A stretch of 64,000 bases of DNA from Streptomyces cavernae (GTDB taxonomy: Bacteria > Actinomycetota > Actinomycetes > Streptomycetales > Streptomycetaceae): NCBI RefSeq assembly GCF_004023625.1, contig NZ_RPDJ01000028.1:124001-188000 (forward strand). Direction: 5' to 3'. This document shows, piece by piece, positions 1-64,000 of the stretch. Below the pieces are notes generated by a model. The model did not search any database and had not been told where the DNA came from. It saw only the letters and a list, made by a program, of their open reading frames with translations. Every line of letters starts with the position of its first letter. Within the stretch, counting starts at the first letter, position 1. A program made the position numbers and the translations under genes.

Positions 1-1
1 T

Positions 2-1465
2 CACACCTTCCCCGCCCTCATCGCGCGCACCCTTTCGGACCTGACCACCGACGAACGCCACGTCCTGCGCAGTGCCAGCCTGTTGGACGCCTGGGACCTG
101 GACCTGGCCACCCAGGCCGCCGGCCTCACCCATCAGTCAGCGGCTCGCCGACTCATCGAACGACCGATGATCAGCGAGGACCCGCAAGCGACCTGGCCGT
201 ATCACCTGCACGGCGCCATCCGCACCGCGCTGCGCACAGCCGACGACCACACCGAGGACCAGTGGACCCCCGCCGACTGGCACCAGGCCGCCGTGCGCGC
301 ACTCGCCGCCCTCGGCCGGCAATGGCAGGATGCCGAGACCGTCGTTCCCGGCCGGATTCTGCTCGTCGCGTGCCTGCGCCAGGGTCTGCGCCTGGCCCGA
401 GACCATCGCCTCGATGACCTCGACTGGCTCACCGACGCCGCCTACGCCTACACCGACGACTCCGTCTGGGAGCCCATCGCCCCACCCACCCAGCAGCCCG
501 CGCCCGGCAACGCCGCACACCAGCCGGGGCCGGACACGCCCGCCGACGCCCTGGCCGAGCTTCTCGCCGCCATCGCCCGCCGCCAGCACGAGCACCGCGA
601 ACGCACCGCCGAGCGCCTCACCGCCGTCCTGGACTCCGGTCTGCTGTCCGGCGAGCTCACCGAACTCGCCTTGTATTACCGCGCCAAGGCCCACAAGGAC
701 CTCGGCCGCACCGACGCCGCCCTCGACGGCTACCGCCAGGTCGCCAACGCAGACGGCCGGCTCGCTCCGCGCGCCCGCCGCGGCCTGGCCAACCTCGCCC
801 GCATCCGCGGCGACTTCCCCACCGCGCTCGCCGCCATCCCCACCCTGGGCTGGAAGGGCCGCCACCACCGCGTCCTGGGCCATATCCGCTTCCCCCACGG
901 CGACATGGTCCATGCCATCGCCGCGTTCGACGCCGCACGGACGGAAGCTGAACAGCACGACGCCCCGGGCGAGCGGGCCATCGCCCAGACCCTCCTCTCC
1001 CTGGCCTGCGCCTTCACCGACCCGGCCCGCGCCGACGACGAACTCGCCCTCGCCCACCAGCTCCTCGGCCAACTCGACCAGCGGGCCACCACTCTCCTCG
1101 CCCAGGTCGCCACCCTCGTACGCGACGCCGGCACCAACGACGTCACCGACCGCGCCACCGTGCTGCGCACCGAGATCACCGTCGCCGGGCTCGCCTGGCT
1201 CACCCCGCTCCTGGAGACCGCCCTCGCCTTCCACCACGCCGTACGCGGCGCACAAGACGCCCTGACTTCCACCATCGACCGTCTACGCGAGGCAACCGCG
1301 AACGGCGACTTCACCTACTACATCCACATCGCAACTGCCATGGGCGACCTGCCCCAGCCCGGCGAGTCGGCCATACAGTGGCTCGACGATGAACCCACCG
1401 TCCGTGCCCGCTGGCGCTCCCTGGTCACCGCCCGCCAGCACCACCTCGGATACTGGCCGGGGTGA
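2..1465 (+). CDS. C-terminal part of a STAND-like/TPR protein (5' end outside window)
   Basis: The reading frame is open from the left edge, so the first codons seen are internal and the start lies upstream. The visible 487 residues begin with a helical stretch (SASLLDAWDLDLA, then RRLIERPMI) like the winged-helix segment that follows the NTPase domain in Streptomyces STAND or ATP/GTP-binding proteins. The rest is Ala/Arg/Leu-rich helical repeats, for example the block around bases 655-800 that reads like TPR units. The NTPase domain itself would be outside the window and cannot be confirmed. It may act in signalling or protein-protein interaction; this is inference from the repeat architecture only. 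Confidence 0.75.
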   Translation, partial: HTFPALIARTLSDLTTDERHVLRSASLLDAWDLDLATQAAGLTHQSAARRLIERPMISEDPQATWPYHLHGAIRTALRTADDHTEDQWTPADWHQAAVRALAALGRQWQDAETVVPGRILLVACLRQGLRLARDHRLDDLDWLTDAAYAYTDDSVWEPIAPPTQQPAPGNAAHQPGPDTPADALAELLAAIARRQHEHRERTAERLTAVLDSGLLSGELTELALYYRAKAHKDLGRTDAALDGYRQVANADGRLAPRARRGLANLARIRGDFPTALAAIPTLGWKGRHHRVLGHIRFPHGDMVHAIAAFDAARTEAEQHDAPGERAIAQTLLSLACAFTDPARADDELALAHQLLGQLDQRATTLLAQVATLVRDAGTNDVTDRATVLRTEITVAGLAWLTPLLETALAFHHAVRGAQDALTSTIDRLREATANGDFTYYIHIATAMGDLPQPGESAIQWLDDEPTVRARWRSLVTARQHHLGYWPG

Positions 1466-1532
1466 GACTGCCCCAGGCCGTCCCCGGCTTCCTGACCTGG
1501 TCGGTGTGTCGAGCCAATTCCACCGCTGGTCA

Positions 1533-2474
1533 TCAGTGTGAGTATGTGCCGACAAGCTCGCGCAGCGAGTACCCCGAGGCCTTGCGCAGCCGGGCGGCGA
1601 CGACAGGCTCGATCCCGTACCGCGCGGCTTCCTCGGCGATCGCCGCCACCTCCTGCTGGGTCACCGGGGTCTGGAACATCTGCCGCATCTTGTCGGCGGT
1701 CTCGGCCTCGAAGGTGTGGCTGGCCCCGTCCTTCTTGAGTGTCAGGGTCCCGTCGTCGTTGAGGACGGCCTCCGGCTCGCCGTCCTGCGGCACCAGGACC
1801 TCGGTGATCAGCTTGATGGGTGTCCCGTCGGGCAAGTACGTGTCGACGACCGCGACATCGGGGTGAAGCGCCTTCCACCCCTGCACCACGTGCGGGGCGG
1901 AAGGACGGTGGAGGGCCATGCCGAGCGGGTCGTAGATGACGATGCTCTCGCCCGGCTCCAGCACGGTGAAACCGGCCTGCCGGTAGTACGCCGTGAGGAA
2001 AGGGCTGCTGGTGGTGAAGGTGCCCATCATCAGCCGGTATCCGAGACCGCGGTAGTACGCGCTGGCCCTCTCGATCAGGCGATGCCCCAGACGGCGGCCG
2101 CCGGCCTCGGGCGCCACGGACAACGCCTCAATGTCCACCACCTGGTTCACAACCCACGACCGGTGCTCAGGGCTCATGTACTTTATGGAGCCGACCCACC
2201 CCAGGGGCGGCGCTGCGGCGACCACGGCCACGACGTCGCCCCGCCGGGCCTCGGCGACCCAGGCACCCCGCACCCCGCAGGCGGGGTCGAGCCGGTGATT
2301 CCTGGCCGCGAGGCAGGCGATCTCCTCAGCGTCGTCCGGACCAGTGAACTCCACCCGCCCCAGCAGCTTGCGCACCGCGGCCTCGTCAGCGAGCCGGGGC
2401 TCGCGGATCAGCATTCCTCCAGCCTCAGCACGCTGTGCCCGAACCGCCGCCCTTGCCCGTGACGCTCTTCCCAT
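1533..2474 (-). CDS. GNAT-family N-acetyltransferase with C-terminal extension
   Basis: The first ~170 residues after MLIREP read as a GNAT fold: IREPRLADEAAVRKLL at the N-terminus, then DIEALSVAPEAGGRRLGHRLIERA, which is the acetyl-CoA binding motif A, and YYRQAGF, the typical C-terminal helix. The last ~130 residues (from about YLPDGTPIKLITEVLV) are not GNAT and look like a separate small domain ending in a helical segment. The start is ambiguous: the ATG at 2474 adds an Arg/Ala-rich leader, whereas the ATG at 2414 matches the domain start but has its GGAGG only one base upstream. The substrate is unknown. It lies about 80 bp downstream of the pentapeptide gene on the same strand. Confidence 0.85.
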   Translation of the reverse strand: MGRASRARAAVRAQRAEAGGMLIREPRLADEAAVRKLLGRVEFTGPDDAEEIACLAARNHRLDPACGVRGAWVAEARRGDVVAVVAAAPPLGWVGSIKYMSPEHRSWVVNQVVDIEALSVAPEAGGRRLGHRLIERASAYYRGLGYRLMMGTFTTSSPFLTAYYRQAGFTVLEPGESIVIYDPLGMALHRPSAPHVVQGWKALHPDVAVVDTYLPDGTPIKLITEVLVPQDGEPEAVLNDDGTLTLKKDGASHTFEAETADKMRQMFQTPVTQQEVAAIAEEAARYGIEPVVAARLRKASGYSLRELVGTYSH

Positions 2475-2554
2475 GCCCCGCCCAACGACAAAGGCGGTGG
2501 CGGGGTCCCCGCCGTTAGGCCGGACGAGTAGCCGCCCACGTGCACTTGGTGTCC

Positions 2555-4276
2555 TTAGCGTTTGATTCTGCCGCGTGCTGCAAGAGCGGCGAGTCCGAGG
2601 AGGATGGGCTCGCTGAACCGGCTGAACATCTCGATCCAGGTGCCGGCGGTGGTGAGGTCCTGGTCGCTGGAGCGGAAGACGACGGAGTTGAGTACGACGT
2701 GGCCGGCTTTCTCCGCTCGTTTGAGGGTCCAGCGTTGGCTGAGGGGTCCGGACAGGGTGGGGTCGGCCTTGTCGAGTACCAGGTGGATCCGGTTGCTAGG
2801 GGAGGGCATGGTGCCGGTCGCTGTCTGTTTCGGCGTCGGATCGGGCAGGCCCCACAGCACCATCAGCACCATGGTCAGGGTGATGGCGACGCCGAGCGCG
2901 GCCAGGGCGCGGGAGGCGCGCAGGCCGTAGCCGGAGACCAGCCAGTAGGCGTGTAGCAGGAGGCGCTCGCCGAAGGGCGTGTCGCGGTCGAGGCGGCGCA
3001 TCTCCATCTCGCCGAAGTAGAAGTCGGCGGCGCCGGGCTCGTTCTTGCCGTCTTCCAGGGCCTTGCGCAACTGCCGGTAGGTGGCGGCCAGGTCCTTGGG
3101 CCCGGGGGTCGCGGCCGGATCGGGGTGGGCGGGGCCGGGTTCCCAGCCGCGGGTCTGTGCGGAACGGCGGCCGGGAAGGGGCAGGGCGCGCCAGTGGTGT
3201 TCTTCGGCGATGGTCCGGCGGCGGGTCCAGGGGGCCGGCGGGTCGGCGAAGGGGACGTGGCCTTCGAAGCGAAGCTGGTCGAGGTGGTGGGCGCCGGTGA
3301 ACAGGCAGTCGGACAAGTCCACTCCGGACAGCGCGAGGAAGGAGACGTCTACGCCCGCCAGCGTGGCGATAGACGGCTGTGGATCTTGTCCGGTCAGCGG
3401 TTCTTCGGGGATCAGGTCGTTGTTGAAGGGGAAGGGCCGGGGGTGGAAGTTTATGGCGACGGGCTGGGAGAGCACGGCGTCCAGCAGGTTGATGTCGGCG
3501 TAGCGGACGTCGAGAGTGAGCGCCGTGTTGATCTGCGCGGCCTGCAGGAGGATGTGCGCGGCGGCGATCCGTATGCGGATGGGGCAGGTGAGGACGGCTT
3601 GGGTCAGGTCCAGTTGGCCTCCGCAGACGATGGGGCCCACGAGGGGCCCGTTGAACGTCGTGTCGGGGAAGGCGACGTCGTCTTTGAAGCGGGCCCCGGC
3701 GAATATGGCGTCGCGGCCGAACGCCGATTCGAAGAACCCTGCTCTCCCTTCGACTTCTGCTGAGACGAATACGGCGTCGCTGGTGAATGTCACGGCGTGG
3801 AAGGCGGCCTCGCCGAGCAGTTGGGCGCGGGAGAACAGTGCATCGCGCGCGAATTTGGCGTGGTCGAAGTCGGCGTCCGAGCCGAAGAGGGTGTCCTGGA
3901 ACCAGGCGGTGCCTTGGAAGTCCGCGTGCTCGAAGGCGGCTCCCAGCTGGAAGACGGCTTCCTCGAAGACGGCGTCGCCGTTGAAGGTGACCTCGTAGAA
4001 CCGGGCGTCTTCTTCGAAGTGGGCGAGCCAGAAGAAGGCCTCGCCAGTGAACGTGACGGAGGTGAAGTCGGCTAGTTCGGGGAAGCGGGCGCGGCCGAAC
4101 AGGGCCTCGCCGAAGGTGTTGTCGACCGCCGTCTTGAGCTCTTCCAGCAGTCCGCGGGTGAAGGGGACACCGCGGCAGTCCACCGCGGCGCCGGGCGATA
4201 ACGCCCCGAGCTCCTGGTGTCGCTCATCCGGTTCGAGATTGGGCCAGGCACCGGTCGTACGGCGCCCACGGCACAC
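2555..4276 (-). CDS. Pentapeptide-repeat membrane protein (N-terminus lost by frameshift)
   Basis: Residues ~45-200 are a long run of five-residue units with central Phe (pattern F..A.F, e.g. FGEALFGRARF, DAVFEEAVF), the signature of a right-handed pentapeptide beta-helix. A soluble region with FYFGEMEMRR follows, then one clear membrane helix near residues 459-481 (ALGVAITLTMVLMVLWGL) and a second hydrophobic stretch at the very C-terminus. Such proteins are probably membrane-anchored scaffolds; no enzymatic role is implied. The only start in this frame is a GTG at 4276 with no visible ribosome site. The expected Cys-rich N-terminus lies just upstream in another frame (see 4224-4382), so the gene is probably frameshifted or carries a sequencing error. 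Confidence 0.85.
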   Translation of the reverse strand: MCRGRRTTGAWPNLEPDERHQELGALSPGAAVDCRGVPFTRGLLEELKTAVDNTFGEALFGRARFPELADFTSVTFTGEAFFWLAHFEEDARFYEVTFNGDAVFEEAVFQLGAAFEHADFQGTAWFQDTLFGSDADFDHAKFARDALFSRAQLLGEAAFHAVTFTSDAVFVSAEVEGRAGFFESAFGRDAIFAGARFKDDVAFPDTTFNGPLVGPIVCGGQLDLTQAVLTCPIRIRIAAAHILLQAAQINTALTLDVRYADINLLDAVLSQPVAINFHPRPFPFNNDLIPEEPLTGQDPQPSIATLAGVDVSFLALSGVDLSDCLFTGAHHLDQLRFEGHVPFADPPAPWTRRRTIAEEHHWRALPLPGRRSAQTRGWEPGPAHPDPAATPGPKDLAATYRQLRKALEDGKNEPGAADFYFGEMEMRRLDRDTPFGERLLLHAYWLVSGYGLRASRALAALGVAITLTMVLMVLWGLPDPTPKQTATGTMPSPSNRIHLVLDKADPTLSGPLSQRWTLKRAEKAGHVVLNSVVFRSSDQDLTTAGTWIEMFSRFSEPILLGLAALAARGRIKR

Positions 4277-4382
4277 CGAAGCAGGCGCCGTGGTCGCCCG
4301 GGACCCCGCAGGCAGGCCAGCGAAGCCGGGGGTCCTGGGCCAGGAAGGCCAGGATGGGGAGGCCCTGTTGTATCAGGCTCAC
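4224..4382 (-). pseudogene. Out-of-frame N-terminal fragment of the pentapeptide-repeat gene
   Basis: A GTG at 4382 overlaps the TGA of the upstream gene (GTGA), the coupling arrangement used throughout this window. It opens 52 codons that include RWPACGVPGDHGACFGV and YDRCLA before a TGA. From memory of the family, Streptomyces pentapeptide proteins begin with this kind of Trp-Pro/Cys-rich head followed by a segment like DERHQELGALSPGAAVDCRG, which here sits in the neighbouring frame. Removing one base from the CCC run (GGG on the plus strand, 4241-4243) would fuse CLA directly to NLEPDERH and give one protein from 4382 to 2555. Confidence 0.65.
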
Positions 4383-4912
4383 CGGGTCTGCAGGGCGCCG
4401 CTGTCGATGAGGCTCTGGATGTAGGGCGGCCAGTCCCGCTTCAGACTCTGGACAATGCCGTCGCGCACGTTCTGGCGGACCTGCGGGGTGACGTGTTCGA
4501 CGTCGCCGTTGGTGTAGTGCAGGCGCAGGCCTTCGCGGCTGGCGTCACACAGGATGGCGTGGGCCTTCTGCGTGAGGGTGAGGTACAGCTGCGGGACCTG
4601 CGCGTCCAGGAGCTCGTCGATGACGGCCTCGTAGTCGATGCCGAGGTCGCCCCAGTCCTTGCCCTGCTTGTCGAGCCACAGCGTGACGTCCGAAAAGAAC
4701 ACGGCCTCGCCCGGGCCGTCGTTCGGCTCACGGGCCAGACCAGTGGAGAGGTCGAGCACGATGCCGGCACCCTTGCTGACGAGAGAGCGAGGGATCATCG
4801 TCGGCGCGATGGCCACCGCGCACTCTCCCCAGCCGTCGCGAGTCTCGGTCGGCCAGGGCAATCCCAGCACGAGCCATCCGGCCGGTGACAGCGGCGAGTT
4901 GGTCACCGTCAT
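4379..4912 (-). CDS. Conserved hypothetical protein
   Basis: A 177-residue soluble protein starting at MTVTNSPLSPAGWLVLGLPWP. The ATG at 4912 is preceded by a purine-rich GAGGGGGAG ribosome site, so I prefer it to the ATG 81 bases upstream, which adds a charged, non-domain-like leader. The sequence is acidic and mixed alpha/beta, with YEAVIDELLDAQVPQLYLTLTQKAHAILCDASREGLRLHYTNGDVEHVTPQVRQNV as its most regular part. No catalytic motif, membrane segment or signal peptide is visible. Its stop codon overlaps the GTG of the frameshifted pentapeptide gene, so the two were probably one transcription unit. Function unknown. Confidence 0.7.
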   Translation of the reverse strand: MTVTNSPLSPAGWLVLGLPWPTETRDGWGECAVAIAPTMIPRSLVSKGAGIVLDLSTGLAREPNDGPGEAVFFSDVTLWLDKQGKDWGDLGIDYEAVIDELLDAQVPQLYLTLTQKAHAILCDASREGLRLHYTNGDVEHVTPQVRQNVRDGIVQSLKRDWPPYIQSLIDSGALQTR

Positions 4913-5145
4913 CTCCCCCTCTTCGTCTTCGTGGTGTCGCGGTCGGTTCGAGTTGATCTTTTCTGTCCGGCTGCGGGGCGAGCAAGACTGCATCGAGCCG
5001 TTGCGAGCTCCTGTGGAGTGCGGCGGTTGTGCGGCCTGGGGCGGCCTTCAACTGGGCCGGAGGGCACGGACTGGACGCTGGCAGACCTGGCTTCCACCGC
5101 TGGGAGATGAGTCCTTCCACCAGGGCCCATACTGAAGCCGTGCCC

Positions 5146-5496
5146 ATGCACCGTGCCTCCGCTTCCCGTTGGGCTCATGTGGCCGAGCGTCTGCCCGCGC
5201 ATCTTGAGGAGCTGTCCGGACCTGAGACAGGGACGGTGGAGCTGCCCCTGCATCTTGCGTGGTCGGGGCTCAGGCGCTTTGAGGTGAGTGACGAGAAGCT
5301 CCTGGTGGGCCTGTATCGCATTGTGCTCACGAGCGGGCTGCGCGACGACCTGACCGGCTACCTCAATGCCGAGCTGCTCGTGTGGCACTGGCCGCGGTTG
5401 CGGATCGCCGTGGGCAAGCTGGTGCGCACGTGCTGGGAGCGGCGTTTTCCTGAACTGGTGGCCACCGGGGCTACTGGCGGCAGAATCCCGGTATGA
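5146..5496 (+). CDS. Hypothetical protein, coupled to the next gene
   Basis: A 116-residue helical protein starting MHRASASRWAHVAERLPAHLEELSG; a GTG six bases earlier (5140) is an equally possible start. The centre reads VSDEKLLVGLYRIVLTSGLRDDLTGYLN and the C-terminal part is Trp- and Arg-rich (LLVWHWPRLRIAVGKLVRTCWERRFPEL). No known domain is recognised. Its stop overlaps the start of the following gene by ATGA, which indicates translational coupling. It faces the minus-strand gene at 4379-4912 divergently. Confidence 0.6.
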   Translation: MHRASASRWAHVAERLPAHLEELSGPETGTVELPLHLAWSGLRRFEVSDEKLLVGLYRIVLTSGLRDDLTGYLNAELLVWHWPRLRIAVGKLVRTCWERRFPELVATGATGGRIPV

Positions 5497-5954
5497 GCGA
5501 ACCTGCGCTGGCGGTGGAGCTGCATCACGTCGCGCAAGGGTGGGCGATGCTCGGGAGAATCGCGGTCATGACTGATCACCGTGAAGAGACGGACGGCGGC
5601 GGCCGCGAACGGGTGACGCGGATCGTGACCGGCCGCCAGGGCGAGGCGGCGTTCACCCACGGCCCGGTCAAGCAGACCAGCCACATGCACACCCTTGAGG
5701 TGGTCACCTTCTCCGGCTCGGAGGAGTCGGATGTCCTGCACGCCGCCGGGTCCTGGATGGCCGAGTATCCGCTCACCCTGATCGTCTCGCTGAACTGGCG
5801 CTGGGATCACCCAGACGAGGATCACTCCTGCTGGGTGCTCGACATGACGGTTGATCACGAGCCCGGGATGAACCAGACCGAGGAGTGGTGGCGGGCCGTC
5901 AGCGGCGATCCGCGGCTTCGGGAAAGCGGGACGGGACACGACCGGAAGGGATAG
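5493..5954 (+). CDS. Hypothetical protein
   Basis: A 153-residue protein whose ATG overlaps the stop of the preceding gene (ATGA at 5493-5496), which favours this start over an internal ATG at 5568. It has a beta-rich core (HTLEVVTFSGSEESDVLHAAGSWMAEYPLTLIVSLNWRWDHPDEDHSCWVLDMTVDHEPG) with several Trp and acidic residues. No signal peptide, membrane helix or recognisable catalytic motif is present. It is convergent with 5969-6616. Function unknown. Confidence 0.6.
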   Translation: MSEPALAVELHHVAQGWAMLGRIAVMTDHREETDGGGRERVTRIVTGRQGEAAFTHGPVKQTSHMHTLEVVTFSGSEESDVLHAAGSWMAEYPLTLIVSLNWRWDHPDEDHSCWVLDMTVDHEPGMNQTEEWWRAVSGDPRLRESGTGHDRKG

Positions 5955-5968
5955 GCGGCCCGGCGAGG

Positions 5969-6616
5969 TCAGCCGCGCATCGAGGTGCCGTGCCGGCGGG
6001 CCAGCTTCAGCGTCTGTGCCCAGACGCGTTTCACCTCGGGCTCGGTCTTCCAGTACTTGCGGATGACGGCGGGGCCGCGCGGCGGCTCGGTCTCGGTCAG
6101 CAAGGCCGCCATCTCCTCTCCGCCGGTGAAGGCGATGTGCTCCTGGACGCCGCCGTAGTGGAACCACACCTGGTGCGGCGGCTCCTGGTCGACCGCGATG
6201 TGTACGGCCTCGAAACCCAGCAGGGCCGCCGTAGTGCCACGGGGTGTTCCCTTGGGAGTTTCGCGGGTCTCCCGGCCTCGGCGGGCACCGGCCGTGGCGA
6301 AGAAGGGACAGACCGCACCCGAGAAGATCATGCAGTCACGGTGTCCGGGACCGTCCGTGCGCTTGCACGCGTTCTGCGCAACGGTCTGTTCGGCGTCATC
6401 CTGCGCGAACAGCCGGTAGAGGCTCTCCCCGGGAGTGAGGGGGAGGCCGCAGACCGCGCAGCACCCGTGGGCGTACAGCGCGCCACATCGGCGGAAGTCC
6501 TGCACGGCCAGTTCAGGTTTGCCACGCAGCCAGAGGTTTTCGGCGGGCACGGGGTAGCCGCGGGGATCGCGGGGGAGACCGGCGATCCGGCCGGGCACGG
6601 GCGGGAGTTCGATCAT
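5969..6616 (-). CDS. Cys-rich conserved hypothetical protein (probable zinc binding)
   Basis: A 215-residue protein beginning MIELPPVPGRIAGLPRDPRGYPVP. Two Cys clusters suggest metal binding: C-G-A-L-Y-A-H-G-CC-AVC-G in the N-terminal half and CKRTDGPGHRDC..SGAVC in the middle. Between them LTPGESLYRLF resembles a short ligand-like loop. The C-terminal half is helical and ends in a basic stretch. An upstream ATG at 6658 would add a 14-residue Arg/Pro-rich leader; the ribosome site is weak for both. I recognise it only as a type of small Cys-rich protein common in Streptomyces; a role in nucleic acid or protein binding would be a guess. Confidence 0.65.
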   Translation of the reverse strand: MIELPPVPGRIAGLPRDPRGYPVPAENLWLRGKPELAVQDFRRCGALYAHGCCAVCGLPLTPGESLYRLFAQDDAEQTVAQNACKRTDGPGHRDCMIFSGAVCPFFATAGARRGRETRETPKGTPRGTTAALLGFEAVHIAVDQEPPHQVWFHYGGVQEHIAFTGGEEMAALLTETEPPRGPAVIRKYWKTEPEVKRVWAQTLKLARRHGTSMRG

Positions 6617-6710
6617 CGGGCCATCTTGTCGGGCCGGAGCGCGCGGCGTACAGGCCACCTTCGCCCGCGAACAGCGCAGCGGCGGAGGCCCGGAGAAGAA
6701 GCCGGTCAGT

Positions 6711-6980
6711 TCACGGGGCGTCGTCTGTCTCGTCGGCGTCGGTCAACGGCGAGGTGGCCTTTCGTGGTCGGCCGCGGGGCTTTTCTGCAGGCCAGTGCTC
6801 GTTGAGCTGCTCCAGGAAGCCGTCCGGGTCAGCGACCAGCGCGCTGAGGCACGCCACGACGAAGGCCTTCATCTCTCGGTCGCGGTCGCTTAGCGCCTGC
6901 GTGGCCTGCTGTTTCAGGGTGGCGTCGGGACGGACGGTCAGACCTGGGTCTCTGTGCCGATCGCGTCGCTGAGGGGGCAT
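6711..6980 (-). CDS. Small DNA-binding-like protein, candidate autoregulator
   Basis: An 89-residue protein: a basic N-terminus (MPPQRRDRHRD), a LTVRPDATLKQQATQALSDRDREMKAFVVACLSALVADPDGFL segment with the spacing of a ribbon-helix-helix-like or short helical DNA-binding fold, and an AT-hook-like GRPRKA near the C-terminus. The start codon lies 15 bp from a large perfect inverted repeat (6996-7053) that also fronts the divergent gene at 7075. That arrangement suggests this protein controls itself and the divergent gene. No strong ribosome site precedes the ATG, so it may be leaderless. The DNA-binding assignment is inference from composition and context. Confidence 0.55.
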   Translation of the reverse strand: MPPQRRDRHRDPGLTVRPDATLKQQATQALSDRDREMKAFVVACLSALVADPDGFLEQLNEHWPAEKPRGRPRKATSPLTDADETDDAP

Positions 6981-6995
6981 GCGAAGAACTTTTAC

Positions 6996-7053
6996 ATAAG
7001 TGGCTTGCCACTTTCAAGGCTCGGCGCTACCTTGAAAGTGGCAAGCCACTTAT
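6996..7053. promoter_or_regulatory. 24-bp perfect inverted repeat with nested palindromes in a divergent promoter
   Basis: Bases 6996-7019 are the exact reverse complement of 7030-7053, separated by 10 bases. Each arm also contains its own smaller palindrome, AAGTGGC-tt-GCCACTT (6998-7013) and AAGTGGC-aa-GCCACTT (7036-7051). The element lies between divergent genes starting at 6980 and 7075. The layout suits two dimer sites, 38 bp apart centre to centre, for a repressor of both genes. Because there is no T-run, and because it sits upstream of both starts, an operator is more likely than a terminator. Confidence 0.75.
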
Positions 7054-7074
7054 GGGATGTGGAGGAACCTGCCC

Positions 7075-7425
7075 GTGAAGATCAGTGAACGCAGCAACCC
7101 CGCCAGCTACCAGGCCGCCCTCGTGAGCGCGGCGCTCAGCTCGGGCGTCGGCCACGATGCCTCCGACGCCGACCTCGACCAGGCCGCCACCGGGGCGGGC
7201 CTGCGGCCCCCGGCGCTCGCCGCGTCGCGCGAGGCCGTCCGGGTCGCCCTCCAGTGCCCGGTCGACTTCATGGACGTCACCGACAGTCCGGACGCAGTCG
7301 TCGGCGGCAACGACATCGGGCAGGCCGTGTTCGACGCCGCCAGCGAGCGCCGCCCCCTGGTCGTCCTCGACCACGACGGCCGCCCGGTCGTGATGGTGCC
7401 GCAGCCCGTTGAGGAGTCAGCGTGA
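7075..7425 (+). CDS. Hypothetical protein in repeat-controlled pair
   Basis: A 116-residue protein. The GTG at 7075 is preceded by GGAGG at 7061-7065 with 9-base spacing, so I prefer it to the ATG at 7057, which lies before the ribosome site. The N-terminal half is Ala-rich helical (PASYQAALVSAALSSGVGHDASDADLDQAATGAGLRPP); the C-terminal half ends RPLVVLDHDGRPVVMVPQP, a strand pattern seen in some antitoxin-like proteins but not diagnostic. Its stop overlaps the next GTG (GTGA at 7422-7425), so the two are translationally coupled. It lies immediately downstream of the 6996-7053 inverted repeat. Function unknown. Confidence 0.6.
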   Translation: MKISERSNPASYQAALVSAALSSGVGHDASDADLDQAATGAGLRPPALAASREAVRVALQCPVDFMDVTDSPDAVVGGNDIGQAVFDAASERRPLVVLDHDGRPVVMVPQPVEESA

Positions 7426-8378
7426 GCGCCGGCATCAGCCAGGCAGCCGGGGCGCGCGAGATCGAGTTCGCCCCGGCTCTGCCGGACGACCTGAAGGTGG
7501 AGACGGGCACCGGCTACCTCCAGCCGGGCGGCCTGGTCGTGCACACCGGCTGGTCCCGCCCGCTGGACGGCGCACCGAACGAGCGGAGCCAGCACCCCGC
7601 CTACGAAGGCAGCAGCGTCCAGTGCTGGAACATCTCCACGCCCGACGGGCACCGCGCGAGCCGCTTCCCGTACCTGACCCGCCCGGACGCGGCCTCGGCT
7701 GCGGCGCGCATCGTGACCAGCCTGCCCGGCGGGCTCTGGCCTTCCGACGCCGACACCGCGGCGCTGCTGCCGCTCGCCCTGGAGGCCTCCGAATCGCCGG
7801 CCATGCTGCCCCTCACGCACAAGGGCAAGCCCAACTGGGGCTCCGGGCTCGGAGGCGACCTCGCCGACTTCTGGATACCCGACACCCGGGCCGCGTACGA
7901 GCGGATGATCGACGCCCACGGGCGGATCCCGAAAAACTGCCAGGCGTGCGCCAAGACGGTGCGTCAGCAGAAGCGCCTCGGCTGGATGCCCCGGACCAGT
8001 CACTGGCCCCTGTGGTCGGTGCAGGGCCACCGCGGACAGCTCGTCCGTCCGCACTGCTACTGCACCGCCTGCATGCGCATCGACGTGTCCATGGGAACGT
8101 TCGGCCCGGGCGTCGACCAAGAGGGCGAGACCGTCCCGGGCGCCATGGCCATCTACCCCTACAGCGCCGTCCCGGGCGTGGTCGACCCCGGCATGGACCG
8201 CGGCGAGCGGCCCTTCGCCTGGTTCAACTACTTCCTTAGCGAGGGCGGGTGCGTCGTCATCGATGAGCGCCCCACCGTGGGGCTCTGGCCGACAGGCGTG
8301 CGGCATGACGACGCGCTGTTCTGCGAGACCGGAATCACCGGAGAGTTCGGCGTCGACGACGTCACTCCCGGCTCCTAG
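7422..8378 (+). CDS. Hypothetical protein with zinc-ribbon-like Cys pairs
   Basis: A 318-residue soluble protein coupled to the preceding gene by GTGA. Two Cys groups, NCQAC (C173, C176) and HCYCTAC (C212, C214, C217), are about 40 residues apart and could form one treble-clef or zinc ribbon. The N-terminal ~150 residues have a GGLVVHTGWSRPLDGAP segment and several Trp, with no catalytic motif I recognise. The C-terminus (PFAWFNYFLSEGGCVVIDERPTVGLW) looks beta-rich. A strong hairpin follows at 8411-8452, so the gene is probably last in its transcript. The family is unknown to me. Confidence 0.6.
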   Translation: MSAGISQAAGAREIEFAPALPDDLKVETGTGYLQPGGLVVHTGWSRPLDGAPNERSQHPAYEGSSVQCWNISTPDGHRASRFPYLTRPDAASAAARIVTSLPGGLWPSDADTAALLPLALEASESPAMLPLTHKGKPNWGSGLGGDLADFWIPDTRAAYERMIDAHGRIPKNCQACAKTVRQQKRLGWMPRTSHWPLWSVQGHRGQLVRPHCYCTACMRIDVSMGTFGPGVDQEGETVPGAMAIYPYSAVPGVVDPGMDRGERPFAWFNYFLSEGGCVVIDERPTVGLWPTGVRHDDALFCETGITGEFGVDDVTPGS

Positions 8379-8410
8379 CACGGATCACCGAAGTTCGAGC
8401 GAAGACGTGG

Positions 8411-8452
8411 GCGGACGCCGGATCCCCGGGAGGTGATCCGGCGTCATCCGCC
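8411..8452 (+). terminator. Hairpin terminator after 7422-8378
   Basis: GACGCCGGATC (8414-8424) pairs perfectly with GATCCGGCGTC (8435-8445) across a 10-base loop, and the stem extends imperfectly through GGCGG/CCGCC. It lies 33 bases after the stop codon and before the promoter region of the 8500 gene. There is no T-run, as is usual in Streptomyces. Confidence 0.65.
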
Positions 8453-8499
8453 CTCCCGCGCAAGTGCTCCGATTCCTTCCCGTTCGCGGAGGCACCCTG

Positions 8500-9246
8500 A
8501 TGATCACCCGAACCTCTTCGGTCCTGACACACGACGGCCAGCCGGCCGGCCTCGGCCCGGCGGGCAGCAGCGAGCCCGCGTCGTACGGCCTGCCCACGTG
8601 GTACGACGAGCAGCACGCCCGGGAGAACGCGACCCGCTACCTGCCCCGCACCGAGGTGGAGGCGACGATCCGCCGCTACCTGGAGGTGAAGCAGACCAGC
8701 GAGCTCCTGGGGAACATCCCGGGCACCGAGCTCAGCACCGAGCAGTGGCACTCCCTGTGGGCTGCGGACGGTGAGCTCAACGACCTGTACGCGCGGCTCG
8801 ACCAGGCCTGCGCTCTGATCTACCTGCCGGACGGATACCGGCCGTCGTACCTCGACCACCTGGCCGAGGCCTACCGGACGGGCGAGATCGTGTCCGTCCG
8901 TACGGTGCCGATGGTCGGGAACCTGCCCGTCGAGCACCACGCCTCCCTCGGCGTCTCACGGAAGCCGCTGTCGCGGGTGCCGGAGGGAGCGCGCGTCGAG
9001 GCCACCGTGTCGGTCGCCTCGATCCGGCAGGCCAACGGGTACGTGCGCCTGCTGCTGCAGGACGAGGCGGGGCAGGCGGCGCACGCCCGGATCCGCGACG
9101 ACCGCTGCGCCGTGGCCGACCAGGTCCTCGGGCGCCTGCTCCAGGTCGGCGACCGGGTGGTGGTACGCGGCTACGCGGAGCAGGAGCCGGTCCTGCCCGC
9201 CGGTATCAAGACCATCGATGTCTTCACCGTCCAGGCCGCGGCATGA
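8500..9246 (+). CDS. Hypothetical protein with OB-fold-like C-terminus
   Basis: A 248-residue protein starting MITRTSSVLTHDGQPAG; GGAGG lies ~8 bases upstream of the ATG at 8500. The N-terminal two thirds are helical and acidic. The C-terminal ~85 residues (ARVEATVSVASIRQANG, YVRLLLQDEAGQAAHARI, then QVGDRVVVRGYAEQEP) alternate strands and turns like an OB fold of the nucleic-acid-binding type; this is inferred from the strand pattern only. Its stop overlaps the next start by four bases (ATGA at 9243-9246), placing it first in a 8500-10627 operon. Confidence 0.6.
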   Translation: MITRTSSVLTHDGQPAGLGPAGSSEPASYGLPTWYDEQHARENATRYLPRTEVEATIRRYLEVKQTSELLGNIPGTELSTEQWHSLWAADGELNDLYARLDQACALIYLPDGYRPSYLDHLAEAYRTGEIVSVRTVPMVGNLPVEHHASLGVSRKPLSRVPEGARVEATVSVASIRQANGYVRLLLQDEAGQAAHARIRDDRCAVADQVLGRLLQVGDRVVVRGYAEQEPVLPAGIKTIDVFTVQAAA

Positions 9247-9929
9247 GCACGGCCGCCGCGCCGAAGCTGTGGGCCGCCGGCATCGAGGAGACACGCGGCA
9301 GGCTCGCCGAGTGGCTCGATGCCTGCCGACGGCGGCGCGCCGAGGCCCGTGCCTGGTACCAGGCGGGCACGCTGGAGGAGTTGGCGGCGTTGACGGCCCG
9401 GTGGCTGAAGGGCCAGATGTGGTGGACTCCCAACGGCCACGTCGGCGGCCCCGACCCTGAGACGTTGCCCCTGGTCGATGTCCTCGCGGACCTCAACCTC
9501 GCCGGGATCCTCACCGAGACCAGCCAGCCCGGCGAACTGGCCGTACTCCACGGCAGGCCCTGGCGGCAGCGGGCATACGTCACCGTGTTCGTCGCCCACC
9601 CGGAGCCCGCCCAGACGTTGGCCGCGCAGGCCGCCAAGGCCGGACTGGTCGTACGGACGTACCGGCCCGGGCGCCGTGTCGACGAGAACGGGGAACGCGA
9701 CGCCGTCGACGTGACGACCTGGGAGGGCCACGGTGTCATGACCGGGATGGGGGACCGGATATCGCCGCGCGCGGTACGTCGGACCTTCCCCGGCTGCGAC
9801 CGCCAGGCCGTACGCGAGGTCGCCACCGCGTGGCAGGTCACGCTCATCGATCCGCAATGGGGCCGGGACACCGTGCTGTGGCCGTTCCTCACCCGCTTCC
9901 TCAACTCCCTGCAGGCGGTACCGGCGTGA
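9243..9929 (+). CDS. DUF6919-like hypothetical protein
   Basis: A 228-residue protein coupled to both neighbours (ATGA before, GTGA after). The pattern AWYQAGTLEELAALTARWLKGQ, GGPDPETLPLVDVLADLN and GILTETSQPGE resembles a conserved Streptomyces family that I recall as DUF6919, whose members carry an ET.SQPGE core; the assignment is from memory. A second conserved-looking stretch is WEGHGVMTGMGDRISPRAV. No catalytic site is known. Its place between an OB-like protein and a HEAGH protein gives no clear function. Confidence 0.65.
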   Translation: MSTAAAPKLWAAGIEETRGRLAEWLDACRRRRAEARAWYQAGTLEELAALTARWLKGQMWWTPNGHVGGPDPETLPLVDVLADLNLAGILTETSQPGELAVLHGRPWRQRAYVTVFVAHPEPAQTLAAQAAKAGLVVRTYRPGRRVDENGERDAVDVTTWEGHGVMTGMGDRISPRAVRRTFPGCDRQAVREVATAWQVTLIDPQWGRDTVLWPFLTRFLNSLQAVPA

Positions 9930-10627
9930 CTGCCGTGAGCGAGCCCGGCCGGGAACGGGCCCGGCGCACCCCGGTGCAGGCCACCCTCGCGGATCAGGTG
10001 AACGGCACAGCGTCCCTGGACGCCGCCGCGACCGAGGCCTGGCGTACGTACAACGACGGCACGACGAAGCCGCTGCTGAAGGTGGCGTTGCCGTACGAGC
10101 TGGCGCGGCGGTCGGCCGCCTTCCACGAGGCGGGGCACGCCGTCGTCGCCGCCGCGTACGGGGCGCACATCAAGGTCACCGGCGTCATCGACGTGCCCGC
10201 CGAGGGAGTCGAGTGGTCGCTGACCGGGCGCACCGAGTTCGACGGGCCGCCGATCCCGTTCTGGCGGTTCGCCGCGCAGTGCGCCGCCGGCGAGCGCGCG
10301 CAGGCCCGCTACCTGAAGTCCGCACGCCTGTGGTCTGCGGAGAGCGAGGCCGCGTGTGCCCACCACGACGACTTCGAGTACACCGCCGCCTGGTTCGAGA
10401 ACGCCGGCCACGTCCTCACCCGCGATGAGGACCTTCCGGACGACGCCCCCTCCGGCATGTCGTGGACCACGGCGTGCCGGATGGCCGACCTGATGCTGTC
10501 GATGCTGTGGCCCCAGGTGGAAGCCGTGGCCGCCGGTATCGACGCCCGCGGTCTGCTGACCGGGGACCAGGCCGCCGAACTCGCCGGCGCCACCAACCCG
10601 CCGCCCTACACCGGCGACACCGACTGA
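9926..10627 (+). CDS. HEAGH-motif (peptidase M41/FtsH-like) protein without AAA domain
   Basis: A 233-residue protein whose GTG start overlaps the previous stop. Residues 67-71 are HEAGH in the context SAAFHEAGHAVVAAAYGAHI, the zinc-binding helix of FtsH-type M41 and related peptidases. The downstream RFAAQCAAGERAQARYLKSARLW matches the position where M41 proteins have an AG.AAE helix. No AAA ATPase, membrane helix or obvious third Asp ligand is evident, so it is either a compact metalloprotease or a non-catalytic relative. It is the last gene of the coupled 8500-10627 group; a hairpin at 10652-10671 follows. Confidence 0.65.
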   Translation: MTAVSEPGRERARRTPVQATLADQVNGTASLDAAATEAWRTYNDGTTKPLLKVALPYELARRSAAFHEAGHAVVAAAYGAHIKVTGVIDVPAEGVEWSLTGRTEFDGPPIPFWRFAAQCAAGERAQARYLKSARLWSAESEAACAHHDDFEYTAAWFENAGHVLTRDEDLPDDAPSGMSWTTACRMADLMLSMLWPQVEAVAAGIDARGLLTGDQAAELAGATNPPPYTGDTD

Positions 10628-10651
10628 CCACATCCCGCACCACGAACCTCA

Positions 10652-10671
10652 GCCCGGCCGCCGCGCCGGGC
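10652..10671 (+). terminator. Short GC hairpin between 9926-10627 and 10706-11422
   Basis: GCCCGGC (10652-10658) pairs with GCCGGGC (10665-10671) over a 6-base loop. It lies 24 bases after one stop and 34 bases before the next start, so it could be a weak terminator, an attenuator or an mRNA-processing hairpin inside an operon. Confidence 0.4.
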
Positions 10672-10705
10672 CGAGAACGACACCGACGAGGAAGGGAACA
10701 CCGAA

Positions 10706-11422
10706 GTGAGCAGCCACATCGACGCGACGGCCACCGATGGCGAGGACGCCGAATGGATCGCCCGCCAGATCGGGCCCCAGCAGGTCGGAGGCCGGTACTA
10801 CAACGGGTACTGGGGCCAGGAGTACGAGGTCCTCAGGATCGATGACCAGCCGGACAGCTGGGGGCCGTGGGAGATCTCGGTCCGGTGGGCCGACGGCCGC
10901 GAGGACACCCATGCCACGGCGTGGGACGACGAGCGGGACCGCGTCATCGCCCAGCCGCCCGCCCCCGTCGTGACGATCGTGTCCACGGGGCGCTTGCACG
11001 ACGCCGAGGAGTCCGAGTACGCCGACATCCTGTCGCGCGCCACGGTCGCCGTGGATCTCCGCTTCCACTTCCGGGACCCCCATGTCAGCGCCGATCTGCG
11101 CGAGTTGACCGCGCACGACCAGGCGGTGCGCGACACGGTGATGGGCACCCCGGGCGTGCGTGAGCTCCTCGCCGCGACCGCGCTGCAGATCCTGGCGTAC
11201 CTGACCGGCCCGTCCAAGGCGCCGATCACCGTGGTCACCCAGTGCGCCGGCGGACGTCACCGTGCCGCGGTCACGGCCATAGCGCTGCACGCCGTCGTTG
11301 CTGGCGACGTCGAGGAGGCCGCCGCGTACGGGCTGGCCGACGCGGCGAAGGCGTTCGTCGACCGGGGCCTGGTCGTGCAGCTGGCCCACCGTGACATCGA
11401 CCGGGATGTCGTCCATCGCTGA
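10706..11422 (+). CDS. RapZ C-terminal-domain-like protein
   Basis: A 238-residue protein with a GTG start behind GAGGAAGGGA. Residues ~90-238 match the RapZ/YvcJ C-terminal domain pattern: TIVSTG, VDLRFHFRDPHVSADLRELTAHD, TPGV, a central QCAGGRHRAA loop near residue 180, and a terminal VVQLAHRDIDRDV. In E. coli RapZ this domain binds glucosamine-6-phosphate and sRNA. Here the N-terminal P-loop domain is missing and is replaced by ~85 residues with WIARQIGPQQVGGRYYNGYWGQEYEVL, which looks like a small beta domain. Such stand-alone versions occur in Streptomyces; their ligand is unknown. Confidence 0.75.
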   Translation: MSSHIDATATDGEDAEWIARQIGPQQVGGRYYNGYWGQEYEVLRIDDQPDSWGPWEISVRWADGREDTHATAWDDERDRVIAQPPAPVVTIVSTGRLHDAEESEYADILSRATVAVDLRFHFRDPHVSADLRELTAHDQAVRDTVMGTPGVRELLAATALQILAYLTGPSKAPITVVTQCAGGRHRAAVTAIALHAVVAGDVEEAAAYGLADAAKAFVDRGLVVQLAHRDIDRDVVHR

Positions 11423-11473
11423 CCGGCAGCCATGGCAGGTTGTCCGGTGCCACTGAACTTGAACCGGTGCCGC

Positions 11474-11911
11474 TCAGTCGACCTGGAGGACCTCGTTGCG
11501 CAGTGCGCGCAGCAAGGTCAGGGCGTCCTGATTGTCGGCGTCGGTGAACGCGTGGATCGCCAGGAGGATGGATCCGGCGACCAGCTTCGCGGCGGCGGGG
11601 TCGTCGCCGGCGAGAGCTGCCTGATTGTGCAGGGCGTCGGTCAGGACGAAGACGATGCGGGCCGTCGGATCACTGTTGATCTCCGCGACCAGCCGGCCAG
11701 TTTCGTCGTAGTCCATGGTGGCGTCGATGCCGAATGCGGCGATGAGGATGCGGTGGAGTGTGTGCTGTCCGTAGGCGGCCAGCAGTGCCGGCAGCGGCCG
11801 CTCGCCGGCACTGCCCGCCAGGACGGCGAGGGCATCGTCGTTGTTTCCGACGACGGCCTCCAGCGCAGCCAGCGCTCGCAGGTGCTCATCGTCAGTCAGC
11901 TCGATGTCCAT
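11474..11911 (-). CDS. Hypothetical all-helical protein
   Basis: A 145-residue acidic protein: MDIELTDDEHLRALAALEAVVGNNDDALAVLAGSAGERPLPALLAAYGQHTLHRILIAAFGID and a C-terminal half of amphipathic helices ending LRALRNEVLQVD. No cofactor, metal or membrane motif is visible. It is convergent with 10706-11422, with 51 bases between the stop codons. A weak ribosome site precedes the ATG at 11911. Function unknown. Confidence 0.6.
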   Translation of the reverse strand: MDIELTDDEHLRALAALEAVVGNNDDALAVLAGSAGERPLPALLAAYGQHTLHRILIAAFGIDATMDYDETGRLVAEINSDPTARIVFVLTDALHNQAALAGDDPAAAKLVAGSILLAIHAFTDADNQDALTLLRALRNEVLQVD

Positions 11912-12128
11912 GGCACCGCAGGGTAGGCCAACGCCCGGAAGACACGGCGGTGTTCACCGCGAAACCACCCATCAGGGTTTGGCAACCGGCAGCTACCGGT
12001 GTTCGCGGTCAACGTAGGCACGCCACTGACAACGCAGAGAACTCCCTCGCTTCCCGGCTCCGCGCGAAGGATGAGCTATGCGCCAAGTCGGCGTGTGAAT
12101 TGGCCAGTTGTCCCCGACACTCTTCCGT

Positions 12129-12160
12129 GGGACAAAAATAGCCCGGTACATTTTTGTCCC
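12129..12160. promoter_or_regulatory. 11-bp perfect inverted repeat abutting a start codon
   Basis: GGGACAAAAAT (12129-12139) and ATTTTTGTCCC (12150-12160) are perfect reverse complements 10 bases apart. The right arm ends one base before the ATG at 12161. The AT-rich arms contrast with the surrounding GC-rich DNA. The gene probably has a leaderless or very short leader transcript with the operator covering the -10/-35 region. The downstream HTH protein is a plausible autoregulator. Confidence 0.7.
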
Positions 12161-13015
12161 ATGGAAGCACGTTCCCCTAAAGAGGCGGCCCTCGCTGCGT
12201 TGCGGACCTGGCGCAGCTTCATGGACGACCGGAACCCGCTGGTCATCGCAGCCGCCCGGGCAGGCGCATCACAGGCCGAGATCATCGAGGCAAGCGCCCT
12301 GGCCAAGGGGACCGTCCAGACGATCCTCAACTCCCGCCAGGAGGACACACAGGTGACCACCACGACCACCGACCCCCTCGCCGGCCTGCATCACCCGCAC
12401 TACCTGCGAACCGACCGCGAAGGCGTCTTCCGCAAGTTCGTCTTCCGGCCGTTCACCGGCGAGGAGCTGGAGCCGACCAGCGGCGACGACATCTACACCA
12501 CCCACCGCACGACCCTTGGTCCCGACCTCGCCCAGGAACTGACCGACGAGTACCGCGTCGCCCACCAGCAGTGGCAGCTCGCGCGCTTCAAGACCGCGCT
12601 GCGCCCGCTCGCCAAAGAGGCGGCCCCGTTGTGGACCGCCTACGTGACGGCCAAGACCGCCATGGAGGAGATCTTCGCGGCCTTCGACACCACGCCGGAC
12701 ACCATGTGGAAGTCGCAGATCCTGAAGCTGTCCCGCGCGCACGACGCCGCGTGGGAAGCCGCGGTGAACTGGGACTACCACGCCGAGCGCATGGCCGCGC
12801 TGGCCGACGAGCACCTCAAGGGAGTCGCCGTCACCATCGCCCTCATCCAGGAGGCCGCCGCCGAGGCCGGGGTCGACTCCAGGGACTGGAAGATCGAGTA
12901 CTCCGCCGAGGTATACCGCGGCTCGTCCATGGCCGGTGTCCACGACGGCGTACGCCGCCTCATCGACCGCCACAAGACGGAGCTGAAGGCCGGCGGCATG
13001 CTCCGCACGGACTGA
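12161..13015 (+). CDS. HTH-containing protein, candidate autorepressor
   Basis: A 284-residue protein starting MEARSPKEAALAALRTWRSFMDDRNPLVIAAARAG. Residues ~38-57 (ASQAEIIEASALAKGTVQTIL) have helix-turn-helix spacing. The remainder is long helices (FKTALRPLAKEAAPLWTAYVTAKTAMEEIFAAFDTT), likely coiled or packed helices, with no catalytic motif. The frame continues upstream of 12161, but the palindrome ending at 12160 and the clean HTH protein start favour this ATG. The next gene begins 48 bases downstream with its own ribosome site and also carries an HTH, so the two probably work together. Confidence 0.65.
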   Translation: MEARSPKEAALAALRTWRSFMDDRNPLVIAAARAGASQAEIIEASALAKGTVQTILNSRQEDTQVTTTTTDPLAGLHHPHYLRTDREGVFRKFVFRPFTGEELEPTSGDDIYTTHRTTLGPDLAQELTDEYRVAHQQWQLARFKTALRPLAKEAAPLWTAYVTAKTAMEEIFAAFDTTPDTMWKSQILKLSRAHDAAWEAAVNWDYHAERMAALADEHLKGVAVTIALIQEAAAEAGVDSRDWKIEYSAEVYRGSSMAGVHDGVRRLIDRHKTELKAGGMLRTD

Positions 13016-13062
13016 CCCGCTCCCGCACGAAATCGCCCCATCTCCCAAGGAGGACAACGCAC

Positions 13063-14274
13063 ATGACGCACGAGGCCTTAACGGTTCCGGAGATCACGGT
13101 CGCCCGCTACGCGGCACCGCGAGTTCGTTCCGTACCGGTGACCGAAGTGATCACGGCGAAGCCGCTCGGCGGCCGGCGCCCGGGTCACTACCAGCAGGTG
13201 CTGCTGGACACCCGCAGCGGTGAGCTGCGCTTCCACGAGATCCCGGAGAACTGGGAGCCGTGGAACCCCGCCTGGAAGTCGATCAGCGACGTACCGCGCG
13301 ACACCTACAAGCGGTGGCACCCCGGCACGTTCTTCTCGGGCGTCGGACCCCACCAGTGGTTCGAGCCGGTGCCCGAGCTGCTGTCCTGGACCATCGACTC
13401 CGGCGTGGAGGAACTCCCGTACCTGGACGTCGACGCCGCCAACGCGCTGCTGCAGGAGCTGGCACCGTACGCGCAGGCCCTGCTGGACGGCCTCTTCGAC
13501 GCGGGCGGTGACCTCGACTGGTCCGCCGACTCCGGCCACGCCGGCCGCAACATCACGCGCCTGTGCAAGCGGGACCGGAAGGCCGCCGGCCCCGAGGCGG
13601 ACGCCCACCTGGTCGACTACGGCACCATCGTGGCCCGCTTCCCGCAGGTGTACCGGCCGAACCTGCTGCGCAGGTCGCTGGACGAAATGGCCGAGAACTG
13701 CGAGTCGATCACCCGGTACCTCGGGAGCAACGAGCACTGGCACCCGGAGGTCAACGAGGCCTTCGGCATCCCCTACCGCGACGGGAGCGGCAAGGGCCAC
13801 GACGTCCTGGGCGCACGCGCCTGGTACCGGAGCGTCCTCATGAACGGTGACCCCAGGCCGCTCAAGGAGTTCCGGGACTGGGACATCGAGCACGGCCGCC
13901 TGGCCGCCGGTGACATCACGTCCACCTCCACGGACGCCCAACTCGACCACTGGGCCGACCGCGAGGAGGAGAACGCCGCACGACGGGGCTGGCGCCTGCT
14001 GGGAGTACGGGAGGCCGCCTCCGCGTATCGGGACCATCTGCGCGACCGGGTCTGGGACCGGCTGGCCGTCCTCGGTGCCGACATCGCCGAGCTGGAGCAC
14101 TCGACGGACTCCGTGGACAAGGAGCTGGAGTCGACCCGCCAGGAACGCCAGCAACTGGTCACGGACGCGATCGGCTGGGGCCGCAGCGACAGCGAGATCG
14201 CCATCCGTGCCAGGGTGCCCCGGCGGACGGTGCACGAGCTCCGCGACCCCGTGGCCGCGGGGCAACAGAAGTAG
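13063..14274 (+). CDS. Large hypothetical protein with C-terminal helix-turn-helix
   Basis: A 403-residue protein; AAGGAGG lies ~9 bases before the ATG at 13063. The first ~300 residues are rich in Trp, His and acidic residues (HYQQVLLDTRSGELRFHEIPENWEPWNPAWKSI) with no recognised fold. Residues ~345-375 form a likely coiled coil (DIAELEHSTDSVDKELESTRQERQQLV), followed by SDSEIAIRARVPRRTVHELR, which has helix-turn-helix spacing. It follows the HTH gene at 12161 in what looks like a two-gene operon ending at the terminator at 14325-14353. Function unknown; DNA binding is inferred. Confidence 0.65.
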   Translation: MTHEALTVPEITVARYAAPRVRSVPVTEVITAKPLGGRRPGHYQQVLLDTRSGELRFHEIPENWEPWNPAWKSISDVPRDTYKRWHPGTFFSGVGPHQWFEPVPELLSWTIDSGVEELPYLDVDAANALLQELAPYAQALLDGLFDAGGDLDWSADSGHAGRNITRLCKRDRKAAGPEADAHLVDYGTIVARFPQVYRPNLLRRSLDEMAENCESITRYLGSNEHWHPEVNEAFGIPYRDGSGKGHDVLGARAWYRSVLMNGDPRPLKEFRDWDIEHGRLAAGDITSTSTDAQLDHWADREEENAARRGWRLLGVREAASAYRDHLRDRVWDRLAVLGADIAELEHSTDSVDKELESTRQERQQLVTDAIGWGRSDSEIAIRARVPRRTVHELRDPVAAGQQK

Positions 14275-14324
14275 GCGTGCCCGGGACTGCCGTTAACAGC
14301 CCCGGACACCGGATCATCATCCAC

Positions 14325-14353
14325 CCGGAGCCCCGCCCTGTGCGGGGCTCCGG
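14325..14353 (+). terminator. Strong hairpin terminator
   Basis: CCGGAGCCCCGC (14325-14336) pairs perfectly with GCGGGGCTCCGG (14342-14353) over a 5-base loop, 50 bases after the stop of 13063-14274. The sequence that follows is moderately T-rich (CCGTTTCCGGTTCGTTTCC). It lies between convergent genes and may serve both. Confidence 0.85.
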
Positions 14354-14446
14354 CCGTTTCCGGTTCGTTTCCGCGAGCCGGGAACAGCGCGGCAGTTACC
14401 GAGGGCCACGACACAGAGTGCCGTCCTCGAGCACTCGGGAACGCTG

Positions 14447-15433
14447 CTACTCGTCTTGCTCGTTCTCGATCGGCGACTCGCCTCGAACGATCTTCTGCAT
14501 CACGGCTTGCAGCGAGCGCAGCAGCTCCCGCTCGGCATCCTCCGTTCTGAACTCGATGTTCCACTGCCGGACGTCGTCGACCAGGCCCTCAATGGTTTCG
14601 TCGAGGCGCTGCCGCAGCAGACCGGGACGGAGGGCTTCGACCTCGACGGCCGTGTGCGGATCGATGCGTTCGCGCAGGCACTCCTCGCGGTAGCGAGCAA
14701 AGTTGACGTCGCGAGTGTTGACGTCGTGGGTGGTGAGCCGGCCGGAGCGGACGTCATCGGCGGTGATGGCGATCTGCCGGAACTCCAGGTCGAGTTCGCC
14801 ATTGCCGTAGCGCGCCATCCGCTCGACCACCGAGCGAGGGACACATCGGCCGGTAGGGTCCCAGTCGCCGCAGTAGATCACCGTCACGCCTTTGCCCTGG
14901 TGCGCGTATTGCTGCACGGCCTCATAGACGAAGGTCTTGGAGGACTGGCCGCGGCAGGAGTACAGGCCCACGCCCCAGGCAGAGGTGACCGGCAGGAGCA
15001 CGCCACCGACCGAGTCGCTCTCGCACCAGACCTCGACGCGGCGGGACTGTGAGGCCCACAGGTTGCGCCGGTAGCTCTCTGTGTTGTGGTGCATGGCGTC
15101 GTCGAGCGAGTCGTACTGGGTCTCCTGCCGGATCATGCGAGTGCCGTCGGTGATCCACTCCCAAGGCAGCCTCCCGGTCTCCCGCAGGAAGCCGACCTCA
15201 CGGACGACGACGGAGTAGTTCCGGCGGGAGTGGCCGGTGTCCTTGTCCCACAGAAGCCCGATGCCGAGGTAGTAGACGTGGCGGACGCTGCACGGCTGTG
15301 CTGCCTCCGCCAGCTCGCAGATCGCCGCCCGTAGGGTCTCCACCTGCGCTTTTGTACGGCGAGGCCGTTTTATGGAGCTAGCGTCATAACTCGCCATGCT
15401 TCCAGTGAACTCCCGCGGCGGCGCCATCGTCAC
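14447..15433 (-). CDS. Stand-alone Spo11/topoisomerase VI subunit A-like TOPRIM protein
   Basis: A 328-residue protein with a winged-helix-like N-terminal part containing VRHVYYLGIG (Y54/Y55), the position of the DNA-cleaving Tyr in Spo11/TopoVI-A. A TOPRIM pattern follows: RRVEVWCESDSVGGVL (E138) and VTVIYCGDWDPTGR (D190, D192). The intervening PWEWITDGTRM and YRRNLWASQSRR are typical of phage and plasmid relatives. TopoVI A normally needs a GHKL B subunit; none is adjacent, although a GHKL gene occurs 41 kb away. It may cut or nick DNA, or act in mobile-element biology. A GTG at 15433 and an ATG at 15427, the latter with a GAGG site, are the start candidates. Confidence 0.75.
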   Translation of the reverse strand: MTMAPPREFTGSMASYDASSIKRPRRTKAQVETLRAAICELAEAAQPCSVRHVYYLGIGLLWDKDTGHSRRNYSVVVREVGFLRETGRLPWEWITDGTRMIRQETQYDSLDDAMHHNTESYRRNLWASQSRRVEVWCESDSVGGVLLPVTSAWGVGLYSCRGQSSKTFVYEAVQQYAHQGKGVTVIYCGDWDPTGRCVPRSVVERMARYGNGELDLEFRQIAITADDVRSGRLTTHDVNTRDVNFARYREECLRERIDPHTAVEVEALRPGLLRQRLDETIEGLVDDVRQWNIEFRTEDAERELLRSLQAVMQKIVRGESPIENEQDE

Positions 15434-15514
15434 CGCCTCGCGAACCTGCGTGTCTTTCAGCTGATCCCGGGCTACTTACCCCACGCGCCTGTTGAGTCCT
15501 GCGGACCCCGCTGA

Positions 15515-15958
15515 TCAGGCGCTCGCGTCAGCGACAGCCGCGCGGAACTCCTGCGTCATCAGGGTCGCCGAGCCGCGCTGGACGGGAGCATCGCCGGGCT
15601 CCGCCGACACCCTGGCCACCGCGGCGCTCATCCGCTCGTACCTCGCCGCGTCGACCACCGCGCGATGCTCCTCGGGGACCTCCCTGGTGTCCCGAATGGC
15701 GACCATCGTGCCGAAGCGGGTGCCGATCCACCCGATCGTCTCGACCTTCCAGTCCAGCTGCCGGGCCGCCCTGCGCATCGCGGCCCTGATCAGTTCGACT
15801 CCGCCGAGCCCGACGGCTTCCTCGTCGTCCAGGCGCACCTCGTAGGAGCCGCCGTAGCCGCCGGCCCCCTCGGGACAGGTGCGGCGCAGCAACGGGACCA
15901 TGGCTTCGGCCATGGCCATGCAGCGCGAGTCGTTCGCGTAGGAAGCCATCGACGTCAT
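15515..15958 (-). CDS. Hypothetical protein
   Basis: A 147-residue protein starting MTSMASYANDSRCMAMAEAMVPLL. The middle (YEVRLDDEEAVGLGGVELIRAAMRRAARQLDWKVETIGWIGTRFGTMVAIRDTREVPEEH) looks like a small alpha/beta domain with a C-terminal helical tail. Upstream codons in this frame are Arg/Pro-rich and unlike coding sequence, so the ATG at 15958 is preferred. No motif points to a function. It ends 81 bases upstream of the TopoVI A-like gene on the same strand. Confidence 0.55.
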   Translation of the reverse strand: MTSMASYANDSRCMAMAEAMVPLLRRTCPEGAGGYGGSYEVRLDDEEAVGLGGVELIRAAMRRAARQLDWKVETIGWIGTRFGTMVAIRDTREVPEEHRAVVDAARYERMSAAVARVSAEPGDAPVQRGSATLMTQEFRAAVADASA

Positions 15959-16244
15959 CGTAGAACCGCCCGGGCGCCACGGACCGCCGTTCGGCAGGAC
16001 GTTCACTCGAAGAGGACCGCTCCGAGCGCGGCACAGCCAAGTCCCGTGCGGAGAGCGGCTTCCCGGCCGCCAAGGACGAGCAGTCCCTCGGTGCCAGCCG
16101 CGCGCCACCTCGCGTACCTGGAAACCCTGATCCCGGACCGGACGATGATCGACTTAGACCCCCTCGGCCCCGTGAGTCGGTAGAGAATGGTGACATCTGG
16201 GTGCGCGGCGAGCCGCCCGCGTGCGTTTGGGGAGGAGTGCCGGG

Positions 16245-18767
16245 ATGGCGCTGGACTGGGACCGGATCGGTGCGGGGGACAGCGAGGCGATCCTGCGTCC
16301 CCGGGACATCTACGCGGGGCTGGCCAACCGCCCGTGGCCCTATCTGCGCCACGAGCAGGGCGAAGTGCTCGATGAGTGGTTCGACCACCGCCGGCACGAA
16401 CCGGATGTCGTGATCAAGCAGAACACCGGCGGCGGCAAGACCGCCGTCGGTCTGCTGATCGCGCAGAGCACCCTGAACGAGGGCATCGGCAAGGCCGTGT
16501 ATCTGGCCCCGGACAAGTACCTGGTCCGCCAGGTCCGCGAAGAGGCCGCGAAGCTCAGCGTGGCCACCACCGACGATCCCCAGGACCCGGCGTTCCTCGC
16601 CGCCCAGGCCGTGCTTGTGACGAACTACTACAAGCTGATCAACGGCAAGTCGGTGTTCGGGATCGTCGGCGACGGGCGTCAGCCGGTCGATCTGGGGATC
16701 GTCGTCGTCGACGACGCCCACGCCGCGCTGGCGACTGCGGAGGACCAGTTCCGGCTGCGGGTGCCGGCGAGCCACGAGGCGTACCAGAAGCTGCTGGACC
16801 TGTTCGCTGAGGACCTGCAACACCAGTCGGCGAACGCGTGGGCGCAACTCCAGACCAAGGACCCCACAGCCCTGGCGCCGATCCCGTTCTGGGCGTGGGC
16901 GGACAAGAAGGCCCGGGTCATGGAGATCCTCCACCCCCACCGGTTCGACGACGCCTTCAAGTTCGCCTGGCCGCTGATCGCCGAAGTGCTGCACCTGTGC
17001 ACCGCGACGGCCACGACGAAGGCCGTGGAGATCCGGCCTTCGTGCCCGCCGATCGACCGCATCCCCTCGTTCGTACGCGCACGCCGACGCGTCTACCTCA
17101 CCGCGACGCTCTCCGACGACAGCGCCCTCGTTACAGACCTCGACGCCGATCCCGCCCTCGTCGCCCGGCCCGTCACCCCGGGCAGCGCGGCCGATCTCGG
17201 AGACCGGATGATCCTGGCGCCGGTCGCGCTCAACCCGGAGCTCGACCCCGAGGCCGTACGGCAGCTGGCCCGCCAGTTCGCCAACGGGGACCGGGACGGC
17301 GACGGCATCGCCGAGGACAAGCCGGTCAACGTCGTGGTCCTGGTGCCCAGCGACAAGGCCGCGAAGGCCTGGGAAAGCTACGCCGACCGCACCCACCGCG
17401 TCGGCGACCTCGCTGTCGGCGTCAAGGAACTACAGGCTGGCTATGTCGGCCTGGTGGTCCTGGTCAACAAGTACGACGGCGTCGACCTGCCCGCAGACGC
17501 CTGCCGCCTGCTGATCCTCGACGGGATCCCGCGTCCCCTGGACGGAGTGGAGCGGCGCGAGGCGGTCGCGCTGGCCGACAGCATGGTCCGCCTGGCCCGC
17601 GAGGTGCAGCGGATCGAACAGGGCATGGGCCGCGGCGTGCGCGACAGCGAGGACTACTGCGCCGTGCTGCTGCTCGGTGCCAGCCTAGGCGTCGCCATCC
17701 ACGAACCGCGCCACCTGAGCCTGTTCTCGCCCGCCACCCAAGCCCAACTCAAGCTCAGCAGCGACATCGCACGGCAGATCAAGGGCGAGGGCTTGGACTC
17801 CGTGCGCCAGGCACTGCGGGCCTGCCTCGGCCGAGCGCCTCAGTGGACCGAGCGCAGCCGGCGGGCGCTCGCCGAGGTGCGATACGCCCCGCACGGGACC
17901 GTACGACCGGAGGCCATTGCGCTGCGCGAAGCCTTCGACCTGGCGGCAACCGGACGGACCACCGCGGCGGCCGACTGTATCCAGCTGACCGTGAACGACC
18001 TCGACGACAAGGCGTTGCGGGGCTGGCTGAGGGAGCAGAAGGCCGCCTATCTGCACATGACGGATCCTGTCGCCGCCCAGCAGGTGCTGGCCGGGGCGCT
18101 GGACGAGAACCAGTTCGTCCTGAAGCCCGCGGGCGGTGTGGAACCGACGCAGATCAAGGCGGCCGCCGTGCAAGCCCGAGAGGCCGCGACGTTTCTGTCC
18201 GCCGAATACGGCGACGGCGTCAACCTGGTCCTGGGGGTGAAAGCACTGCTCGAGGAAGTGGTGTGGGGCGATGAGGACCGCTCCGACGACGCCGAGCGGG
18301 CATGGGAGCGGTTGGGCCGCCACCTCGGGTTCGTGAGCACGCGGCCGGAGAAGCTGTACGGCACGGGTCCGGACAATCTCTGGGCGCTGTCGGCCGCGCG
18401 GCAGGCGGTGATCGAGCTGAAGACCGGGTGCGTCACCGACACGATCGCCAAGAAGGACGCGGACCAGCTCGGCGGCAGCATCCGCTGGCTCAACAAGAAC
18501 AACCCCGAGGTCAGGGCCCTGCCTGTCATGGTGCATCCCAGCCGCGTCTGCGATGCCAAGGCCACCCCGCAGCCGGGGATGCGCGTGGTGACGCCGACCA
18601 AGTACGAGCTCCTGAAGCAGGCGGTCGTCCAGTACGCCCTCGCGCTCGCCAGCGACCTCGGCCGGTGGGGCGACGAGCAGGCTGTCGCCGCTCAGCTCGC
18701 TCACCACAAGCTCACGGGTGACCGCTTCTTCGACACGTACTCCGAGGCCGCGCGAACGAGCGCGTGA
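16245..18767 (+). CDS. DinG/XPD-like SF2 helicase fused to a PD-(D/E)XK-like nuclease domain
   Basis: An 840-residue protein with a GGAGGAG site before the ATG at 16245. Helicase motifs: Walker A QNTGGGKT (residues 59-66), Walker B VVVDDAH (DEAH-like, 156-159), YLTATL, YDGVDLPADACRLLILDG near residue 410 (as in DinG/XPD), and motif VI QGMGRGVR near 459. The four-Cys Fe-S cluster of true DinG/XPD is not evident. The last ~150 residues contain GPDNLWAL and AVIELKTG (E724, K726), the shape of a PD-(D/E)XK nuclease core. This would couple ATP-driven unwinding or translocation to DNA cleavage, as in several phage-defence proteins. The nuclease call is from the motif only. Confidence 0.8.
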   Translation: MALDWDRIGAGDSEAILRPRDIYAGLANRPWPYLRHEQGEVLDEWFDHRRHEPDVVIKQNTGGGKTAVGLLIAQSTLNEGIGKAVYLAPDKYLVRQVREEAAKLSVATTDDPQDPAFLAAQAVLVTNYYKLINGKSVFGIVGDGRQPVDLGIVVVDDAHAALATAEDQFRLRVPASHEAYQKLLDLFAEDLQHQSANAWAQLQTKDPTALAPIPFWAWADKKARVMEILHPHRFDDAFKFAWPLIAEVLHLCTATATTKAVEIRPSCPPIDRIPSFVRARRRVYLTATLSDDSALVTDLDADPALVARPVTPGSAADLGDRMILAPVALNPELDPEAVRQLARQFANGDRDGDGIAEDKPVNVVVLVPSDKAAKAWESYADRTHRVGDLAVGVKELQAGYVGLVVLVNKYDGVDLPADACRLLILDGIPRPLDGVERREAVALADSMVRLAREVQRIEQGMGRGVRDSEDYCAVLLLGASLGVAIHEPRHLSLFSPATQAQLKLSSDIARQIKGEGLDSVRQALRACLGRAPQWTERSRRALAEVRYAPHGTVRPEAIALREAFDLAATGRTTAAADCIQLTVNDLDDKALRGWLREQKAAYLHMTDPVAAQQVLAGALDENQFVLKPAGGVEPTQIKAAAVQAREAATFLSAEYGDGVNLVLGVKALLEEVVWGDEDRSDDAERAWERLGRHLGFVSTRPEKLYGTGPDNLWALSAARQAVIELKTGCVTDTIAKKDADQLGGSIRWLNKNNPEVRALPVMVHPSRVCDAKATPQPGMRVVTPTKYELLKQAVVQYALALASDLGRWGDEQAVAAQLAHHKLTGDRFFDTYSEAARTSA

Positions 18768-18823
18768 CGATCACGCGCCCCGCGCGAGTCGACGAGCGCC
18801 TGGTACGTTCCCTGAAGACTTGA

Positions 18824-18856
18824 AGGGGCACCCGCCGTCCGTCGGCCGCTGCCCCT
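18824..18856 (+). terminator. Likely terminator after the helicase gene
   Basis: AGGGGCA (18824-18830) pairs with TGCCCCT (18850-18856), with further GC pairing inside the loop, followed by CTCTTCTTG. It lies 57 bases after the helicase stop and before the start of the toxin-antitoxin pair. Confidence 0.6.
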
Positions 18857-18912
18857 CTCTTCTTGCTCGAACGCCTTCGGCGGGAGCCGGATCCGCTGGT
18901 ACCGTCGCTCGT

Positions 18913-19215
18913 ATGGACCAGAACGGATCCCAGGTGCCGCCCTTCGAGCCGGAGGAGTACGCGCGCGTCGCGGCAGCCGCCGACATCGTCGGAAAGTCCC
19001 CCGAGGACTTCGTCCGCGACGCTGTGCTCAAGGCCGCCGACGACCCGTTCCTCAAGGCCCTCGGCCGGACCCGCGACCGCGTCCCGCAGCTCGCCGAGGT
19101 CTTCGCCACCCAGGACACCCACGCCGCCGACACCAGCACGGCCGCGTGGCCCGATCCCGCGCCCATGAGCAGCCGTGACCTGCACGATTTCCCGCAGCAC
19201 GGTCACGCCGCGTGA
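18913..19215 (+). CDS. Antitoxin-like protein of a Doc-type pair
   Basis: A 100-residue protein starting MDQNGSQVPPFEPEEYARVAAAADIVGKSPEDFVRDAVLKAADDPFL. Residues ~18-55 have the spacing of a ribbon-helix-helix or similar antitoxin N-terminus, and the rest (DRVPQLAEVFATQDTHAADTSTAAWPDP) looks disordered, as in toxin-wrapping tails. Its stop overlaps the GTG of the next gene (GTGA). A small antitoxin-first pair with translational coupling is typical of toxin-antitoxin modules. Confidence 0.65.
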   Translation: MDQNGSQVPPFEPEEYARVAAAADIVGKSPEDFVRDAVLKAADDPFLKALGRTRDRVPQLAEVFATQDTHAADTSTAAWPDPAPMSSRDLHDFPQHGHAA

Positions 19216-19583
19216 CCCGATTCCTCACCCCGCAAGAACTCCTACAGATCGCGCAGACCCTCCCGGGCGACCCGGCCTGTCTCGATCTGGGTGTGCTGGA
19301 CGCCGTCTGCGCCCGGGCCCAGGCGCACTACATGGGCCGCGACGTGTACGCGAGCGACTGGCTCAAGTCCGCCGCCATGCTGGAGTCCATCGCGCTGCAC
19401 GAGCCGCTGGAGGCGAAGAACGAGTTCTTCGCCTGGCTGGTCGCCGAGACGTTCCTCAACACCAACGGCGTCACACTGGACTACGAGCCGGAGGAAGCCC
19501 TCGCTCTCGTCATGCGCGCCAAGCACAAGGGCGCCCGCGTCCAGGAGGTCGCCGCGCAACTGCGAGCCTGGTCCACCGGCTGA
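19212..19583 (+). CDS. Doc/Fic-like toxin with degenerate active site
   Basis: A 123-residue protein of Doc size: FLTPQELLQIAQTLPGDPACLDLGVLDAVCARAQAHYMGRDVYASDWLKSAAMLESIALHEPLEAKNEFFAWLVAETFLNTNGVTL. The LTP-ELL start, the G-D-x-A/Y-x-x-L-KSAA helix and the NG at the end fit Doc. However the Fic loop, normally H-x-F/P-x-x-G-N-K-R, reads HEPLEAKNEFF (H63, N70): Gly, Lys and Arg are missing and His is shifted by one. Doc phosphorylates EF-Tu and Fic enzymes AMPylate; this copy may be inactive or use altered chemistry. NCBI-type annotations for similar proteins call them Fic-family toxin components. Confidence 0.7.
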   Translation: MTRFLTPQELLQIAQTLPGDPACLDLGVLDAVCARAQAHYMGRDVYASDWLKSAAMLESIALHEPLEAKNEFFAWLVAETFLNTNGVTLDYEPEEALALVMRAKHKGARVQEVAAQLRAWSTG

Positions 19584-19603
19584 GGCCCGGCCAGCCCTCG
19601 GGG

Positions 19604-20566
19604 TTATCCGGCCTCGTCGTCGGGCACATCGAACGTGATGGCCTGCTCGTTGGCGTCCTTCTCCGCAGCACTCAGCCGCTCGATCTTGTACTTCTCGTCC
19701 AGGATCTTGGCCTTCAGGCCCCATGACAGCGCGCGGGCCCGCATCCCGTTGTCCCCGGTGACCACCGTGACCGAGGCCGGCGAGATGGCCTGCTGGAGAT
19801 AGCAGGCGCGCGCGACGATCTCATCGTCGTTGTTCGGCAGCCGCACATGCCCGGGCTCGTCCAGGAGGACGTCGACGACGGTGTCCTCGTTCACCACCGC
19901 GTGGCCGTCGGCCTCGATCTGGGCCAGGGTCTGCTCCAGAAGCGCGAAGACGCCGCGTGCGCGCTTCCGTACACCGGGGTCGTTGGTCTCGTACGACTTC
20001 TTGTCGATCTCGTCGATCACGACGTGCGGGATCATCACGGCTGTTCCTCGGCCGAAGAGCCGCTGCCACGGGATCTTGTCGAAGCGCATGTAGTGCAGCA
20101 GGTCGTTGGTGTCCAGCACCACCGTCCGAACGCGATGGCGGATGAACCGGTCCTGTGTCCGGCGCAGTTCATTGGCCAGGTCCATGAAGTACGTGCGTAC
20201 TTCCTGCAGTTCGGTGTTGAGCAGGAGCGTCCACCGGTCCGCGGTGAACTGGCCGTGCACGATCGCGTTGTAGCGCTCGCCGCGCAGCCGGGCCGCCACC
20301 GACCGGTCTGCGAAGGCTTCCAGCAGATCGGTCGCGGCTTGAAGCGTCCACCGGTCGTACTGGCCCACCACCCGGTTGGCGGCCTGCTCCCAGTTCTCGG
20401 TCGCGCCATCCACGGTACGGGCGATGAAGTGGTGGGGTGCGGCGTTCTGGAGGTCGGTGAGCCCCTGCTCGGTCAGGCGGTCCAGCAACGCAATCGCCTC
20501 AGCGCAGGTCGTTCCGGGCCTCAACAGCATCCACGTGCTCCTCACGGTACGGGCCATCCGCATCAC
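19604..20566 (-). CDS. PIN-domain ribonuclease-like protein
   Basis: A 320-residue protein. The N-terminal ~145 residues are helical (NWEQAANRVVGQYDRWTLQAATDLLEAF). Residues ~148-300 form a PIN domain: VVLDTNDLLHY (D152), IPHVVIDEIDKKSY (E186), LPNNDDEIVARA and VTVVTGDNGMRARA, which supply the four acidic metal ligands of PIN RNases. It resembles PhoH-associated or PINc-type PIN domains, so it probably cleaves single-stranded RNA. Start candidates are a GTG at 20566 and ATGs at 20563 and 20557; all lie at or next to the palindrome shared with the divergent prepilin peptidase gene. Confidence 0.8.
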   Translation of the reverse strand: MMRMARTVRSTWMLLRPGTTCAEAIALLDRLTEQGLTDLQNAAPHHFIARTVDGATENWEQAANRVVGQYDRWTLQAATDLLEAFADRSVAARLRGERYNAIVHGQFTADRWTLLLNTELQEVRTYFMDLANELRRTQDRFIRHRVRTVVLDTNDLLHYMRFDKIPWQRLFGRGTAVMIPHVVIDEIDKKSYETNDPGVRKRARGVFALLEQTLAQIEADGHAVVNEDTVVDVLLDEPGHVRLPNNDDEIVARACYLQQAISPASVTVVTGDNGMRARALSWGLKAKILDEKYKIERLSAAEKDANEQAITFDVPDDEAG

Positions 20567-20597
20567 CGGACGGAGCTGAGCTTAAGCTCCGTCCGGT
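20565..20597. promoter_or_regulatory. 13-bp perfect palindrome overlapping two divergent start codons
   Basis: ACCGGACGGAGCT (20565-20577) and AGCTCCGTCCGGT (20585-20597) are perfect reverse complements with a 7-base centre. The PIN gene GTG (20566) and the prepilin peptidase GTG (20596) both lie inside the arms. If those starts are right, both mRNAs must be leaderless or begin inside the palindrome, and one protein bound here would block both. Confidence 0.65.
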
Positions 20598-21327
20598 GGA
20601 GACGTTCTGGATCACCGCGGCGGCGGTTCTGTGGGGCGCCGGCACCGGCCTGCTCATACCGCGCGCCGTGTACCGGCTTTCCGTGCCACCCGATGCGCCG
20701 TGGCGGGCAGCGTGTCCAGCCGGACACGCCTTCACCGGCGCCGGGAACGGATGGTTGGGACGGGCCCGCTGCACCGACTGCGCCTCGTACGGCCCCAGCA
20801 CGCCCGTCCTCGCCACGGTCACCGCTACGGTCTGCGCTGTCCTAGCGGCCGCCACCGGTGTCCGCCCCGAACTGGTGGTCTGGCTGGTGATCGTCCCGAT
20901 CGGGGTGCTGCTCGCCACCGTGGACTTCGCGGTGGAACGGCTGCCCGACGTTGTCACCCTTCCGTTGGCCGTGATCACGCTGGGCCTGCTCGGCGTGGCA
21001 GCGCTGGTGCCCGGCACTGACGGCAGTTGGCGGAGGGCTCTGCTCGGCTCTCTCGCGTTCGGCGCCTTCTGTCTCGTGATGTTCCTGATCAGCCCCACCG
21101 CGTTCGGCTTCGGAGACGTGAAACTCGCCCTGACCCTCGGCGCCGTCACCGGCTGGTACGGGTGGGACATCCTCATCGCCGGCACCTTCGCGGGGTTCCT
21201 GCTCTTCACGCTGTACGGCCTCGGCCTCATCGTCGCGCGCCGTGCCAGCCGGAGGACGGCCCACCCGCTCGGACCGTTCCTCCTCACAGGAGCCTGCGTC
21301 GGCGTGCTCCTCGGCTCCGCCGTCTGA
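20596..21327 (+). CDS. Prepilin peptidase (A24 family)
   Basis: A 243-residue multi-pass membrane protein with about six hydrophobic segments. The two catalytic Asp motifs of A24 peptidases are present: ATVDFAVERLPD (D110) and GFGDVKLA (D174, the GxGD signature). An N-terminal cytoplasmic loop has C40 and the CTDC pair (C59, C62), matching the zinc-type loop of bifunctional prepilin peptidases. It would process type IV pilin-like or Flp/Tad prepilins, but no pilin genes are nearby, so the substrate must be encoded elsewhere. It is divergent from the PIN gene. Confidence 0.85.
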   Translation: METFWITAAAVLWGAGTGLLIPRAVYRLSVPPDAPWRAACPAGHAFTGAGNGWLGRARCTDCASYGPSTPVLATVTATVCAVLAAATGVRPELVVWLVIVPIGVLLATVDFAVERLPDVVTLPLAVITLGLLGVAALVPGTDGSWRRALLGSLAFGAFCLVMFLISPTAFGFGDVKLALTLGAVTGWYGWDILIAGTFAGFLLFTLYGLGLIVARRASRRTAHPLGPFLLTGACVGVLLGSAV

Positions 21328-21348
21328 TCGAGTCGACGTCACACCTGT

Positions 21349-22023
21349 TTAGGCGCCGTTGCGCACGAGCTTGACCAGCAGTTCGGAATCCCGCAGGTCG
21401 GGGAGGACCACCTCCGCGCCGGCCTCGCGGAGCGCGGCTTCGTCACTTCGACCGGTGGCCACGGCGATCACACGCACTCCGTTGGCATGGGCTCCCTCGA
21501 CGTCCGTCGGGGTGTCACCGATCAGCACGGCATCGTCTGCCGTCGCCTGCGCACGTTCCAGGGAGAGACGGACGAGGTCGGCGCGCACGTCGTGGTCCTC
21601 CCCGTAGGCGCCCAGATCCCACAGGATCGGGGTGTCGAGACCAAATACCTGCAGTTTGAGCTCGGCGACGCGCCGGATGTTCCCCGAGACCACGGTCTGC
21701 CGCACCCTCGCGGCCTCAAGCGATCCGAGGGCCGCGGCCGCCCCTGGCAGAGCATGGCCACGCTCCCGGAGCTCGGCGGCGCGCTCCAGGTGCGCGACGG
21801 TGAGGGCGCGGGCGAATTGCTCGAAGTCCTCGCGGTCCGTGACCAGGCCGTGGAGTTTCGCCGTCTCCCGGAAGATCACCGGCTCGGTGATGCCGTCGAT
21901 CCGTGCCTGCTGGCGCATGGGCTGCCCGGTGGTCTGCAAGAACGCGGCGGCGGACAGTTCGCGGCCCACACCGCGCGTGTCGATCAGGGTGTGGTCGACG
22001 TCCCACAGGACCAGTCCAGCCAT
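21349..22023 (-). CDS. HAD-superfamily phosphatase
   Basis: A 224-residue protein with all HAD motifs: VLWDVDHTLID (motif I DxDxT), TVVSGN (motif II) and VLIGDTPTDVEGA (motif IV). A helical cap domain lies between residues ~20 and 95, so it is a subclass I (phosphoglycolate-phosphatase-like) enzyme. The substrate is a small phosphate ester that cannot be specified. It is convergent with the prepilin peptidase and divergent from the XRE regulator at 22158. Confidence 0.88.
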   Translation of the reverse strand: MAGLVLWDVDHTLIDTRGVGRELSAAAFLQTTGQPMRQQARIDGITEPVIFRETAKLHGLVTDREDFEQFARALTVAHLERAAELRERGHALPGAAAALGSLEAARVRQTVVSGNIRRVAELKLQVFGLDTPILWDLGAYGEDHDVRADLVRLSLERAQATADDAVLIGDTPTDVEGAHANGVRVIAVATGRSDEAALREAGAEVVLPDLRDSELLVKLVRNGA

Positions 22024-22157
22024 TCAGCGCCTCCCCAACTACCCAGCCTTCACCGGGTCACAGCGTGTCACTCGAACGTGGGCAGACCGTAGGTGCGGAC
22101 ACGGTCCCAGCCTCTACGCTGACGGTACGAGCACGGCCCGGGAAGGGGGCGACGGAT

Positions 22158-23378
22158 ATGACGTCGACTCCGCCGCACCTGTCCGTGGGCCGCAAGATCC
22201 GGCGGTACCGCCAAGAGAAGGGCGACCGGCCGGTCGCCGCAGTCGCCGGGCTGTGCGGCATCTCCCCGCGCTACTTGCACATGATCGAGGACGGAACGAA
22301 GGTCCCGTCCGTAGACGTGCTGGACCGGATCGCCGCGGTGCTGGGCGTGCCCCTGGCCGCGCTGCTGTCCGAGGACCCGATCGAGGAACCCGCGGTCCCC
22401 GTCAGCGTGGCGCCGGCGGTCGCCCGCGCTCTGCTGGGCCACACCCGGTCACAGGGGCCTGAACCGGCGGATCCGGCGCAGCTGCGGGAACGCGTCGAGC
22501 GGGCATGGCACTCCTGGCAGGCCTCGAAGGACCGGTTCACTCAGGCGGCCCGCCACTTGCCGGACCTGATCGCGGACGTGGAGGACGCCGTACGACGCCA
22601 CCGTCATGGCAGCAATCCCCGCGCGCGGCGCGAGGTACTGCGGGTAGCCGCCGATCTGTACGGGCTGCTGCGCTCGTACTGTCGCCGGGTGGGCCGTCTG
22701 GATCTGGCCCTCGTGGTCGCCGACCGGGCCAAGTACGCGGCCGAGGAGGCCGACGACCCTGTTCGGCGGGCCGCCGCAGCGTGGAACTTGGGCCACGTCC
22801 TTCTCTCCCACAACGAACCTGACACGGTGGAAGAAGCCAGGGAGGTCGCGCTCCAGGCCGTCGAGCAACTGCGAACGGTCCCGGCAACCCCCGCCTCCCG
22901 GGCGGTCGAAGGAGCTCTCGAACTGGTCGCCGTTGTCTCCGACGCCCGGCGCCGCCGGTGGCGGGAAGCTCGTCGGCGGCTGGAGCAGCGGGCCGTCCCG
23001 CTCGCCCGGAACGCGGGGGAGGGCAACGTCCAGTGGACGGTGTTCGGCCCCACCAACGTGGCCCTGCACGCGATGAGCATCGAGATGCTCGCCGGCGAGG
23101 CGGCCGAAGGTCTGCGCCTGGCTGACCAGGTCGACATCAGCCGACTGCCCAGCAGGGAGCGGCAGTTCACGTTCGGTCTCGAGGTGGCCCGCTGCTACGA
23201 CCTGCGCCGCGACGACGCCGCCGTCCTGGTGCACCTGCTCAGCCTGGAAGACCTGGCTCCCGAGGACCTCTCCCGCAGTCCGCTGGCCCGGGACATGGTC
23301 CTAGACCTGCGGCAGCGGGTGCGCCCCACGTTCCGTCGCCAGGTCGACGCCCTCGCCGATCGCCTCCAGCTCGCCTGA
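22158..23378 (+). CDS. XRE-family regulator with TPR-like C-terminal domain
   Basis: A 406-residue protein starting MTSTPPHLSVGRKIRRYRQEKG; GGAAGGGGG precedes the ATG at 22158. Residues ~8-62 are a Cro/CI-type HTH (VAAVAGLCGISPRYLHMIEDGTKVPSVDVLDRIAAVLG). From ~130 onward the sequence is amphipathic helical repeats (VADRAKYAAEEADDPVRRAAAAWNLGHVLLSHNEPDTVEEAREVALQAVEQL), a TPR-like sensor region. Streptomyces has many such regulators that respond to peptides or small ligands. Targets are unknown; the divergent HAD gene is one candidate. Confidence 0.85.
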   Translation: MTSTPPHLSVGRKIRRYRQEKGDRPVAAVAGLCGISPRYLHMIEDGTKVPSVDVLDRIAAVLGVPLAALLSEDPIEEPAVPVSVAPAVARALLGHTRSQGPEPADPAQLRERVERAWHSWQASKDRFTQAARHLPDLIADVEDAVRRHRHGSNPRARREVLRVAADLYGLLRSYCRRVGRLDLALVVADRAKYAAEEADDPVRRAAAAWNLGHVLLSHNEPDTVEEAREVALQAVEQLRTVPATPASRAVEGALELVAVVSDARRRRWREARRRLEQRAVPLARNAGEGNVQWTVFGPTNVALHAMSIEMLAGEAAEGLRLADQVDISRLPSRERQFTFGLEVARCYDLRRDDAAVLVHLLSLEDLAPEDLSRSPLARDMVLDLRQRVRPTFRRQVDALADRLQLA

Positions 23379-23453
23379 GCACGAGAATCTGTCCGCCCGC
23401 CGGCCAGGGCGGTTGGCCGTCGCCGGGGGTGCGCCTCGGCGTCGACGGCATCT

Positions 23454-23768
23454 ATGGTCGGGATCCGGGCAGTCATCTCCCGCCTCAGTGAGAGCCCGGG
23501 CAGGAAAGAGGGACGCAGGGTGTGGCTTCAGCCGAGCGCCATACGGCGTGCGTGGTTGTCAGCGTGGGGACGCTGCGACTGGTTCGTGCACACCGAGGAA
23601 GACGGAGTCCTTCGTCGCGAACGCACGCGCGGTGCCGCGATGGGATGGGCCCGCGCCTATGGCAAGCCATGTGCCGTGTCGCCTCAGGACCTCGCCCCTC
23701 AGCTGATGGAGCAGGCACCTTTGTTCCCCCGGCCTGAATCGCCGCACGCGTTCGTCCCCCGCACGTGA
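23454..23768 (+). CDS. Small hypothetical protein, doubtful
   Basis: A 104-residue reading frame starting MVGIRAVISRLSESPGRKEG, with a Trp-rich middle (AWLSAWGRCDWFVHTEEDGVLRRERTRGAAMGWARAYGKPCAVSPQDL). The middle part looks more like coding sequence than the alternative frames, but there is no good ribosome site and no recognised domain. It lies in the gap between the XRE gene and the 23864 gene. Confidence 0.35.
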   Translation: MVGIRAVISRLSESPGRKEGRRVWLQPSAIRRAWLSAWGRCDWFVHTEEDGVLRRERTRGAAMGWARAYGKPCAVSPQDLAPQLMEQAPLFPRPESPHAFVPRT

Positions 23769-23788
23769 CGTAGGGAACTCACGGTTCT

Positions 23789-23805
23789 GCGAACTGTCAG
23801 TTCGC
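23789..23805. promoter_or_regulatory. Operator-like palindrome upstream of 23864
   Basis: GCGAACTG-T-CAGTTCGC is a perfect 8-bp-arm palindrome 58 bases before the ATG at 23864. It lies between a short gene and the next start, where a promoter would be, so it is probably a regulator binding site. A second GAACTC at 23775-23780 is a partial match. Confidence 0.55.
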
Positions 23806-23863
23806 CCAACTCACCTTGTTCGGCCCTACCTTCACGCGAACCGCGGGTGGAGGAGGAAGCCGT

Positions 23864-24346
23864 ATGGGCGGCGACGGGACGGTTCGGGCGATCGGGCAGG
23901 GCATGGCTGCGGTCGACGAGGGGGACGTCGACGTCGTCACGGTCTGCCGGTTCCTCGCGCTGCAGGCGCTGGAGAGGCTGCCTGCTCCGGGGGCGGTCAC
24001 CGTGGACCCGTTTCCGGCCGCTCCCTCCCTGTCCTTTCTCGTGCCCTCGGGTGCCGCCGCCGGTTGGCGGCTGCCTCACACCACCGCCTGCGGATCCTCG
24101 GTGCGGGTGGCGTTGCCCCCGGACGACAAGGAGGCGCCGCCGGGGCCGTACTGGCTGATTGGGCGATCGCAGGGTCTGACGTCGGCGGCCGCGTTGCTCG
24201 TGGCGCTGGAGGCCGTGGTGCGGCGGTGGCCCGTGGGGGAGCCGGCGTCTGCCGCTGTGGTGCGTGAGCTGTGGCTTCCGAGCCGTGTGCGCGCTGCGCG
24301 TCCCGGGCGGGAACGGGACGGGGTTCCCCGTGACGGAGGCCGATGA
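23864..24346 (+). CDS. Hypothetical protein
   Basis: A 160-residue protein starting MGGDGTVRAIGQGMAAVDEGDVDVVTVCRFLALQALERL; GGAGGAGG lies ~7 bases upstream of the ATG. The middle (GWRLPHTTACGSSVRVALPPDDKEAPPGPYWLIGRSQGLTSAAALLVALEAVVRRW) is hydrophobic-alternating and followed by a basic C-terminus. No known domain. It converges with the GntR gene at 24369, 22 bases between stops, and sits downstream of the 23789-23805 palindrome. Confidence 0.5.
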   Translation: MGGDGTVRAIGQGMAAVDEGDVDVVTVCRFLALQALERLPAPGAVTVDPFPAAPSLSFLVPSGAAAGWRLPHTTACGSSVRVALPPDDKEAPPGPYWLIGRSQGLTSAAALLVALEAVVRRWPVGEPASAAVVRELWLPSRVRAARPGRERDGVPRDGGR

Positions 24347-24368
24347 CAGCGTGGCGGCCCGTACGACG

Positions 24369-25133
24369 CTAGCGGGCGTCGACCCCGAACTCGTAGGCGA
24401 CTTCCCAGCGGGCGTCCGGGACGGTGATGTTGGCGGTCTCCACCGCGCGGCCGTCGCCGTCGAAGTAGGTGCGCTCGATGACGAGGACCTGGTCGCCGCG
24501 GCTGATGCCGAGCAGGTTGGCCTGCTCCTGGGTGGCCCGGGCCGGGCGGGGCACTTCGAGCGCGGTGACGATGTCGATGCCGATGGACCGCATCCGTTCC
24601 ACGACACCCATGCCGGCGAGCGGGCCCATCTCGGGCAGCACGATCGGGGTGTCTCCTGTGATCGACATCGGCTCCCAGGAGACCGAGAGCTGCGCGGGCT
24701 GCGCGTCGGCGAGGAACTCGTAGCTCGTGCGGACGCACAGAGCGCCGGGCTCGATACCCAGTCGCTGGGCGATCGGGTGCGGGGCGGGCGTGCGGGCCTC
24801 GGAGTGCGCCTCCCACGTGCCGGTGCGGCCGAGTTCGGCCATGTCCGCGCGGAACGGGCTGCCGCCGCGGCGTTCCCGGTGCCGGGAGCGGATCATGCGG
24901 CGTCGCTCGCGCGGCTTCGCGACATAGGTGCCGGATCCCACGCGGCCCTCCAGCCGGCCTTCATGGATGAGGCGCTCCTGCGCCTTCTGCATCACGTTGG
25001 CGCCCACGCCGTACTCCTCGGCGAGCTGGGCGCGCGAGGGGAGCTTGTCGCCAACACGCCATTCGCTGTTGTCGAGTCGGCGGCGCAGGTCGTTGGCGAC
25101 CACCTCATGCTGCGGCGGCTCCTCGTGGCCCAT
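24369..25133 (-). CDS. GntR/HutC-family repressor
   Basis: A 254-residue regulator. Residues ~10-75 are a GntR winged HTH (HEVVANDLRRRLDNSEWRVGDKLPSRAQLAEEYGVGANVMQKAQERLIHEGRLEGRVGSGTYVA). Residues ~95-250 fit the UTRA ligand-binding domain of the HutC subfamily, ending YFDGDGRAVETANITVPDARWEVAYEF. The effector is unknown. It is divergent from the six-gene operon beginning at 25266, and two TAATGCAT sites lie in the shared promoter region; I infer that it represses that operon and itself. Confidence 0.88.
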   Translation of the reverse strand: MGHEEPPQHEVVANDLRRRLDNSEWRVGDKLPSRAQLAEEYGVGANVMQKAQERLIHEGRLEGRVGSGTYVAKPRERRRMIRSRHRERRGGSPFRADMAELGRTGTWEAHSEARTPAPHPIAQRLGIEPGALCVRTSYEFLADAQPAQLSVSWEPMSITGDTPIVLPEMGPLAGMGVVERMRSIGIDIVTALEVPRPARATQEQANLLGISRGDQVLVIERTYFDGDGRAVETANITVPDARWEVAYEFGVDAR

Positions 25134-25197
25134 GCAAGGACTCCGTACTGGTCAGCGGCTCCCGGATCGCCGGGTTCGGGCGACCCGATTGACAAGT

Positions 25198-25224
25198 TAA
25201 TGCATCAGGTTCAAGCTAATGCAT
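25198..25224. promoter_or_regulatory. Twin TAATGCAT operators for the GntR regulator
   Basis: TAATGCAT occurs at 25198-25205 (inside GTTAATGCATC) and at 25217-25224 (inside CTAATGCATTA), 19 bp apart, in an AT-rich patch between the divergent GntR gene and the 25266 operon. Two similar short palindromes about two helical turns apart are the usual HutC-type operator layout. Confidence 0.75.
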
Positions 25225-25265
25225 TAAAACTACGGTACGTGATCAGTTGTGCGCGGGGGAGATCC

Positions 25266-25532
25266 GTGAAGTCGCCGAAGACCCAGGCCACCGCGATCGC
25301 CTCGATGCTCACTTCGCTCGGCGCGACCCCGGCCACCGACGAGACGGACGACCGCGTCCGGATCGAGGCCGAGGTGCCACCCACGATCGGCGAAGCCACC
25401 CTGGTGAACCTCCTCCACCTCCTCATCCGGGCGGCCGACCGCTTCGGGCACAGCCTCCAGAAGGACGGCACCTCGGTCATCTGGGCCGAAGTCGACACCG
25501 ATGACACGCAAGACGACCGAGGTGAGTCGTGA
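25266..25532 (+). CDS. Small hypothetical protein, first gene of GntR-flanked operon
   Basis: An 88-residue protein starting at GTG 25266 behind GGGGGAGATCC: MKSPKTQATAIASMLTSLGATPATDETDDRVRIEAEVPPTIGEATLVNLLHLLIRAADRFGHSL. It looks like a small alpha/beta protein with an acidic C-terminus. It is coupled to the ATPase gene by GTGA at 25529-25532. The long same-frame stretch upstream of 25266 runs antisense to the GntR gene and is not coding. No function recognised. Confidence 0.65.
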   Translation: MKSPKTQATAIASMLTSLGATPATDETDDRVRIEAEVPPTIGEATLVNLLHLLIRAADRFGHSLQKDGTSVIWAEVDTDDTQDDRGES

Positions 25533-26353
25533 GCCACTTACGCCCCCACACCGGCATCCCTGAGCACGTCGCGCCCCTCCCGCCCGCGTGCAGCATCGTC
25601 GGCAGCGCCTCCGCCGGGGCACGCGTCGTGCTCTACACCTGCGCCATCGACTCCGCGATCGCGACCAGGACGCTGACCGTCCTGCGCGCCTTCGCCTCCG
25701 CGCAGGGCTGGACGGCCGTCCACGAGGCGTACGACTTGGCGCCGCTCGGCACGCCACGCCACCGCCGGACCGGCTGGCGGGCCATCGAGCAGGCCTTGAT
25801 CTGCGGTGACGCCACGGGGTTCGTCGCCCCGTCCGAGCAGGAGATCGCCTGCCACCCCGCAGACCGTGCCGCGCTCCGCGGCTGGATCATCGACCAGTCG
25901 GCGTTCGCGGTCTATCCCCGGCCCCCGGCGCCTTCTGCCGGCCCCGCCTCTGTGTGGTCCCGCTCGTTCGCCCTGGTCCCGGGCAGTGTGCGACAGCTGC
26001 TCGGGGCGGCCCGCAGCCGCCTGGCCATCAGGCAGTGGTCTGGGGACATCGACTCGGCGGTTGAGGTGCTCGCGCGACTCGCGTTCAACGCCGTCGTGCA
26101 CGCACAGCCCGCCAACGGGACAACGGCCCAGATGCACGTCCACCTCTCCTTCACCGACAGGGGAGACCTGGTCATCGACGTGGAGGATCCTTCGCCCGGC
26201 TTTCCCGACGCACCGGCGGCCCTGCGCGGAGACAAGGGCCGCGGCCTGCGCGAGGCCCGGCAACTCGGCGCCCGTCTTGAGTGGTTCCTCGCCGCCGACG
26301 GACGCCGCAAGACGGTCCGGGCCACCCTGCCAGCGAGGCAGGTGAGCGCATGA
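25529..26353 (+). CDS. GHKL ATP-binding protein with resolvase-like N-terminal domain
   Basis: A 274-residue two-domain protein. Residues ~150-270 have the Bergerat fold of anti-sigma-type ATPases: a helix SAVEVLARLAFNAVVHA (N-box), DVEDPSPGFPD (G1-like) and GRGLREARQLGA (G2). Residues ~30-125 (VVLYTCAIDSAIATRTLTVLRAFASAQGWTAVHEAYDLAPLG and RTGWRAIEQALICGDATGFVAPSEQEI) resemble the Rossmann-like fold of serine-recombinase catalytic domains, but without a clear catalytic Ser. It could be an anti-sigma or kinase-like regulator. Coupled to both neighbours. Confidence 0.7.
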   Translation: MSHLRPHTGIPEHVAPLPPACSIVGSASAGARVVLYTCAIDSAIATRTLTVLRAFASAQGWTAVHEAYDLAPLGTPRHRRTGWRAIEQALICGDATGFVAPSEQEIACHPADRAALRGWIIDQSAFAVYPRPPAPSAGPASVWSRSFALVPGSVRQLLGAARSRLAIRQWSGDIDSAVEVLARLAFNAVVHAQPANGTTAQMHVHLSFTDRGDLVIDVEDPSPGFPDAPAALRGDKGRGLREARQLGARLEWFLAADGRRKTVRATLPARQVSA

Positions 26354-26454
26354 CCCGCCTGCCGGGCGGCTGGCGCCAGTGGTGCCCGCAGATCCTGACC
26401 GCCATGGCGGTCGCCGCCTTCATCATCCCCATCCTCATCACCTACGGAAGCTGA
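26350..26454 (+). CDS. 34-residue single-span membrane peptide
   Basis: Coupled to the ATPase gene by ATGA, this reads MTRLPGGWRQWCPQILTAMA and continues with a hydrophobic span (VAAFIIPILITYGS) to a TGA at 26452-26454. The positive N-terminus and ~18-residue hydrophobic helix suggest a small membrane protein with its N-terminus inside. Such peptides are easily missed; coupling and its position between overlapping genes support it. Confidence 0.6.
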   Translation: MTRLPGGWRQWCPQILTAMAVAAFIIPILITYGS

Positions 26455-26459
26455 GACCC

Positions 26460-26663
26460 ATGGCCGAGGCACCGGAGCACTTGGAGGAAGAGCTCCCCAA
26501 CCGCGACCCCCAGGCAGCGCTGAACGCGCTGCCGACCTTCCCCGACGAACCCTCCGCCGTGAACCTCTTCGGTGTGCCGCACGGGGAAGTCGTCGACCGG
26601 CGCTTCGACCCGGGCCGGCTGCACCGCATTCGGGTCGTCGACGAGCCGACTGGTACGCCGTGA
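26460..26663 (+). CDS. Small acidic hypothetical protein
   Basis: A 67-residue protein starting MAEAPEHLEEELPNRDPQAALNALPTFPDEPSAVNLFGVPHGEVVDRRFDPGRLHRIRVVDEPT. It is acidic, Pro-rich and probably partly disordered. It lies five bases after the membrane peptide and overlaps the methyltransferase start by GTGA, so it belongs to the same operon. No function recognised. Confidence 0.6.
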   Translation: MAEAPEHLEEELPNRDPQAALNALPTFPDEPSAVNLFGVPHGEVVDRRFDPGRLHRIRVVDEPTGTP

Positions 26664-27388
26664 ACACCGCGGTGCAGCGGCTCACGGCCGCCGACTGGGA
26701 CCACTGGTACACCACCGGCTGGCCTTCCGTCGTCACCGACAAGGAAGCCGACTACTTCCGCAGGACGGTCCAGCCCCACCCCGGCATGACCGCCGTCGAC
26801 CTGGCCTGTGGCAACGGCAAGTGGACGCGCCAACTCGCGGCCTGGGACGTGCTCGTAACCGGATACGACTTCTCCGCCGAAGCCCTGCGCCAGGCCGGCG
26901 CCGCAGGCCTGCACGACGGACTGTCGTACACGCGGTGGGACATCGACGCCGAACCGATCCCGCCCGGCCTCATGCCGGAAAGCATCGACCTGGTGACCTG
27001 CCGCCACGCCCTTCCGTTCCTCGAATACGCGCGCCTGCTGACCGACGTGGGACGCTGGCTCAAGCCCTCCGGCACCTTCTACGCCCTGGTCCGCGTAGTC
27101 CCCGGCCCGGACGCCGACGATGCGGAAGCCGACCGTCGCGCCAAGACGCCGGGCGCAACCCCGCCGAAACCGCCCTTCGATCGCGGATTCACTGAAGCCC
27201 AGATCAAGGGGCTCGGAATCGGCTGGGCCCACCACACGACGTACCAGTTCAACGCCAGCAATCGCGCGATCGTTCTGCGCGGCTACGGCGACACCGTCTT
27301 CGCGCCACGGCACGGCGCGGGTGAGACCAGCAGACTCCCCGCGCCAGCTGCCACGCCCCCTTCCATCGAGGAGGCGCGAGTGCGATGA
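26660..27388 (+). CDS. Class I SAM-dependent methyltransferase
   Basis: A 242-residue protein with motif I VDLACGNGKWT (residues 46-56), then TGYDFSAEAL and DLVTCRHALPFLEYARLL (motif IV-like), followed by GRWLKPSGTFYALV. This is the UbiE/COQ5-like small-molecule methyltransferase type. A C-terminal Pro/Ala-rich tail is unusual. The substrate is unknown; in this operon it sits between a small acidic protein and a short helical protein, so it may modify a peptide or a regulator, which is speculation. Confidence 0.85.
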   Translation: MNTAVQRLTAADWDHWYTTGWPSVVTDKEADYFRRTVQPHPGMTAVDLACGNGKWTRQLAAWDVLVTGYDFSAEALRQAGAAGLHDGLSYTRWDIDAEPIPPGLMPESIDLVTCRHALPFLEYARLLTDVGRWLKPSGTFYALVRVVPGPDADDAEADRRAKTPGATPPKPPFDRGFTEAQIKGLGIGWAHHTTYQFNASNRAIVLRGYGDTVFAPRHGAGETSRLPAPAATPPSIEEARVR

Positions 27389-27813
27389 CCGACACCGTGC
27401 CGGCCCCGGGCTGGACGCATCCCGTACGGAAAGCTGTGCTGCCCGGCACCCCAGAGGGATTGAAGAGACTCCTTGAGAAGGTCCAGAGCTGGGCGCCCTA
27501 TGTCGATGGCCTGCTGCTCGATGACGTCGCCGCCGTCCTGGACGACCACATGCCGTGCGAGGACGAGGTTGTCGAACATGCCCAGCGGCTCAGCAGCCAC
27601 CTGACGCGCTTGGTGAACCTCGCCGTCGCCTCCAAGGTTGACCAGCGGGACCGGAAGGTGGCTGACCTCGTCGCGCGGGGTCGTGAACTCCGTTCGGAGG
27701 AACTGCCCGGCGGCTACGGCCAGGCCGTCGGACACATACGGCGGATGGCGTGGACGCTGAACGAGCTGCTCGAACTGATGGTGAAGCACCAGTGCCTCAC
27801 GGACGAGCCGTGA
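27385..27813 (+). CDS. DUF6415-like hypothetical protein
   Basis: A 142-residue helical protein coupled to the methyltransferase (ATGA): VRKAVLPGTPEGLKRLLEKVQSWAPYVDGLLLDDVAAVLDDHMPCEDEVVEHAQRLSSHLTRLVNLAVA and a C-terminal GQAVGHIRRMAWTLNELLELM. From memory this resembles Streptomyces DUF6415 proteins that occur near regulators and biosynthetic genes; the match is tentative. It is the last of the six coupled genes. Confidence 0.6.
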   Translation: MTDTVPAPGWTHPVRKAVLPGTPEGLKRLLEKVQSWAPYVDGLLLDDVAAVLDDHMPCEDEVVEHAQRLSSHLTRLVNLAVASKVDQRDRKVADLVARGRELRSEELPGGYGQAVGHIRRMAWTLNELLELMVKHQCLTDEP

Positions 27814-28030
27814 GGCCCCAACCACCTTGGATCGGCGCGGACGCCGGGCCGATGGAACCGAAGAACCGCTCCGTACACATCGCGCCTGATCCGATGCATG
27901 GCCCACCGGCACGTCGAAGGACGGGACGTCCCGGGTGAGGCCGAAAGCTCCCGGCGTCGGCGGCTACGCTTCTTTCCCCCGAGAGCTAGCCCCGGCGCCG
28001 GGTTGAGGCCCGAGCCGAAGAAGGGAAGCC

Positions 28031-28399
28031 GTGAAGGACAGCGCGGAGGAACGCCGGGCGGCGCACGCCCGGTGGCGCGTGCAGTGGGAGTCCGAGACGG
28101 CCCTGACCGCCGTGATGTCGGATCCCACGGTTCAGCGCCTCAAGGAAGAGATCGACCGGGTGGAAGCCTCCTTGGCGCACGAGCTTGAGCCCCTGCTTCG
28201 GCGATTCCAGGAGCGGTACGACCGCGCGGTCCAGGACGGCGACTTCGACGTGCTGATCCGAAGGTGCCCAGGCAAACACGGCAGGTGGGGGAGGGTCTGT
28301 GTGCTGGACGTCGGACACGAAGCGGAGTACCCGCACCTGGGGACCACCCCCGAAGGGCAGCCTGTGGCATGGGTCGGGACCGCGCCGGACGACGACTAG
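28031..28399 (+). CDS. Hypothetical protein with coiled-coil N-terminus
   Basis: A 122-residue protein with a GTG start. Residues ~1-70 are a charged helical stretch (ERRAAHARWRVQWESETALTAVMSDPTVQRLKEEIDRVEASLAHELEPLLRRFQERYDRAVQDGD), likely a coiled coil. The C-terminal part (LIRRCPGKHGRWGRVCVLDVGHEAEYPHLGTTPEG) has two Cys and a His. No function recognised. It ends at the bidirectional hairpin 28401-28445. Confidence 0.55.
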   Translation: MKDSAEERRAAHARWRVQWESETALTAVMSDPTVQRLKEEIDRVEASLAHELEPLLRRFQERYDRAVQDGDFDVLIRRCPGKHGRWGRVCVLDVGHEAEYPHLGTTPEGQPVAWVGTAPDDD

Positions 28400-28400
28400 G

Positions 28401-28445
28401 TGTGGTGTCTCATGACGTTGGTTCCACGGCATCTGAGACACCACA
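28401..28445. terminator. Bidirectional terminator-like inverted repeat
   Basis: TGTGGTGTCTCA (28401-28412) and TGAGACACCACA (28434-28445) are perfect reverse complements 21 bases apart. The left arm starts one base after the stop of 28031-28399, and the element lies between convergent genes. A bidirectional terminator is the simplest reading; arms this clean and this far apart would also fit a relic element end. Confidence 0.6.
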
Positions 28446-28503
28446 GCGATAGCTCGGCAGGCGGGACCCGGTCCCGCACAACACGCCGCTGTGCAGGCGC
28501 GGT

Positions 28504-29274
28504 TCAGTCGCCTTCAGGGTCGTACGAATCGGGCTCGTAGTCGTCGAACGACGGCTCGTCGGGTGCATCAAGCTGGGCGTACGGGCGCGCCCGCTCCGTC
28601 ACGTCCCGCAGGTTGACCAGGCCGAACGCGGCCTCGGTATAGCCGGCGTCGAACCCCAGGAAGAGCTCCTTGCCGGGCAGCTCCTCGATGGACCACTTCT
28701 TCCTCTTGCGTTTCGGGTCGGGCGGGCCCTTCTGCGCGACGAGGTCGGTGAAGGACGCCTCGTCGAGGTGCTCGATGGTGTTGCGCAGTTTCTCCAGGAG
28801 CTCGTCCGACTCCTCGGCGCCGCCGGTGATCTGCTGGTGGGCCCGCGACCAGCGCTCCATCTGATAGGCCGACATGATGAGTTGGTAGCCACGAACCCAG
28901 ACGTCCTCGAGTACCCGTGCGAGATCGTCCTCGGTGGGCGACCACTCCTCCCCGTAGTCGATCGCCCGGTCCGTCCACGCGGCCTTGCTCGCGGCCTGGT
29001 AGTAGCTGTGGGCGTCGCGCTGGACGGACCGCGCCCACAGCGCCAGCATCCGCACCACGACCCCGGGGCGCGCATCCGCGGCAGCGGCCGGTGGTTCGGG
29101 CGCGGAGGGTTCCTCAGCACTGGGCAGCCCCGGCAGCAGCACGCCGTGTCCATCCGGCGGAATGCGGACCGGGCGGCGCGCATCCGGCGTCCAACCCCGC
29201 GGCGGTGTCCAGTCGTCGGACGGCGGCGGCCACCCAGCCGGCGGCGGCCACTCCGGGGGAGCTATGTATGTCAT
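28504..29274 (-). CDS. Hypothetical protein with Pro/Trp-rich N-terminus
   Basis: A 256-residue protein. The first ~30 residues repeat P-P-x-x-W/GW units (MTYIAPPEWPPPAGWPPPSDDWTPPRGW), like low-complexity WW-type or cell-surface-adjacent linkers. The middle (VVVRMLALWARSVQRDAHSYYQAASKAAWTDRAIDYGEEW to EDVWVRGYQLIMSAYQMERW) is helical with many aromatics, and the C-terminus is acidic. No signal peptide or catalytic motif. It is next to the XRE gene on the same strand. Function unknown. Confidence 0.6.
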   Translation of the reverse strand: MTYIAPPEWPPPAGWPPPSDDWTPPRGWTPDARRPVRIPPDGHGVLLPGLPSAEEPSAPEPPAAAADARPGVVVRMLALWARSVQRDAHSYYQAASKAAWTDRAIDYGEEWSPTEDDLARVLEDVWVRGYQLIMSAYQMERWSRAHQQITGGAEESDELLEKLRNTIEHLDEASFTDLVAQKGPPDPKRKRKKWSIEELPGKELFLGFDAGYTEAAFGLVNLRDVTERARPYAQLDAPDEPSFDDYEPDSYDPEGD

Positions 29275-29417
29275 CCGTACATCATCGACTCACCTCCCGC
29301 CCGAGGAGACCGTGCGTGCGAGGCGTCGCTGCGGCCGGAATCGCGACCGTGGCACCAACCTCATGCGACAGCACAACTAGGTGACGGCGGCCGGCCCGCA
29401 CCGTGAGTGTGCGACAG

Positions 29418-30797
29418 CTACGCGGTGAGCAGCAGGAAGTCCCGCACCGCTCGAACGTTCCGGTGGGCCCCCAGCTCATCGCGGAGATCGTCGAGGGCGC
29501 CTGACGGCCGTGAGGAATCGAGGGCGGCGTTCTGTGTGAACGCGTCCGTCGCAGCGGCGCAGGCCGCGTCCAGGTCACCGAGTTGGAGATGGGCCCGGGC
29601 GGTCCGGGTCAAGTAGAGGACGTTGTCGCGTACGTAGCCGTCGACCGCGTACTGGGCCTGGCGCGCCCGCTCGAAGTGGGTCAGCGCACGTCGGGGATCT
29701 TCGAGATCGAGGGCGGAGGAGCCGGCCAGCATCTCGATCTCTCCCTCGTTGAGCCAGTACGACCAGGACGGATCATCGTCGTGCGGCCCCCGCGCGTACT
29801 CGGTCCTCGCAGAGTCAAGGGCGTTGAAGCACGCGGTGCCGGCGCCGGTCTTGGACAGGGCGCGCGCCACGCGAGCATGCAGCATCGCCCTCACCCGCGG
29901 GGTCGTACGGCGCATCGTGGCGTCCTGGGCCGTACGCACCAAGCCGACGGCGTCTTGCGGGTTGCCCTCGGAGTAGACCTGGATGGCCATGAAAGCGAGC
30001 GTGTTCGCGCCGACCTGGGCGTCATTGGCGCTGGCCGAGGCGCGCAGCGAGGTGACGTAGTAGCGCTGGGCGAGGGCTTGGTGGCCGACGTCGAAGTGCA
30101 GCCAGCCACACATGCGTGCGGCTTCCGCCAGCAGCGAGAGCAGCCGGTGTTCGAGCGGCCCGTGCTGGCCGGTGTTCTCGGCCAGGTCCTTCAGCAGTTC
30201 GTATTCGGCGATCGCCGTCCTGCGCAGCCGGGAGCCGCCGAGGACGTCGTCCAGGCGGCGTAAGTCGTCCAGGCGCTGCTCCAGCGTGTTCAACAGCGCG
30301 GTGGACAGCGGGGTGTTGGCGAGAACGGGGTCGGGCGGGACTGCGAGGGAGGCGGCCGCCGGCTCGGCAAGCGCCTCGCTCCAGCTCAAGGCCAGCCCGG
30401 CCAGCGCGGCACCGCTGGCGATGAGAAATCCCCGTCGATCCATCATGGAGCCTCCCCGAGCGGCAGCGGCTACTGCCGTCACGGTACCCGCCAGGGTCCA
30501 CGGGCTGTCGAGGATCACGCGGTCATCGGGGAAGGCCAGCAACAGGAAAGTCGGCCAGCCGAGCTCGGGGACGGCCTCGGGCGGGATGCCGTGCAGGCGA
30601 GCCATGGCGTACCGGGCGTTGTCGTCGGGGGCGTTGACGCCGTTCTCCCAGCGGGAGATCTTCTGGCGGCTCTTGGCCATCCGGCCGTACCCGAGGGCGT
30701 AGTGCACGTCGTCGAGCAGATCCAGATACTCCTCGCCGGTCAGTCCGAGCTCGGCACGCAAGGCGACTAACGGATGCAGTAACAGCTGGCCGGGCAT
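29418..30797 (-). CDS. XRE-family regulator with internal Tat-like signal and TPR domain
   Basis: A 459-residue protein, with GAGGGGG before the ATG at 30797. Residues ~12-72 are an HTH (ALGYGRMAKSRQKISRWENGVNAPDDNARYAMARLHG). Residues 120-145 read DRRGFLIASGAALAGLALS, a twin-Arg-like motif plus hydrophobic stretch found in many Streptomyces regulators of this type, usually interpreted as a membrane or Tat-like segment. The rest is TPR-like helices. It is divergent from the glycosyltransferase of the 31-37.7 kb biosynthetic locus (188 bp between starts), so it is the best candidate for its regulator. Confidence 0.82.
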   Translation of the reverse strand: MPGQLLLHPLVALRAELGLTGEEYLDLLDDVHYALGYGRMAKSRQKISRWENGVNAPDDNARYAMARLHGIPPEAVPELGWPTFLLLAFPDDRVILDSPWTLAGTVTAVAAAARGGSMMDRRGFLIASGAALAGLALSWSEALAEPAAASLAVPPDPVLANTPLSTALLNTLEQRLDDLRRLDDVLGGSRLRRTAIAEYELLKDLAENTGQHGPLEHRLLSLLAEAARMCGWLHFDVGHQALAQRYYVTSLRASASANDAQVGANTLAFMAIQVYSEGNPQDAVGLVRTAQDATMRRTTPRVRAMLHARVARALSKTGAGTACFNALDSARTEYARGPHDDDPSWSYWLNEGEIEMLAGSSALDLEDPRRALTHFERARQAQYAVDGYVRDNVLYLTRTARAHLQLGDLDAACAAATDAFTQNAALDSSRPSGALDDLRDELGAHRNVRAVRDFLLLTA

Positions 30798-30985
30798 CGC
30801 GGTTCCCCCTCAGCACGCAATCTCCCTGATGAACCGTCACGTTAGCCAGTCCGGGCACCAGCTGTGCAGGACTTCGACGCACGGTCCGCAACAGCTCCGC
30901 AACAGGATTCGCCTTCCCCGCCATGGGGCGGTGGCGGTGACATGAACGGCATCCCGATCCCCCACCGAGCGAGGAGGGAGCGCCG

Positions 30986-31981
30986 ATGCCTCATCGGCAA
31001 TCGCCGCTGGTGTCCGTGGTGGTCAGCGCCCGCGGCAACACCGCCCAGGTGCGCAATTTGCTGGACGCGCTGGCCCGGCAGACTCTTCCGGCAGAGCGCA
31101 TGGAAGCGGTCGTCGTGGACAACGACCCGCCCGGGCCCGTACGGCCCATCGCGGACACGGTCCGCGACGGTGCCTGGCCGTTCACCGTGCGGGTGCTGTA
31201 CGAGTCGACCCCGGGGCTGAGCGCGGGACGCAACCGCGGGATCTGTGCGGCCCGCGGCGTCTACGTCGCCATCACCGACCCCGACATCACCCCTGAACCC
31301 GGCTGGCTGCAGACCCTCGTCGACGCGATCGAAGAAGAGAAGGTGTTCGCCGTCGGCGGCCGCACCAACGTCGTCTACCCGGGCGGGCAGGTCACGGCGC
31401 TGACGAAGGCCTTGCGCGAGTGCCACGGCGCGGTCGACTGGCCCGACGGCCGGGAGCCGGCCGAGTGGCCGTACTGGGCCACTGGCTGCAACCTGCTCTT
31501 CCACCGACGGACCGCGCTCGACATCGGCCTGTTCCGCACCGATCTCGGACGCCGCGGGCGGTGGATGGGGGACTGCGAGGACCTCGAATTCATCGACCGC
31601 GCACGCCAGGCCGGCCACCAGACCATCATCGAGCCGGCCGCCGTCGCCACCCACCCCGTCTACCGCCCGGAGACGACCCTGAAGTACTTCGTGCGCCAGG
31701 GCGCCGGGCACGGCGTGTGCGTCGCCCGCATGCACTTGAGCGTGATCGTGGAACCCGCCGCGATCCAGGCCGACCGCGACGCTGTGCACTCCGCCGTCAT
31801 CAACCTCGCCGCCGGGTGGACCTTCCTGGACCGCTCCCGCGCCGTCGAAGGCGCCCGCGACCTGGTCCGGATCGGCGCCTACCACCTCGAGCGCGGCCGC
31901 CTGCGCCTGCTCGGCTGCCGCCCCATCGCCCTCGCCCAGCACGCCCCGACCCCGACGAAGGAGTCCTCCGCATGGACGTGA
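30986..31981 (+). CDS. Family 2 glycosyltransferase
   Basis: A 331-residue soluble GT-A enzyme behind GAGGAGGGAG. Motifs: PLVSVVVSARGNTAQVRNLLDAL at the start, VVVDNDPPG, STPGLSAGRNRGICAARGVYVAITDPDITPEPGW (the DxD sugar-nucleotide site, DPD), and GDCEDLEFIDRARQAG, the acidic catalytic loop. It transfers a sugar from a nucleotide donor to an unknown acceptor. Its last 10 bases overlap the AdoMet synthetase start, so it heads the biosynthetic run that ends with the carbamoyltransferase. Confidence 0.88.
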   Translation: MPHRQSPLVSVVVSARGNTAQVRNLLDALARQTLPAERMEAVVVDNDPPGPVRPIADTVRDGAWPFTVRVLYESTPGLSAGRNRGICAARGVYVAITDPDITPEPGWLQTLVDAIEEEKVFAVGGRTNVVYPGGQVTALTKALRECHGAVDWPDGREPAEWPYWATGCNLLFHRRTALDIGLFRTDLGRRGRWMGDCEDLEFIDRARQAGHQTIIEPAAVATHPVYRPETTLKYFVRQGAGHGVCVARMHLSVIVEPAAIQADRDAVHSAVINLAAGWTFLDRSRAVEGARDLVRIGAYHLERGRLRLLGCRPIALAQHAPTPTKESSAWT

Positions 31982-33216
31982 CCAGCACATCCGGCCTGTC
32001 CGCTGCCTCCGCCCTCCTGGCCGCCGAGGTTGTCGAACGCAAGGGAGCAGGACACCCCGACACCCTCGCCGACGGAGTGGCCGAGGCGATCTCCCGCGCC
32101 TACAGCCGCTACTGCCTCGACGAGTTCGGCGCGATCCTGCACCACAACACCGACAAGACCAGCCTGCTCGGCGGATCCGCCGACGTCAGCTTCGGCCACG
32201 GCGAACTCACCGCACCCGTCCAGGTCCTGGTCAACGGACGCATCACCGCCGCCCTCGGCGACCATGCCATCCCGGTCGTCGACATCGTCACCACCGCCGC
32301 GCGCGAGTACCTCGCGAGCGCGCTGCCTCTGCTCGACGTCAACCGGTGGGTCGACGTCCGGCCGCGGCTGACCCAGGCGTCCAGCCCCGGCGCCGTCCAC
32401 GCCCCCGACTCGGCCCAGCACGAGGCCTCCCGCCAGCGTTGGTTCGCCCCACGCACCCTCGACGACCTCGCCGAACGGCACCGCCTGTTCAGCAACGACA
32501 CCAGCGCCGGCGTCGCCTACTGGCCGCTGGGCACCGCCGAGCAGCTCGCCCTCGGCATCGAGGAGCAGCTGACAAGCGAGGCGTTCCGTGCCGAACACCC
32601 CTACTACGGCACCGACATCAAGCTCATGGTCGTCCGCCACGGCCCGCGCGTGCAGCTGACCGCCTGCGTCCCGCAGATCGCCCGCGAGACCCCGGACCTC
32701 GAGACGTACATCGCCCACCGGACCCAGGCCCGCGACCTCATCGCCGAACTCGCGGCGACGATCGCGCCCGAGCACCACGTGACCGTGGCCATCAACACCC
32801 GCGACGACGACACCCGGCCCGAGCTGTACCTGACGGCGACCGGCTCGTCGATCGAGTCTGGCGACGAAGGCGTCGTCGGCCGCGGCAACCGCGCCAACGG
32901 CCTGATCAGCATGCTCAGGCCCTGGTCCGCCGAGGGCGTCTCCGGCAAGAACCCCCAGTACCACGTCGGCAAGTTGTACAACTTGGCGGCCGCCGAAGCC
33001 GCGCGCCGTCTACACGAGGAGACCGGGCTGGACTGCGCGGTTGCGCTGGTCTCCCAGTCCGGCCGGGACCTGACCGACCCCTGGCAGGCGATCGTGCAGG
33101 CCTCCGGTCCCAACCCCATCGGTGCCGCCCGCGTCCGGCGGGTGATCGCCGACGTGATGGAGGACCTGGACACGCTGCGCGAGCAGCTGCTCGACGGAAA
33201 GCTGGCTACGGCATGA
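31972..33216 (+). CDS. Archaeal-type S-adenosylmethionine synthetase
   Basis: A 414-residue protein of the archaeal MAT family, not the bacterial MetK family: VVERKGAGHPDTLADGVAEAISRAY near residues 20-45, HHNTDKTSLLGGSADVSFG, and GDEGVVGRGNRANGLISMLRPWSAEGVSGKNPQYHVGKLYN. It makes AdoMet from ATP and methionine. Streptomyces already has a housekeeping MetK, so a second, archaeal-type copy inside this gene run suggests local AdoMet supply for the pathway, although no methyltransferase or radical-SAM gene is in the run itself. ATG at 31972; coupled to the next gene by ATGA. Confidence 0.9.
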   Translation: MDVTSTSGLSAASALLAAEVVERKGAGHPDTLADGVAEAISRAYSRYCLDEFGAILHHNTDKTSLLGGSADVSFGHGELTAPVQVLVNGRITAALGDHAIPVVDIVTTAAREYLASALPLLDVNRWVDVRPRLTQASSPGAVHAPDSAQHEASRQRWFAPRTLDDLAERHRLFSNDTSAGVAYWPLGTAEQLALGIEEQLTSEAFRAEHPYYGTDIKLMVVRHGPRVQLTACVPQIARETPDLETYIAHRTQARDLIAELAATIAPEHHVTVAINTRDDDTRPELYLTATGSSIESGDEGVVGRGNRANGLISMLRPWSAEGVSGKNPQYHVGKLYNLAAAEAARRLHEETGLDCAVALVSQSGRDLTDPWQAIVQASGPNPIGAARVRRVIADVMEDLDTLREQLLDGKLATA

Positions 33217-34121
33217 CCGCGGCGCTCGCCGACGCCGCCGGGCAGTTCGTGCCGTGCCTGAACCCGGCCACCCTCTCCGGTATCCCGCTGGATCAGTTCC
33301 TCGCCTTGGCCGCAGGCGCCGGATTCCCCAAGGTCGAAGTCTCCATCCAGCAAGCCCAGGCCTTCGGCATCGGCCGGTTACGCGACCTGCTGAAGGAGAT
33401 GGGGGTGACCGTGGCGGCCGCGAGCGGCATCCTGCCCGCCGGGCCCGTCCTGCCCGCCCCGCTCCTGGTCGCCCCGGACACCTACCGCGCGTGCCTCGAC
33501 GGTTTGGACAGCCGTCTGGAGGCCATGGCGGCCCTCGGCTGCACGGTGGCCACGACCGTGATCAACCCCCGCTCGCCCCTCGACACCGCCGAGGCGCGGA
33601 CCCTCGCACGGCAGCGGATCGCCGAGCTCGCCGCCGCGGCCGAAGCCCACGGGGTACGGCTCGCCGTCGAAGCCGTCAGCGTCCGAGACGGTCTGCCGCC
33701 CGACCTGGACGGCCCCCACCCGGTCGTCGACAGCCTGCCCCTTCTGGCCGAACTGCTGCAGGAGACCAAGACATCCAACGCGGGTGTGCTGGTGGACTCC
33801 TTCCACTGGGCCGTCGCCGGCGCCGACCCGTCCCACATCACCAGTCTCGACACGAGCGCGATCACGCACGTCCAGATCGCCGATATCCCACAGCCCGGAC
33901 CCGGCACGGCCGGCGAACTCACCGACGCGCAACGGGAGTTCCCCGGCGACGGCGCCCTGGACTGGACGGCCTTCGCCGACGCCCTGACCCGATCCGACTA
34001 CCGCGGGCCGGTGTCGGTGGAGCTGTTCAACCCCGATTTGCGGGCGCTGCCGGCAGGCGAGATCGCCCGCTGCTCCCACCACGCGGCCACCACCTGCTGG
34101 ACTCTTCCGGAGGCATCCTGA
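33213..34121 (+). CDS. TIM-barrel sugar-phosphate isomerase/epimerase-like protein
   Basis: A 302-residue protein of the AP endonuclease 2/IolE-like TIM-barrel superfamily. Metal-ligand-type motifs are visible: RLAVEAVSVRD, GVLVDSFHWAVAGADP, ITHVQIADIP and GPVSVELFNPDLR. Members isomerise or epimerise sugars, inositol intermediates or hydroxypyruvate. In this operon it probably acts on a sugar or cyclitol intermediate, with the next-gene oxidoreductase. Coupled to both neighbours (ATGA before, TGATG after). Confidence 0.85.
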   Translation: MTAALADAAGQFVPCLNPATLSGIPLDQFLALAAGAGFPKVEVSIQQAQAFGIGRLRDLLKEMGVTVAAASGILPAGPVLPAPLLVAPDTYRACLDGLDSRLEAMAALGCTVATTVINPRSPLDTAEARTLARQRIAELAAAAEAHGVRLAVEAVSVRDGLPPDLDGPHPVVDSLPLLAELLQETKTSNAGVLVDSFHWAVAGADPSHITSLDTSAITHVQIADIPQPGPGTAGELTDAQREFPGDGALDWTAFADALTRSDYRGPVSVELFNPDLRALPAGEIARCSHHAATTCWTLPEAS

Positions 34122-35164
34122 TGACCCCCACCACACGCCCGACCGCGCGGCCGTGGCGGCTCGCGGTCGCCGGATGCGGAGCCGCCGCCTTCGGACTGCA
34201 CCTGCCACTCCTGGCCGGCTCCGAGGCATTCGAACTGATCGCCGTCACCGACCGGGACCCCGAACGGGCCCGCACGGCCCAGAAGCGGTTCGCCGTTCCC
34301 CGCACCGCTACCCGGGTCGGCGACCTGCTGCAGGACGCGGACGCCCTGGTGATCCTCACCGGCGTGCACGAGGACCTCATCGAGGAGGCCCTCGACGCCG
34401 GCGTCAACGTCGTCACCGAGAAACCCGTCTGCCTGGACGTCATCCGCACCCGCAAGCTCGCCGAGCGGGCGCGGGACGCCGGGCTGCTGCTGGAAGTCGG
34501 GGCGATGCGCGCCCACGACCCGGCGCTGCACGCCGCCCTCGCCCACGTGCCCGAACCCTCCGGCGGCTGGCTGGTGAAAGCCGACGGGGTCGACGAAGCC
34601 GCGCGCCGCCGTCTGCTCCCGCCCGGTTTCGCGCCGTACACCTTCGCCGGCGATCCGCCGCAGCCGGTCCCCGACCGCCTTGCGCCGCACCAGGTGACGG
34701 CACTGCAGATCCTCCTGTGGCAGGGCTACCACCTGCTGACCGCGCTGGTCCTGGCCGTACCCGGCACCACCGCCACGTCCTGCACGCTCGACGCGTCCGA
34801 GCAGTCCGTACACGCTCTGCTGCACGGACCGGAGGGGGAGCCGTTCACCCTGGTCATCGCCGCGACTCCGGCCGGTGTCTTCCGCGAGCAGATCCACTTC
34901 GCCGACGCGGACGCCGCCGCCACGATCGACTTCGCCCGCCCCTACGAGCCGGCCGACAGCACCCGACTGACCACGGCCGACGGCACCCAGAGCGGCTTCA
35001 AAGACCCATTCGCCGCCCTATGGGCATCCGTCGACGCCCGCCTGTCCGGGCAGCACCCCGCCGACCTGCCGACCAGCGTCGACCTCGCCCTGCGCGTCGA
35101 GGACCTCGCTCTCGCCCTGGCGGAACTCGCCCGCCCCGGCACCCGCACACGGAAGGAAACCTGA
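34121..35164 (+). CDS. Gfo/Idh/MocA-family NAD(P)-dependent oxidoreductase
   Basis: A 347-residue protein with a Rossmann start WRLAVAGCGAAAFGLHLPLLAG, DADALVILTGVHEDLIEEALDAGVNVVTEKPVC (the EKP motif of the family), and a C-terminal alpha/beta domain with VKADGVDEAARRRL. It would oxidise or reduce a sugar or cyclitol hydroxyl. The first base of its ATG is the last base of the upstream TGA. It is followed by the P-loop kinase gene two bases after the stop. Confidence 0.88.
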   Translation: MTPTTRPTARPWRLAVAGCGAAAFGLHLPLLAGSEAFELIAVTDRDPERARTAQKRFAVPRTATRVGDLLQDADALVILTGVHEDLIEEALDAGVNVVTEKPVCLDVIRTRKLAERARDAGLLLEVGAMRAHDPALHAALAHVPEPSGGWLVKADGVDEAARRRLLPPGFAPYTFAGDPPQPVPDRLAPHQVTALQILLWQGYHLLTALVLAVPGTTATSCTLDASEQSVHALLHGPEGEPFTLVIAATPAGVFREQIHFADADAAATIDFARPYEPADSTRLTTADGTQSGFKDPFAALWASVDARLSGQHPADLPTSVDLALRVEDLALALAELARPGTRTRKET

Positions 35165-35166
35165 TC

Positions 35167-36036
35167 GTGGCAAACCGAGCTCCCGTACTGGTTCTGGACG
35201 GCCCGCCCGGAGCGGGCAAGACGTCACTGCTCGCACGTATGGTGTGCGCCCTGGGCGACGAATCGATGTGGTTCACCGAACCCAACGCCCGCCTCGCCAC
35301 CGGCCTCGCCGCTCCCGTCCACCCCAGCCCGGCCGGACACACCCTGTGGTTCCTGAGGCACGAACTGGACAAGGCCCGCGCCATGCGGCACCTGGCCGCC
35401 GACCCGGACACCCGCCTGCTCATCTCCGACCGCAACCACCTCGGCGCCCTGGCGTACTGCTACGCCACCCGCGCCGAGGACTCCCTGCCCTACCGCACCG
35501 CCCGCGACTTCTACGCCCGCCGCATCGCCCCCGAACTGCCCGAGACGGTTCTCACCGCGATCCTTCTGGTCAGCCCCGACCAGAGCCTCAACCGCCGCGG
35601 AAACGTCGCTGAACTCCCGCGCTGGAAGCAGTGGTTCGACGCCGGACTGCTGGAACGCTTGCACACCTTCTACGTGGAGATCGCCCCCACGCTGTGCCCG
35701 ACCCCACCGGCGATCATCAACACCGACGGAGCCACCCCCGAAGCGGTCCTCGCCCAGATCGCCGGCGTCCTCGCCGACGCAGGACTCGACCAGACTGCAC
35801 GACATCTCACCACCGCCACCGCCCCGAACCCGCGGCCGCCGCTGGCCGATGAGTTCGCCGACGCCTACGCCGAGCTCGGAGGCCTGGAAGCCTTCGGCCA
35901 CCCCTTCACCCCGCCGCTCACCCACCGCGGCAGCACCGTCCAGCTGTGCCAGCTCGGCGCCCTGCACCGCGACCCGTCCGGCCGGACCCGGCTGTGGAAC
36001 CCGCTCACCGCACCCGCCGTACGGAGGGCCGCGTGA
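35167..36036 (+). CDS. P-loop kinase (thymidylate/deoxynucleoside-kinase-like)
   Basis: A 289-residue protein starting at GTG 35167. The Walker A is LDGPPGAGKTS (residues 10-20); ISDRNHLGALAYCYA fits the DRx lid/substrate motif of thymidylate- and deoxynucleoside-type kinases. A C-terminal extension (~60 residues, FADAYAELGGLEAFGHPFTPPLTHRGSTVQLCQLGALHRDP) is not part of the kinase fold. It probably phosphorylates a small alcohol or nucleoside intermediate. Its stop overlaps the carbamoyltransferase ATG (TGATG). Confidence 0.8.
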   Translation: MANRAPVLVLDGPPGAGKTSLLARMVCALGDESMWFTEPNARLATGLAAPVHPSPAGHTLWFLRHELDKARAMRHLAADPDTRLLISDRNHLGALAYCYATRAEDSLPYRTARDFYARRIAPELPETVLTAILLVSPDQSLNRRGNVAELPRWKQWFDAGLLERLHTFYVEIAPTLCPTPPAIINTDGATPEAVLAQIAGVLADAGLDQTARHLTTATAPNPRPPLADEFADAYAELGGLEAFGHPFTPPLTHRGSTVQLCQLGALHRDPSGRTRLWNPLTAPAVRRAA

Positions 36037-37655
36037 TGAGCGGCACGAAGCCCTGCGTCATCGGCATCAACCTCGGGCACGACGGAGGCGCCGCCCTGAT
36101 CACCGACACCGTGATGGTCGCGATCGGCGAGGAACGCCTCAACCGCACCCGCTACAGCCCCGGTTTCGAAGCCTCCCTGCTGTACTGCCTGCGCGCGGCC
36201 GGCCTCCAGCTCAGCGACGTCGACCTGGTCGCCGTCAGCGGCATCGGCCGCACCCTGCCCACCCGGGCCGAGGCGGGCCTGGCCCACCTCGGCATCGACC
36301 CAGCCCGGATCGTCCCGGTCGACCACCACCTCAGCCACGCCTACACCGCCTACTGCCTCAGCCTGTACGAGGAGGCGACCGTGCTGGTCGTCGATGGCGG
36401 CGGCAACAACAACGACACCGAGACCTACTACCGGGCCACCCCTGACGGGATCGAGCGCCTGGGCGGCAACCCGCCCACCCGGCCGCGCTCCGGCGGGATC
36501 GGCGCAACGTACGAGGCCTACACGAACTGGCTCGGCTGGCACGAGCAGGAGGCCGGCAAGACCATGGCGCTCGCCTCGTACGGCGATGCGGACCGCTACC
36601 ACGCCCCGCTGTTCGACGTCGTCGACGCCACCGTGCACGGGCGCCTGACCCGCACCCACGCGCCCGGAATCGCGGAACTCGCCGAACGAACCGGCTTCGA
36701 CTTCGGACCGGCAGACAGCCGCGGCGAGCACGAACTCGGGTTTCACGCCGCCGCCTACGTCCAGGACCAGACCGAGCGCGCCCTGTCCGCGCTCGCCGAA
36801 CAGACGATCGCCGCCACCGGTCTGGGCAACCTGTGCTTCGCGGGCGGTGTCGCCCTCAACTGCGTCGCCGCCGACAAGATCCGCCGCCTGGACGCGGTCA
36901 CCGGCTACTTCGCTCCGCCCGCCTCATCCGACCGCGGACAGGCCCTCGGCTGCGCCCTGTATGCCTGGCACCGCCTCACCGGTGACCTGCCCAGGCGACC
37001 GCTGTCCAGCGACTACTTCGGCCGCGAGTACACCGGCAACGAGATCGAGCAGGCGCTGAACCGCGACCCCCGATCCGGCCTGGTCGAAAGGCGCCGGACG
37101 CCGTTCACGTGGCGGCGGGAGAGCGACATCGCCCAAACCGCTGCCCAGATGATCGCCGACGGAAAGATCATCGGATGGTTCCAGGGCGGAAGCGAGCTCG
37201 GGCCCCGCGCCCTGGGGGCCCGCAGCATCCTCGCCGACCCGCGTACCACCGCAAGCTCCGACGCCCTCAACCGCAGGATCAAGCACCGCGAGCCTTTCCG
37301 GCCATTTGCGCCGGCCGTCCTCGCCGACCACGCCAGCACCTGGTTCGACCTGGACGTGGCCAGCCCCTTCATGCTGCTGGCCCCGCCGGTCCGCCCCGAC
37401 CACACTGACAAGATCGCCGGAGTCGTCCACGTCGACGGCACCGCGCGCGTCCAGACCGTCGACCCAGCCGCCGCGCCCCTCTACGGCGCCCTGATCGAGC
37501 ACTTCCACCAGCTCACCGGCGTGCCCGTCATCCTGAACACGTCCTTCAACGACCGCGAACCCATCGTCGAGACACCCGCCCACGCGCTCGCCACGCTCCA
37601 GGCCTGCGACCTGGACGCTGCCTGCATTGGCGAATACCTGGTCGAGCGGTCCTGA
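36036..37655 (+). CDS. NodU/CmcH-family O-carbamoyltransferase
   Basis: A 539-residue protein. The N-terminal domain has VIGINLGHDGGAAL, IVPVDHHLSHAYTAYC (H97, H98, H101) and VLVVDGGGNN, the Kae1-like carbamoyladenylate site. The C-terminal domain has IIGWFQGGSELGPRALGARSILADPR and GVPVILNTSFNDREPIVETP, both strongly conserved in TobZ, CmcH and NodU. It transfers a carbamoyl group from carbamoyl phosphate to a hydroxyl of a natural product. It is the last gene of the coupled run and the strongest hint at the product: a carbamoylated compound. Confidence 0.93.
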   Translation: MSGTKPCVIGINLGHDGGAALITDTVMVAIGEERLNRTRYSPGFEASLLYCLRAAGLQLSDVDLVAVSGIGRTLPTRAEAGLAHLGIDPARIVPVDHHLSHAYTAYCLSLYEEATVLVVDGGGNNNDTETYYRATPDGIERLGGNPPTRPRSGGIGATYEAYTNWLGWHEQEAGKTMALASYGDADRYHAPLFDVVDATVHGRLTRTHAPGIAELAERTGFDFGPADSRGEHELGFHAAAYVQDQTERALSALAEQTIAATGLGNLCFAGGVALNCVAADKIRRLDAVTGYFAPPASSDRGQALGCALYAWHRLTGDLPRRPLSSDYFGREYTGNEIEQALNRDPRSGLVERRRTPFTWRRESDIAQTAAQMIADGKIIGWFQGGSELGPRALGARSILADPRTTASSDALNRRIKHREPFRPFAPAVLADHASTWFDLDVASPFMLLAPPVRPDHTDKIAGVVHVDGTARVQTVDPAAAPLYGALIEHFHQLTGVPVILNTSFNDREPIVETPAHALATLQACDLDAACIGEYLVERS

Positions 37656-37685
37656 CGTCCCCCCGGGACTGCCACACTGGAGCGC

Positions 37686-38168
37686 ATGACGACCTCCACT
37701 CCGCCGCTGAGGGAAGCCGCCCGCGCCATCGTCCTCGACGATGACAACCGAGTCCTTCTCCTGCGCTACGACGAGAACGGCGGATTCTGGGCCACCCCCG
37801 GCGGCTCCCTGGAGGACACAGACGGGGGAGACCACGCCGCAGCGGTGCTCCGCGAGATGGGCGAAGAGCTCGGTGTCCTCCAGGAGGCGATCGAGCTCGG
37901 GGACCAGCTCGCGGAGCGCAGCAAAGAGCACCTGGTCGGCGGGCGCGAAGTCCGCCAGGTGGAGAAGTACTTCCTCGCCCGAATCCCCGCGGCCGCCATC
38001 GACCCGGCCCGGGCATCGCAGCCCGACAACATCCGCGAACACCGCTGGTGGACCCTCGCCGAACTGAATGCCACGGCCGAAACGGTCTACCCGATCGGTC
38101 TCGCCGACCTGGTCACCGGCGTCCTCGAGCACGGTGCACCCGTGCGCCCCGTCGTCCTGGACGGATGA
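37686..38168 (+). CDS. Nudix hydrolase
   Basis: A 160-residue protein starting MTTSTPPLREAARAIVLDDDNRVLLLRYDENGGFWATPGGSLED. A Nudix box is present but stretched: GGSLEDTDGGDHAAAVLREMGEELGV keeps REMGEELG while the G-x5-E part has two extra residues. It would hydrolyse a nucleoside-diphosphate-linked compound. It lies 30 bases after the carbamoyltransferase and may be part of the same locus or a house-cleaning gene. Confidence 0.88.
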   Translation: MTTSTPPLREAARAIVLDDDNRVLLLRYDENGGFWATPGGSLEDTDGGDHAAAVLREMGEELGVLQEAIELGDQLAERSKEHLVGGREVRQVEKYFLARIPAAAIDPARASQPDNIREHRWWTLAELNATAETVYPIGLADLVTGVLEHGAPVRPVVLDG

Positions 38169-38205
38169 TCCTGCCCCGAGCGGTCCGAGGAATCAGACTG
38201 CAGGC

Positions 38206-38841
38206 ATGACTGAGGAGCACCCGGCCCGCCCTTCCGTGCCGTATGACGCCGTCCTGTGCGACGTCGACCGCGTACTGCGGCACTGGCCCGCTGACGACGA
38301 CATCGAGCACACGCACGGACTGCCCCGCGGCGCCATCGCGACCGCGGCCTTCGCCCCGGCCCGCGTCCACCCCGCCATCACCGGGGCGATCACCGACGAG
38401 CAGTGGCGGTCCGCCATGGCGGCCGACCTCGCCGAAACCTACGGATCACAGGAGCAGGCCTCCGCAGCCGTGGCCGCCTGGACCGAGCTCGTCCCGCTCG
38501 TGGACATGGAGCTGGTAGCCCTGCTCACCCAAGTACGCGAGGTCGCCTCCGTAGTCCTGGTCGCCAACGGAACCACACGGCTGGAGCAGGATCTCGCCCG
38601 CCAGGGCCTGGACGGCCTCGCCCACACGGTGGTCAACTCCGCCCGCATTGGCGTCGCGAAACCTGACCCCCGGGTCTACCGCATTGCCGCCGAACTCGTC
38701 GGGACGAGGGCTGACCGATGCCTCTTCGTCGACGACACCGAAGCCAATGTCACCGCGGCCTGCAACGCAGGGATGGCCGGCCTCCACTACCGCCAACTCG
38801 GTCAGCTGCGCACGGCACTTGCTCCGCTGCTCGGCCAGTAG
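38206..38841 (+). CDS. HAD-superfamily hydrolase
   Basis: A 211-residue protein starting MTEEHPARPSVPYDAVLCDVDRVLRHW. Motif I is DVDRVLR (DxD but without the usual Thr), motif II is VVLVANGTTRL, and motif IV is CLFVDDTEANVTAA. A short helical cap makes it a haloacid-dehalogenase-type subclass I protein, as in epoxide-hydrolase-associated HADs. Activity is probably on a small phosphate ester or halide; the substrate is not evident. It lies 37 bases after the Nudix gene. Confidence 0.82.
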   Translation: MTEEHPARPSVPYDAVLCDVDRVLRHWPADDDIEHTHGLPRGAIATAAFAPARVHPAITGAITDEQWRSAMAADLAETYGSQEQASAAVAAWTELVPLVDMELVALLTQVREVASVVLVANGTTRLEQDLARQGLDGLAHTVVNSARIGVAKPDPRVYRIAAELVGTRADRCLFVDDTEANVTAACNAGMAGLHYRQLGQLRTALAPLLGQ

Positions 38842-38857
38842 CGGCCGTGCGGGCACC

Positions 38858-39841
38858 TCAGGCCATCCGGGCCAAAACGGCAGCCATGGAGTCGTAGGTG
38901 TCACGGATCCCGGAGGCGTTGTTGAGGCGGTACCGCTCCAGTCGGATCGCACCCAGATGCCGTGCCTCGTAGAGGAGGGTCCGCCAGGCGTCAGCCGGCG
39001 AGGTGCCGCGGGGTCCGTAGGTACTCCAGAACGCCGTCCGTTCATCCCGCTTGGCGCTGGCCATCCGGATGGTCCAGTCGGCAGCCGGATCACCGAACAA
39101 GGTGCGGTCCAGGTCGAGAATCCCGCTGATCACCGGCGTTGGGGCAGGAGCGAGCATCGTATTGACGGTCCACAAGTCGCCCGTGAGCAGCCGGGGTTCG
39201 GTGATCTCGTCCAGCACGTCGCGGTGCTCGGCTGCGAGGGCGGCCGCCGTGTCTACGTCTGTGGCGTCCAGACCGACGCGGCTGACATCCGCGGCGATGT
39301 CGTGCAGGGAGGCCACCACGGCTTCACTCCAGGTGGGGTGGCCGGGCCCGGCGACGGGGCCGAAATGCGGGCCCCGTACGGCATGGACGTCCTGTGCGAT
39401 CGTGCCGAGCTGGGCGAAGAAGCCGGGCCACAGGTCGCGGGGGTAGTCGCCGAGGCGCTGGCGAGCGGGTGTACCGGCAAGGTGGCTTTGCACCATCCAG
39501 TCCCGGCCGATGACCTCATGCGACCAGTCGGCGAACAGCACGTCGGGAATCAGGTCCGCGACGGGCGCGAGGAAGGGCACGGTGGCGTACTCGTTGCGCA
39601 TCAACGCGTGCTCCGAGGCGAACTGGCGCTCCGGTGCCGGGGCGACGCGCAGGATGACCGGCGCGCCGAGACCGTCTGCGGTGATCCGGGACGTGGTGTT
39701 GTACATGCCGCCGTCCAGCTCCACGGCAGAAGTGACCTGGACGGTGGTGCCGAAGGCTCGCCGGCACATGGCCTGGATGTCCTCGGCGGTGACGGACTGC
39801 TGGAAGGCCTCGGTTTCACGGGGGATCGGTCGGAAGTCCAT
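38858..39841 (-). CDS. APH-type phosphotransferase
   Basis: A 327-residue protein with a kinase-like fold: VILRVAPAPERQF as the ATP-binding strand, EPRLLTGDLWTVNTML (HGD-x-x-x-N variant, with Thr in place of the His) and GILDLDRTLFGDPAADW (the DFG-equivalent). It belongs to the aminoglycoside/choline phosphotransferase superfamily. AAGGGG precedes the ATG at 39841. It converges on the HAD gene from the other strand, so it is probably not in the biosynthetic transcript, but it might phosphorylate a related sugar-like product or give resistance; that is speculation. Confidence 0.8.
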   Translation of the reverse strand: MDFRPIPRETEAFQQSVTAEDIQAMCRRAFGTTVQVTSAVELDGGMYNTTSRITADGLGAPVILRVAPAPERQFASEHALMRNEYATVPFLAPVADLIPDVLFADWSHEVIGRDWMVQSHLAGTPARQRLGDYPRDLWPGFFAQLGTIAQDVHAVRGPHFGPVAGPGHPTWSEAVVASLHDIAADVSRVGLDATDVDTAAALAAEHRDVLDEITEPRLLTGDLWTVNTMLAPAPTPVISGILDLDRTLFGDPAADWTIRMASAKRDERTAFWSTYGPRGTSPADAWRTLLYEARHLGAIRLERYRLNNASGIRDTYDSMAAVLARMA

Positions 39842-39920
39842 GTCGCCCCTTATACGCCTCGCGCCATGACGGCACCGAGGAGTCGCTTCTGGCGCAGCGA
39901 ACTCGCACCGGGAACGCGGC

Positions 39921-39954
39921 GCGGACCCCGACAGGCAGCTCTGCCGGGGTCCGC
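39921..39954 (-). terminator. Terminator after the 39981-40574 lipoprotein gene
   Basis: GCGGACCCCG (39921-39930) pairs with CGGGGTCCGC (39945-39954) over a 14-base loop, 27 bases beyond the lipoprotein stop and before the promoter of the APH-type gene. Confidence 0.75.
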
Positions 39955-39980
39955 TGTGCTCGATTGCTACGCCGGTCGGG

Positions 39981-40574
39981 TCAGCTCATGACCGGCCACT
40001 TCAGTGGATCGTTGTAGTAGCCCTGGGTCAGCTCGACCGCGGAGGCCTTCTGGCCCTCGGGAACCAGAAAGACGTTGCAGATCTTCTCCGACTGCCTGCC
40101 GCTCAGAGGCTTCTCGGTGTCCGCCGCCGGGCAGTTCGGCCACTTGGCCTGTCCCATGAGGACGATGAGGGCTTTGGTGCGCTGCCCCTTGTCCGTCGCG
40201 ACGACCAGGTCGTCGTCCATGTCGCCCACGGTCATGGCCTTGCCGCTGTTGTGGGTGAGCGTGGCCCACACGTACACGGGGACCTGGGGGCCGTCACTTT
40301 TGTCGAGCTGCAGACCGGATTTCTCCACCTCAGCCTTCGTCCCCGTCTGTACTTTCGTGGGGGTGACCGTGAAGGTGGCGCCCTTGGACTTCTGCATGGT
40401 GGATTCCTGCGGCGGGCTGGCCTCGCCCAGGCGGTAGACGGTCTTGCTGTCCGCTGACCGGGACTCGGAGCCGCCCTGGTTGTTCACCGGCTCCGAGTCG
40501 TTGCAGCTGGTCAGCGCTACAGCCAGCGTCACAGCACCCGCCGCTACCGCCATGACGCGCATTCGCGTGCGCAT
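39981..40574 (-). CDS. Secreted lipoprotein
   Basis: A 197-residue protein with a lipoprotein signal: MRTRMRVMAVAAGAVTLAVALTSC, lipobox ALTSC with Cys24 as the acylation site, then a Ser/Asn-rich linker. The mature part (TFTVTPTKVQTGTKAEVEKSGLQLDKSDGPQVPVYVWATLTHNSGKAM) has the look of an extracytoplasmic beta-sandwich. AGAGGA precedes the ATG. Function unknown; it shares the strand with the four small secreted proteins upstream. Confidence 0.85.
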   Translation of the reverse strand: MRTRMRVMAVAAGAVTLAVALTSCNDSEPVNNQGGSESRSADSKTVYRLGEASPPQESTMQKSKGATFTVTPTKVQTGTKAEVEKSGLQLDKSDGPQVPVYVWATLTHNSGKAMTVGDMDDDLVVATDKGQRTKALIVLMGQAKWPNCPAADTEKPLSGRQSEKICNVFLVPEGQKASAVELTQGYYNDPLKWPVMS

Positions 40575-40646
40575 GTTCCTCTCTTTCCCCGTTGATCGTT
40601 CCCGTCGCCGGGCAGCGTCAGGTCGTGCTTCGACGGGAGGCTTGGC

Positions 40647-41057
40647 TCAGGCGCGGGCCGCCACACCGCGCGGGATGCGCGGGAGTCCGGTGACGGCCGG
40701 CTCCTCGGCCGGCGGGAGGACGGATCCGGAAGCCCACCGTTCGAACTGGCCGGCCCGTACGACCGGGTAGATGAACCGGAGGCCCGAGCCCGCAGTGGCG
40801 TCGGCCATGAGGTTCAGGAGGTTCACGACCAGGAGGTCACCTCGGTCCTGGGCGCACACGGCCGCCTCTTGCCACCAGGCACCGGTGTCCTCCTCGGCGT
40901 CCGCTTCCGGGACGTCGAGACAGACCATGATCCTTACGTTGCTCGGGCCAGCCCACCGGCCTTCGGGGGCCTCGGCACGTTCCGGGCGGACGCCGACGAT
41001 GCGGTCCGCGCGCACGAGTTGACCGCTGGCCAGCCTGATCCATGTGGCGTTGAGCAT
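40647..41057 (-). CDS. Hypothetical protein
   Basis: A 136-residue protein with AAGGAG before the ATG at 41057: MLNATWIRLASGQLVRADRIVGVRPERAEAPEGRWAGPSNVRIMVCLDVPEADAEEDTGAWWQEAAVCAQDRGDLLVVNLLNLMADATAGSG. It looks cytoplasmic, with no signal peptide. No domain recognised. It follows the terminator at 41084-41122, so it is probably transcribed separately from the secreted-protein cluster. Confidence 0.6.
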   Translation of the reverse strand: MLNATWIRLASGQLVRADRIVGVRPERAEAPEGRWAGPSNVRIMVCLDVPEADAEEDTGAWWQEAAVCAQDRGDLLVVNLLNLMADATAGSGLRFIYPVVRAGQFERWASGSVLPPAEEPAVTGLPRIPRGVAARA

Positions 41058-41083
41058 GGAGTCTGCTCCTTCGGTGGCACGTA

Positions 41084-41122
41084 CGCCGCCGGGCAGGCCC
41101 GCAGTGGACCCGCCCGGCGGCG
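41084..41122 (-). terminator. Terminator after the small secreted-protein cluster
   Basis: CGCCGCCGGGC (41084-41094) pairs perfectly with GCCCGGCGGCG (41112-41122) over a 17-base loop, 7 bases beyond the stop of 41130-41477 on the minus strand. Confidence 0.8.
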
Positions 41123-41129
41123 TTTGGCA

Positions 41130-41477
41130 TCAGGCGATGTACTTGCTGGCCACCCAGCCCGTACGACCGTCCTGCGGGCCGTTGAGTACGTAGACCCGCA
41201 TCCAGCCGGCCTTCTTGGCCTTGCACTTGACCTCGACGCCGTCGCCCTCATGCAGGAGCCCGAGTGCGGCGTAGTTCGTGCCGGAGCCGGCCCGGAACTT
41301 GGTGTTCGTGGTCGGATACGTCCACCAGTAGCCCGCCGGGTACTTCTTCCCGCAGGCAGAGGTACCGACGACGGCCTTCGTCGTGGCCGCCTCAGCTGAC
41401 CCCGCGAGCACGGGGACGACCAGCGTGGCGGCGGCCACGGCGGTCACCATCGTCTTCCGGATGGTTGCGCCGGCCAT
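41130..41477 (-). CDS. Small secreted SH3-like protein
   Basis: A 115-residue protein with a Sec signal (MAGATIRKTMVTAVAAATLVVPVLAGSAEA, cut about after residue 30) and a mature part with FRAGSGTNYAALGLLHEGDGVEVKCKAKKAGWMRVYVLNGPQDGRTGWVASKYI, the strand pattern of a bacterial SH3 (SH3_3) domain. Such domains bind cell-wall peptides or other targets. Its ATG shares a base with the stop of 41477-41812 (TGATG). It is the last gene of the minus-strand cluster. Confidence 0.82.
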   Translation of the reverse strand: MAGATIRKTMVTAVAAATLVVPVLAGSAEAATTKAVVGTSACGKKYPAGYWWTYPTTNTKFRAGSGTNYAALGLLHEGDGVEVKCKAKKAGWMRVYVLNGPQDGRTGWVASKYIA

Positions 41478-41812
41478 CAGACGGCCCGGGGGTCGGCACA
41501 CGCGAGCTTGACCCAGCCCTTCTTGGCAGTCTTGCCGTGGTGCCAAGTGCCCCACCAGTAGCTGATGTTGTCGTTCTTGTCGAGCCACGACTTGGTGATG
41601 TGGCCGTAGTCCGCGCCCTTCTGGTACACGTACATCACGTGCTTGCCCTTGCCGTTCGGCTTGGTGCGCACGTCGGCCTTCTTGCAGGTGATCGGCTGGT
41701 TGAAGGTGTCGGCCGCCGAAGCCTGCGGCGCGATCGCCGAGACGCCCACACCTGCTGTGAGAGCGAGACCCAGCCCAGCCGCGGCCGTGGCTCGGCCCAT
41801 GAGTGTCTTCAT
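41477..41812 (-). CDS. Small secreted protein
   Basis: A 111-residue protein with signal peptide MKTLMGRATAAAGLGLALTAGVGVSAIAPQASA and a mature part with ITCKKADVRTKPNGKGKHVMYVYQKGADYGHITKSWLDKNDNISYWWGTWHHGKTAKKGW. The VRTKPN start and GKTAKKGWVKL end resemble SH3_3-type VRSGPS...GWV units. GAGGA precedes the ATG at 41812. Two Cys in the mature part may form a disulphide. Confidence 0.8.
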   Translation of the reverse strand: MKTLMGRATAAAGLGLALTAGVGVSAIAPQASAADTFNQPITCKKADVRTKPNGKGKHVMYVYQKGADYGHITKSWLDKNDNISYWWGTWHHGKTAKKGWVKLACADPRAV

Positions 41813-41865
41813 CGTTTCGTCCTCGCTATTACCTGCGGATGCCGCTCCGGGACACGGAGCAGTTC

Positions 41866-42264
41866 TCACCGCTCGAACGTGTGCCAGACCGAGCACTGTG
41901 TGGGCTTGTGCTTGCCCTTCACCGCGCAGACCCGCATTTTGAAGACCACTCCGCGGTAGAGCGTCGGTGTCTTCCAACTGCCCTGGCCGTTGGCCTTCGT
42001 GTCCTTGACGTCGACGACGAAGTAGCCGTCGCGGTTGGTGCGGACCTGAGTGATCGCGCTGTAGCCGTCCCGCCGGAGATCATTTGCGTAGACGTGGCCG
42101 TTGTTCTCGTTGTAGAAGCCCTCGGCACGCCCATGTTGGGACGTCCACCAACCGGAGCTGTTGGCGGAGGCGGGTGTGGCGGCCAGACCTCCGACGAGGC
42201 CGAGGCTCAGGGTCGCCACGATCGCGCCGACGCGAGCGCGCGGGCTGCTGATCAGCCGGTGCAC
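41866..42264 (-). CDS. Small secreted protein
   Basis: A 132-residue protein starting at GTG 42264 behind GGAGGA: MHRLISSPRARVGAIVATLSLGLVGGLAATPASA is the signal peptide. The mature part (GRAEGFYNENNGHVYANDLRRDGYSAITQVRTNRDGYFVVDVKDTKANGQGSW) looks beta-rich and ends with two Cys (VCAVKGKHKPTQCSVW). It is not an obvious SH3 domain. Its start overlaps the end of 42252-42623 by 13 bases, so the two are probably co-transcribed. Confidence 0.78.
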   Translation of the reverse strand: MHRLISSPRARVGAIVATLSLGLVGGLAATPASANSSGWWTSQHGRAEGFYNENNGHVYANDLRRDGYSAITQVRTNRDGYFVVDVKDTKANGQGSWKTPTLYRGVVFKMRVCAVKGKHKPTQCSVWHTFER

Positions 42265-42623
42265 GAGGGGTCCTCCGGGATGCACGTGCCCGTGTCGTCC
42301 GCGCTGGTGTGGAGGAGGTCGCTTCGGATCCAGCCGGTCTTGCCCTTGGCGTTGCCGGTGGTCATCTTGACCCGGTACCAGATGCCGCTGTCGATGACCT
42401 TGACGTCCTTCTCGGAGCACCGGTTGCCCTTGTAGGCGATGCCCACCGGCGTAGAGGTGACGGAGGCCTTGGAGCGGACCTTGGCGGAGGACGCGGTGAC
42501 GTAGCAGCCCTTCGCGGCGGCTTGTCCTGTGGCGGCCTGCGCGGTACCGGCGGTCGCGACCAGGCCGGAGCCCGCCAAAGCGGCCGTCAGTGAGAGGGCG
42601 CCTATTGCTATTCGTGCGCGCAC
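42252..42623 (-). CDS. Small secreted SH3-like protein, first of the cluster
   Basis: A 123-residue protein starting at GTG 42623: MRARIAIGALSLTAALAGSGLVATAGTAQA is a Sec signal. The mature part GCYVTASSAKVRSKASVTSTPVGIAYKGNRCSEKDVKVIDSGIWYRVKMTTGNAKGKTGWIRSDLL is a clear SH3_3-type domain (VRS...TP.G.AYKG.RC...W.RV..G..GW). It is the first gene of a four-gene secreted cluster, downstream of the repeated TTTCGCGTG promoter region. Confidence 0.82.
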   Translation of the reverse strand: MRARIAIGALSLTAALAGSGLVATAGTAQAATGQAAAKGCYVTASSAKVRSKASVTSTPVGIAYKGNRCSEKDVKVIDSGIWYRVKMTTGNAKGKTGWIRSDLLHTSADDTGTCIPEDPSCTG

Positions 42624-42987
42624 GTGTTTCCCCGTTCGATTTTTCCGGCACTCCCGTGAATGCCTTTGCGTTCGGGACGAGACGGAAGTCAATTGAAGTC
42701 TCTTGCGCATGTCAACTTTTTGCGCATTCCGAAATAGGGGTCGTCTCCGTGAGATTTCGCGTGACGCAAATCCCCAGTTCAAGACCCTTGTGGGCATGCA
42801 TTTTTGCGCCGGGCGGAACGGGCTCTTTTCGCGTGACGCAATAACCGCCCGCAATGCCAGATTTGATGCGATGTAAGCGCTCTCGCCTTTTCGCGTGCCG
42901 GATGTACGATGCACCTGAGGCCCGAGTGGTTGATCAAGCAATCAAGGGGGTGGTCGCCGGGCGCGGGCCGAAGTCGAGGCCCGATGA
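42624..42987. other. 364-bp divergent promoter region with three TTTCGCGTG repeats
   Basis: This stretch has no gene and is AT-richer than its surroundings. TTTCGCGTGACGCAA occurs exactly at 42755-42769 and 42827-42841, and a third shorter copy, TTTCGCGTG, is at 42889-42897. GCGT-G-ACGC within it is a near-palindrome. Further TTTTTGCGC stretches occur at 42717 and 42801. The region lies between the secreted cluster and the IclR-like gene and probably binds that regulator. Confidence 0.65.
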
Positions 42988-43926
42988 ATGAACGCCAGAA
43001 GGGTCGACAGGCCCGACGGGGACAGCCGCTCAACTCGGACCTGGAGAAAGCGGCTTGCATGGCGAGGGAAGACCACCTTGTTCAGCAGGGCAAGCAACAC
43101 GACCGATGGAGAACCGACCACCACAGATTCACGACCAGCGAGCGGAACCGCGCACGCCCAGCGGGTCAAGATGGTCGAGAGAGCATTCACGCTCCTCGAC
43201 GGGCCCGCACACGGTCCCAGCGAAATCGCTGAGGTCACCGGCCTCAGCGTCACGGCGGTGTACCGCATTTTGCAGTCCGGAATCCCCAGCATGTACTTCG
43301 TGCAGCTGCCCGGGAGGAAATACCGCCTTGGCCCCGGCGCGGCCAAGATCGGCATGCAGGCAATGGTGCACACACCGGGCACCGAGACGTCCCACCCACT
43401 CCTGGAGCAGCTGAGCAGCGCCCTCGACGCCATGGCGATGCTGTGGGTGATCTCCCCGTACGGCGGTCCCCGCCGAGTGCTGGCCGACTACGCGCCAGGC
43501 CGGTACGACCTGGACGCGCTGGGCCTGACCGCCGACCAACTGGTGGCTGTGGGCGGCTCCCTGAGGGTTGGACCGTCCGGCCGGGTGATCGCGGCGCACC
43601 TCCCTGCCCCGCTGGTCGACACCGTGCTGACCGATGCCGTCCCCGCAGGTGCCGGCCCCGGAGTGCTGGGAGGAGCCGACGACTTCCTGGCGTCACTGCC
43701 GGAGATACGGGACGCCGGCTACAGCCTGGGCCGCGAGGAGATCGCCGGATGGGGCGAGGTCGCCGCCCCAGTGCTGTGGGGCGACGCCGTCTACGGCGCG
43801 ATCAGTTCGCTCAAGCCGTCCTCACTGCTGAAGGACACGAGGGGCGCGATCAAACGGACGGTGGCAGCCGCCGACCGGTTCAGCCTGCTGGTGTCCAGCG
43901 GGGGTCTGCCTCACCTGACCGGATGA
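42988..43926 (+). CDS. IclR-family-like regulator
   Basis: A 312-residue reading frame. From about residue 60 it reads as an IclR-type winged HTH (RVKMVERAFTLLDGPAHGPSEIAEVTGLSVTAVYRILQSG) followed by an effector-binding domain with SHPLLEQLSSALDAMAMLWVI and GSLRVGPSGRVIAAHLP. The first ~60 residues are Arg/Thr-rich and unlike a domain, so the true start may be later; the ATG at 43171 is just before the HTH. It is divergent from the secreted cluster and is a likely regulator of it. Confidence 0.72.
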   Translation: MNARRVDRPDGDSRSTRTWRKRLAWRGKTTLFSRASNTTDGEPTTTDSRPASGTAHAQRVKMVERAFTLLDGPAHGPSEIAEVTGLSVTAVYRILQSGIPSMYFVQLPGRKYRLGPGAAKIGMQAMVHTPGTETSHPLLEQLSSALDAMAMLWVISPYGGPRRVLADYAPGRYDLDALGLTADQLVAVGGSLRVGPSGRVIAAHLPAPLVDTVLTDAVPAGAGPGVLGGADDFLASLPEIRDAGYSLGREEIAGWGEVAAPVLWGDAVYGAISSLKPSSLLKDTRGAIKRTVAAADRFSLLVSSGGLPHLTG

Positions 43927-44097
43927 CGAGCGGGGAAGAGGCTGTCCGCGCCTGCGCGTTCGGCCGTCGCGTGCCCTGCCGGATCAACTGACGGCCGTCT
44001 ACCTTTCGCCGACGGAACAGCCGGGCGCACGGCGCCGGGTCCGCCCCCCGACTTGAGGGCGGACCTGGCGCTGGCCTCGTACAGCACGAGGCAGCGT

Positions 44098-44313
44098 TCA
44101 GCGGCGGACGTGAATGCGGACCTGGACCGTCCCGCCCGTGGCGGCCGCCGCGGCTCCGAGTCCGATCACAGGGGCTAGGTAGTCGCTGTTGCCGCTGAGG
44201 GTGAGCACGATGACGGCGATGATCGTGCCCAGCACGGATAACGCGCTGATCCAGGTGAGCGCCTTCGCCGTGGTCGAGGGAGGCGCCGAGGCGCTACGGT
44301 CGGTCTGAGTCAC
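44098..44313 (-). CDS. Small membrane protein
   Basis: A 71-residue protein starting at GTG 44313 with GGAGGAG ~11 bases upstream: MTQTDRSASAPPSTTAKALTWISALSVLGTIIAVIVLTLSGNSDYLAPVIGLGAAAAATGGTVQVRIHVRR. One or two hydrophobic helices span residues ~20-60. It would sit in the membrane with a basic C-terminus. Function unknown. A longer upstream frame runs through Arg-rich non-coding-like sequence and is rejected. Confidence 0.65.
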   Translation of the reverse strand: MTQTDRSASAPPSTTAKALTWISALSVLGTIIAVIVLTLSGNSDYLAPVIGLGAAAAATGGTVQVRIHVRR

Positions 44314-45161
44314 GGGGATGTACTCCTCCAGTTCCGGGGATTTTCTGTGACCCGGGGAGAAGTCGGCCGGACCGGCGTGACGGGCTGTCCAGCCCGGCTT
44401 CCCCTCGGGAGATCGTGTGGTGCAGTTCGGACCGGTGCGCGCGCCGGTATGGTCCCGATCGAAGCCGAGCACGATGCGCGCCAGCACCCTCTTCGGGCGA
44501 CGGACTCCGTTAACGCCGTTAAAGATCGTCTTGCGTGCCGTCATCGAAGCGCGGTCGTCTCGCGTGCGAGGCAGCTCCCTGAACGTGGCCGCGACGTGGC
44601 CACGCTTCGCCGAGATGGCCGTGAAGTGGCCGAGGAATGGCAATGGTTCGGCGTTGACATATTTCCCGGGCCATGGATGTCCGGAGCGCCCTGGCCCTCT
44701 GTCCTCCCTTCTGCTGGCACTCCGATGGAACGCCGACACCGCCTCGGTCACGAGACCCCTCGGGCGTGAACCTTGTGAGCGATGCACGCCAGGCGTGAGA
44801 ACCCGTGATCGGTCTACGTGAGGTGATCGAAGCACCTCGTGGTGCGCGAGTGGATGCCTCTGCCGCAAGTGGGGTGAAGTGGGAAGCAGCCCGCCGCAGC
44901 ATCAAATTGGGGTGCTTTACGCCTTTGCTCCGAGCCCCTGATGTCCGGTACGCCCGTCTTCGGGGACGGGGCTGCGCTCACGGAAGTGGGGCGAAGTGGG
45001 GGACCGCTAACCCTTGACATGTCGGGTGGATGCGTCGAACTGGAGATGCTCGACGCGCAGACCTGCACCTTCTTCCCCAAGGACGTCGAAGCACTGTTCC
45101 ATTTACGCGGGATGGCGGGTTATGGTCACGCTCTGCGAGATCTTGTACGGAGGTGCCCCGG
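44314..45161. other. 848-bp stretch without a convincing gene
   Basis: Several overlapping frames of 60-140 codons exist here on both strands, but none has a domain, a ribosome site and Streptomyces-like codon bias together. It holds the palindrome TTAACG-C-CGTTAA (44510-44522) and two copies of AAGTGGGG(T/C)GAAGTGGG (44867-44883, 44984-45000). The right end is the promoter side of the LexA paralogue. Confidence 0.5.
44867..45000. repeat. Two tandem AAGTGGG double repeats upstream of the LexA paralogue
   Basis: AAGTGGGGTGAAGTGGG (44867-44883) and AAGTGGGGCGAAGTGGG (44984-45000) differ by one base; each contains two AAGTGGG units 10 bp apart, one DNA turn. Four direct copies in phase resemble iterons or sites for a cooperative DNA-binding protein. 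They lie ~160-295 bp upstream of the LexA paralogue start. Confidence 0.6.
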
Positions 45162-45833
45162 ATGGAGAACGCCGCGCCCGCACGCCGAGGTCGTCCTCCG
45201 GGCATCCGAACTGCCGAGGGGGAGCTGACGACCCGCCAGGCAGCGATCGTCCGCTGCATCACGGAGGCGGTCCGCCGGCAGGGCTACCCGCCGTCGATGC
45301 GGGAGATCGGCAAGGCTGTGCATCTCGCCAGCACGTCCTCGGTCGCCCACCAGCTGATGGCCCTCGAGCGCAAGGGCGTCCTCTACCGTGACCCGCACCG
45401 TCCCCGCGCCTACCGAGTCAGACCTTCGTGGGCACCCGACTTGGGGGACCGGAGCGAGGCGCCCGTCGACGTGCCGCTCGTCGGTCGGATCGCCGCCGGC
45501 GCACCCCTGCTCGCCACGGAGATGGTCGAGGACGTCTACTCCCTGCCCCGCCAGGTCGTAGGCGAGGGAGATCTCTTCGCCTTGACCGTGTCCGGCGACT
45601 CGATGATCGACGCGTCGATCTGTGACGGCGACATCGTGACCGTGCGCCGCCAGGACAGCGCCGACCACGGGGACATCGTCGCCGCACTCCTGGAGGACGA
45701 GGCCACCGTCAAGGTCCTGCGCCGTCAGGACGGGAAGGTGTGGCTGCTTCCCCGCAATCCTGCCTACAAGCCGATCCCCGGTGACCAGGCTCAGATCCTC
45801 GGCAAGGTCGTCAGCGTCCTGCGTGTGCTCTGA
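45162..45833 (+). CDS. LexA paralogue
   Basis: A 223-residue protein that aligns over its length with Streptomyces Lex[55 protein letters not shown] (residues ~23-72), the Ala112-Gly113 cleavage site in [11 protein letters not shown], catalytic Ser147 in SGDSMID, and Lys184 in EATVKVL. It is a self-cleaving SOS repressor. The sequence differs from the core LexA at many places (e.g. [15 protein letters not shown]), so it is probably a second, accessory copy. The window's dnaE2 cassette has a LexA-type box, making it a plausible target. Confidence 0.88.
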
Positions 45834-45890
45834 GGCGCCGGAAAACCCTTGGAGATCCGCCTGTCGATCCTGCCAAGCTGAGCGCACCGA

Positions 45891-45966
45891 AGGGGTGTAG
45901 CTCAGAGGCCAGAGCGCCGGCCTCCAAACCCGGATGCCGCAGGTTCGACTCCTGCCACCCCTGCCA
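45891..45966 (+). tRNA. tRNA-Trp (CCA)
   Basis: A full cloverleaf can be drawn: acceptor AGGGGTG/CACCCCT with discriminator G and encoded CCA, D-arm GCTC/GAGC, anticodon loop CTCCAAA with anticodon CCA, and T-arm GCAGG/CCTGC with TTCGACT. The fifth anticodon-stem pair is C-C, a mismatch. It lies 57 bases after the LexA paralogue, in the same direction. Confidence 0.93.
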
Positions 45967-46202
45967 CGGGCGCCACTACAGCGTTGCCGCCCGTCCGTCG
46001 TCACTGCTGAACGCGGAGCCCGTCCCGCATGCCTGGCAGTAGCGGAATCCGAAAACGGTCGCTGCCGCCTGCTCCGCCGCGAGACGATGACCCCGTCCTT
46101 CGGAAACCGGTGCCCACGGAGGCCTTCGTGTCCAGGATTGTGCTCGCCACCGACCACGTCCACGACCACGGCGGAGATGACCGACGGCGCTGGGCTACTC
46201 CC

Positions 46203-46625
46203 ATGTCGTACGAAGAGGAGCGGGAGGGCGCGATCGTCGGCCTGGTGACTCAGCTCTACGACACGGTCCTGGACGACTGCCAGCCGTGCCGCCAGCAGCT
46301 CCTGAACGTTCTCAAAGACGACCCCGCGACCACCGGGATCCTGGTCCACTGGGCCTGCCTGGTCACTGCCGAGACCTACGGTGAACTGCCCGAAGTGCTC
46401 ATGGAGGGCAGCGAGCCGGCCGACGCACCCTTCCACCCCACGGCGTCGTTCCGGAAGGTGGCCCAGGCATACGACGCCAACTGGGGCACCGTCGACGGGG
46501 CGACCGGGGCCGTGCGCGAGGCCTGCGCAGCGTGTACGGCCGAGGAGCGGCTCGCGGCGGCAACGACGGCGCTCGAACTCCTCGTCGGCTTCGCAGAGTT
46601 CGATGTCGACTTCCTTTATCAGTAA
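46203..46625 (+). CDS. Hypothetical protein
   Basis: A 140-residue helical protein starting MSYEEEREGAIVGLVTQLYDTVLDDCQPCRQQLLNVLKDDPATTGILVHWACLVTAETYGELPEVLM. It has a CQPC pair near the N-terminus and is acidic overall. The ATG at 46203 has no good ribosome site; a GTG at 46128 with GGAGG upstream is an alternative that adds 25 residues. No domain recognised. It follows the tRNA-Trp by 236 bases. Confidence 0.6.
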   Translation: MSYEEEREGAIVGLVTQLYDTVLDDCQPCRQQLLNVLKDDPATTGILVHWACLVTAETYGELPEVLMEGSEPADAPFHPTASFRKVAQAYDANWGTVDGATGAVREACAACTAEERLAAATTALELLVGFAEFDVDFLYQ

Positions 46626-46773
46626 CCGGCCGCCGATCCGCACAGGCTAGGTTCGGTGGCACACCGGCTCCCGCGCTGTATGCCTGCGGTCGTGCGCTCA
46701 CGGTTGGTGCGAGCAAGGTCGATAACCTTGGGCTCGTTCGGGCGGGCGGCGTCGACGTGTAAAGGACTATGGG

Positions 46774-47307
46774 ATGGGCGAGGGGATCATGGCGAACTTC
46801 CGGCGCCGGCGAGCCGCCGAGCGGCCCCTGGGCGAGCAGAACCACACCTACAACGCCGCCAAGACCTTCCAGGACGCGATGTACGCCCTTGGTGCCGCCA
46901 TGGTTCAGGACTACCGGGCGGGCAAGAGTGCGGAGGAGATCGTCAAGCAGGCTGCCTTTGCCCTTCCCGAAGCCGACGGCCGCACGCTGTTGCACTCCTC
47001 GCGGCTGATCCACGACGCCCTGGACGCGTTGGGGCCGTGGATGCGCGAGCCGGACGGCCCGATCGTCGTCTTCCCCCATGGAACCCGGGCGGCGACGATT
47101 TCCGCAGGCTGGGACCACGAAGACGAGGCCACACGCCGACGGCTGCTCAGCGGCCTGGACGAAGCTCTGCAGGCCGCCGGGATCGGATACCGCGACCCTG
47201 AGACGAAGCGACCACTGACCGCGCAGGACCTGGTCTCGGACGACCGGACCTCCCCCGAGCTCTACCTTCTCGACGCCCCCGACCTGGTGGAGTCCGTACC
47301 TGCCTGA
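46774..47307 (+). CDS. Hypothetical protein
   Basis: A 177-residue protein: MGEGIMANFRRRRAAERPLGEQNHTYNAAKTFQDAMYALGAAMVQDYRAGKSAEEIVKQAAFALPEADGRTLLHSSRLIHDALDALG in the first half, mostly helical, then a mixed region with IVVFPHGTRAATISAGWDHEDEATRRRLLSGLDEALQAAG. An internal ATG at 46789 is another possible start. No known domain, signal or membrane segment. Confidence 0.6.
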   Translation: MGEGIMANFRRRRAAERPLGEQNHTYNAAKTFQDAMYALGAAMVQDYRAGKSAEEIVKQAAFALPEADGRTLLHSSRLIHDALDALGPWMREPDGPIVVFPHGTRAATISAGWDHEDEATRRRLLSGLDEALQAAGIGYRDPETKRPLTAQDLVSDDRTSPELYLLDAPDLVESVPA

Positions 47308-47444
47308 CCCGTGGCTTCCGTGGTTACAGACACTTCATCCGGAGACCGCGCGCGTTCGAGACGGATGTGGCACCGTGGACTTCAGGCCGGGCCCGTCACT
47401 CCCCCCGTGGTGGCGGGCCCAGCCTTTACCAGCCGTGGAGTTCG

Positions 47445-47693
47445 TCAACGCTTCGTCCGCTGGGAACGGCGCTGGCCAGGAGGCGTAGGCGCCTCGGGGA
47501 TGGGCTCCGGGTCTCGCTTCCACCAGTGCAACAGCCGGAACGCCCGTTCGCTGTTCTCCGGGGGTCCGTACAAGGCGGTGCCGACCACCATTGCGAACAT
47601 GGACATCCCGAAGATGGCCACGACCGTCTGGAGACCGGAGCCTGTGGCGTGCGGCTGCGCAGCTTCCGTCTGGGTGGTCTCGGCCTGAGGCAT
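47445..47693 (-). CDS. Small membrane protein
   Basis: An 82-residue protein starting MPQAETTQTEAAQPHATGSG with AAGGA 8 bases before the ATG, one hydrophobic helix (LQTVVAIFGMSMFAMVVGTALYG), and a basic C-terminus (PPGQRRSQRTKR). Upstream ATGs add up to 19 residues without a better ribosome site. Function unknown. It lies between 46774-47307 and the ImuB-like gene. Confidence 0.6.
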   Translation of the reverse strand: MPQAETTQTEAAQPHATGSGLQTVVAIFGMSMFAMVVGTALYGPPENSERAFRLLHWWKRDPEPIPEAPTPPGQRRSQRTKR

Positions 47694-47880
47694 GGTGAGG
47701 TCCTTCTGATCGGCGGCTGCGGGCATGCTATCCGCCGGCGTGCGCTCCACGGTTGGGCCGGGCGCTCAGGGATTCGAGATCAACTTCCGGACGCTGCGAG
47801 GAAACTGGGCCAAAGCCCTGTCGGTCTGGTTGAGTGCATCGATGATCGAGGCCCGCGGGCAAAACCGCCTTGGTCCGGCG

Positions 47881-48897
47881 TCAGGCAGTAGGGGGACGGG
47901 AGTTGATGGCGAGGGCGGCGGGGTAGAGCACCTGATGCCCGTAGCGTGCCCGGGCACGGTCGGCGACGGCTTCGATCGCGAGAGGCCTCTCGTCCCGCGC
48001 GTCGAGCGTGAGCTGACGGGTGGCCAGGTCGGCTGGCCGAAGGGCGTCGGCGCGCAGCGCGATGGTGAGGACCCGTGCGCGCTGGAGCCCGAGGGATTCG
48101 TAGACCGCGTACACCGCGCGGGCCAGAAGCACGGTGTGCTGAGTCGCCTCAGACAGGACACGGCTACGGCGGGTGGAGCTCCGGTCGGCATAGTGGATGG
48201 TGCAGGTCAGGCCGGTCGCGATCTGGCCGGAGGCACGGAGACGGGCGCCGAGGTCGTCGGCGAGGGCGATCAAGGCACGCCGGTGGGCGGCCGGGTCGAG
48301 TTCGTCGCGGTCAAAGCGGTACTCGCTGCTGATGCTCGCCGGAATCGGGGTGGCGTCGACGACCTGGGTGTCGCGGCCCTGGGCGTGCTCGTGGAGGGCG
48401 CGGCCGGCCCGGGCGCCGAGCAGACGTTGCAGCGTGAGCTGGGGGACATCGGCGACGTCGCCGACGGTGTGCAGACCGTACTCGCCGAGCGTCGCGGCGA
48501 TCCGCACGCCCACACCGGGCAACTCGTGGACCGGGCGCGGGCGCAGGAAGGCGGAGATCGCCTCGGGGGAGTCATCGACGACGGTGCGCTGCCCGGGCGG
48601 GGTGAGGGCGCAGGCCATCGCGGCGAGCATCCGGTTGGGAGCGCACCCCGCCGAGCTGCGCAGACCGAAGTGGGCGAGCGCACGCAACTGGACCAGCTCG
48701 GTCAGGCCGCGGGCGTCCCGCTTCCAGTACGGGATCGCTCCAGTGAGGTCGAGGGCAGCCGAGTCCGGCCCGATCACCTGCACGCGGGGCGTGACGTTCT
48801 CCAGCAAGCGGCGCAGCTCCTCGGGGAGTTCGGCTTCCTCGACGGCCGGAACGTCGAAGCGGAGGTGGAGGAGGTGGCGTCCGCTCATCGTGATCAC
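47881..48897 (-). CDS. ImuB-like Y-family polymerase-related protein
   Basis: A 338-residue protein coupled to DnaE2 (its ATG overlaps the DnaE2 stop, ATGA). The HhH region RPVHELPGVGVRIAATLGEYGLHTVGDVADVPQLTLQRLLGARAGRALHEHAQGRD is typical of the Y family. The N-terminal catalytic carboxylates of DinB are not intact: HLLHLRFDVP keeps only one Asp, and the later PDSAALDLTG does not match SxDE. ImuB is known as a non-catalytic partner that links DnaE2 to the beta clamp and ImuA. No ImuA-like gene is visible here. Confidence 0.8.
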   Translation of the reverse strand: MITMSGRHLLHLRFDVPAVEEAELPEELRRLLENVTPRVQVIGPDSAALDLTGAIPYWKRDARGLTELVQLRALAHFGLRSSAGCAPNRMLAAMACALTPPGQRTVVDDSPEAISAFLRPRPVHELPGVGVRIAATLGEYGLHTVGDVADVPQLTLQRLLGARAGRALHEHAQGRDTQVVDATPIPASISSEYRFDRDELDPAAHRRALIALADDLGARLRASGQIATGLTCTIHYADRSSTRRSRVLSEATQHTVLLARAVYAVYESLGLQRARVLTIALRADALRPADLATRQLTLDARDERPLAIEAVADRARARYGHQVLYPAALAINSRPPTA

Positions 48898-51800
48898 CCT
48901 GCGCTTCCCTGACTCCGGTGCCCGAGCCGGCGCAGGTCTGCAGACCGGGTGCCGGCGGGCTGAAGGTCGGCGTACGGGTGGAGGCGTGCGCCCGCGGTGC
49001 CGTCGGCAAGGGTGCGCTGCGGTGCTGCTGGTTGGGCCGGGGTGGGGGCCGGGTCGGTGCGGCCGAGCAGGTCGAGGGCGGCTTGAGGGCCATGGTCGCG
49101 GCGGGCGGCGGCCACTTCGTCCAGGTCCCAGGCCATCTCGCCGACCACCGTACGGCGCGCGCCGCGGGACTCGACGGTGCCGCGCACGAGCAGCAGACCG
49201 GAGTGGAACACGGTGCGCGCGCAGGCCTCGTGGGAGTTCTCGAAGAAGGCGAGATCAACCAGGCCGGTGCCGTCCTCCAGGGTCACGAAGATGATCCTCT
49301 TGCCGGACGCGATCGGCGGGGTCTGGGTGGAGGCGCGGACTCCGGCGACCAGGACCTTCTGGCCGGGGATCATGCCCCGCAGGTGCGCGGCAGTGGTGGC
49401 GCCCAGTTCGTTCAGCAGACGGTGATGGTGCTCCATCAGGTGATGGGTGACGTCGATCTGGAGCGTGTCCAGCTCCGCGCCGAGTTTGTCCCGGCTGGTC
49501 ATCTCGGGCAGCCCGCTCGGGGCGGAAGTCACCAGCTCGCCGCCGAGCGGCAGTTGACCGTCGGTGGCAGTGCGGGAGCGAGACTGCCGATGGAGCTCGG
49601 TCGCCTGCAGCAGGAGATCCCGCCGGGTGAGGTCGCCCGGGAGCGGGCCGAGCGCGCCGATCCGGATCAGCCGCTGCGCGATCGGCAGGGAGGGACGGGC
49701 GCGCTGCCACAGGTCCTGCAGGCCAGTGTAGGGCTGGCCGGCCACGAGCCGCGCGACCTCACCCTCGCTGATCCCTTTGATGTTGGAGAAGGCAAGGCGC
49801 ACGCCCCAGCCCTGCTCGGTCTGTTCGACCTGATGCACGGCGCGCGAGTGGTTGACGTCGACGGGCAGGATCGGCACGCCGTGGCGGCGGGCATCGGACA
49901 CGACGAGCCGTCGCGGCCACATCCCGGGGTCGTGCTCCAGGAGCCCGGCGTACAGGAACGCCGGGAAGCGTGCTTTCAGAAAGGCGCTCTGAAGTGCAGG
50001 AACAGCAAAAGCGACAGCGTGCGCCCTGCAAAATCCATATGCGCCATGGCTGGAGATGGTCTCCCAGACCTCGTCCAGCACGGCCGTGCTGTAGCCGCGG
50101 TCACCGGCCGTACGACGGAACCACTCTTCGACGCGGGGGAGCCGGTCGGGGTCGCCAAGGGCGCGGCGGGCGTACTCGCCGGCAGCGCGATCGCAGCCGG
50201 TCAGCTGTGTGAACGTCGCGATGATCTGCTCGTGCCAGATAGTTACGCCGTACGTGTCCGACAGGATCGGTTCCAGGTCCGGGTGCGCGTACCGCGGGGC
50301 CGCACCGTGCCGGGCCGCTATGAAGATCGCAGGCATGCCTCCGGCTACCGGCCCTGGACGAAATAGCGAGATGTCGGCGATGACGTCCTGCATGTGCCGG
50401 GGCTGCAGCCTGGACAAAAGATCTTGTTGACCAGGTGACTCCAATTGGAACAGGCCCACGGTGTCCGAAGCCTGGATCATCTCGAAGGCCAGCCGGTCGT
50501 TGAGGTCGACGTGGTCGGGATTGTCGAGATCGAGGACTCTCCCCGTGGCACGCCGGATCTCCGCAACCGCGTGCGCCATCGCACTCTGAAGACGGATTCC
50601 GAGCACGTCCAGCTTCAGAAGGGCGTAGCCGCCGAGCTCGATGTCCTCCTTGTCGGCCTGCACCATCGGATAGCCGGCCGGGGTCGGCTGCACCGGCAGC
50701 CGGTCCAACAGTGACGCGTCGGACAAGATCACCCCGCAGGGGTGCATGGCGTAGCCGCGGGGCAGCGCGTCCAGGCCCTCGGCGAGCTCCCACAGCGGCC
50801 CGAACTTCTCTGCCTGGGAGGCGAGTTGCCGCAGCTCCGGCAGCTCCGCCAGCGCCGCGCGGATATCCCGCGCCCTGATGTGCGGGAAACTCTTGGCGAT
50901 CTCGCCCACGACCTGGGGCGGAATCCCGAGGGCAAGCCCGGTGTCCCGCAGGGCGTGCCTTGCCCTGTAGGTCTCGGGCATGCCGGTGACCGCGGTCCGC
51001 TCTGTGCCGAACCGCTTGATGATCGCGTCGTACACCTCCAGGCGCCGCTCGGACTCCACGTCGAGGTCGATGTCTGGGAGCGACGTCCTGCGCTCGTTTA
51101 CGAACCTCTCGAACAACAAATGGTGGTCAAGGGGATTGGCCGTGGCGATGAACAAGGAGTGGTTGACCATGCTCCCCGCGCCGGAGCCGCGCGCGGCGAC
51201 CCGGATCCCCAGAGCCCGGGTATCGGCGACCACCTGGGCCACGGCGAGGAAGTACGCCTCAAAGCCGGTGAGCCGTCCGATGACTTCGAGCTCGTAGTCG
51301 AGCTGTCGTACGGCGCGTTCGTCGCGGTCCAGGCCGCGAGCGACCATCCCGGCCTCACACCGCTGCCTCAGCAGCCGCATCCCCGAACCGGGCTCCGAGC
51401 CCGCACCCACGACGGACGGCTCGGGGAAGTGAGGGGTGCCCAGGCCGAGGTCGGCCGGGGTGAGGGTGCAGGACTGCCCGGTGGCCTCGGTATCGGCCAG
51501 CAGGCGTACGGCACGGGCGGACTCGTCGCCGACGGCCTGGGCGATCCGCTCGGCGACCGCGGACATGGCGGCCGGGCCCTTCAGCCACCGCTCCCCGCCG
51601 TCCAGGTGCCGGCGGTCCACGGGCCGCAGCAGCCGGGCCGCGTCGAGCACGTCGGCCAGCCGGTGCTGACCGGGATCGGCGTAGCGGACCGCGTTCGTCA
51701 ACACGGCGCGTACGCCGAGCTGGTCGGCCAGACCCACGGTGCGCGCGGCCAGCCGTAGCGAGCCCGCGCCGGTGCCCTCCCGGCCCAGATACACGGTCTC

Positions 51801-52355
51801 CAGCCGCAGCCGTTCGCCGGCCAACTCCCGCCACGGCGCGAGCAACTGCTCGGCGACGTCCGGGCGGCCGGCGGACAGCGCCCGCACCGGCTCGGAGGAG
51901 GGACCGAGCAGCATCACCAGGTCCTCGTCTGCGTACGCGCGCAAGGCCGCCCAGGACACCACCGGCGCCGCACTGTCGGCCTCGGCGTGTGCGGCGGACA
52001 CCAGGCGGCACAGTCGCGCCCACCCTGCCGCGTTCTGCGCGAGCAGGGTGATCCGCAATGGCGGCTCCACCACATGGGCGCCGCCGCGTACGGGCGTACG
52101 CGGCCGACCGGCAGCCGGGTCGGGCGGGCGGACGGGGGCAACGGCGACGTCGACGCCGAAGACGGGGCGGACGCCGGCGGCCGCGGCGGCCTTGGCGAAG
52201 CGCACCACGCCCGCGACGGTGTCCCGGTCGGTCAGTGCGAGCGTCGTCATCCCATGCTCTGCAGCACCCTGCACGAGGGCATCGGGGAGGGAAGCGCCGT
52301 AGCGGGCGGAGTAACCGGAGGCGACGTGCAGATGAGTAAATCCACCGCTGCGCAC
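48894..52355 (-). CDS. dnaE2: DnaE2-type error-prone DNA polymerase III alpha subunit
   Basis: An 1153-residue C-family polymerase. The N-terminal PHP domain starts with FTHLHVASGYS (H8, H10), the palm has the catalytic acids PDIDLDVE near residue 428, and the C-terminal region has the tandem HhH and OB fold (KVLVAGVRASTQTPPIASGKRIIFVTLEDGTGLVDLAFF). The length fits DnaE2 rather than DnaE1. With ImuB coupled downstream and a LexA-type box 65 bases upstream it forms the SOS mutagenesis cassette, which copies damaged DNA with errors. In mycobacteria the three-gene form (imuA-imuB-dnaE2) is usual. Confidence 0.9.
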   Translation of the reverse strand: MRSGGFTHLHVASGYSARYGASLPDALVQGAAEHGMTTLALTDRDTVAGVVRFAKAAAAAGVRPVFGVDVAVAPVRPPDPAAGRPRTPVRGGAHVVEPPLRITLLAQNAAGWARLCRLVSAAHAEADSAAPVVSWAALRAYADEDLVMLLGPSSEPVRALSAGRPDVAEQLLAPWRELAGERLRLETVYLGREGTGAGSLRLAARTVGLADQLGVRAVLTNAVRYADPGQHRLADVLDAARLLRPVDRRHLDGGERWLKGPAAMSAVAERIAQAVGDESARAVRLLADTEATGQSCTLTPADLGLGTPHFPEPSVVGAGSEPGSGMRLLRQRCEAGMVARGLDRDERAVRQLDYELEVIGRLTGFEAYFLAVAQVVADTRALGIRVAARGSGAGSMVNHSLFIATANPLDHHLLFERFVNERRTSLPDIDLDVESERRLEVYDAIIKRFGTERTAVTGMPETYRARHALRDTGLALGIPPQVVGEIAKSFPHIRARDIRAALAELPELRQLASQAEKFGPLWELAEGLDALPRGYAMHPCGVILSDASLLDRLPVQPTPAGYPMVQADKEDIELGGYALLKLDVLGIRLQSAMAHAVAEIRRATGRVLDLDNPDHVDLNDRLAFEMIQASDTVGLFQLESPGQQDLLSRLQPRHMQDVIADISLFRPGPVAGGMPAIFIAARHGAAPRYAHPDLEPILSDTYGVTIWHEQIIATFTQLTGCDRAAGEYARRALGDPDRLPRVEEWFRRTAGDRGYSTAVLDEVWETISSHGAYGFCRAHAVAFAVPALQSAFLKARFPAFLYAGLLEHDPGMWPRRLVVSDARRHGVPILPVDVNHSRAVHQVEQTEQGWGVRLAFSNIKGISEGEVARLVAGQPYTGLQDLWQRARPSLPIAQRLIRIGALGPLPGDLTRRDLLLQATELHRQSRSRTATDGQLPLGGELVTSAPSGLPEMTSRDKLGAELDTLQIDVTHHLMEHHHRLLNELGATTAAHLRGMIPGQKVLVAGVRASTQTPPIASGKRIIFVTLEDGTGLVDLAFFENSHEACARTVFHSGLLLVRGTVESRGARRTVVGEMAWDLDEVAAARRDHGPQAALDLLGRTDPAPTPAQPAAPQRTLADGTAGARLHPYADLQPAGTRSADLRRLGHRSQGSAG

Positions 52356-52419
52356 CTCCTGCCTCTCGTTTGTCCCTCCCCTGACCGGTGTCCCTCCAGG
52401 TCTCCACCATAACCGAAAA

Positions 52420-52435
52420 CCGAAAATATGTTCGA
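52420..52435. promoter_or_regulatory. LexA (SOS) box upstream of dnaE2
   Basis: CCGAAAATATGTTCGA matches the actinobacterial SOS consensus TCGAAC-N4-GTTCGA at 10 of the 12 fixed positions, with a perfect right half. It lies 65 bases before the dnaE2 start at 52355 in an AT-rich spot. LexA or the paralogue at 45162 would repress the cassette here. Confidence 0.8.
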
Positions 52436-52612
52436 ACTCGTCGAGTGGTGCCGTCCACGTGTCGCCCGAGGGGCGCCAGGTCCGTTCTCGTGCCTACCCC
52501 CTCATGGCCGCAGCGGCGGGCCGGCATGTTGCCGTCTGGAGTGCCGTACAACTCCGGCAGTGAGTAATGGTCCGTTTGGATCACTCGCATGCCGTAGGCT
52601 GCGGTCTATCGA

Positions 52613-52689
52613 CGCGGGGTGGAGCAGCTCGGTAGCTCGCTGGGCTCATAACCCAGAGGTCGCAGGTTCAAATCCTGTCCCCGCTACCA
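52613..52689 (+). tRNA. Initiator tRNA-fMet (CAT)
   Basis: A cloverleaf with acceptor GCGGGG/CCCCGC, an unpaired C1-T72 first pair (an initiator hallmark), D-arm GAGC/GCTC, anticodon loop CTCATAA with anticodon CAT, three G-C pairs (GGG/CCC) at the anticodon stem, T-arm GCAGG/CCTGT and encoded CCA. These features mark it as an initiator rather than an elongator tRNA. Confidence 0.94.
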
Positions 52690-52728
52690 ACTCCGGCCCC
52701 CTTGACCATGTCGCGGGGGCTGGATGCG

Positions 52729-52953
52729 TTATGCGGCACGGTGAATGACCTCGCCCCGCTCCTTCGTCCACGTTCGCAGAGGCTCACGCTCCCCGCTGGT
52801 GTCCTCCAGCAAGACGATGGTCACTCCGTCACGGCTGCCGTGGATCCCCAACCAGCCGCGGAACTTCTCCAACGCCACCGCGTGGTCGGTCCAGGTGCCT
52901 TCCACCGCCGGGCCGCTGGGCCTGAACTGCATCGTGACGTGCCATGTCCCCAC
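52729..52953 (-). CDS. Small conserved Streptomyces hypothetical protein
   Basis: A 74-residue protein: MGTWHVTMQFRPSGPAVEGTWTDHAVALEKFRGWLGIHGSRDGVTIVLLEDTSGEREPLRTWTKERGEVIHRAA. I recall very similar short proteins (MSTWYVTM..EP.GP.VEGTWTDH..AL.KF) in other Streptomyces, which supports it as real. It is predicted to be a small alpha/beta fold. It overlaps a longer plus-strand frame that belongs upstream of the ligase start and is not coding there. Confidence 0.7.
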   Translation of the reverse strand: MGTWHVTMQFRPSGPAVEGTWTDHAVALEKFRGWLGIHGSRDGVTIVLLEDTSGEREPLRTWTKERGEVIHRAA

Positions 52954-53091
52954 GGGGCCATCCTGCCCGACCAGCCGCTATGCGACGACATGCGCGACAG
53001 ATCCGGCCGGGCACGGCCAACCGGTGGGTCTCCGCTTCTGCTCCCGCGCGTCACGCCCGGTGCGGAGCGCTCGTCCGGTGCGCTGGAGGCC

Positions 53092-53997
53092 ATGGCCCGT
53101 GAGGATGTCCCCGTACGCCCGCCCGTCGAGGTCGTACGCCCCGTCACCGCGAGGGACCTTCCTGCCGAGGACCACTGGCCGGGCGCCCAGACCCGCTATG
53201 AGGTCAAGGCCGACGGGTGGCGGGCCGTCGCAGGCGTACTCGAGGAACACCGTCCTGTTCTGTACTCCCGGCAGGGAGGCGACCTCAACGCGATGGCCCC
53301 GGAGGTCCTGGACGAGCTGCACGATATGCCGGTCGGCACGGTCCTGGACGGAGAGCTGTGCGCCGTGGTCGGCGACCGCCTCGACTTCACCGCGCTGGCC
53401 CGCCGCCGTGGCCGTGACCGCCGGCGCTGGCCACCGATCGTGTACCTGGTCTTCGACTGCCTCGCCATCACCGGCACCGACCTGCGCCCCCGCCCGCTGC
53501 AGGAACGCCTAGACCGGCTCGGCGAGTTGTTGCGGCCACCGCCCGGTGTGATCCAGCCGGTGCCCGCCACCACCAGCCGCACGGAGGCCCTGGCCTGGTA
53601 CAAGGAGCTCCGGCCCCATGGCCTGGAGGGCTTGGTCGCCAAGGGCCTGGGCAGCCCCTACGCTCCCGGCCACACCCGCTGGCTGAAGATCAAGCATGTC
53701 GACACGGTGGACACGGAGATCGTGGCGATCGCGGGCTCCCCGGCCCGCCCCGCCTACCTCATCATCCGGCTCCCGGACGGCACCCTCGCCCAGACCGCGC
53801 AGCTGGACAGCAGCCAACGCGCCGCCGTCGGCCGGGCTCTCGCCGCCGGCGTCCGGGAGGCGCTGCCCGGCGGGGGCCACCGAGTGGTCACGCCGCTGCT
53901 CGCTGAGGTCGAGGTGGGCACCACCCGGCACCGGACCGTGCGGTTCGTTCGTCTCCGCGAGGACCTGGGTCCGGCAGAGCCGGGGCCGTCCGGGTGA
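53092..53997 (+). CDS. ATP-dependent DNA ligase (LigD-like ligase domain)
   Basis: A 301-residue protein with the nucleotidyltransferase motifs: I YEVKADGWRA (K39, the adenylated Lys), III VLDGELCAV and LVFDCLAI, IV EGLVAKG, and V RWLKIK. The C-terminal ~85 residues fit the OB fold of LigD-type ligases. It seals DNA nicks, probably in non-homologous end joining or repair. No Ku gene is next to it. The GGAGG of its start is only two bases from the ATG, so the start may lie slightly upstream. It lies in a DNA-repair setting with dnaE2 and the LexA paralogue. Confidence 0.85.
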   Translation: MAREDVPVRPPVEVVRPVTARDLPAEDHWPGAQTRYEVKADGWRAVAGVLEEHRPVLYSRQGGDLNAMAPEVLDELHDMPVGTVLDGELCAVVGDRLDFTALARRRGRDRRRWPPIVYLVFDCLAITGTDLRPRPLQERLDRLGELLRPPPGVIQPVPATTSRTEALAWYKELRPHGLEGLVAKGLGSPYAPGHTRWLKIKHVDTVDTEIVAIAGSPARPAYLIIRLPDGTLAQTAQLDSSQRAAVGRALAAGVREALPGGGHRVVTPLLAEVEVGTTRHRTVRFVRLREDLGPAEPGPSG

Positions 53998-54083
53998 ACA
54001 GCGCGGTGTCGCCAGCGCCCTGACTGGAGCCCGGACGTTACAAGGAGGGGGAACCGGCGCGGGAAGGAACGGGCGGAGGGCCA

Positions 54084-54449
54084 ATGGCGACATGGCAGGA
54101 CGAGCCGGGCGCCCGGGAATGGCGCCAGGCCGTGGAGACGGCCGACCGTGTCCACGGCCCAGGCGTCCCCCCGGGCGAGCTGCCGGGCTACCGCCAGGGC
54201 TGTGCTGCGATCGACGAGGTGGTGCGACTTCTGGCCGACCCCACCGTGCCCGGGGCGCTGACGGCGGCCCGGTCGGCCATGCGGCGCGCGCTGCGGGTGA
54301 TGCCTCAGTCTGGGCCTGACCAGCTGTGCTACGAACAGCGCTGGCGCGGACGTCACAGATGGGACGGTCCGCTGCAGGTGTGCGACCGGCCGACCTGCGG
54401 CCGCTGCCTACCACTGAAGGCGGCGGCGGAAGAGGCACGCCCAGCGTGA
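54084..54449 (+). CDS. Hypothetical Cys-containing protein
   Basis: A 121-residue protein with GGAGGG before the ATG: MATWQDEPGAREWRQAVETADRVHGPGVPPGELPGYRQGCAAIDEVVRLLADPTVPGALTAARSAMRRALRV. The C-terminal part (CYEQRWRGRHRWDGPLQVCDRPTCGRC) has four Cys and could bind zinc. No function recognised. It follows the ligase gene by 86 bases. Confidence 0.6.
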   Translation: MATWQDEPGAREWRQAVETADRVHGPGVPPGELPGYRQGCAAIDEVVRLLADPTVPGALTAARSAMRRALRVMPQSGPDQLCYEQRWRGRHRWDGPLQVCDRPTCGRCLPLKAAAEEARPA

Positions 54450-54559
54450 GCCACCGTTGGACAGCCTGAGGCGAGACCACTCCCGAGAACGCATGACCTG
54501 CGGGCGCGGCGGTCGACGATGCGAGGCTGCATAGCGCGAGCAACATAGGATCCATCAAC

Positions 54560-54841
54560 GTGGCACACACATTCGACGGTCTCGTGGAGATGCAGAAGGC
54601 GGCCGACGAGGCGCACGCCCGGGTACTGGAACTGCGGAACACCTACGGCCGTCCCACGGTGACTCCGTGGCCGCCAGAGCAGACCGAGACGTACGAAGAG
54701 GCCTGGCAGCACTGGAGGAAGCTAGCCGGTGAAGTCCAGGCCGCCGTCACCGCGCACGCCAACGGCGAGGACAAACCCCGGTTCGAAGTTGAGGCCGCAG
54801 TACGGACCACGGCCCGGCATCCGGAAACGGCGACAGCCTAG
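54560..54841 (+). CDS. Small helical hypothetical protein
   Basis: A 93-residue protein with a GTG start: MAHTFDGLVEMQKAADEAHARVLELRNTYGRPTVTPWPPEQTETYEEAWQHWRKLAGEVQAAVTAHANGEDKPRFEVEAAVRTTARHPE. Two charged helices flank a Pro-Trp stretch, so it may form a coiled coil. Function unknown. Confidence 0.55.
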   Translation: MAHTFDGLVEMQKAADEAHARVLELRNTYGRPTVTPWPPEQTETYEEAWQHWRKLAGEVQAAVTAHANGEDKPRFEVEAAVRTTARHPETATA

Positions 54842-54978
54842 AAGGTCACCGCGCCGGTCCTCTGGTCTGCATCACCGCAACGATCGCGCACCCAGCGGCA
54901 GACGCGCGTAGCGCACCGCGGGCAGTCCAGCACGCAGCCGACTTCGAACTCCGGCCGGTTGTACGGGATGACGGACAC
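54838..54978 (-). CDS. Possible small zinc-binding protein, doubtful
   Basis: A 46-residue frame from a GTG at 54978: MSVIPYNRPEFEVGCVLDCPRCATRVCRWVRDRCGDADQRTG. The four spaced Cys (CVLDCPRC...C) look like a zinc knuckle, which is unlikely to be a chance frame, but the ribosome site is poor and it overlaps the last codons of the gene on the other strand by four bases. Confidence 0.35.
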   Translation of the reverse strand: MSVIPYNRPEFEVGCVLDCPRCATRVCRWVRDRCGDADQRTGAVTF

Positions 54979-55180
54979 CGTGCCGGCGCACCCCACTCCA
55001 TCCCGGCGCGGTCCGGAGGTATTGGGCCGGGGCGGTGCGCGCCGGACGGCACCGCGGCCGGTGTAGCTGGAGCCGGGCCCGGCGGGTCTGCGGGCTGGAG
55101 CCTGCGGCCGGGGGAAATCTGCGGTGTTGCGGCGGCTCGCCCGGCAGAATCGGGTGATCGACACGCCCTTTGGGGGAGCT

Positions 55181-56002
55181 ATGCAGGAACTCCGGTTCGA
55201 TGACATCCGGTTCACAGTGGAGGTCGGCAGCGATCAGACATGGCTGCGGCGCGCCCTGGGAGCTCACGAGCTGTCCGTTCAGCTCGCCGTGGGAGTGTCA
55301 CCGTTCGCTGAGGCCGGGAAGATCCTCGCCCTGGAGGCGGACCTGTTCGGCTTCGAGGCGACGGGGCAGCGATCCCGGCTCGCCCGGACCACGGCGAACC
55401 TGGCGTACACCCCGACGGTGACCGTCCACCGGGAGACCCTGTCGTTCCCGCTGACCTCGTTGCAGGTCCACGCCATCGAGGAGGGCCGCACCGGCGACGT
55501 ACGGTTCGAGATCGACCTCAACGCGACCCTGCCGCAGGCGCCCGGCTACCCGGGGAGCACCCAGGACACGGCGCACATCACCATCGCCAAGAGCCGGTGG
55601 GAACAGCAGCTTGCCCAGCTGGGGCCGTCCGCGGCGTTCGAGATGGCGGTGCCGTACCCGCTCGGCGATCCGGGGCGGGACGAGGTCGGCCGGACGCTGC
55701 GGGAGGCGCAGCGGCTGCTGACGGTGGGCGAGGTCCGGGCGTCGATCCTGGAGGTCAGGCGGGCGCTGGAGTGGGTCCGGGAGAACGTCACCTGGGACAA
55801 CCCCGGGTCGAGGAAGCAAGCCAGCCAGTGCAACCAGACCGAGCGGTGGTGGCGGATCCAGGACGCGCTGTACAGCCAGACCTGCGGCGCCCTGCACAAC
55901 GACGCGGTCACCAAGGACTTCGAGTACGACCGGGCCGAGGCGGAGACGCTGCTGGCGATGACCGCCGCACTGCTGCGGAACGTGCCCGTCACCAGCGCGT
56001 GA
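55181..56002 (+). CDS. Hypothetical protein with Abi-like C-terminal helices
   Basis: A 273-residue protein starting MQELRFDDIRFTVEVGSDQTWLRRAL, with GGGGGAG before the ATG at 55181. The first ~180 residues look beta-rich (PTVTVHRETLSFPLTSLQVHAIEEGRTGDVRFEIDLNATLPQ). The C-terminal ~90 residues (RASILEVRRALEWVRENV...WWRIQDALYSQTCGALHNDAVTKDFEYDRAEAETLLAMTAALLRNV) have the helix pattern of abortive-infection C-terminal or HEPN-like domains, although no R-x4-6-H motif is present. It opens a run of defence-like genes. Function is inferred weakly. Confidence 0.6.
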   Translation: MQELRFDDIRFTVEVGSDQTWLRRALGAHELSVQLAVGVSPFAEAGKILALEADLFGFEATGQRSRLARTTANLAYTPTVTVHRETLSFPLTSLQVHAIEEGRTGDVRFEIDLNATLPQAPGYPGSTQDTAHITIAKSRWEQQLAQLGPSAAFEMAVPYPLGDPGRDEVGRTLREAQRLLTVGEVRASILEVRRALEWVRENVTWDNPGSRKQASQCNQTERWWRIQDALYSQTCGALHNDAVTKDFEYDRAEAETLLAMTAALLRNVPVTSA

Positions 56003-56045
56003 CGAGGCGGCCCGGCGACCGCCCCGCGACCGAGACGAGGACCGC

Positions 56046-56543
56046 ATGGCAATCGAGCACAACGGCATTGCAGGCCCCTACTTCGAGTACGACGGACTGC
56101 CCGCCCTGCACCCGGTGGATAAAGATCTGCCGCTGATCCATCCGTACGCCCCGGTGACGCCCGGCCGCTACGTCACGCCCGGCGGCGGACGGCTCACCAT
56201 CCGCCCGCCCGAGAAGCCCGCCCACATCCGGATCACGCTGGACCACCTGGGCTGTCCCGCCCAACTCACCGACGAGAAGAACGCCGCCTTCAAGCGGCTC
56301 GCCCTGGCCGCCGAGGGCCACTGCGTGCACGCCGGGTGCCGACACCACGCCGCGTACGCGGACGGGGTGCTGCGCATCTTCGAGGTGCGCACCGGGAGCA
56401 TCGCGCTCGCCGAGTTCGTGCGCGCCGCGCTCGCGGTCGAGCTGGGGGACTTCACTCCCACGGACCGGCTCTTGCAGGAGACCGAAGCGCTGGCCGGGCC
56501 TGTCCGCCAGGCGAGCGAGGGAGACCGGGCCAACGGCGGCTAG
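56046..56543 (+). CDS. Hypothetical protein in the defence-like run
   Basis: A 165-residue protein with GAGGA before the ATG: MAIEHNGIAGPYFEYDGLPALHPVDKDLPLIHPYAPVTPGRYVTPGGGRLTIRPPEKPAHIRITLDHLGCPAQL. A middle segment (EGHCVHAGCRHHAAYADGVLRIFEVRTGSIALAEF) has two Cys and three His and may bind metal. No enzymatic motif recognised. It lies 43 bases after 55181-56002. Confidence 0.55.
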   Translation: MAIEHNGIAGPYFEYDGLPALHPVDKDLPLIHPYAPVTPGRYVTPGGGRLTIRPPEKPAHIRITLDHLGCPAQLTDEKNAAFKRLALAAEGHCVHAGCRHHAAYADGVLRIFEVRTGSIALAEFVRAALAVELGDFTPTDRLLQETEALAGPVRQASEGDRANGG

Positions 56544-56706
56544 ACGTATCGTGTCCGCTCTTGCGTGTTCGGCTGTCCCTGCCGCCGAGGGGGGGAGGGC
56601 TCACCCGGCGGCTGCCCCACCGCTGCGAGTGGTAGACCACGGCACACGGCACCCCATCACGCAAGGCGATGTGTACCGCACTGTGCGAAACCGGTACGGT
56701 CACCGC

Positions 56707-58809
56707 ATGTCTGGGGATCACAACACACAAGGCGCTGCTCGCAGGGGAGTTGGCGCGGGCGTGGTCAGCGCCGAACTGCCGGCGCAGAGCGGACCGCCGC
56801 TGACGGAGTTCGAGCTCTCGGTCGGCGAGCGCAAGATCCTCCAGTTCAAGAGGAAGCCCCAGATCACGGCCGTCGCTGAACTGGTGTGGAACGCCCTGGA
56901 CGCCAACGCCACCGAAGTCGATGTCGAACTGCGCCGCTCCAGCATGCAGGCGATCACCGAGGTCGTGGTGACCGACAACGGTCATGGCATGACACCCGAG
57001 CGGGCGCGCACCGCTTTTCAGGCGTACGGCACTACGTGGAAGACGACCAGGACGCATACCGAGGGCGGGGAGCGCATCCTGCACGGCCGCAACGGTGAAG
57101 GCCGGCTCTTCGCCTTCGCCCTGGGCGACCAGCTCACCTGGGAGTCCGCTGCCTGGGAGTCCATGGATTTTGGCGACTCCTTGGTCGGGGTCCGGATCCG
57201 CGGCAACGCCGACCACGCCACCGTCTGGCAGGTTGAGGAGACAGAGCCGACCCGGGACAAGCCCGGCACGACAGTCCGCATCTCTGTTCCCCAGGGCAAG
57301 CCCCTGAGCAGCCTGGAGCGCGACGACGCCGCTGCGAACCTCACCGCGAAGCTGGCGTTCTACCTCCGGGCCTACCCGCACGTGCGCGTCACGTTCGACG
57401 GCAAACGGCTCGACCCCAGCGACATCATGGTGGGCGACCCCGTCGACCTGGAGCTGGACCTGCCGGAGGAGTACGCCGGCGAGGACCCGCCCCCGGTCGT
57501 GACTTTTGTCGAGTGGAACAAGCGGATGAGCGACCGCAGGATGCTCATCTGCAACGCCGACGGCATTGCCCTCGGCGAGCACGGCAGCGACTGGTCCGAC
57601 GGCATCATCAGCTTCACCCCGTACATGCGCGCCAATCTGTTCAACGGCCTGTCCGTCGATGACCTGCACGGCCTGACCATGTCCCATTCGGGGCTCCTGG
57701 ATGCGGCCCTGAAGGCCGTCCAGAAGCACCTGGCTGTTCGCGGCGCCCAGATCTCGGCAGAGGTCGTGCGGCAGCTGAAGACCGAAGGCATCTACCCCTA
57801 CGACGACCAACCGGCGACCGGCACGCTCGCTATAGAGCGCCAGACCTTCGACGTCGTCGTCACCGCCGCCCGCCACGCGCTGCCCAACAAAAGGGCCGCC
57901 CGTAGCCTGTCCGTCAATCTCATCCGCACAGCCCTGGAGAGCAACCCCGGCGACCTCCACACCATCCTCGAAAAGGTCTTGGCGCTCAGCGACGACGACC
58001 GCCGGCACTTGAAGAACCTTCTCGACAGCACCGACCTGACCCACGTCATCGGCGCGGCCACCACCGTCACCAACCGCCTGAACTTCATCCAGCTCTTGCG
58101 CAAGATCCTCGCCGACGAACACCTCCGCAAGAACCTCCGCGAGGTCGACCAGCTCCACCCCATGGTCAACAAGAACCTCTGGCTGTTCGGCGAGGACTGG
58201 CACATGACCAGGAGCGAGATGGGACTCACCAACGTCCTCCAGGCCCACCTGGAAGACCACCTCGGTGAAGACATCGTCCTGGAGCACGAACTCGAACCCG
58301 TCACCCAGCCGGACGGGCGCAGCGGCCGCGTCGACATCCTGATGTTCCGCAGCCGCCGGGACGACAACTCCACTGAACGCCTCGTCATCGAGCTCAAGCG
58401 ACCGACCGTGAAGGTCGGCCCGAAGGAACTCGATCAGATCAAGAACTACGCCCGGGCCATCATCGACGACCCCCAGTACAGCGGGGTCGGCTGCAAGTGG
58501 CGCTTCTACCTCGTCACCTACGACTACTCGGACAAGATCCGTCGCGACATCCGGCAGAAGGACCGCCCCGCCGGCCTCGCCGACGTACAGGACAACTACG
58601 AGGTCTGGGTCAAGAGCTGGGGCGAGATCCTCGACGCTGGGGAGAAGAAGCTGCGGTTCTTCCAGGAGCAGCTGAACTACGAGGCGACCGACGACCGCGT
58701 CACCCAGCACCTACGCGAGAGCTACTCACACTTCATCCCTGACGCCCTGGCACAGCCGCAAGGGCAGGCTGAAGCTGAGCCGACGGGCCCGCCGGAACAG
58801 GAACAGTGA
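56707..58809 (+). CDS. GHKL ATPase fused to a PD-(D/E)XK-like nuclease domain
   Basis: A 701-residue protein. Residues ~55-140 are a Bergerat ATPase: AVAELVWNALDANA (E58, N62, D65), VVTDNGHGMTPERA (DNGHGM, 90-95) and GRNGEGRLFAFALG (the G2 lid). This is closest in pattern to Hsp90/MORC/MutL-type GHKL ATPases, as in many phage-defence proteins. Near the C-terminus GRVDILMFR (D543) and LVIELKRP (E562, K564) give a PD-(D/E)XK-like nuclease core. The middle is helical. An ATP-dependent DNA clamp or cleaver acting against invading DNA is plausible. The ATG at 56707 follows a spacer with no other gene. Confidence 0.8.
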   Translation: MSGDHNTQGAARRGVGAGVVSAELPAQSGPPLTEFELSVGERKILQFKRKPQITAVAELVWNALDANATEVDVELRRSSMQAITEVVVTDNGHGMTPERARTAFQAYGTTWKTTRTHTEGGERILHGRNGEGRLFAFALGDQLTWESAAWESMDFGDSLVGVRIRGNADHATVWQVEETEPTRDKPGTTVRISVPQGKPLSSLERDDAAANLTAKLAFYLRAYPHVRVTFDGKRLDPSDIMVGDPVDLELDLPEEYAGEDPPPVVTFVEWNKRMSDRRMLICNADGIALGEHGSDWSDGIISFTPYMRANLFNGLSVDDLHGLTMSHSGLLDAALKAVQKHLAVRGAQISAEVVRQLKTEGIYPYDDQPATGTLAIERQTFDVVVTAARHALPNKRAARSLSVNLIRTALESNPGDLHTILEKVLALSDDDRRHLKNLLDSTDLTHVIGAATTVTNRLNFIQLLRKILADEHLRKNLREVDQLHPMVNKNLWLFGEDWHMTRSEMGLTNVLQAHLEDHLGEDIVLEHELEPVTQPDGRSGRVDILMFRSRRDDNSTERLVIELKRPTVKVGPKELDQIKNYARAIIDDPQYSGVGCKWRFYLVTYDYSDKIRRDIRQKDRPAGLADVQDNYEVWVKSWGEILDAGEKKLRFFQEQLNYEATDDRVTQHLRESYSHFIPDALAQPQGQAEAEPTGPPEQEQ

Positions 58810-58977
58810 AAAGGCGAGGCCCCGAGACCGGTCGGCGAGACTCCCACTGACAGAGGACCGCCAGCCTGTGGCGTCGTACCTTCTGCAGAACCTGTTCCCA
58901 CCTCGAAGGAGAACTCGTGGACGGTCCAGTGCGGCCGCGTCTGGAATCCGAAGCGTGGCCTGGCTCATCATCGTGGG

Positions 58978-60366
58978 ATGGCTGAGCAGATGGACCTTCA
59001 GCGGTTGCGGAGCCTTATCGAAGGCGTGTGCATCACGCTGTACCAGCGATATGGGCATGAGGATCTGCCAGCGCTGTGCGAGCGACTTGGCTTGCCCTCG
59101 CCTCCTCCCAAAGACCAAGCGACCAAACACGAGCGCTTGACCGCGAGCCTGAGGGCATGCCCGGACGACCGACTGCCTCATGTGGCTCAGGCAGTTCTCG
59201 ACAGCGAGCCGCTTCTAGCTCCCGAGCGGATGGAACTGCAGGACGTTGTGTGGCTCGGTGGCGATTACGTGGAAATACCCGGCCGTACGCGGCGAGAGTT
59301 GGCCAAGGAACTCGACCTCTCCGATCACCTTAAGTATCCGGACCGCTTTCTGACCCTGCTGGGCAGCCTGTGGGATCTCGGTGAGGACGAGTTCAACGTG
59401 TGGGGGCCCCACCTTGGCACCCTGCGCTCCGACATCCAGCGCCATGTGATCAGGTTTCCAGACGACTGGTCGACCGAGGACCTCTTCGAGCAGCTCAGAG
59501 CCTTCGAAGCCCCACATCCTCGATTCGGCCGCTTCCTCGAGGGCCTGGCCGCCCCAGAAGCTCTTCCTGACGAGCAGGCACAGCGCCGCTTCGTCGAACT
59601 GGCCGACCGCCATCTGCAGCCGGTCGGCGCACAGCTCCGTCAAGGAGGGGAGACGGACGGATACCCCCAGTTCCACCTGCACAAGCTCGGTCGCGGCACC
59701 GCCCGCCGACCGCGCAACCTCATCTTCGCCACCCAGGGGAAGCCCGACATCCGCTTCACCAGCGCCCTCGACAACGACATCGAGATCGCCGAACAAGCCG
59801 ACAAGATCCTGGTCTACAACCACCCGGTAGGCAAGAACGGGCTCCTCTGGAGCGACCTGCTGTCCTGGTGGCAGGAAACCCGCGGCATCGCGGACACGGA
59901 GACGGCCAGCCGCACCCTTTACGACCGCATGCAGGCTTCCCTGCCACGTGAATCCGCAGGCCAGAAGAACCTGTTCTGGCTCTACCACAACCTCTACAAG
60001 GGCCAACTGCTCGACGTACCGGCGCTCCTGCCAGAGATATGGGTGCACTGGGACCCCAAGACCGTCCGCGAGCGCGGGGAGCGTGCCATGCAGAACCTCC
60101 GCATGGACTTCCTCATGCTGCTGCCCGGGAACCGCCGCGTGGTGCTGGAGGTCGACGGCATGCAGCACTACACGCGCGACGGAGGAGCCGTACCCGACAG
60201 CGCAAAGTACGCCGCCACCATGGCCGGTGACCGCGACCTGAAGTTCCGCGGATACGAGGTGTTCCGGTTCGGCCACGACGAACTGCGCGACCGCGAGCGC
60301 GCCCGCCCCGTGCTCACCGACTTCTTCCGAACGCTTCTGGGCCGTACACCTGACAGCTGCCCGTAG
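58978..60366 (+). CDS. AbiJ-NTD3-like protein with C-terminal restriction-endonuclease-like domain
   Basis: A 462-residue protein. The N-terminus (LRSLIEGVCITLYQRYGHEDLPALCERLGLP) and GRTRRELAKELDLSDHLKYPDRFLTLLGSLWDLGEDEFNVWGPHLGTLRSDIQRHVIRFPDDW fit my recollection of AbiJ-NTD3 proteins, which are linked to abortive infection. The C-terminal ~90 residues carry a nuclease core: MDFLMLLPGNRRVVLEVDGMQHY (D377, E391, D393) followed by DRDLKFRGYEVFRFGHDEL, as in Vsr/DUF559-type folds. Together with the GHKL gene 168 bases upstream it looks like a phage-defence gene. The exact family needs a profile search. Confidence 0.7.
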   Translation: MAEQMDLQRLRSLIEGVCITLYQRYGHEDLPALCERLGLPSPPPKDQATKHERLTASLRACPDDRLPHVAQAVLDSEPLLAPERMELQDVVWLGGDYVEIPGRTRRELAKELDLSDHLKYPDRFLTLLGSLWDLGEDEFNVWGPHLGTLRSDIQRHVIRFPDDWSTEDLFEQLRAFEAPHPRFGRFLEGLAAPEALPDEQAQRRFVELADRHLQPVGAQLRQGGETDGYPQFHLHKLGRGTARRPRNLIFATQGKPDIRFTSALDNDIEIAEQADKILVYNHPVGKNGLLWSDLLSWWQETRGIADTETASRTLYDRMQASLPRESAGQKNLFWLYHNLYKGQLLDVPALLPEIWVHWDPKTVRERGERAMQNLRMDFLMLLPGNRRVVLEVDGMQHYTRDGGAVPDSAKYAATMAGDRDLKFRGYEVFRFGHDELRDRERARPVLTDFFRTLLGRTPDSCP

Positions 60367-60384
60367 CTGTTCCACCGGCGGCGC

Positions 60385-60418
60385 GTGGCCCCTGCCGCAG
60401 CATCGAGGCAGGGGCCAC
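60385..60418. terminator. Bidirectional terminator between convergent genes
   Basis: GTGGCCCCTGCC (60385-60396) pairs perfectly with GGCAGGGGCCAC (60407-60418) over a 10-base loop. It lies 18 bases after the stop of 58978-60366 and 32 bases beyond the stop of the minus-strand HEPN gene at 60451. Confidence 0.85.
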
Positions 60419-60450
60419 CCGACCGCCAGACGACGTGATACGCCGCTGGA

Positions 60451-61335
60451 TCAGTCGAAGTCGGGTTCCCAGTCGTCATCCACCTCTTCTTCGGTGCGCA
60501 GGGAATGGGCTCTCATGTCCGCCAGGTCCAGTTCGGGTCCAGTCAGTGTGAGGTCGCAGACCCGACACCCGAAGTAGCGCGGGAAGAACCAGATATCCCC
60601 ATAGTCCCCGCTCTTGTCGCGCCCGCTGATGAACGCAGGATTCCCGCAAGCCGGACACGTCGTGGGTACGTGTAGAAGCCATCGGCTGGGCAGTGGCGCT
60701 GCCGCCAGGCTGGCAATCACCGCCGTCCTCTCGCTTTCGGACAAGCCGTCGGTCTTGCTCGCGAAGGTCTCCTGGGCCCGCTGAATCTTGGCGGAGTAGC
60801 GGACTGTCAGCTCGGACGTCGTCTCCTCTACGAGGCTCTTGCACGTCTGGTAGTACTTGTCCCAGAACCAGTCTGGTTCCTTCGCCAGCTCGGGCAACAG
60901 GGAATCGATGTACTTCACGCCAGATGCTAGGAGTTCCCGGCATTCGTTGGATGACTTCCCCCACCCCATGTGAGTGACACCGTTACGCGCCTCCCTCAAG
61001 GCCGCAAGTTGCTGTGGTACCTCGCCCTTTCCTAATTTCGTGAGCCTCATTACGACCCCCGCGCCACTGACGGTTCTGAGACCCGCACGTCCTTTCTCCA
61101 CCTGGTCTTCCCGGCCGCCCAGTAGCAGCAGATCTTCTAGAGAGGGCTTGATGTCGGCCAGCAGTGTGAGGGTGATGGAGGCTAGGCACGCCTTGGCCAG
61201 ATGTTCGACGGCTACAGCCATGTGATGGACGGCGAAGTCCTGGTCCGCAGGCTCTTGCAGGTAGGCGTCGATAGATGTCCGGGCCCAACGCTGAGCCGAA
61301 CTCACCAGGTCGTCACGGATTTCGTCCTTGTCCAT
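60451..61335 (-). CDS. HEPN-like protein with C-terminal zinc ribbon
   Basis: A 294-residue protein starting MDKDEIRDDLVSSAQRWARTSIDAYL. The N-terminal helical half contains FAVHHMAVAVEHLAKACLAS and ALREARNGVTHMGWG, in which R117-N-G-V-T-H122 is the R-x4-H catalytic motif of HEPN ribonucleases. The C-terminal part has CPACGN (C227, C230) and GCRVCD (C257, C260), a zinc ribbon. HEPN proteins are common RNA-cleaving effectors in abortive infection and toxin systems. It is convergent with the AbiJ-NTD3-like gene. An upstream ATG at 61491 adds 52 low-complexity residues and is less likely. Confidence 0.78.
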   Translation of the reverse strand: MDKDEIRDDLVSSAQRWARTSIDAYLQEPADQDFAVHHMAVAVEHLAKACLASITLTLLADIKPSLEDLLLLGGREDQVEKGRAGLRTVSGAGVVMRLTKLGKGEVPQQLAALREARNGVTHMGWGKSSNECRELLASGVKYIDSLLPELAKEPDWFWDKYYQTCKSLVEETTSELTVRYSAKIQRAQETFASKTDGLSESERTAVIASLAAAPLPSRWLLHVPTTCPACGNPAFISGRDKSGDYGDIWFFPRYFGCRVCDLTLTGPELDLADMRAHSLRTEEEVDDDWEPDFD

Positions 61336-61496
61336 CCCAGAACCGTAGGGCGAAGGGAGCGGGAAGATCTCGAATTTCCACCGTTCGTGAGCCGTCTCGT
61401 CTTCGCTGAGATGGCCGGACGTCCGGAAGGGCAAGGTTGTGCTCACAGTCGTCTGACCTGCGGTGCCCTTCGGAGGGGCCGGTCGTTGCACGGAGT

Positions 61497-61901
61497 ATGG
61501 AGCTGACTGAGGAGCAGGTGGCCACGCTGCGAGATTTTCTTCGCGAAGGTCGTGACCTGCGCGTGGGTAGCGATCCGTGTGATCAGGTCCGGTGGCGTAC
61601 CGCTGCGCTTGTCTACCTTCGCGGGACAGTGCCGCCCGAACACCACCTGTGGCGAGTACACACGAACTGGGACTACTGCCCGATCCCTGTTGAGTTCCCT
61701 TGCACCGGCGTGAAGTTGTTCGCTGAACACTGGGGGCCGGTCATGGGTGTGATCGAGGGCCTGCTCGCGCTACACGAGTCCGTGCCGAGCGCCGGGGCAC
61801 GAAGGGGCCAGCGGAAGGTTCTTCCGGCCAGCCCCTCAAGGGTCGGTGCTACGCCCACTCCAACCCGAGGGCGGCCAGTACCCGGAGCTTGTCCTCGGTG
61901 A
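61497..61901 (+). CDS. Hypothetical protein overlapping the helicase 3' end
   Basis: A 134-residue frame starting MELTEEQVATLRDFLREGRDLRVGSDPCDQVRWRTAALVYLRGTVPPEHHLWRVHTNWDYCPIPVEFPCTGVKLFAEHWGPVMGVIEGLLALHESV. The first ~95 residues look genuine. The last ~35 are Arg/Pro/Gly-rich and run through a hairpin (61803-61836) and into the end of the minus-strand helicase, so the gene may originally have ended earlier or been joined to new DNA. Function unknown. Confidence 0.5.
   Translation: MELTEEQVATLRDFLREGRDLRVGSDPCDQVRWRTAALVYLRGTVPPEHHLWRVHTNWDYCPIPVEFPCTGVKLFAEHWGPVMGVIEGLLALHESVPSAGARRGQRKVLPASPSRVGATPTPTRGRPVPGACPR
61803..61836 (-). terminator. Imperfect hairpin after the helicase gene
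   Basis: AGGGGC (61803-61808) pairs with GCCCCT (61831-61836), and GCGGAAG pairs with CTTCCGG inside, with a small bulge. It lies 13 bases beyond the stop of the minus-strand helicase, consistent with its terminator, but inside the coding frame of 61497-61901. Confidence 0.6.
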
Positions 61902-64000
61902 GCTTTGCCCGCCTCGACTTCGTGTTCGTCAGGAAGACTCCCAGCTTGACCGAGTGCTCCTGGCCGCCAACCACAACGGTCTCGACGTGGGCCCTGGGAA
62001 CGATCAGGTGGCCTTCCCGGTTCTTGTACTGCCGCAGGGCCTCAAGGCCCCGTTCGAAGGCACCGGGGCTGCCTTTGCGGGCTTTCGGCGGTGCTTCTTG
62101 CTCCGGGGGAAGCGGGACGACCCCGAGCTGTTCCAGGCGCTCGCGCTGCCCGGACTTCAGCTCCTGCCAGACGGTGTGCTGCCTCTGCTTCTGCAGCCAC
62201 TTTCCGACGTCCATCCCGTGGCAGGTGACGCCCGTCAGGATCTCCGCGAACTCCGCTTCCTCACACAGGAGTTCGCGTACGGCGGCGTAGTGCCGCTGCC
62301 AGTCTGCCGGCCACTCGGGGTTCCAGTCCGGATCGATCTCTTTCAACGCGGTTTCCCACTCGGGATGACCCTCCAGGGCGCCGGGGCGGCGGAGGTTGGA
62401 CAGCCACTGCCCCACCCGTAGGTCCAGGGCGGACGCGGTCCGGGGCGCGCACAGGGTCCAGTTGTCGGCGAAGTAGGCGCGGGCCGCCTCCAGGTTCTCC
62501 TGGAAGCGTTCGTCCGCTACGGACCACACCATGCCGAGTTTCTCCAGCCGCCGGGCGCGCAGGCCGGTCATCTGCCCGGCTCCGTAGGCCCGCCGCTGCT
62601 CTGCGATCCACCGCCCGAGCGGGTACGCGCCCTCCTTGTGCCCGATCAGCACCCTGGCGTGCCCCTCACGGTCGGCGAACCTCTTCAACGCCGCCCAGCC
62701 CCGGGCCCAGTCCTGCTTCTCCGTGTCGATCACGTTGAACGACACCCAGTTCGCGACCATCTCCGGGTCACGCGGAGCCGCGAAACGAAGCAGTAGACGG
62801 GACTCTTCCTCGCCATCTTCCGGCGCCGTGCCGATGTACTCGGACGGCTGCACTTCGTCCTTCTGCGGCTCCTGGGGAATGGCGAGCAGTTCCACGGCCT
62901 CTTCGTCGTGCGCCCGAAGTCCCTGAAGGACCTGCACCAAAGGCCGGTACGAGGCGGAGGTGAACATGTCCTCCGGCTGCTCGCCGGCCTCCAAGAACAC
63001 GGGCACGATCAGCGAGGCCAGCTTCCCCTGCCCCGGCTTCTGCCGCAGAGCGCGGCCGATGGCCTGAACGATGTCGTGGGGCGCGCCTTTGGGGTCAAGG
63101 AGGGCGACGGAGTCCACGGCCCGGATGTCGACGCCCTCACCCAGGACGCGGCAGTTCGACAGGATCGCTCGGCGGACCGTTGTGGCATAGCTGCCCAGGA
63201 CCCTGCGCCGGTGGTCCGGCTCGTGCTCTCCGCACAGCCAGTCAGCCCAGATCTTGGCCGGGTACTTCTCCGGCTGGTTGGCGTGCAGTTTCGCCGCGGC
63301 GCGCTCCAGGCCCTTCGAGTAAGCCTGTGCCTCTATCGTCCGGTGGTGGAAGGTGATGCAGGTGTTGAGGTTGTGGTGCGCCATGGTGCGCAGCAGCGCC
63401 GCGTGGAGAGCCCCGAGCCGCTGACCGCGCACCTCCTCGCTACGCCGCTCCTCGCCCATCAGCCGCTCTGGGGTGACGACCGGGTCCCGGAGTTCCATGA
63501 CGATGATCTGATAGCGGGCAAGCAGGCCTCGGGAGACCGCTGAGGCGAGGGAGAGCTTGTAGAGGACGGGGCCGAAGATCTCTTCGTCGTCCATGGAGGC
63601 CGCCATCTCCTCCGGCAGAGCGTCCCGGACGCCTTCGGCGACCTCCCAGTGCGGGGGTCGCTCCTGCCAGATCCGCGGCGTCGCTGTCAGGTACAGCCGG
63701 CGGGCCGCCGGGATGATGTCTTGGTCGTGGACGTCGGCCCACGCCTTCCCCATTGATCCACTTGTCCGGTGCGCCTCATCCACACACACCAGGTCCATGA
63801 GGCTAAGTTTCTGGCCGTACGCGCCCTCGAAGGCCTCCGCCAGGACGCCGAGCGAGGCGTATGTGGCGTAGATGGTGACCGGCCCATCGCCGTGCCACAG
63901 CGACAGCTGGATCGGGTTGGTGGTGCACCGGACCTTCAGGGTCCACAGCTCCGGGTCGTCATGCAGCGAGCACACCGCCACCGCCGGGCCCTTGTGGCCG
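61849..64000 (-). CDS. DEAD/DEAH helicase with helicase-associated repeats (5' end outside window)
   Basis: The frame is open to the right edge, so the start and Walker A are outside. The visible 717 residues contain the DEAH box (LVCVDEAHRTSGSMG), LTATPRIW (motif III), GEGVDIRAVDSVALLDP and QAIGRALRQKPGQG (motif VI), all of SF2 helicases. After a linker (QPSEYIGTAPEDGEEESRLLLRFAA) come four ~65-residue helicase-associated repeats, for example DWARGWAALKRFADREGHARV...GRWIAEQRRAYGAGQMT and FERGLEALRQYKNREGHLIV. HA repeats occur on Streptomyces terminal and mobile-element helicases. It may act with the upstream HEPN and nuclease genes. Confidence 0.85.
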   Translation of the reverse strand, partial: GHKGPAVAVCSLHDDPELWTLKVRCTTNPIQLSLWHGDGPVTIYATYASLGVLAEAFEGAYGQKLSLMDLVCVDEAHRTSGSMGKAWADVHDQDIIPAARRLYLTATPRIWQERPPHWEVAEGVRDALPEEMAASMDDEEIFGPVLYKLSLASAVSRGLLARYQIIVMELRDPVVTPERLMGEERRSEEVRGQRLGALHAALLRTMAHHNLNTCITFHHRTIEAQAYSKGLERAAAKLHANQPEKYPAKIWADWLCGEHEPDHRRRVLGSYATTVRRAILSNCRVLGEGVDIRAVDSVALLDPKGAPHDIVQAIGRALRQKPGQGKLASLIVPVFLEAGEQPEDMFTSASYRPLVQVLQGLRAHDEEAVELLAIPQEPQKDEVQPSEYIGTAPEDGEEESRLLLRFAAPRDPEMVANWVSFNVIDTEKQDWARGWAALKRFADREGHARVLIGHKEGAYPLGRWIAEQRRAYGAGQMTGLRARRLEKLGMVWSVADERFQENLEAARAYFADNWTLCAPRTASALDLRVGQWLSNLRRPGALEGHPEWETALKEIDPDWNPEWPADWQRHYAAVRELLCEEAEFAEILTGVTCHGMDVGKWLQKQRQHTVWQELKSGQRERLEQLGVVPLPPEQEAPPKARKGSPGAFERGLEALRQYKNREGHLIVPRAHVETVVVGGQEHSVKLGVFLTNTKSRRAKLTEDKLRVLAALGLEWA

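Follow-up and report, generated by a model that had tools for sequence, protein, structure and literature searches.

Gene content and layout of the locus

A block of six genes (A–F) occupies positions 30986–37655 of the window, by which we mean the whole stretch of 64,000 nucleotides of Streptomyces cavernae DNA analysed here, and a reading-frame check found all six open at their coordinates (Table 1). Going from A to F, the genes overlap by 10, 4 and 1 bp, are separated by a 2-bp gap between D and E, and overlap again by 1 bp between E and F, a spacing that suggests transcription of A–F as one unit; a sequence scan of 30700–39000 returned no promoter- or terminator-like sites. An earlier note on this DNA had described a six-gene operon with a divergent XRE/TPR regulator. 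All six genes are present with their families confirmed by Pfam, and the regulator belongs to the NsdA family; the single transcript stays an interpretation of the gene overlaps only, and the count of six leaves out the Nudix gene G, which is conserved together with the others.

Table 1 Features of the cassette in the window
Feature	Position	Strand	Evidence or location
Divergent NsdA-family XRE/TPR regulator (R1 type)	29418..30797	-	NF053720 300.8 bits, cut-off 75
Operator-like direct repeat GCAACA-n5-GCAACA	30888..30904	+	between regulator and operon
Gene A, GT2 glycosyltransferase with DPD motif	30986..31981	+	PF00535 1.4e-17
Gene B, archaeal-type methionine adenosyltransferase (MAT)	31972..33216	+	PF01941 1.8e-104
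Gene C, xylose-isomerase-like TIM barrel, IolI-like	33213..34121	+	PF01261 2.3e-28
Gene D, Gfo/Idh/MocA oxidoreductase	34121..35164	+	PF01408 7.8e-16
Gene E, P-loop kinase, thymidylate-kinase fold with C-terminal extension, GTG start	35167..36036	+	PF13521 3.6e-6
Gene F, NodU/CmcH/TobZ-family carbamoyltransferase	36036..37655	+	PF02543 6.4e-27, PF16861 7.1e-64
Gene G, Nudix hydrolase	37686..38168	+	PF00293 1.1e-13

Conservation and spread of the cassette

The locus was compared across a set of 17, comprising the window, 14 genome contigs and two plasmids, with duplicates counted once (L056 and L031 (G292) are identical in sequence, and L142 (G583) repeats the Frankia contig L063 in reverse complement). 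All seven genes A–G occur in the same order in 14 of the 17 loci, from five families, with the overlaps kept and the Gfo/Idh gene split between frames in one; the hosts are Streptomyces, Streptosporangium, Actinocorallia, Frankia and one Micromonosporaceae MAG. This recurrence refutes the possibility, named in the earlier note as one that would count against its reading, that the genes are not conserved as a group. Counted singly, A and B are each present in 16 loci, C in 15, D in 13, and E, F and G in 14 (G directly after F in 14 of 17), while a regulator of either of two types is present in 13. Conservation ends at these eight genes (regulator and A–G): in a flank comparison made with our own gene caller on loci of 10–34 kb, some of which carry little flank (L060, L061, L063), no flanking gene family was found in more than 4 of the 17. 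Two genes downstream of G were considered as parts of the operon and rejected, neither of them showing up as a conserved family in this set: the HAD gene (38206–38841) matches below 1e-10 only in L131 (204/211 aa, 71%) and in a 59-aa fragment in L052, and the APH gene (38858–39841) has no match at 1e-10.

The two plasmid copies of the cassette are surrounded by other genes, and the Frankia MAT is 89–90% identical to the MATs of two Streptomyces that are themselves only 77–78% identical to the MAT of the window. To judge from these sequences, the cassette is a self-contained module that has moved horizontally between families; that the seven genes form a conserved operon is, taken by itself, close to certain. 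One extra contig, L141 (G445), which lies outside the 17-locus set and is counted among the MAT rows, carries the R1 regulator, A–G in order and the repeat, with gene A in two frames.

The regulator and the direct repeat

Two unrelated regulator types occupy the same place in the cassette, R1 in eight loci and R2 in five, and tblastn detected neither in 4 of the 17. R1 orthologs in 7 of the 16 other loci are 58–80% identical to the window regulator. The direct repeat GCAACA-n5-GCAACA lies between regulator and operon in 8/8 R1 loci as against 0/5 R2 loci, and in its strict form it occurs once in the 10.4-Mb genome. The NsdA-family regulator probably acts at this repeat and would thereby control A–G; gene content, order, conservation, family spread and the repeat itself are direct observations. 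The strict repeat is also found once in an archaeal locus (L113), and versions with looser spacing in L043, L044 and L116. Against phage records the regulator gave 11 matches, none covering more than 80% of its length (at most 51% among the 10 listed).

Enzymes encoded by genes A and C–F

Gene A scores 90 bits against the MftF model, below its cut-off of 280. Gene C resembles 3u0h and IolI (1i60) and shares a Pfam domain with IolI- and hydroxypyruvate-isomerase-like TIM barrels, but reaches no NCBIfam cut-off; E153, D195, H219 and E270 are invariant in 15 rows, and we take these to align with the likely metal ligands of IolI. Gene D (NAD-binding domain PF01408, 59.3 bits) carries an EKP motif (E100-K101-P102) that is invariant in 11 rows, and its best predicted model (mean pLDDT 82.4, with two of five models near 60) is closest to KijD10 (3rc1, Foldseek E 5e-19). 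KijD10 acts on a TDP-sugar. The Gfo/Idh fold is common to gene D, the KijD10 sugar 3-ketoreductase and inositol dehydrogenases, which are its best fold matches, whereas identity is about 20–22% and the NCBIfam equivalog for inositol 2-dehydrogenase gives 47 bits against a cut-off of 355. By eye, W200 (with H204) presumably places a Trp where Gfo/Idh enzymes usually have Asp, a few residues before the His of the catalytic helix.

Gene E, whose PF13521 match is just above the cut-off, shares its fold with thymidylate and deoxynucleoside kinases over approximately residues 6–208, as seen in a 12-row alignment and a model (best mean pLDDT 84.6; Z 18.9 and 3.1 Å over 183 residues against 4s35_B), but adds a C-terminal part and reaches only 12.8 of the 83.25 bits set for the NCBIfam dTMP kinase model. 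The extra C-terminal domain claimed in the earlier note is real at the sequence level, amounting to ~80 residues with invariant positions. Respiratory complex I chains also appear in the Foldseek list at an rmsd of ~14 Å and were disregarded. Gene F contains both domains (PF02543, 95.3 bits; PF16861, 214.9 bits) of the NodU/CmcH/TobZ/GdmN O-carbamoyltransferases, and its solved relatives, 7xb6 (3.6e-66), the novobiocin enzyme 9s2t, GdmN and TobZ, are all carbamoyltransferases; against the NodU equivalog of NCBIfam it falls far short (144.4 vs 1000).

An altered pocket in the methionine adenosyltransferase

Gene B matches PF01941 at 350.2 bits (gathering score 27) and reaches none of five NCBIfam MAT cut-offs (best 333 bits vs 481). 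With the archaeal-type MATs (MjMAT, TkMAT, SsMAT) it has in common the fold family, the catalytic His and the residues for ribose and the methionine backbone. Specifically, H28, H57, N59, N175, D215, Y286 and D298, assigned to catalysis, ribose, adenine stacking and the methionine amino and carboxylate groups in PMC3853416, are kept in 17/17 cassette MATs. As these include the contacts for the amino and carboxylate groups, methionine stays a possible substrate. At position 331, D replaces H in one of the cassette MATs.

Gene B nevertheless differs from these enzymes at the pocket, in the loop and in its phylogenetic position. In a local-pair alignment, pocket position 363 (I351 of MjMAT) is Ser in 15 and Ala in 2 of the 17 cassette MATs, compared to Ile in 38/38 canonical relatives; other actinobacterial MATs carry Thr (28/28, type 1), Asn or Gly (5/5, type 2) or Lys (5/5, type 3) at this position, with Ala or Ser in two further rows. 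The active-site flexible loop has 45–46 residues, ~20 more than the 23–31 of canonical rows. The 17 cassette MATs form a separate clade (SH-aLRT 100) in a quick tree whose long branches (flagged for L047, L005, L003 and others) leave the order among groups unsure. Canonical MATs were collected by a pattern search based on peptides of the window itself, with 80 of 82 confirmed stretches retained; K62 is therefore biased in this set, and distant relatives can be absent from it. For the tree and the local-pair alignment, 38 of 63 canonical rows were kept and second locus copies were dropped, while the NEAR and STREP groups of the MAFFT auto alignment and residue check still include such copies.

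Loop length and positions 363 and 294 are the sole MAT differences that are stable in both alignments. A Leu-to-Arg exchange on the flexible loop was rejected, as MAFFT auto gave Leu in 63/63 and Arg in 16/16 rows while the local-pair alignment puts the Arg in an insertion; the two alignments also place the cassette loop differently relative to the TkMAT loop pair D144/L145 (adenine amino group and methionine side chain). Chains 7p82 and 7p83 differ, within the aligned stretch, at the 351-position residue and at one loop Leu. The PC-MjMAT variant is reportedly L147A/I351A. An MjMAT variant designed to accept bulkier substrates retains good use of methionine (PMC13274687); plain AdoMet synthesis would therefore be compatible with the altered pocket.

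Proposed pathway and alternative explanations

From the enzyme families, C and D would carry out an isomerisation and a redox step on a sugar or cyclitol, A would contribute a glycosylation step and F would O-carbamoylate a hydroxyl, while E may phosphorylate an intermediate or a nucleoside-like product and G may cleave a nucleoside-diphosphate-linked species. Gene B would most likely transfer the adenosyl group of ATP to a nucleophile, sulfur or other, that resembles methionine or is made by the pathway, and not simply supply AdoMet. The product of the cassette is likely a small carbamoylated metabolite of sugar or cyclitol type, perhaps with a nucleoside part. Conservation of the gene group supports well the earlier view of a biosynthetic operon with a carbamoylation enzyme, and the sugar- or cyclitol-type substrate suggested with it is plausible from the IolI-like C and the KijD10-like predicted model of D. 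The reading as a whole, a mobile A–G operon under NsdA-family control at the repeat, with a retuned MAT and such a metabolite as its product, is a tentative one to which we give slightly less than an even chance. In its boldest extension, actinobacterial MAT groups with retuned pockets (Ser/Ala, Thr, Asn/Gly or Lys for Ile) would place the 5′-deoxyadenosyl moiety of ATP, or of a different NTP, on pathway acceptors and not on methionine, and the cassette would make a nucleoside conjugate that is carbamoylated and bears a sugar or cyclitol; we consider this unlikely, and no description of the MAT reaction serving biosynthesis in this manner was found in the open-access literature.

The earlier note had instead proposed a product needing extra AdoMet, in which case gene B would be an ordinary AdoMet synthetase boosting AdoMet for a methyltransferase or aminocarboxypropyl transferase encoded elsewhere, and the product a carbamoylated, methylated sugar or cyclitol. 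The PF01941 score and the kept catalytic residues agree with this proposal, as do the turnover of methionine by the widened MAT (PMC13274687) and a methyltransferase gene at 26660–27388, 3.6 kb upstream in the window. A tblastn search with that gene, however, found no match at 1e-5 in any of the 16 other loci, a Pfam profile search found no methyltransferase match at E 0.1 in the seven cassette proteins, and methyltransferases are not a conserved family of the 17 loci. Two ordinary-type MATs are moreover encoded elsewhere in the same genome, and the change at the MAT 351 position is clade-specific. The need for extra AdoMet thus draws weak support, and the boosting role appears somewhat unlikely. 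In L131 another methyltransferase is annotated upstream.

If the operon made an intracellular signal or modified nucleotide sensed by the NsdA-family TPR regulator, and not an exported antibiotic, the composition of the conserved block would fit, since it contains no transporter or resistance gene, an uncommon situation for antibiotic clusters. The R1 regulator is also accompanied by its own repeat, and NsdA-like regulators adjoin other MAT clusters (52% identical in L033, 33% in L038 and L039). The presence of two unrelated regulators at the same place, the lack of a tblastn match to either in 4/17 loci and the fact that cluster-situated regulators are common nevertheless make a signalling role quite unlikely. 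IolI-like and Gfo/Idh enzymes often belong to inositol catabolism, and both are encoded here; phages, for their part, carry carbamoyltransferases (phrog_1601, 358 bits), so that an operon for the catabolism of sugars or inositol, or a module that modifies the cell surface or DNA, might be considered in place of secondary metabolism. A carbamoyltransferase, a GT2 enzyme and a MAT are ill-suited to catabolism, however, and a phage link through phrog_1601 and phrog_10886 was rejected, given that gene F is only 30–32% identical to the 20 of 140 phage records listed, mostly from cyanophages, and that the MAT matches no phage record; we regard this explanation as highly improbable. A defence system was likewise dismissed, its three matches scoring just 16–20 bits.

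Relation to known and related clusters

Biosynthetic operons are a known kind of system, and no characterised cluster with the gene set of this cassette was found in the open-access literature. PMC8365161 describes a polyketide cluster with a carbamoyltransferase; its second list of genes has a MAT, and the set is not that of the cassette. As a sharp-bordered unit found across actinobacterial families, the cassette should lend itself readily to expression and testing. Should its MAT not produce AdoMet, this would reveal a new way for cells to link small molecules to adenosine, and the MAT-bearing clusters of types 1–3 and L033 could be approached likewise. In these clusters, as in the cassette, a MAT variant adjoins small-molecule kinase, sugar or cyclitol genes, in some cases with an NsdA-like regulator, whereas their gene sets otherwise differ, with a SerRS and a phosphatase in L034, a CofE-like ligase in L041, and an inositol-1-phosphate synthase and an aminotransferase in L033.

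Conservation of the biosynthetic cassette

The six overlapping genes that the earlier note had described (A, GT2; B, archaeal-type AdoMet synthetase or MAT; C, TIM barrel; D, Gfo/Idh; E, P-loop kinase; F, carbamoyltransferase) were present in the sequence and matched their families. A Nudix gene (G) extends the run, and an NsdA-family regulator is oriented opposite to the A-G operon.

Coordinates of the cassette and of the other features discussed
Feature	Location	Remark
Genes A-F	window 30986-37655	
Gene G, Nudix hydrolase	window 37686-38168	30 bp beyond the six-gene run
Y-family polymerase gene adjoining DnaE-type polymerase gene	window 47881-52355	likely a mutagenesis cassette
tRNA-Met gene	window 52613	after the polymerase pair
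Extra Gfo/Idh gene	L060 (Streptosporangium copy) 6113-7201	between D and E
Different cluster	L033 5936-15818	NsdA-like regulator, inositol-1-phosphate synthase, MAT, TIM barrel, two APH kinases, SDR, aminotransferase
Ordinary bacterial MAT-domain match	G000:C9:159797	genome containing the window
Ordinary bacterial MAT-domain match	G000:C1:18593	genome containing the window
MAT (H39)	Candidatus Megaera polyxenophila plasmid AP017966.1 13069-14223	40% identical to gene B, E 2e-93

Searching genome contigs with the MAT recovered 14 actinobacterial loci (66–91% identity), which were compared with the window and two Streptomyces plasmids also carrying the cassette MAT (17 loci in total). All of A-G, with order and strand kept, were found at 14 of the 17, confirming that the group is conserved jointly; at one of these (L052), gene D is split across two frames. 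The remaining three are decayed copies, retaining only A-C (L051), A, B and part of C (L054), or B and C as fragments (L123). Transposase-like genes, judged by eye, lie a few kb downstream in L054. Contig G445 provided an 18th case, with the regulator and A-G in order. The conserved block ends at eight genes, the commonest flanking family occurring at 4/17 loci (by clustering of called proteins, with short flanks at some loci). Cassette-type MATs (E < 1e-200) are rare, occurring in 2 of 392 sampled whole genomes of the genus and 4 of 394 of the class, the window's genome counted in both.

The Frankia cassette MAT shares 90% identity with its S. bauhiniae counterpart versus 76% with the window's, and it clusters with Streptomyces rows in the tree. 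Because of this likeness, and because two linear plasmids hold copies amid differing neighbour genes, the sequences fit horizontal transfer of the module as a whole. One plasmid (L131) also carries a dnaE gene, next to which lies a gene related to one of the window's.

Term searches of an open-access paper library turned up no description of this gene set. We rate the cassette as a biosynthetic operon of a known kind, here with an unusual MAT.

Regulator exchange and an intergenic repeat

Two unrelated XRE-type regulators (25–30% identity to each other) occupy the same cassette site: R1 at the window, L056-L060, L063 (Frankia) and L130, and R2 at L052-L055 and L131; L051, L061, L062 and L123 gave no match to either. 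A direct repeat, GCAACA-n5-GCAACA, lies in the gap separating regulator from gene A at 8/8 R1 loci and on G445, and at 0/5 R2 loci. At the R2 loci, an unrelated XRE-type protein has replaced the divergent regulator, and the gap lacks the repeat. The strict repeat occurs once in the window (a count matched by 0/100 shuffles) and once in the whole 10.4 Mb genome versus none in a reversed control, a descriptive count given that the pattern was derived from these loci; one archaeal locus (L113) contains the strict repeat as well. Looser spacing gave 14 genome matches versus 15 in the control. The separate cluster L033 offers a hint that R1-type regulators may read the repeat: it has a 52%-identical regulator and, in the gap between this and its first gene, GCAACA-n4-GCAACA.

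An altered pocket position in the cassette MAT

Gene B belongs to PF01941 and retains the catalytic His as well as the residues that contact ribose, stack on adenine and hold the methionine amino and carboxylate groups. Between fixed columns, its flexible active-site loop spans 45–46 residues in cassette MATs versus 23–31 in canonical relatives. The pocket position equivalent to MjMAT I351 (363 in the cassette MAT), one of two differences between PDB chains 7p82 and 7p83 over the aligned stretch, is I in 38/38 canonical rows, S/A in 17/17 cassette rows, T in 28/28 type-1, N/G in 5/5 type-2 and K in 5/5 type-3 rows (other actinobacterial MAT groups), and A/S in two other rows. In a quickly built tree of 95 rows, these groups came out apart from one another with support. 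According to PMC11240257, human MAT2A was widened at a different pocket residue so as to accept larger methionine analogues.

The earlier note had proposed that the pathway needs extra AdoMet. An archaeal-type MAT is indeed present, but plain AdoMet supply is weakly supported: methyltransferase models matched none of the seven A-G proteins, no methyltransferase emerged as a conserved neighbour family across the 17 loci (some flanks being short), and the methyltransferase gene 3.6 kb upstream in the window had no match in the other 16. The ordinary bacterial MAT domain is also matched twice elsewhere in the genome, and gene B may serve something other than plain AdoMet supply. The pocket change instead suggests that the cassette MAT may use another substrate, a reading kept short of proof because an MjMAT variant for larger methionine analogues still uses methionine well (PMC13274687).

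Other enzymes and related MAT clusters

Gene C resembles IolI as well as other xylose-isomerase-like barrels, and the best fold match of gene D's predicted model is KijD10, a sugar 3-ketoreductase. In gene E, a C-terminal tail follows a predicted thymidylate-kinase fold, gene A shows some likeness to MftF, and solved relatives of gene F include 7xb6, the novobiocin enzyme, GdmN and TobZ. By likeness to known enzymes, A and C-G together would fit the carbamoylated sugar- or cyclitol-type product proposed earlier, to which the present analysis adds a possible nucleoside part.

Archaeal-type MATs also occur in other cluster types, in which selected neighbours gave no methyltransferase match (some neighbours were scanned, several matching nothing at all). 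One Streptomyces type (L034-L040, L048) is exemplified by L034, where the MAT accompanies kinase-like genes, a histidine phosphatase, a glycosyltransferase and an extra seryl-tRNA synthetase that might confer self-resistance. Another (L041, L043, L044 and L050, which stops after the MAT) comprises in L041 a TIM barrel, Gfo/Idh, MAT, a weakly HPr kinase-like protein, a protein without Pfam match and a CofE-like ligase.
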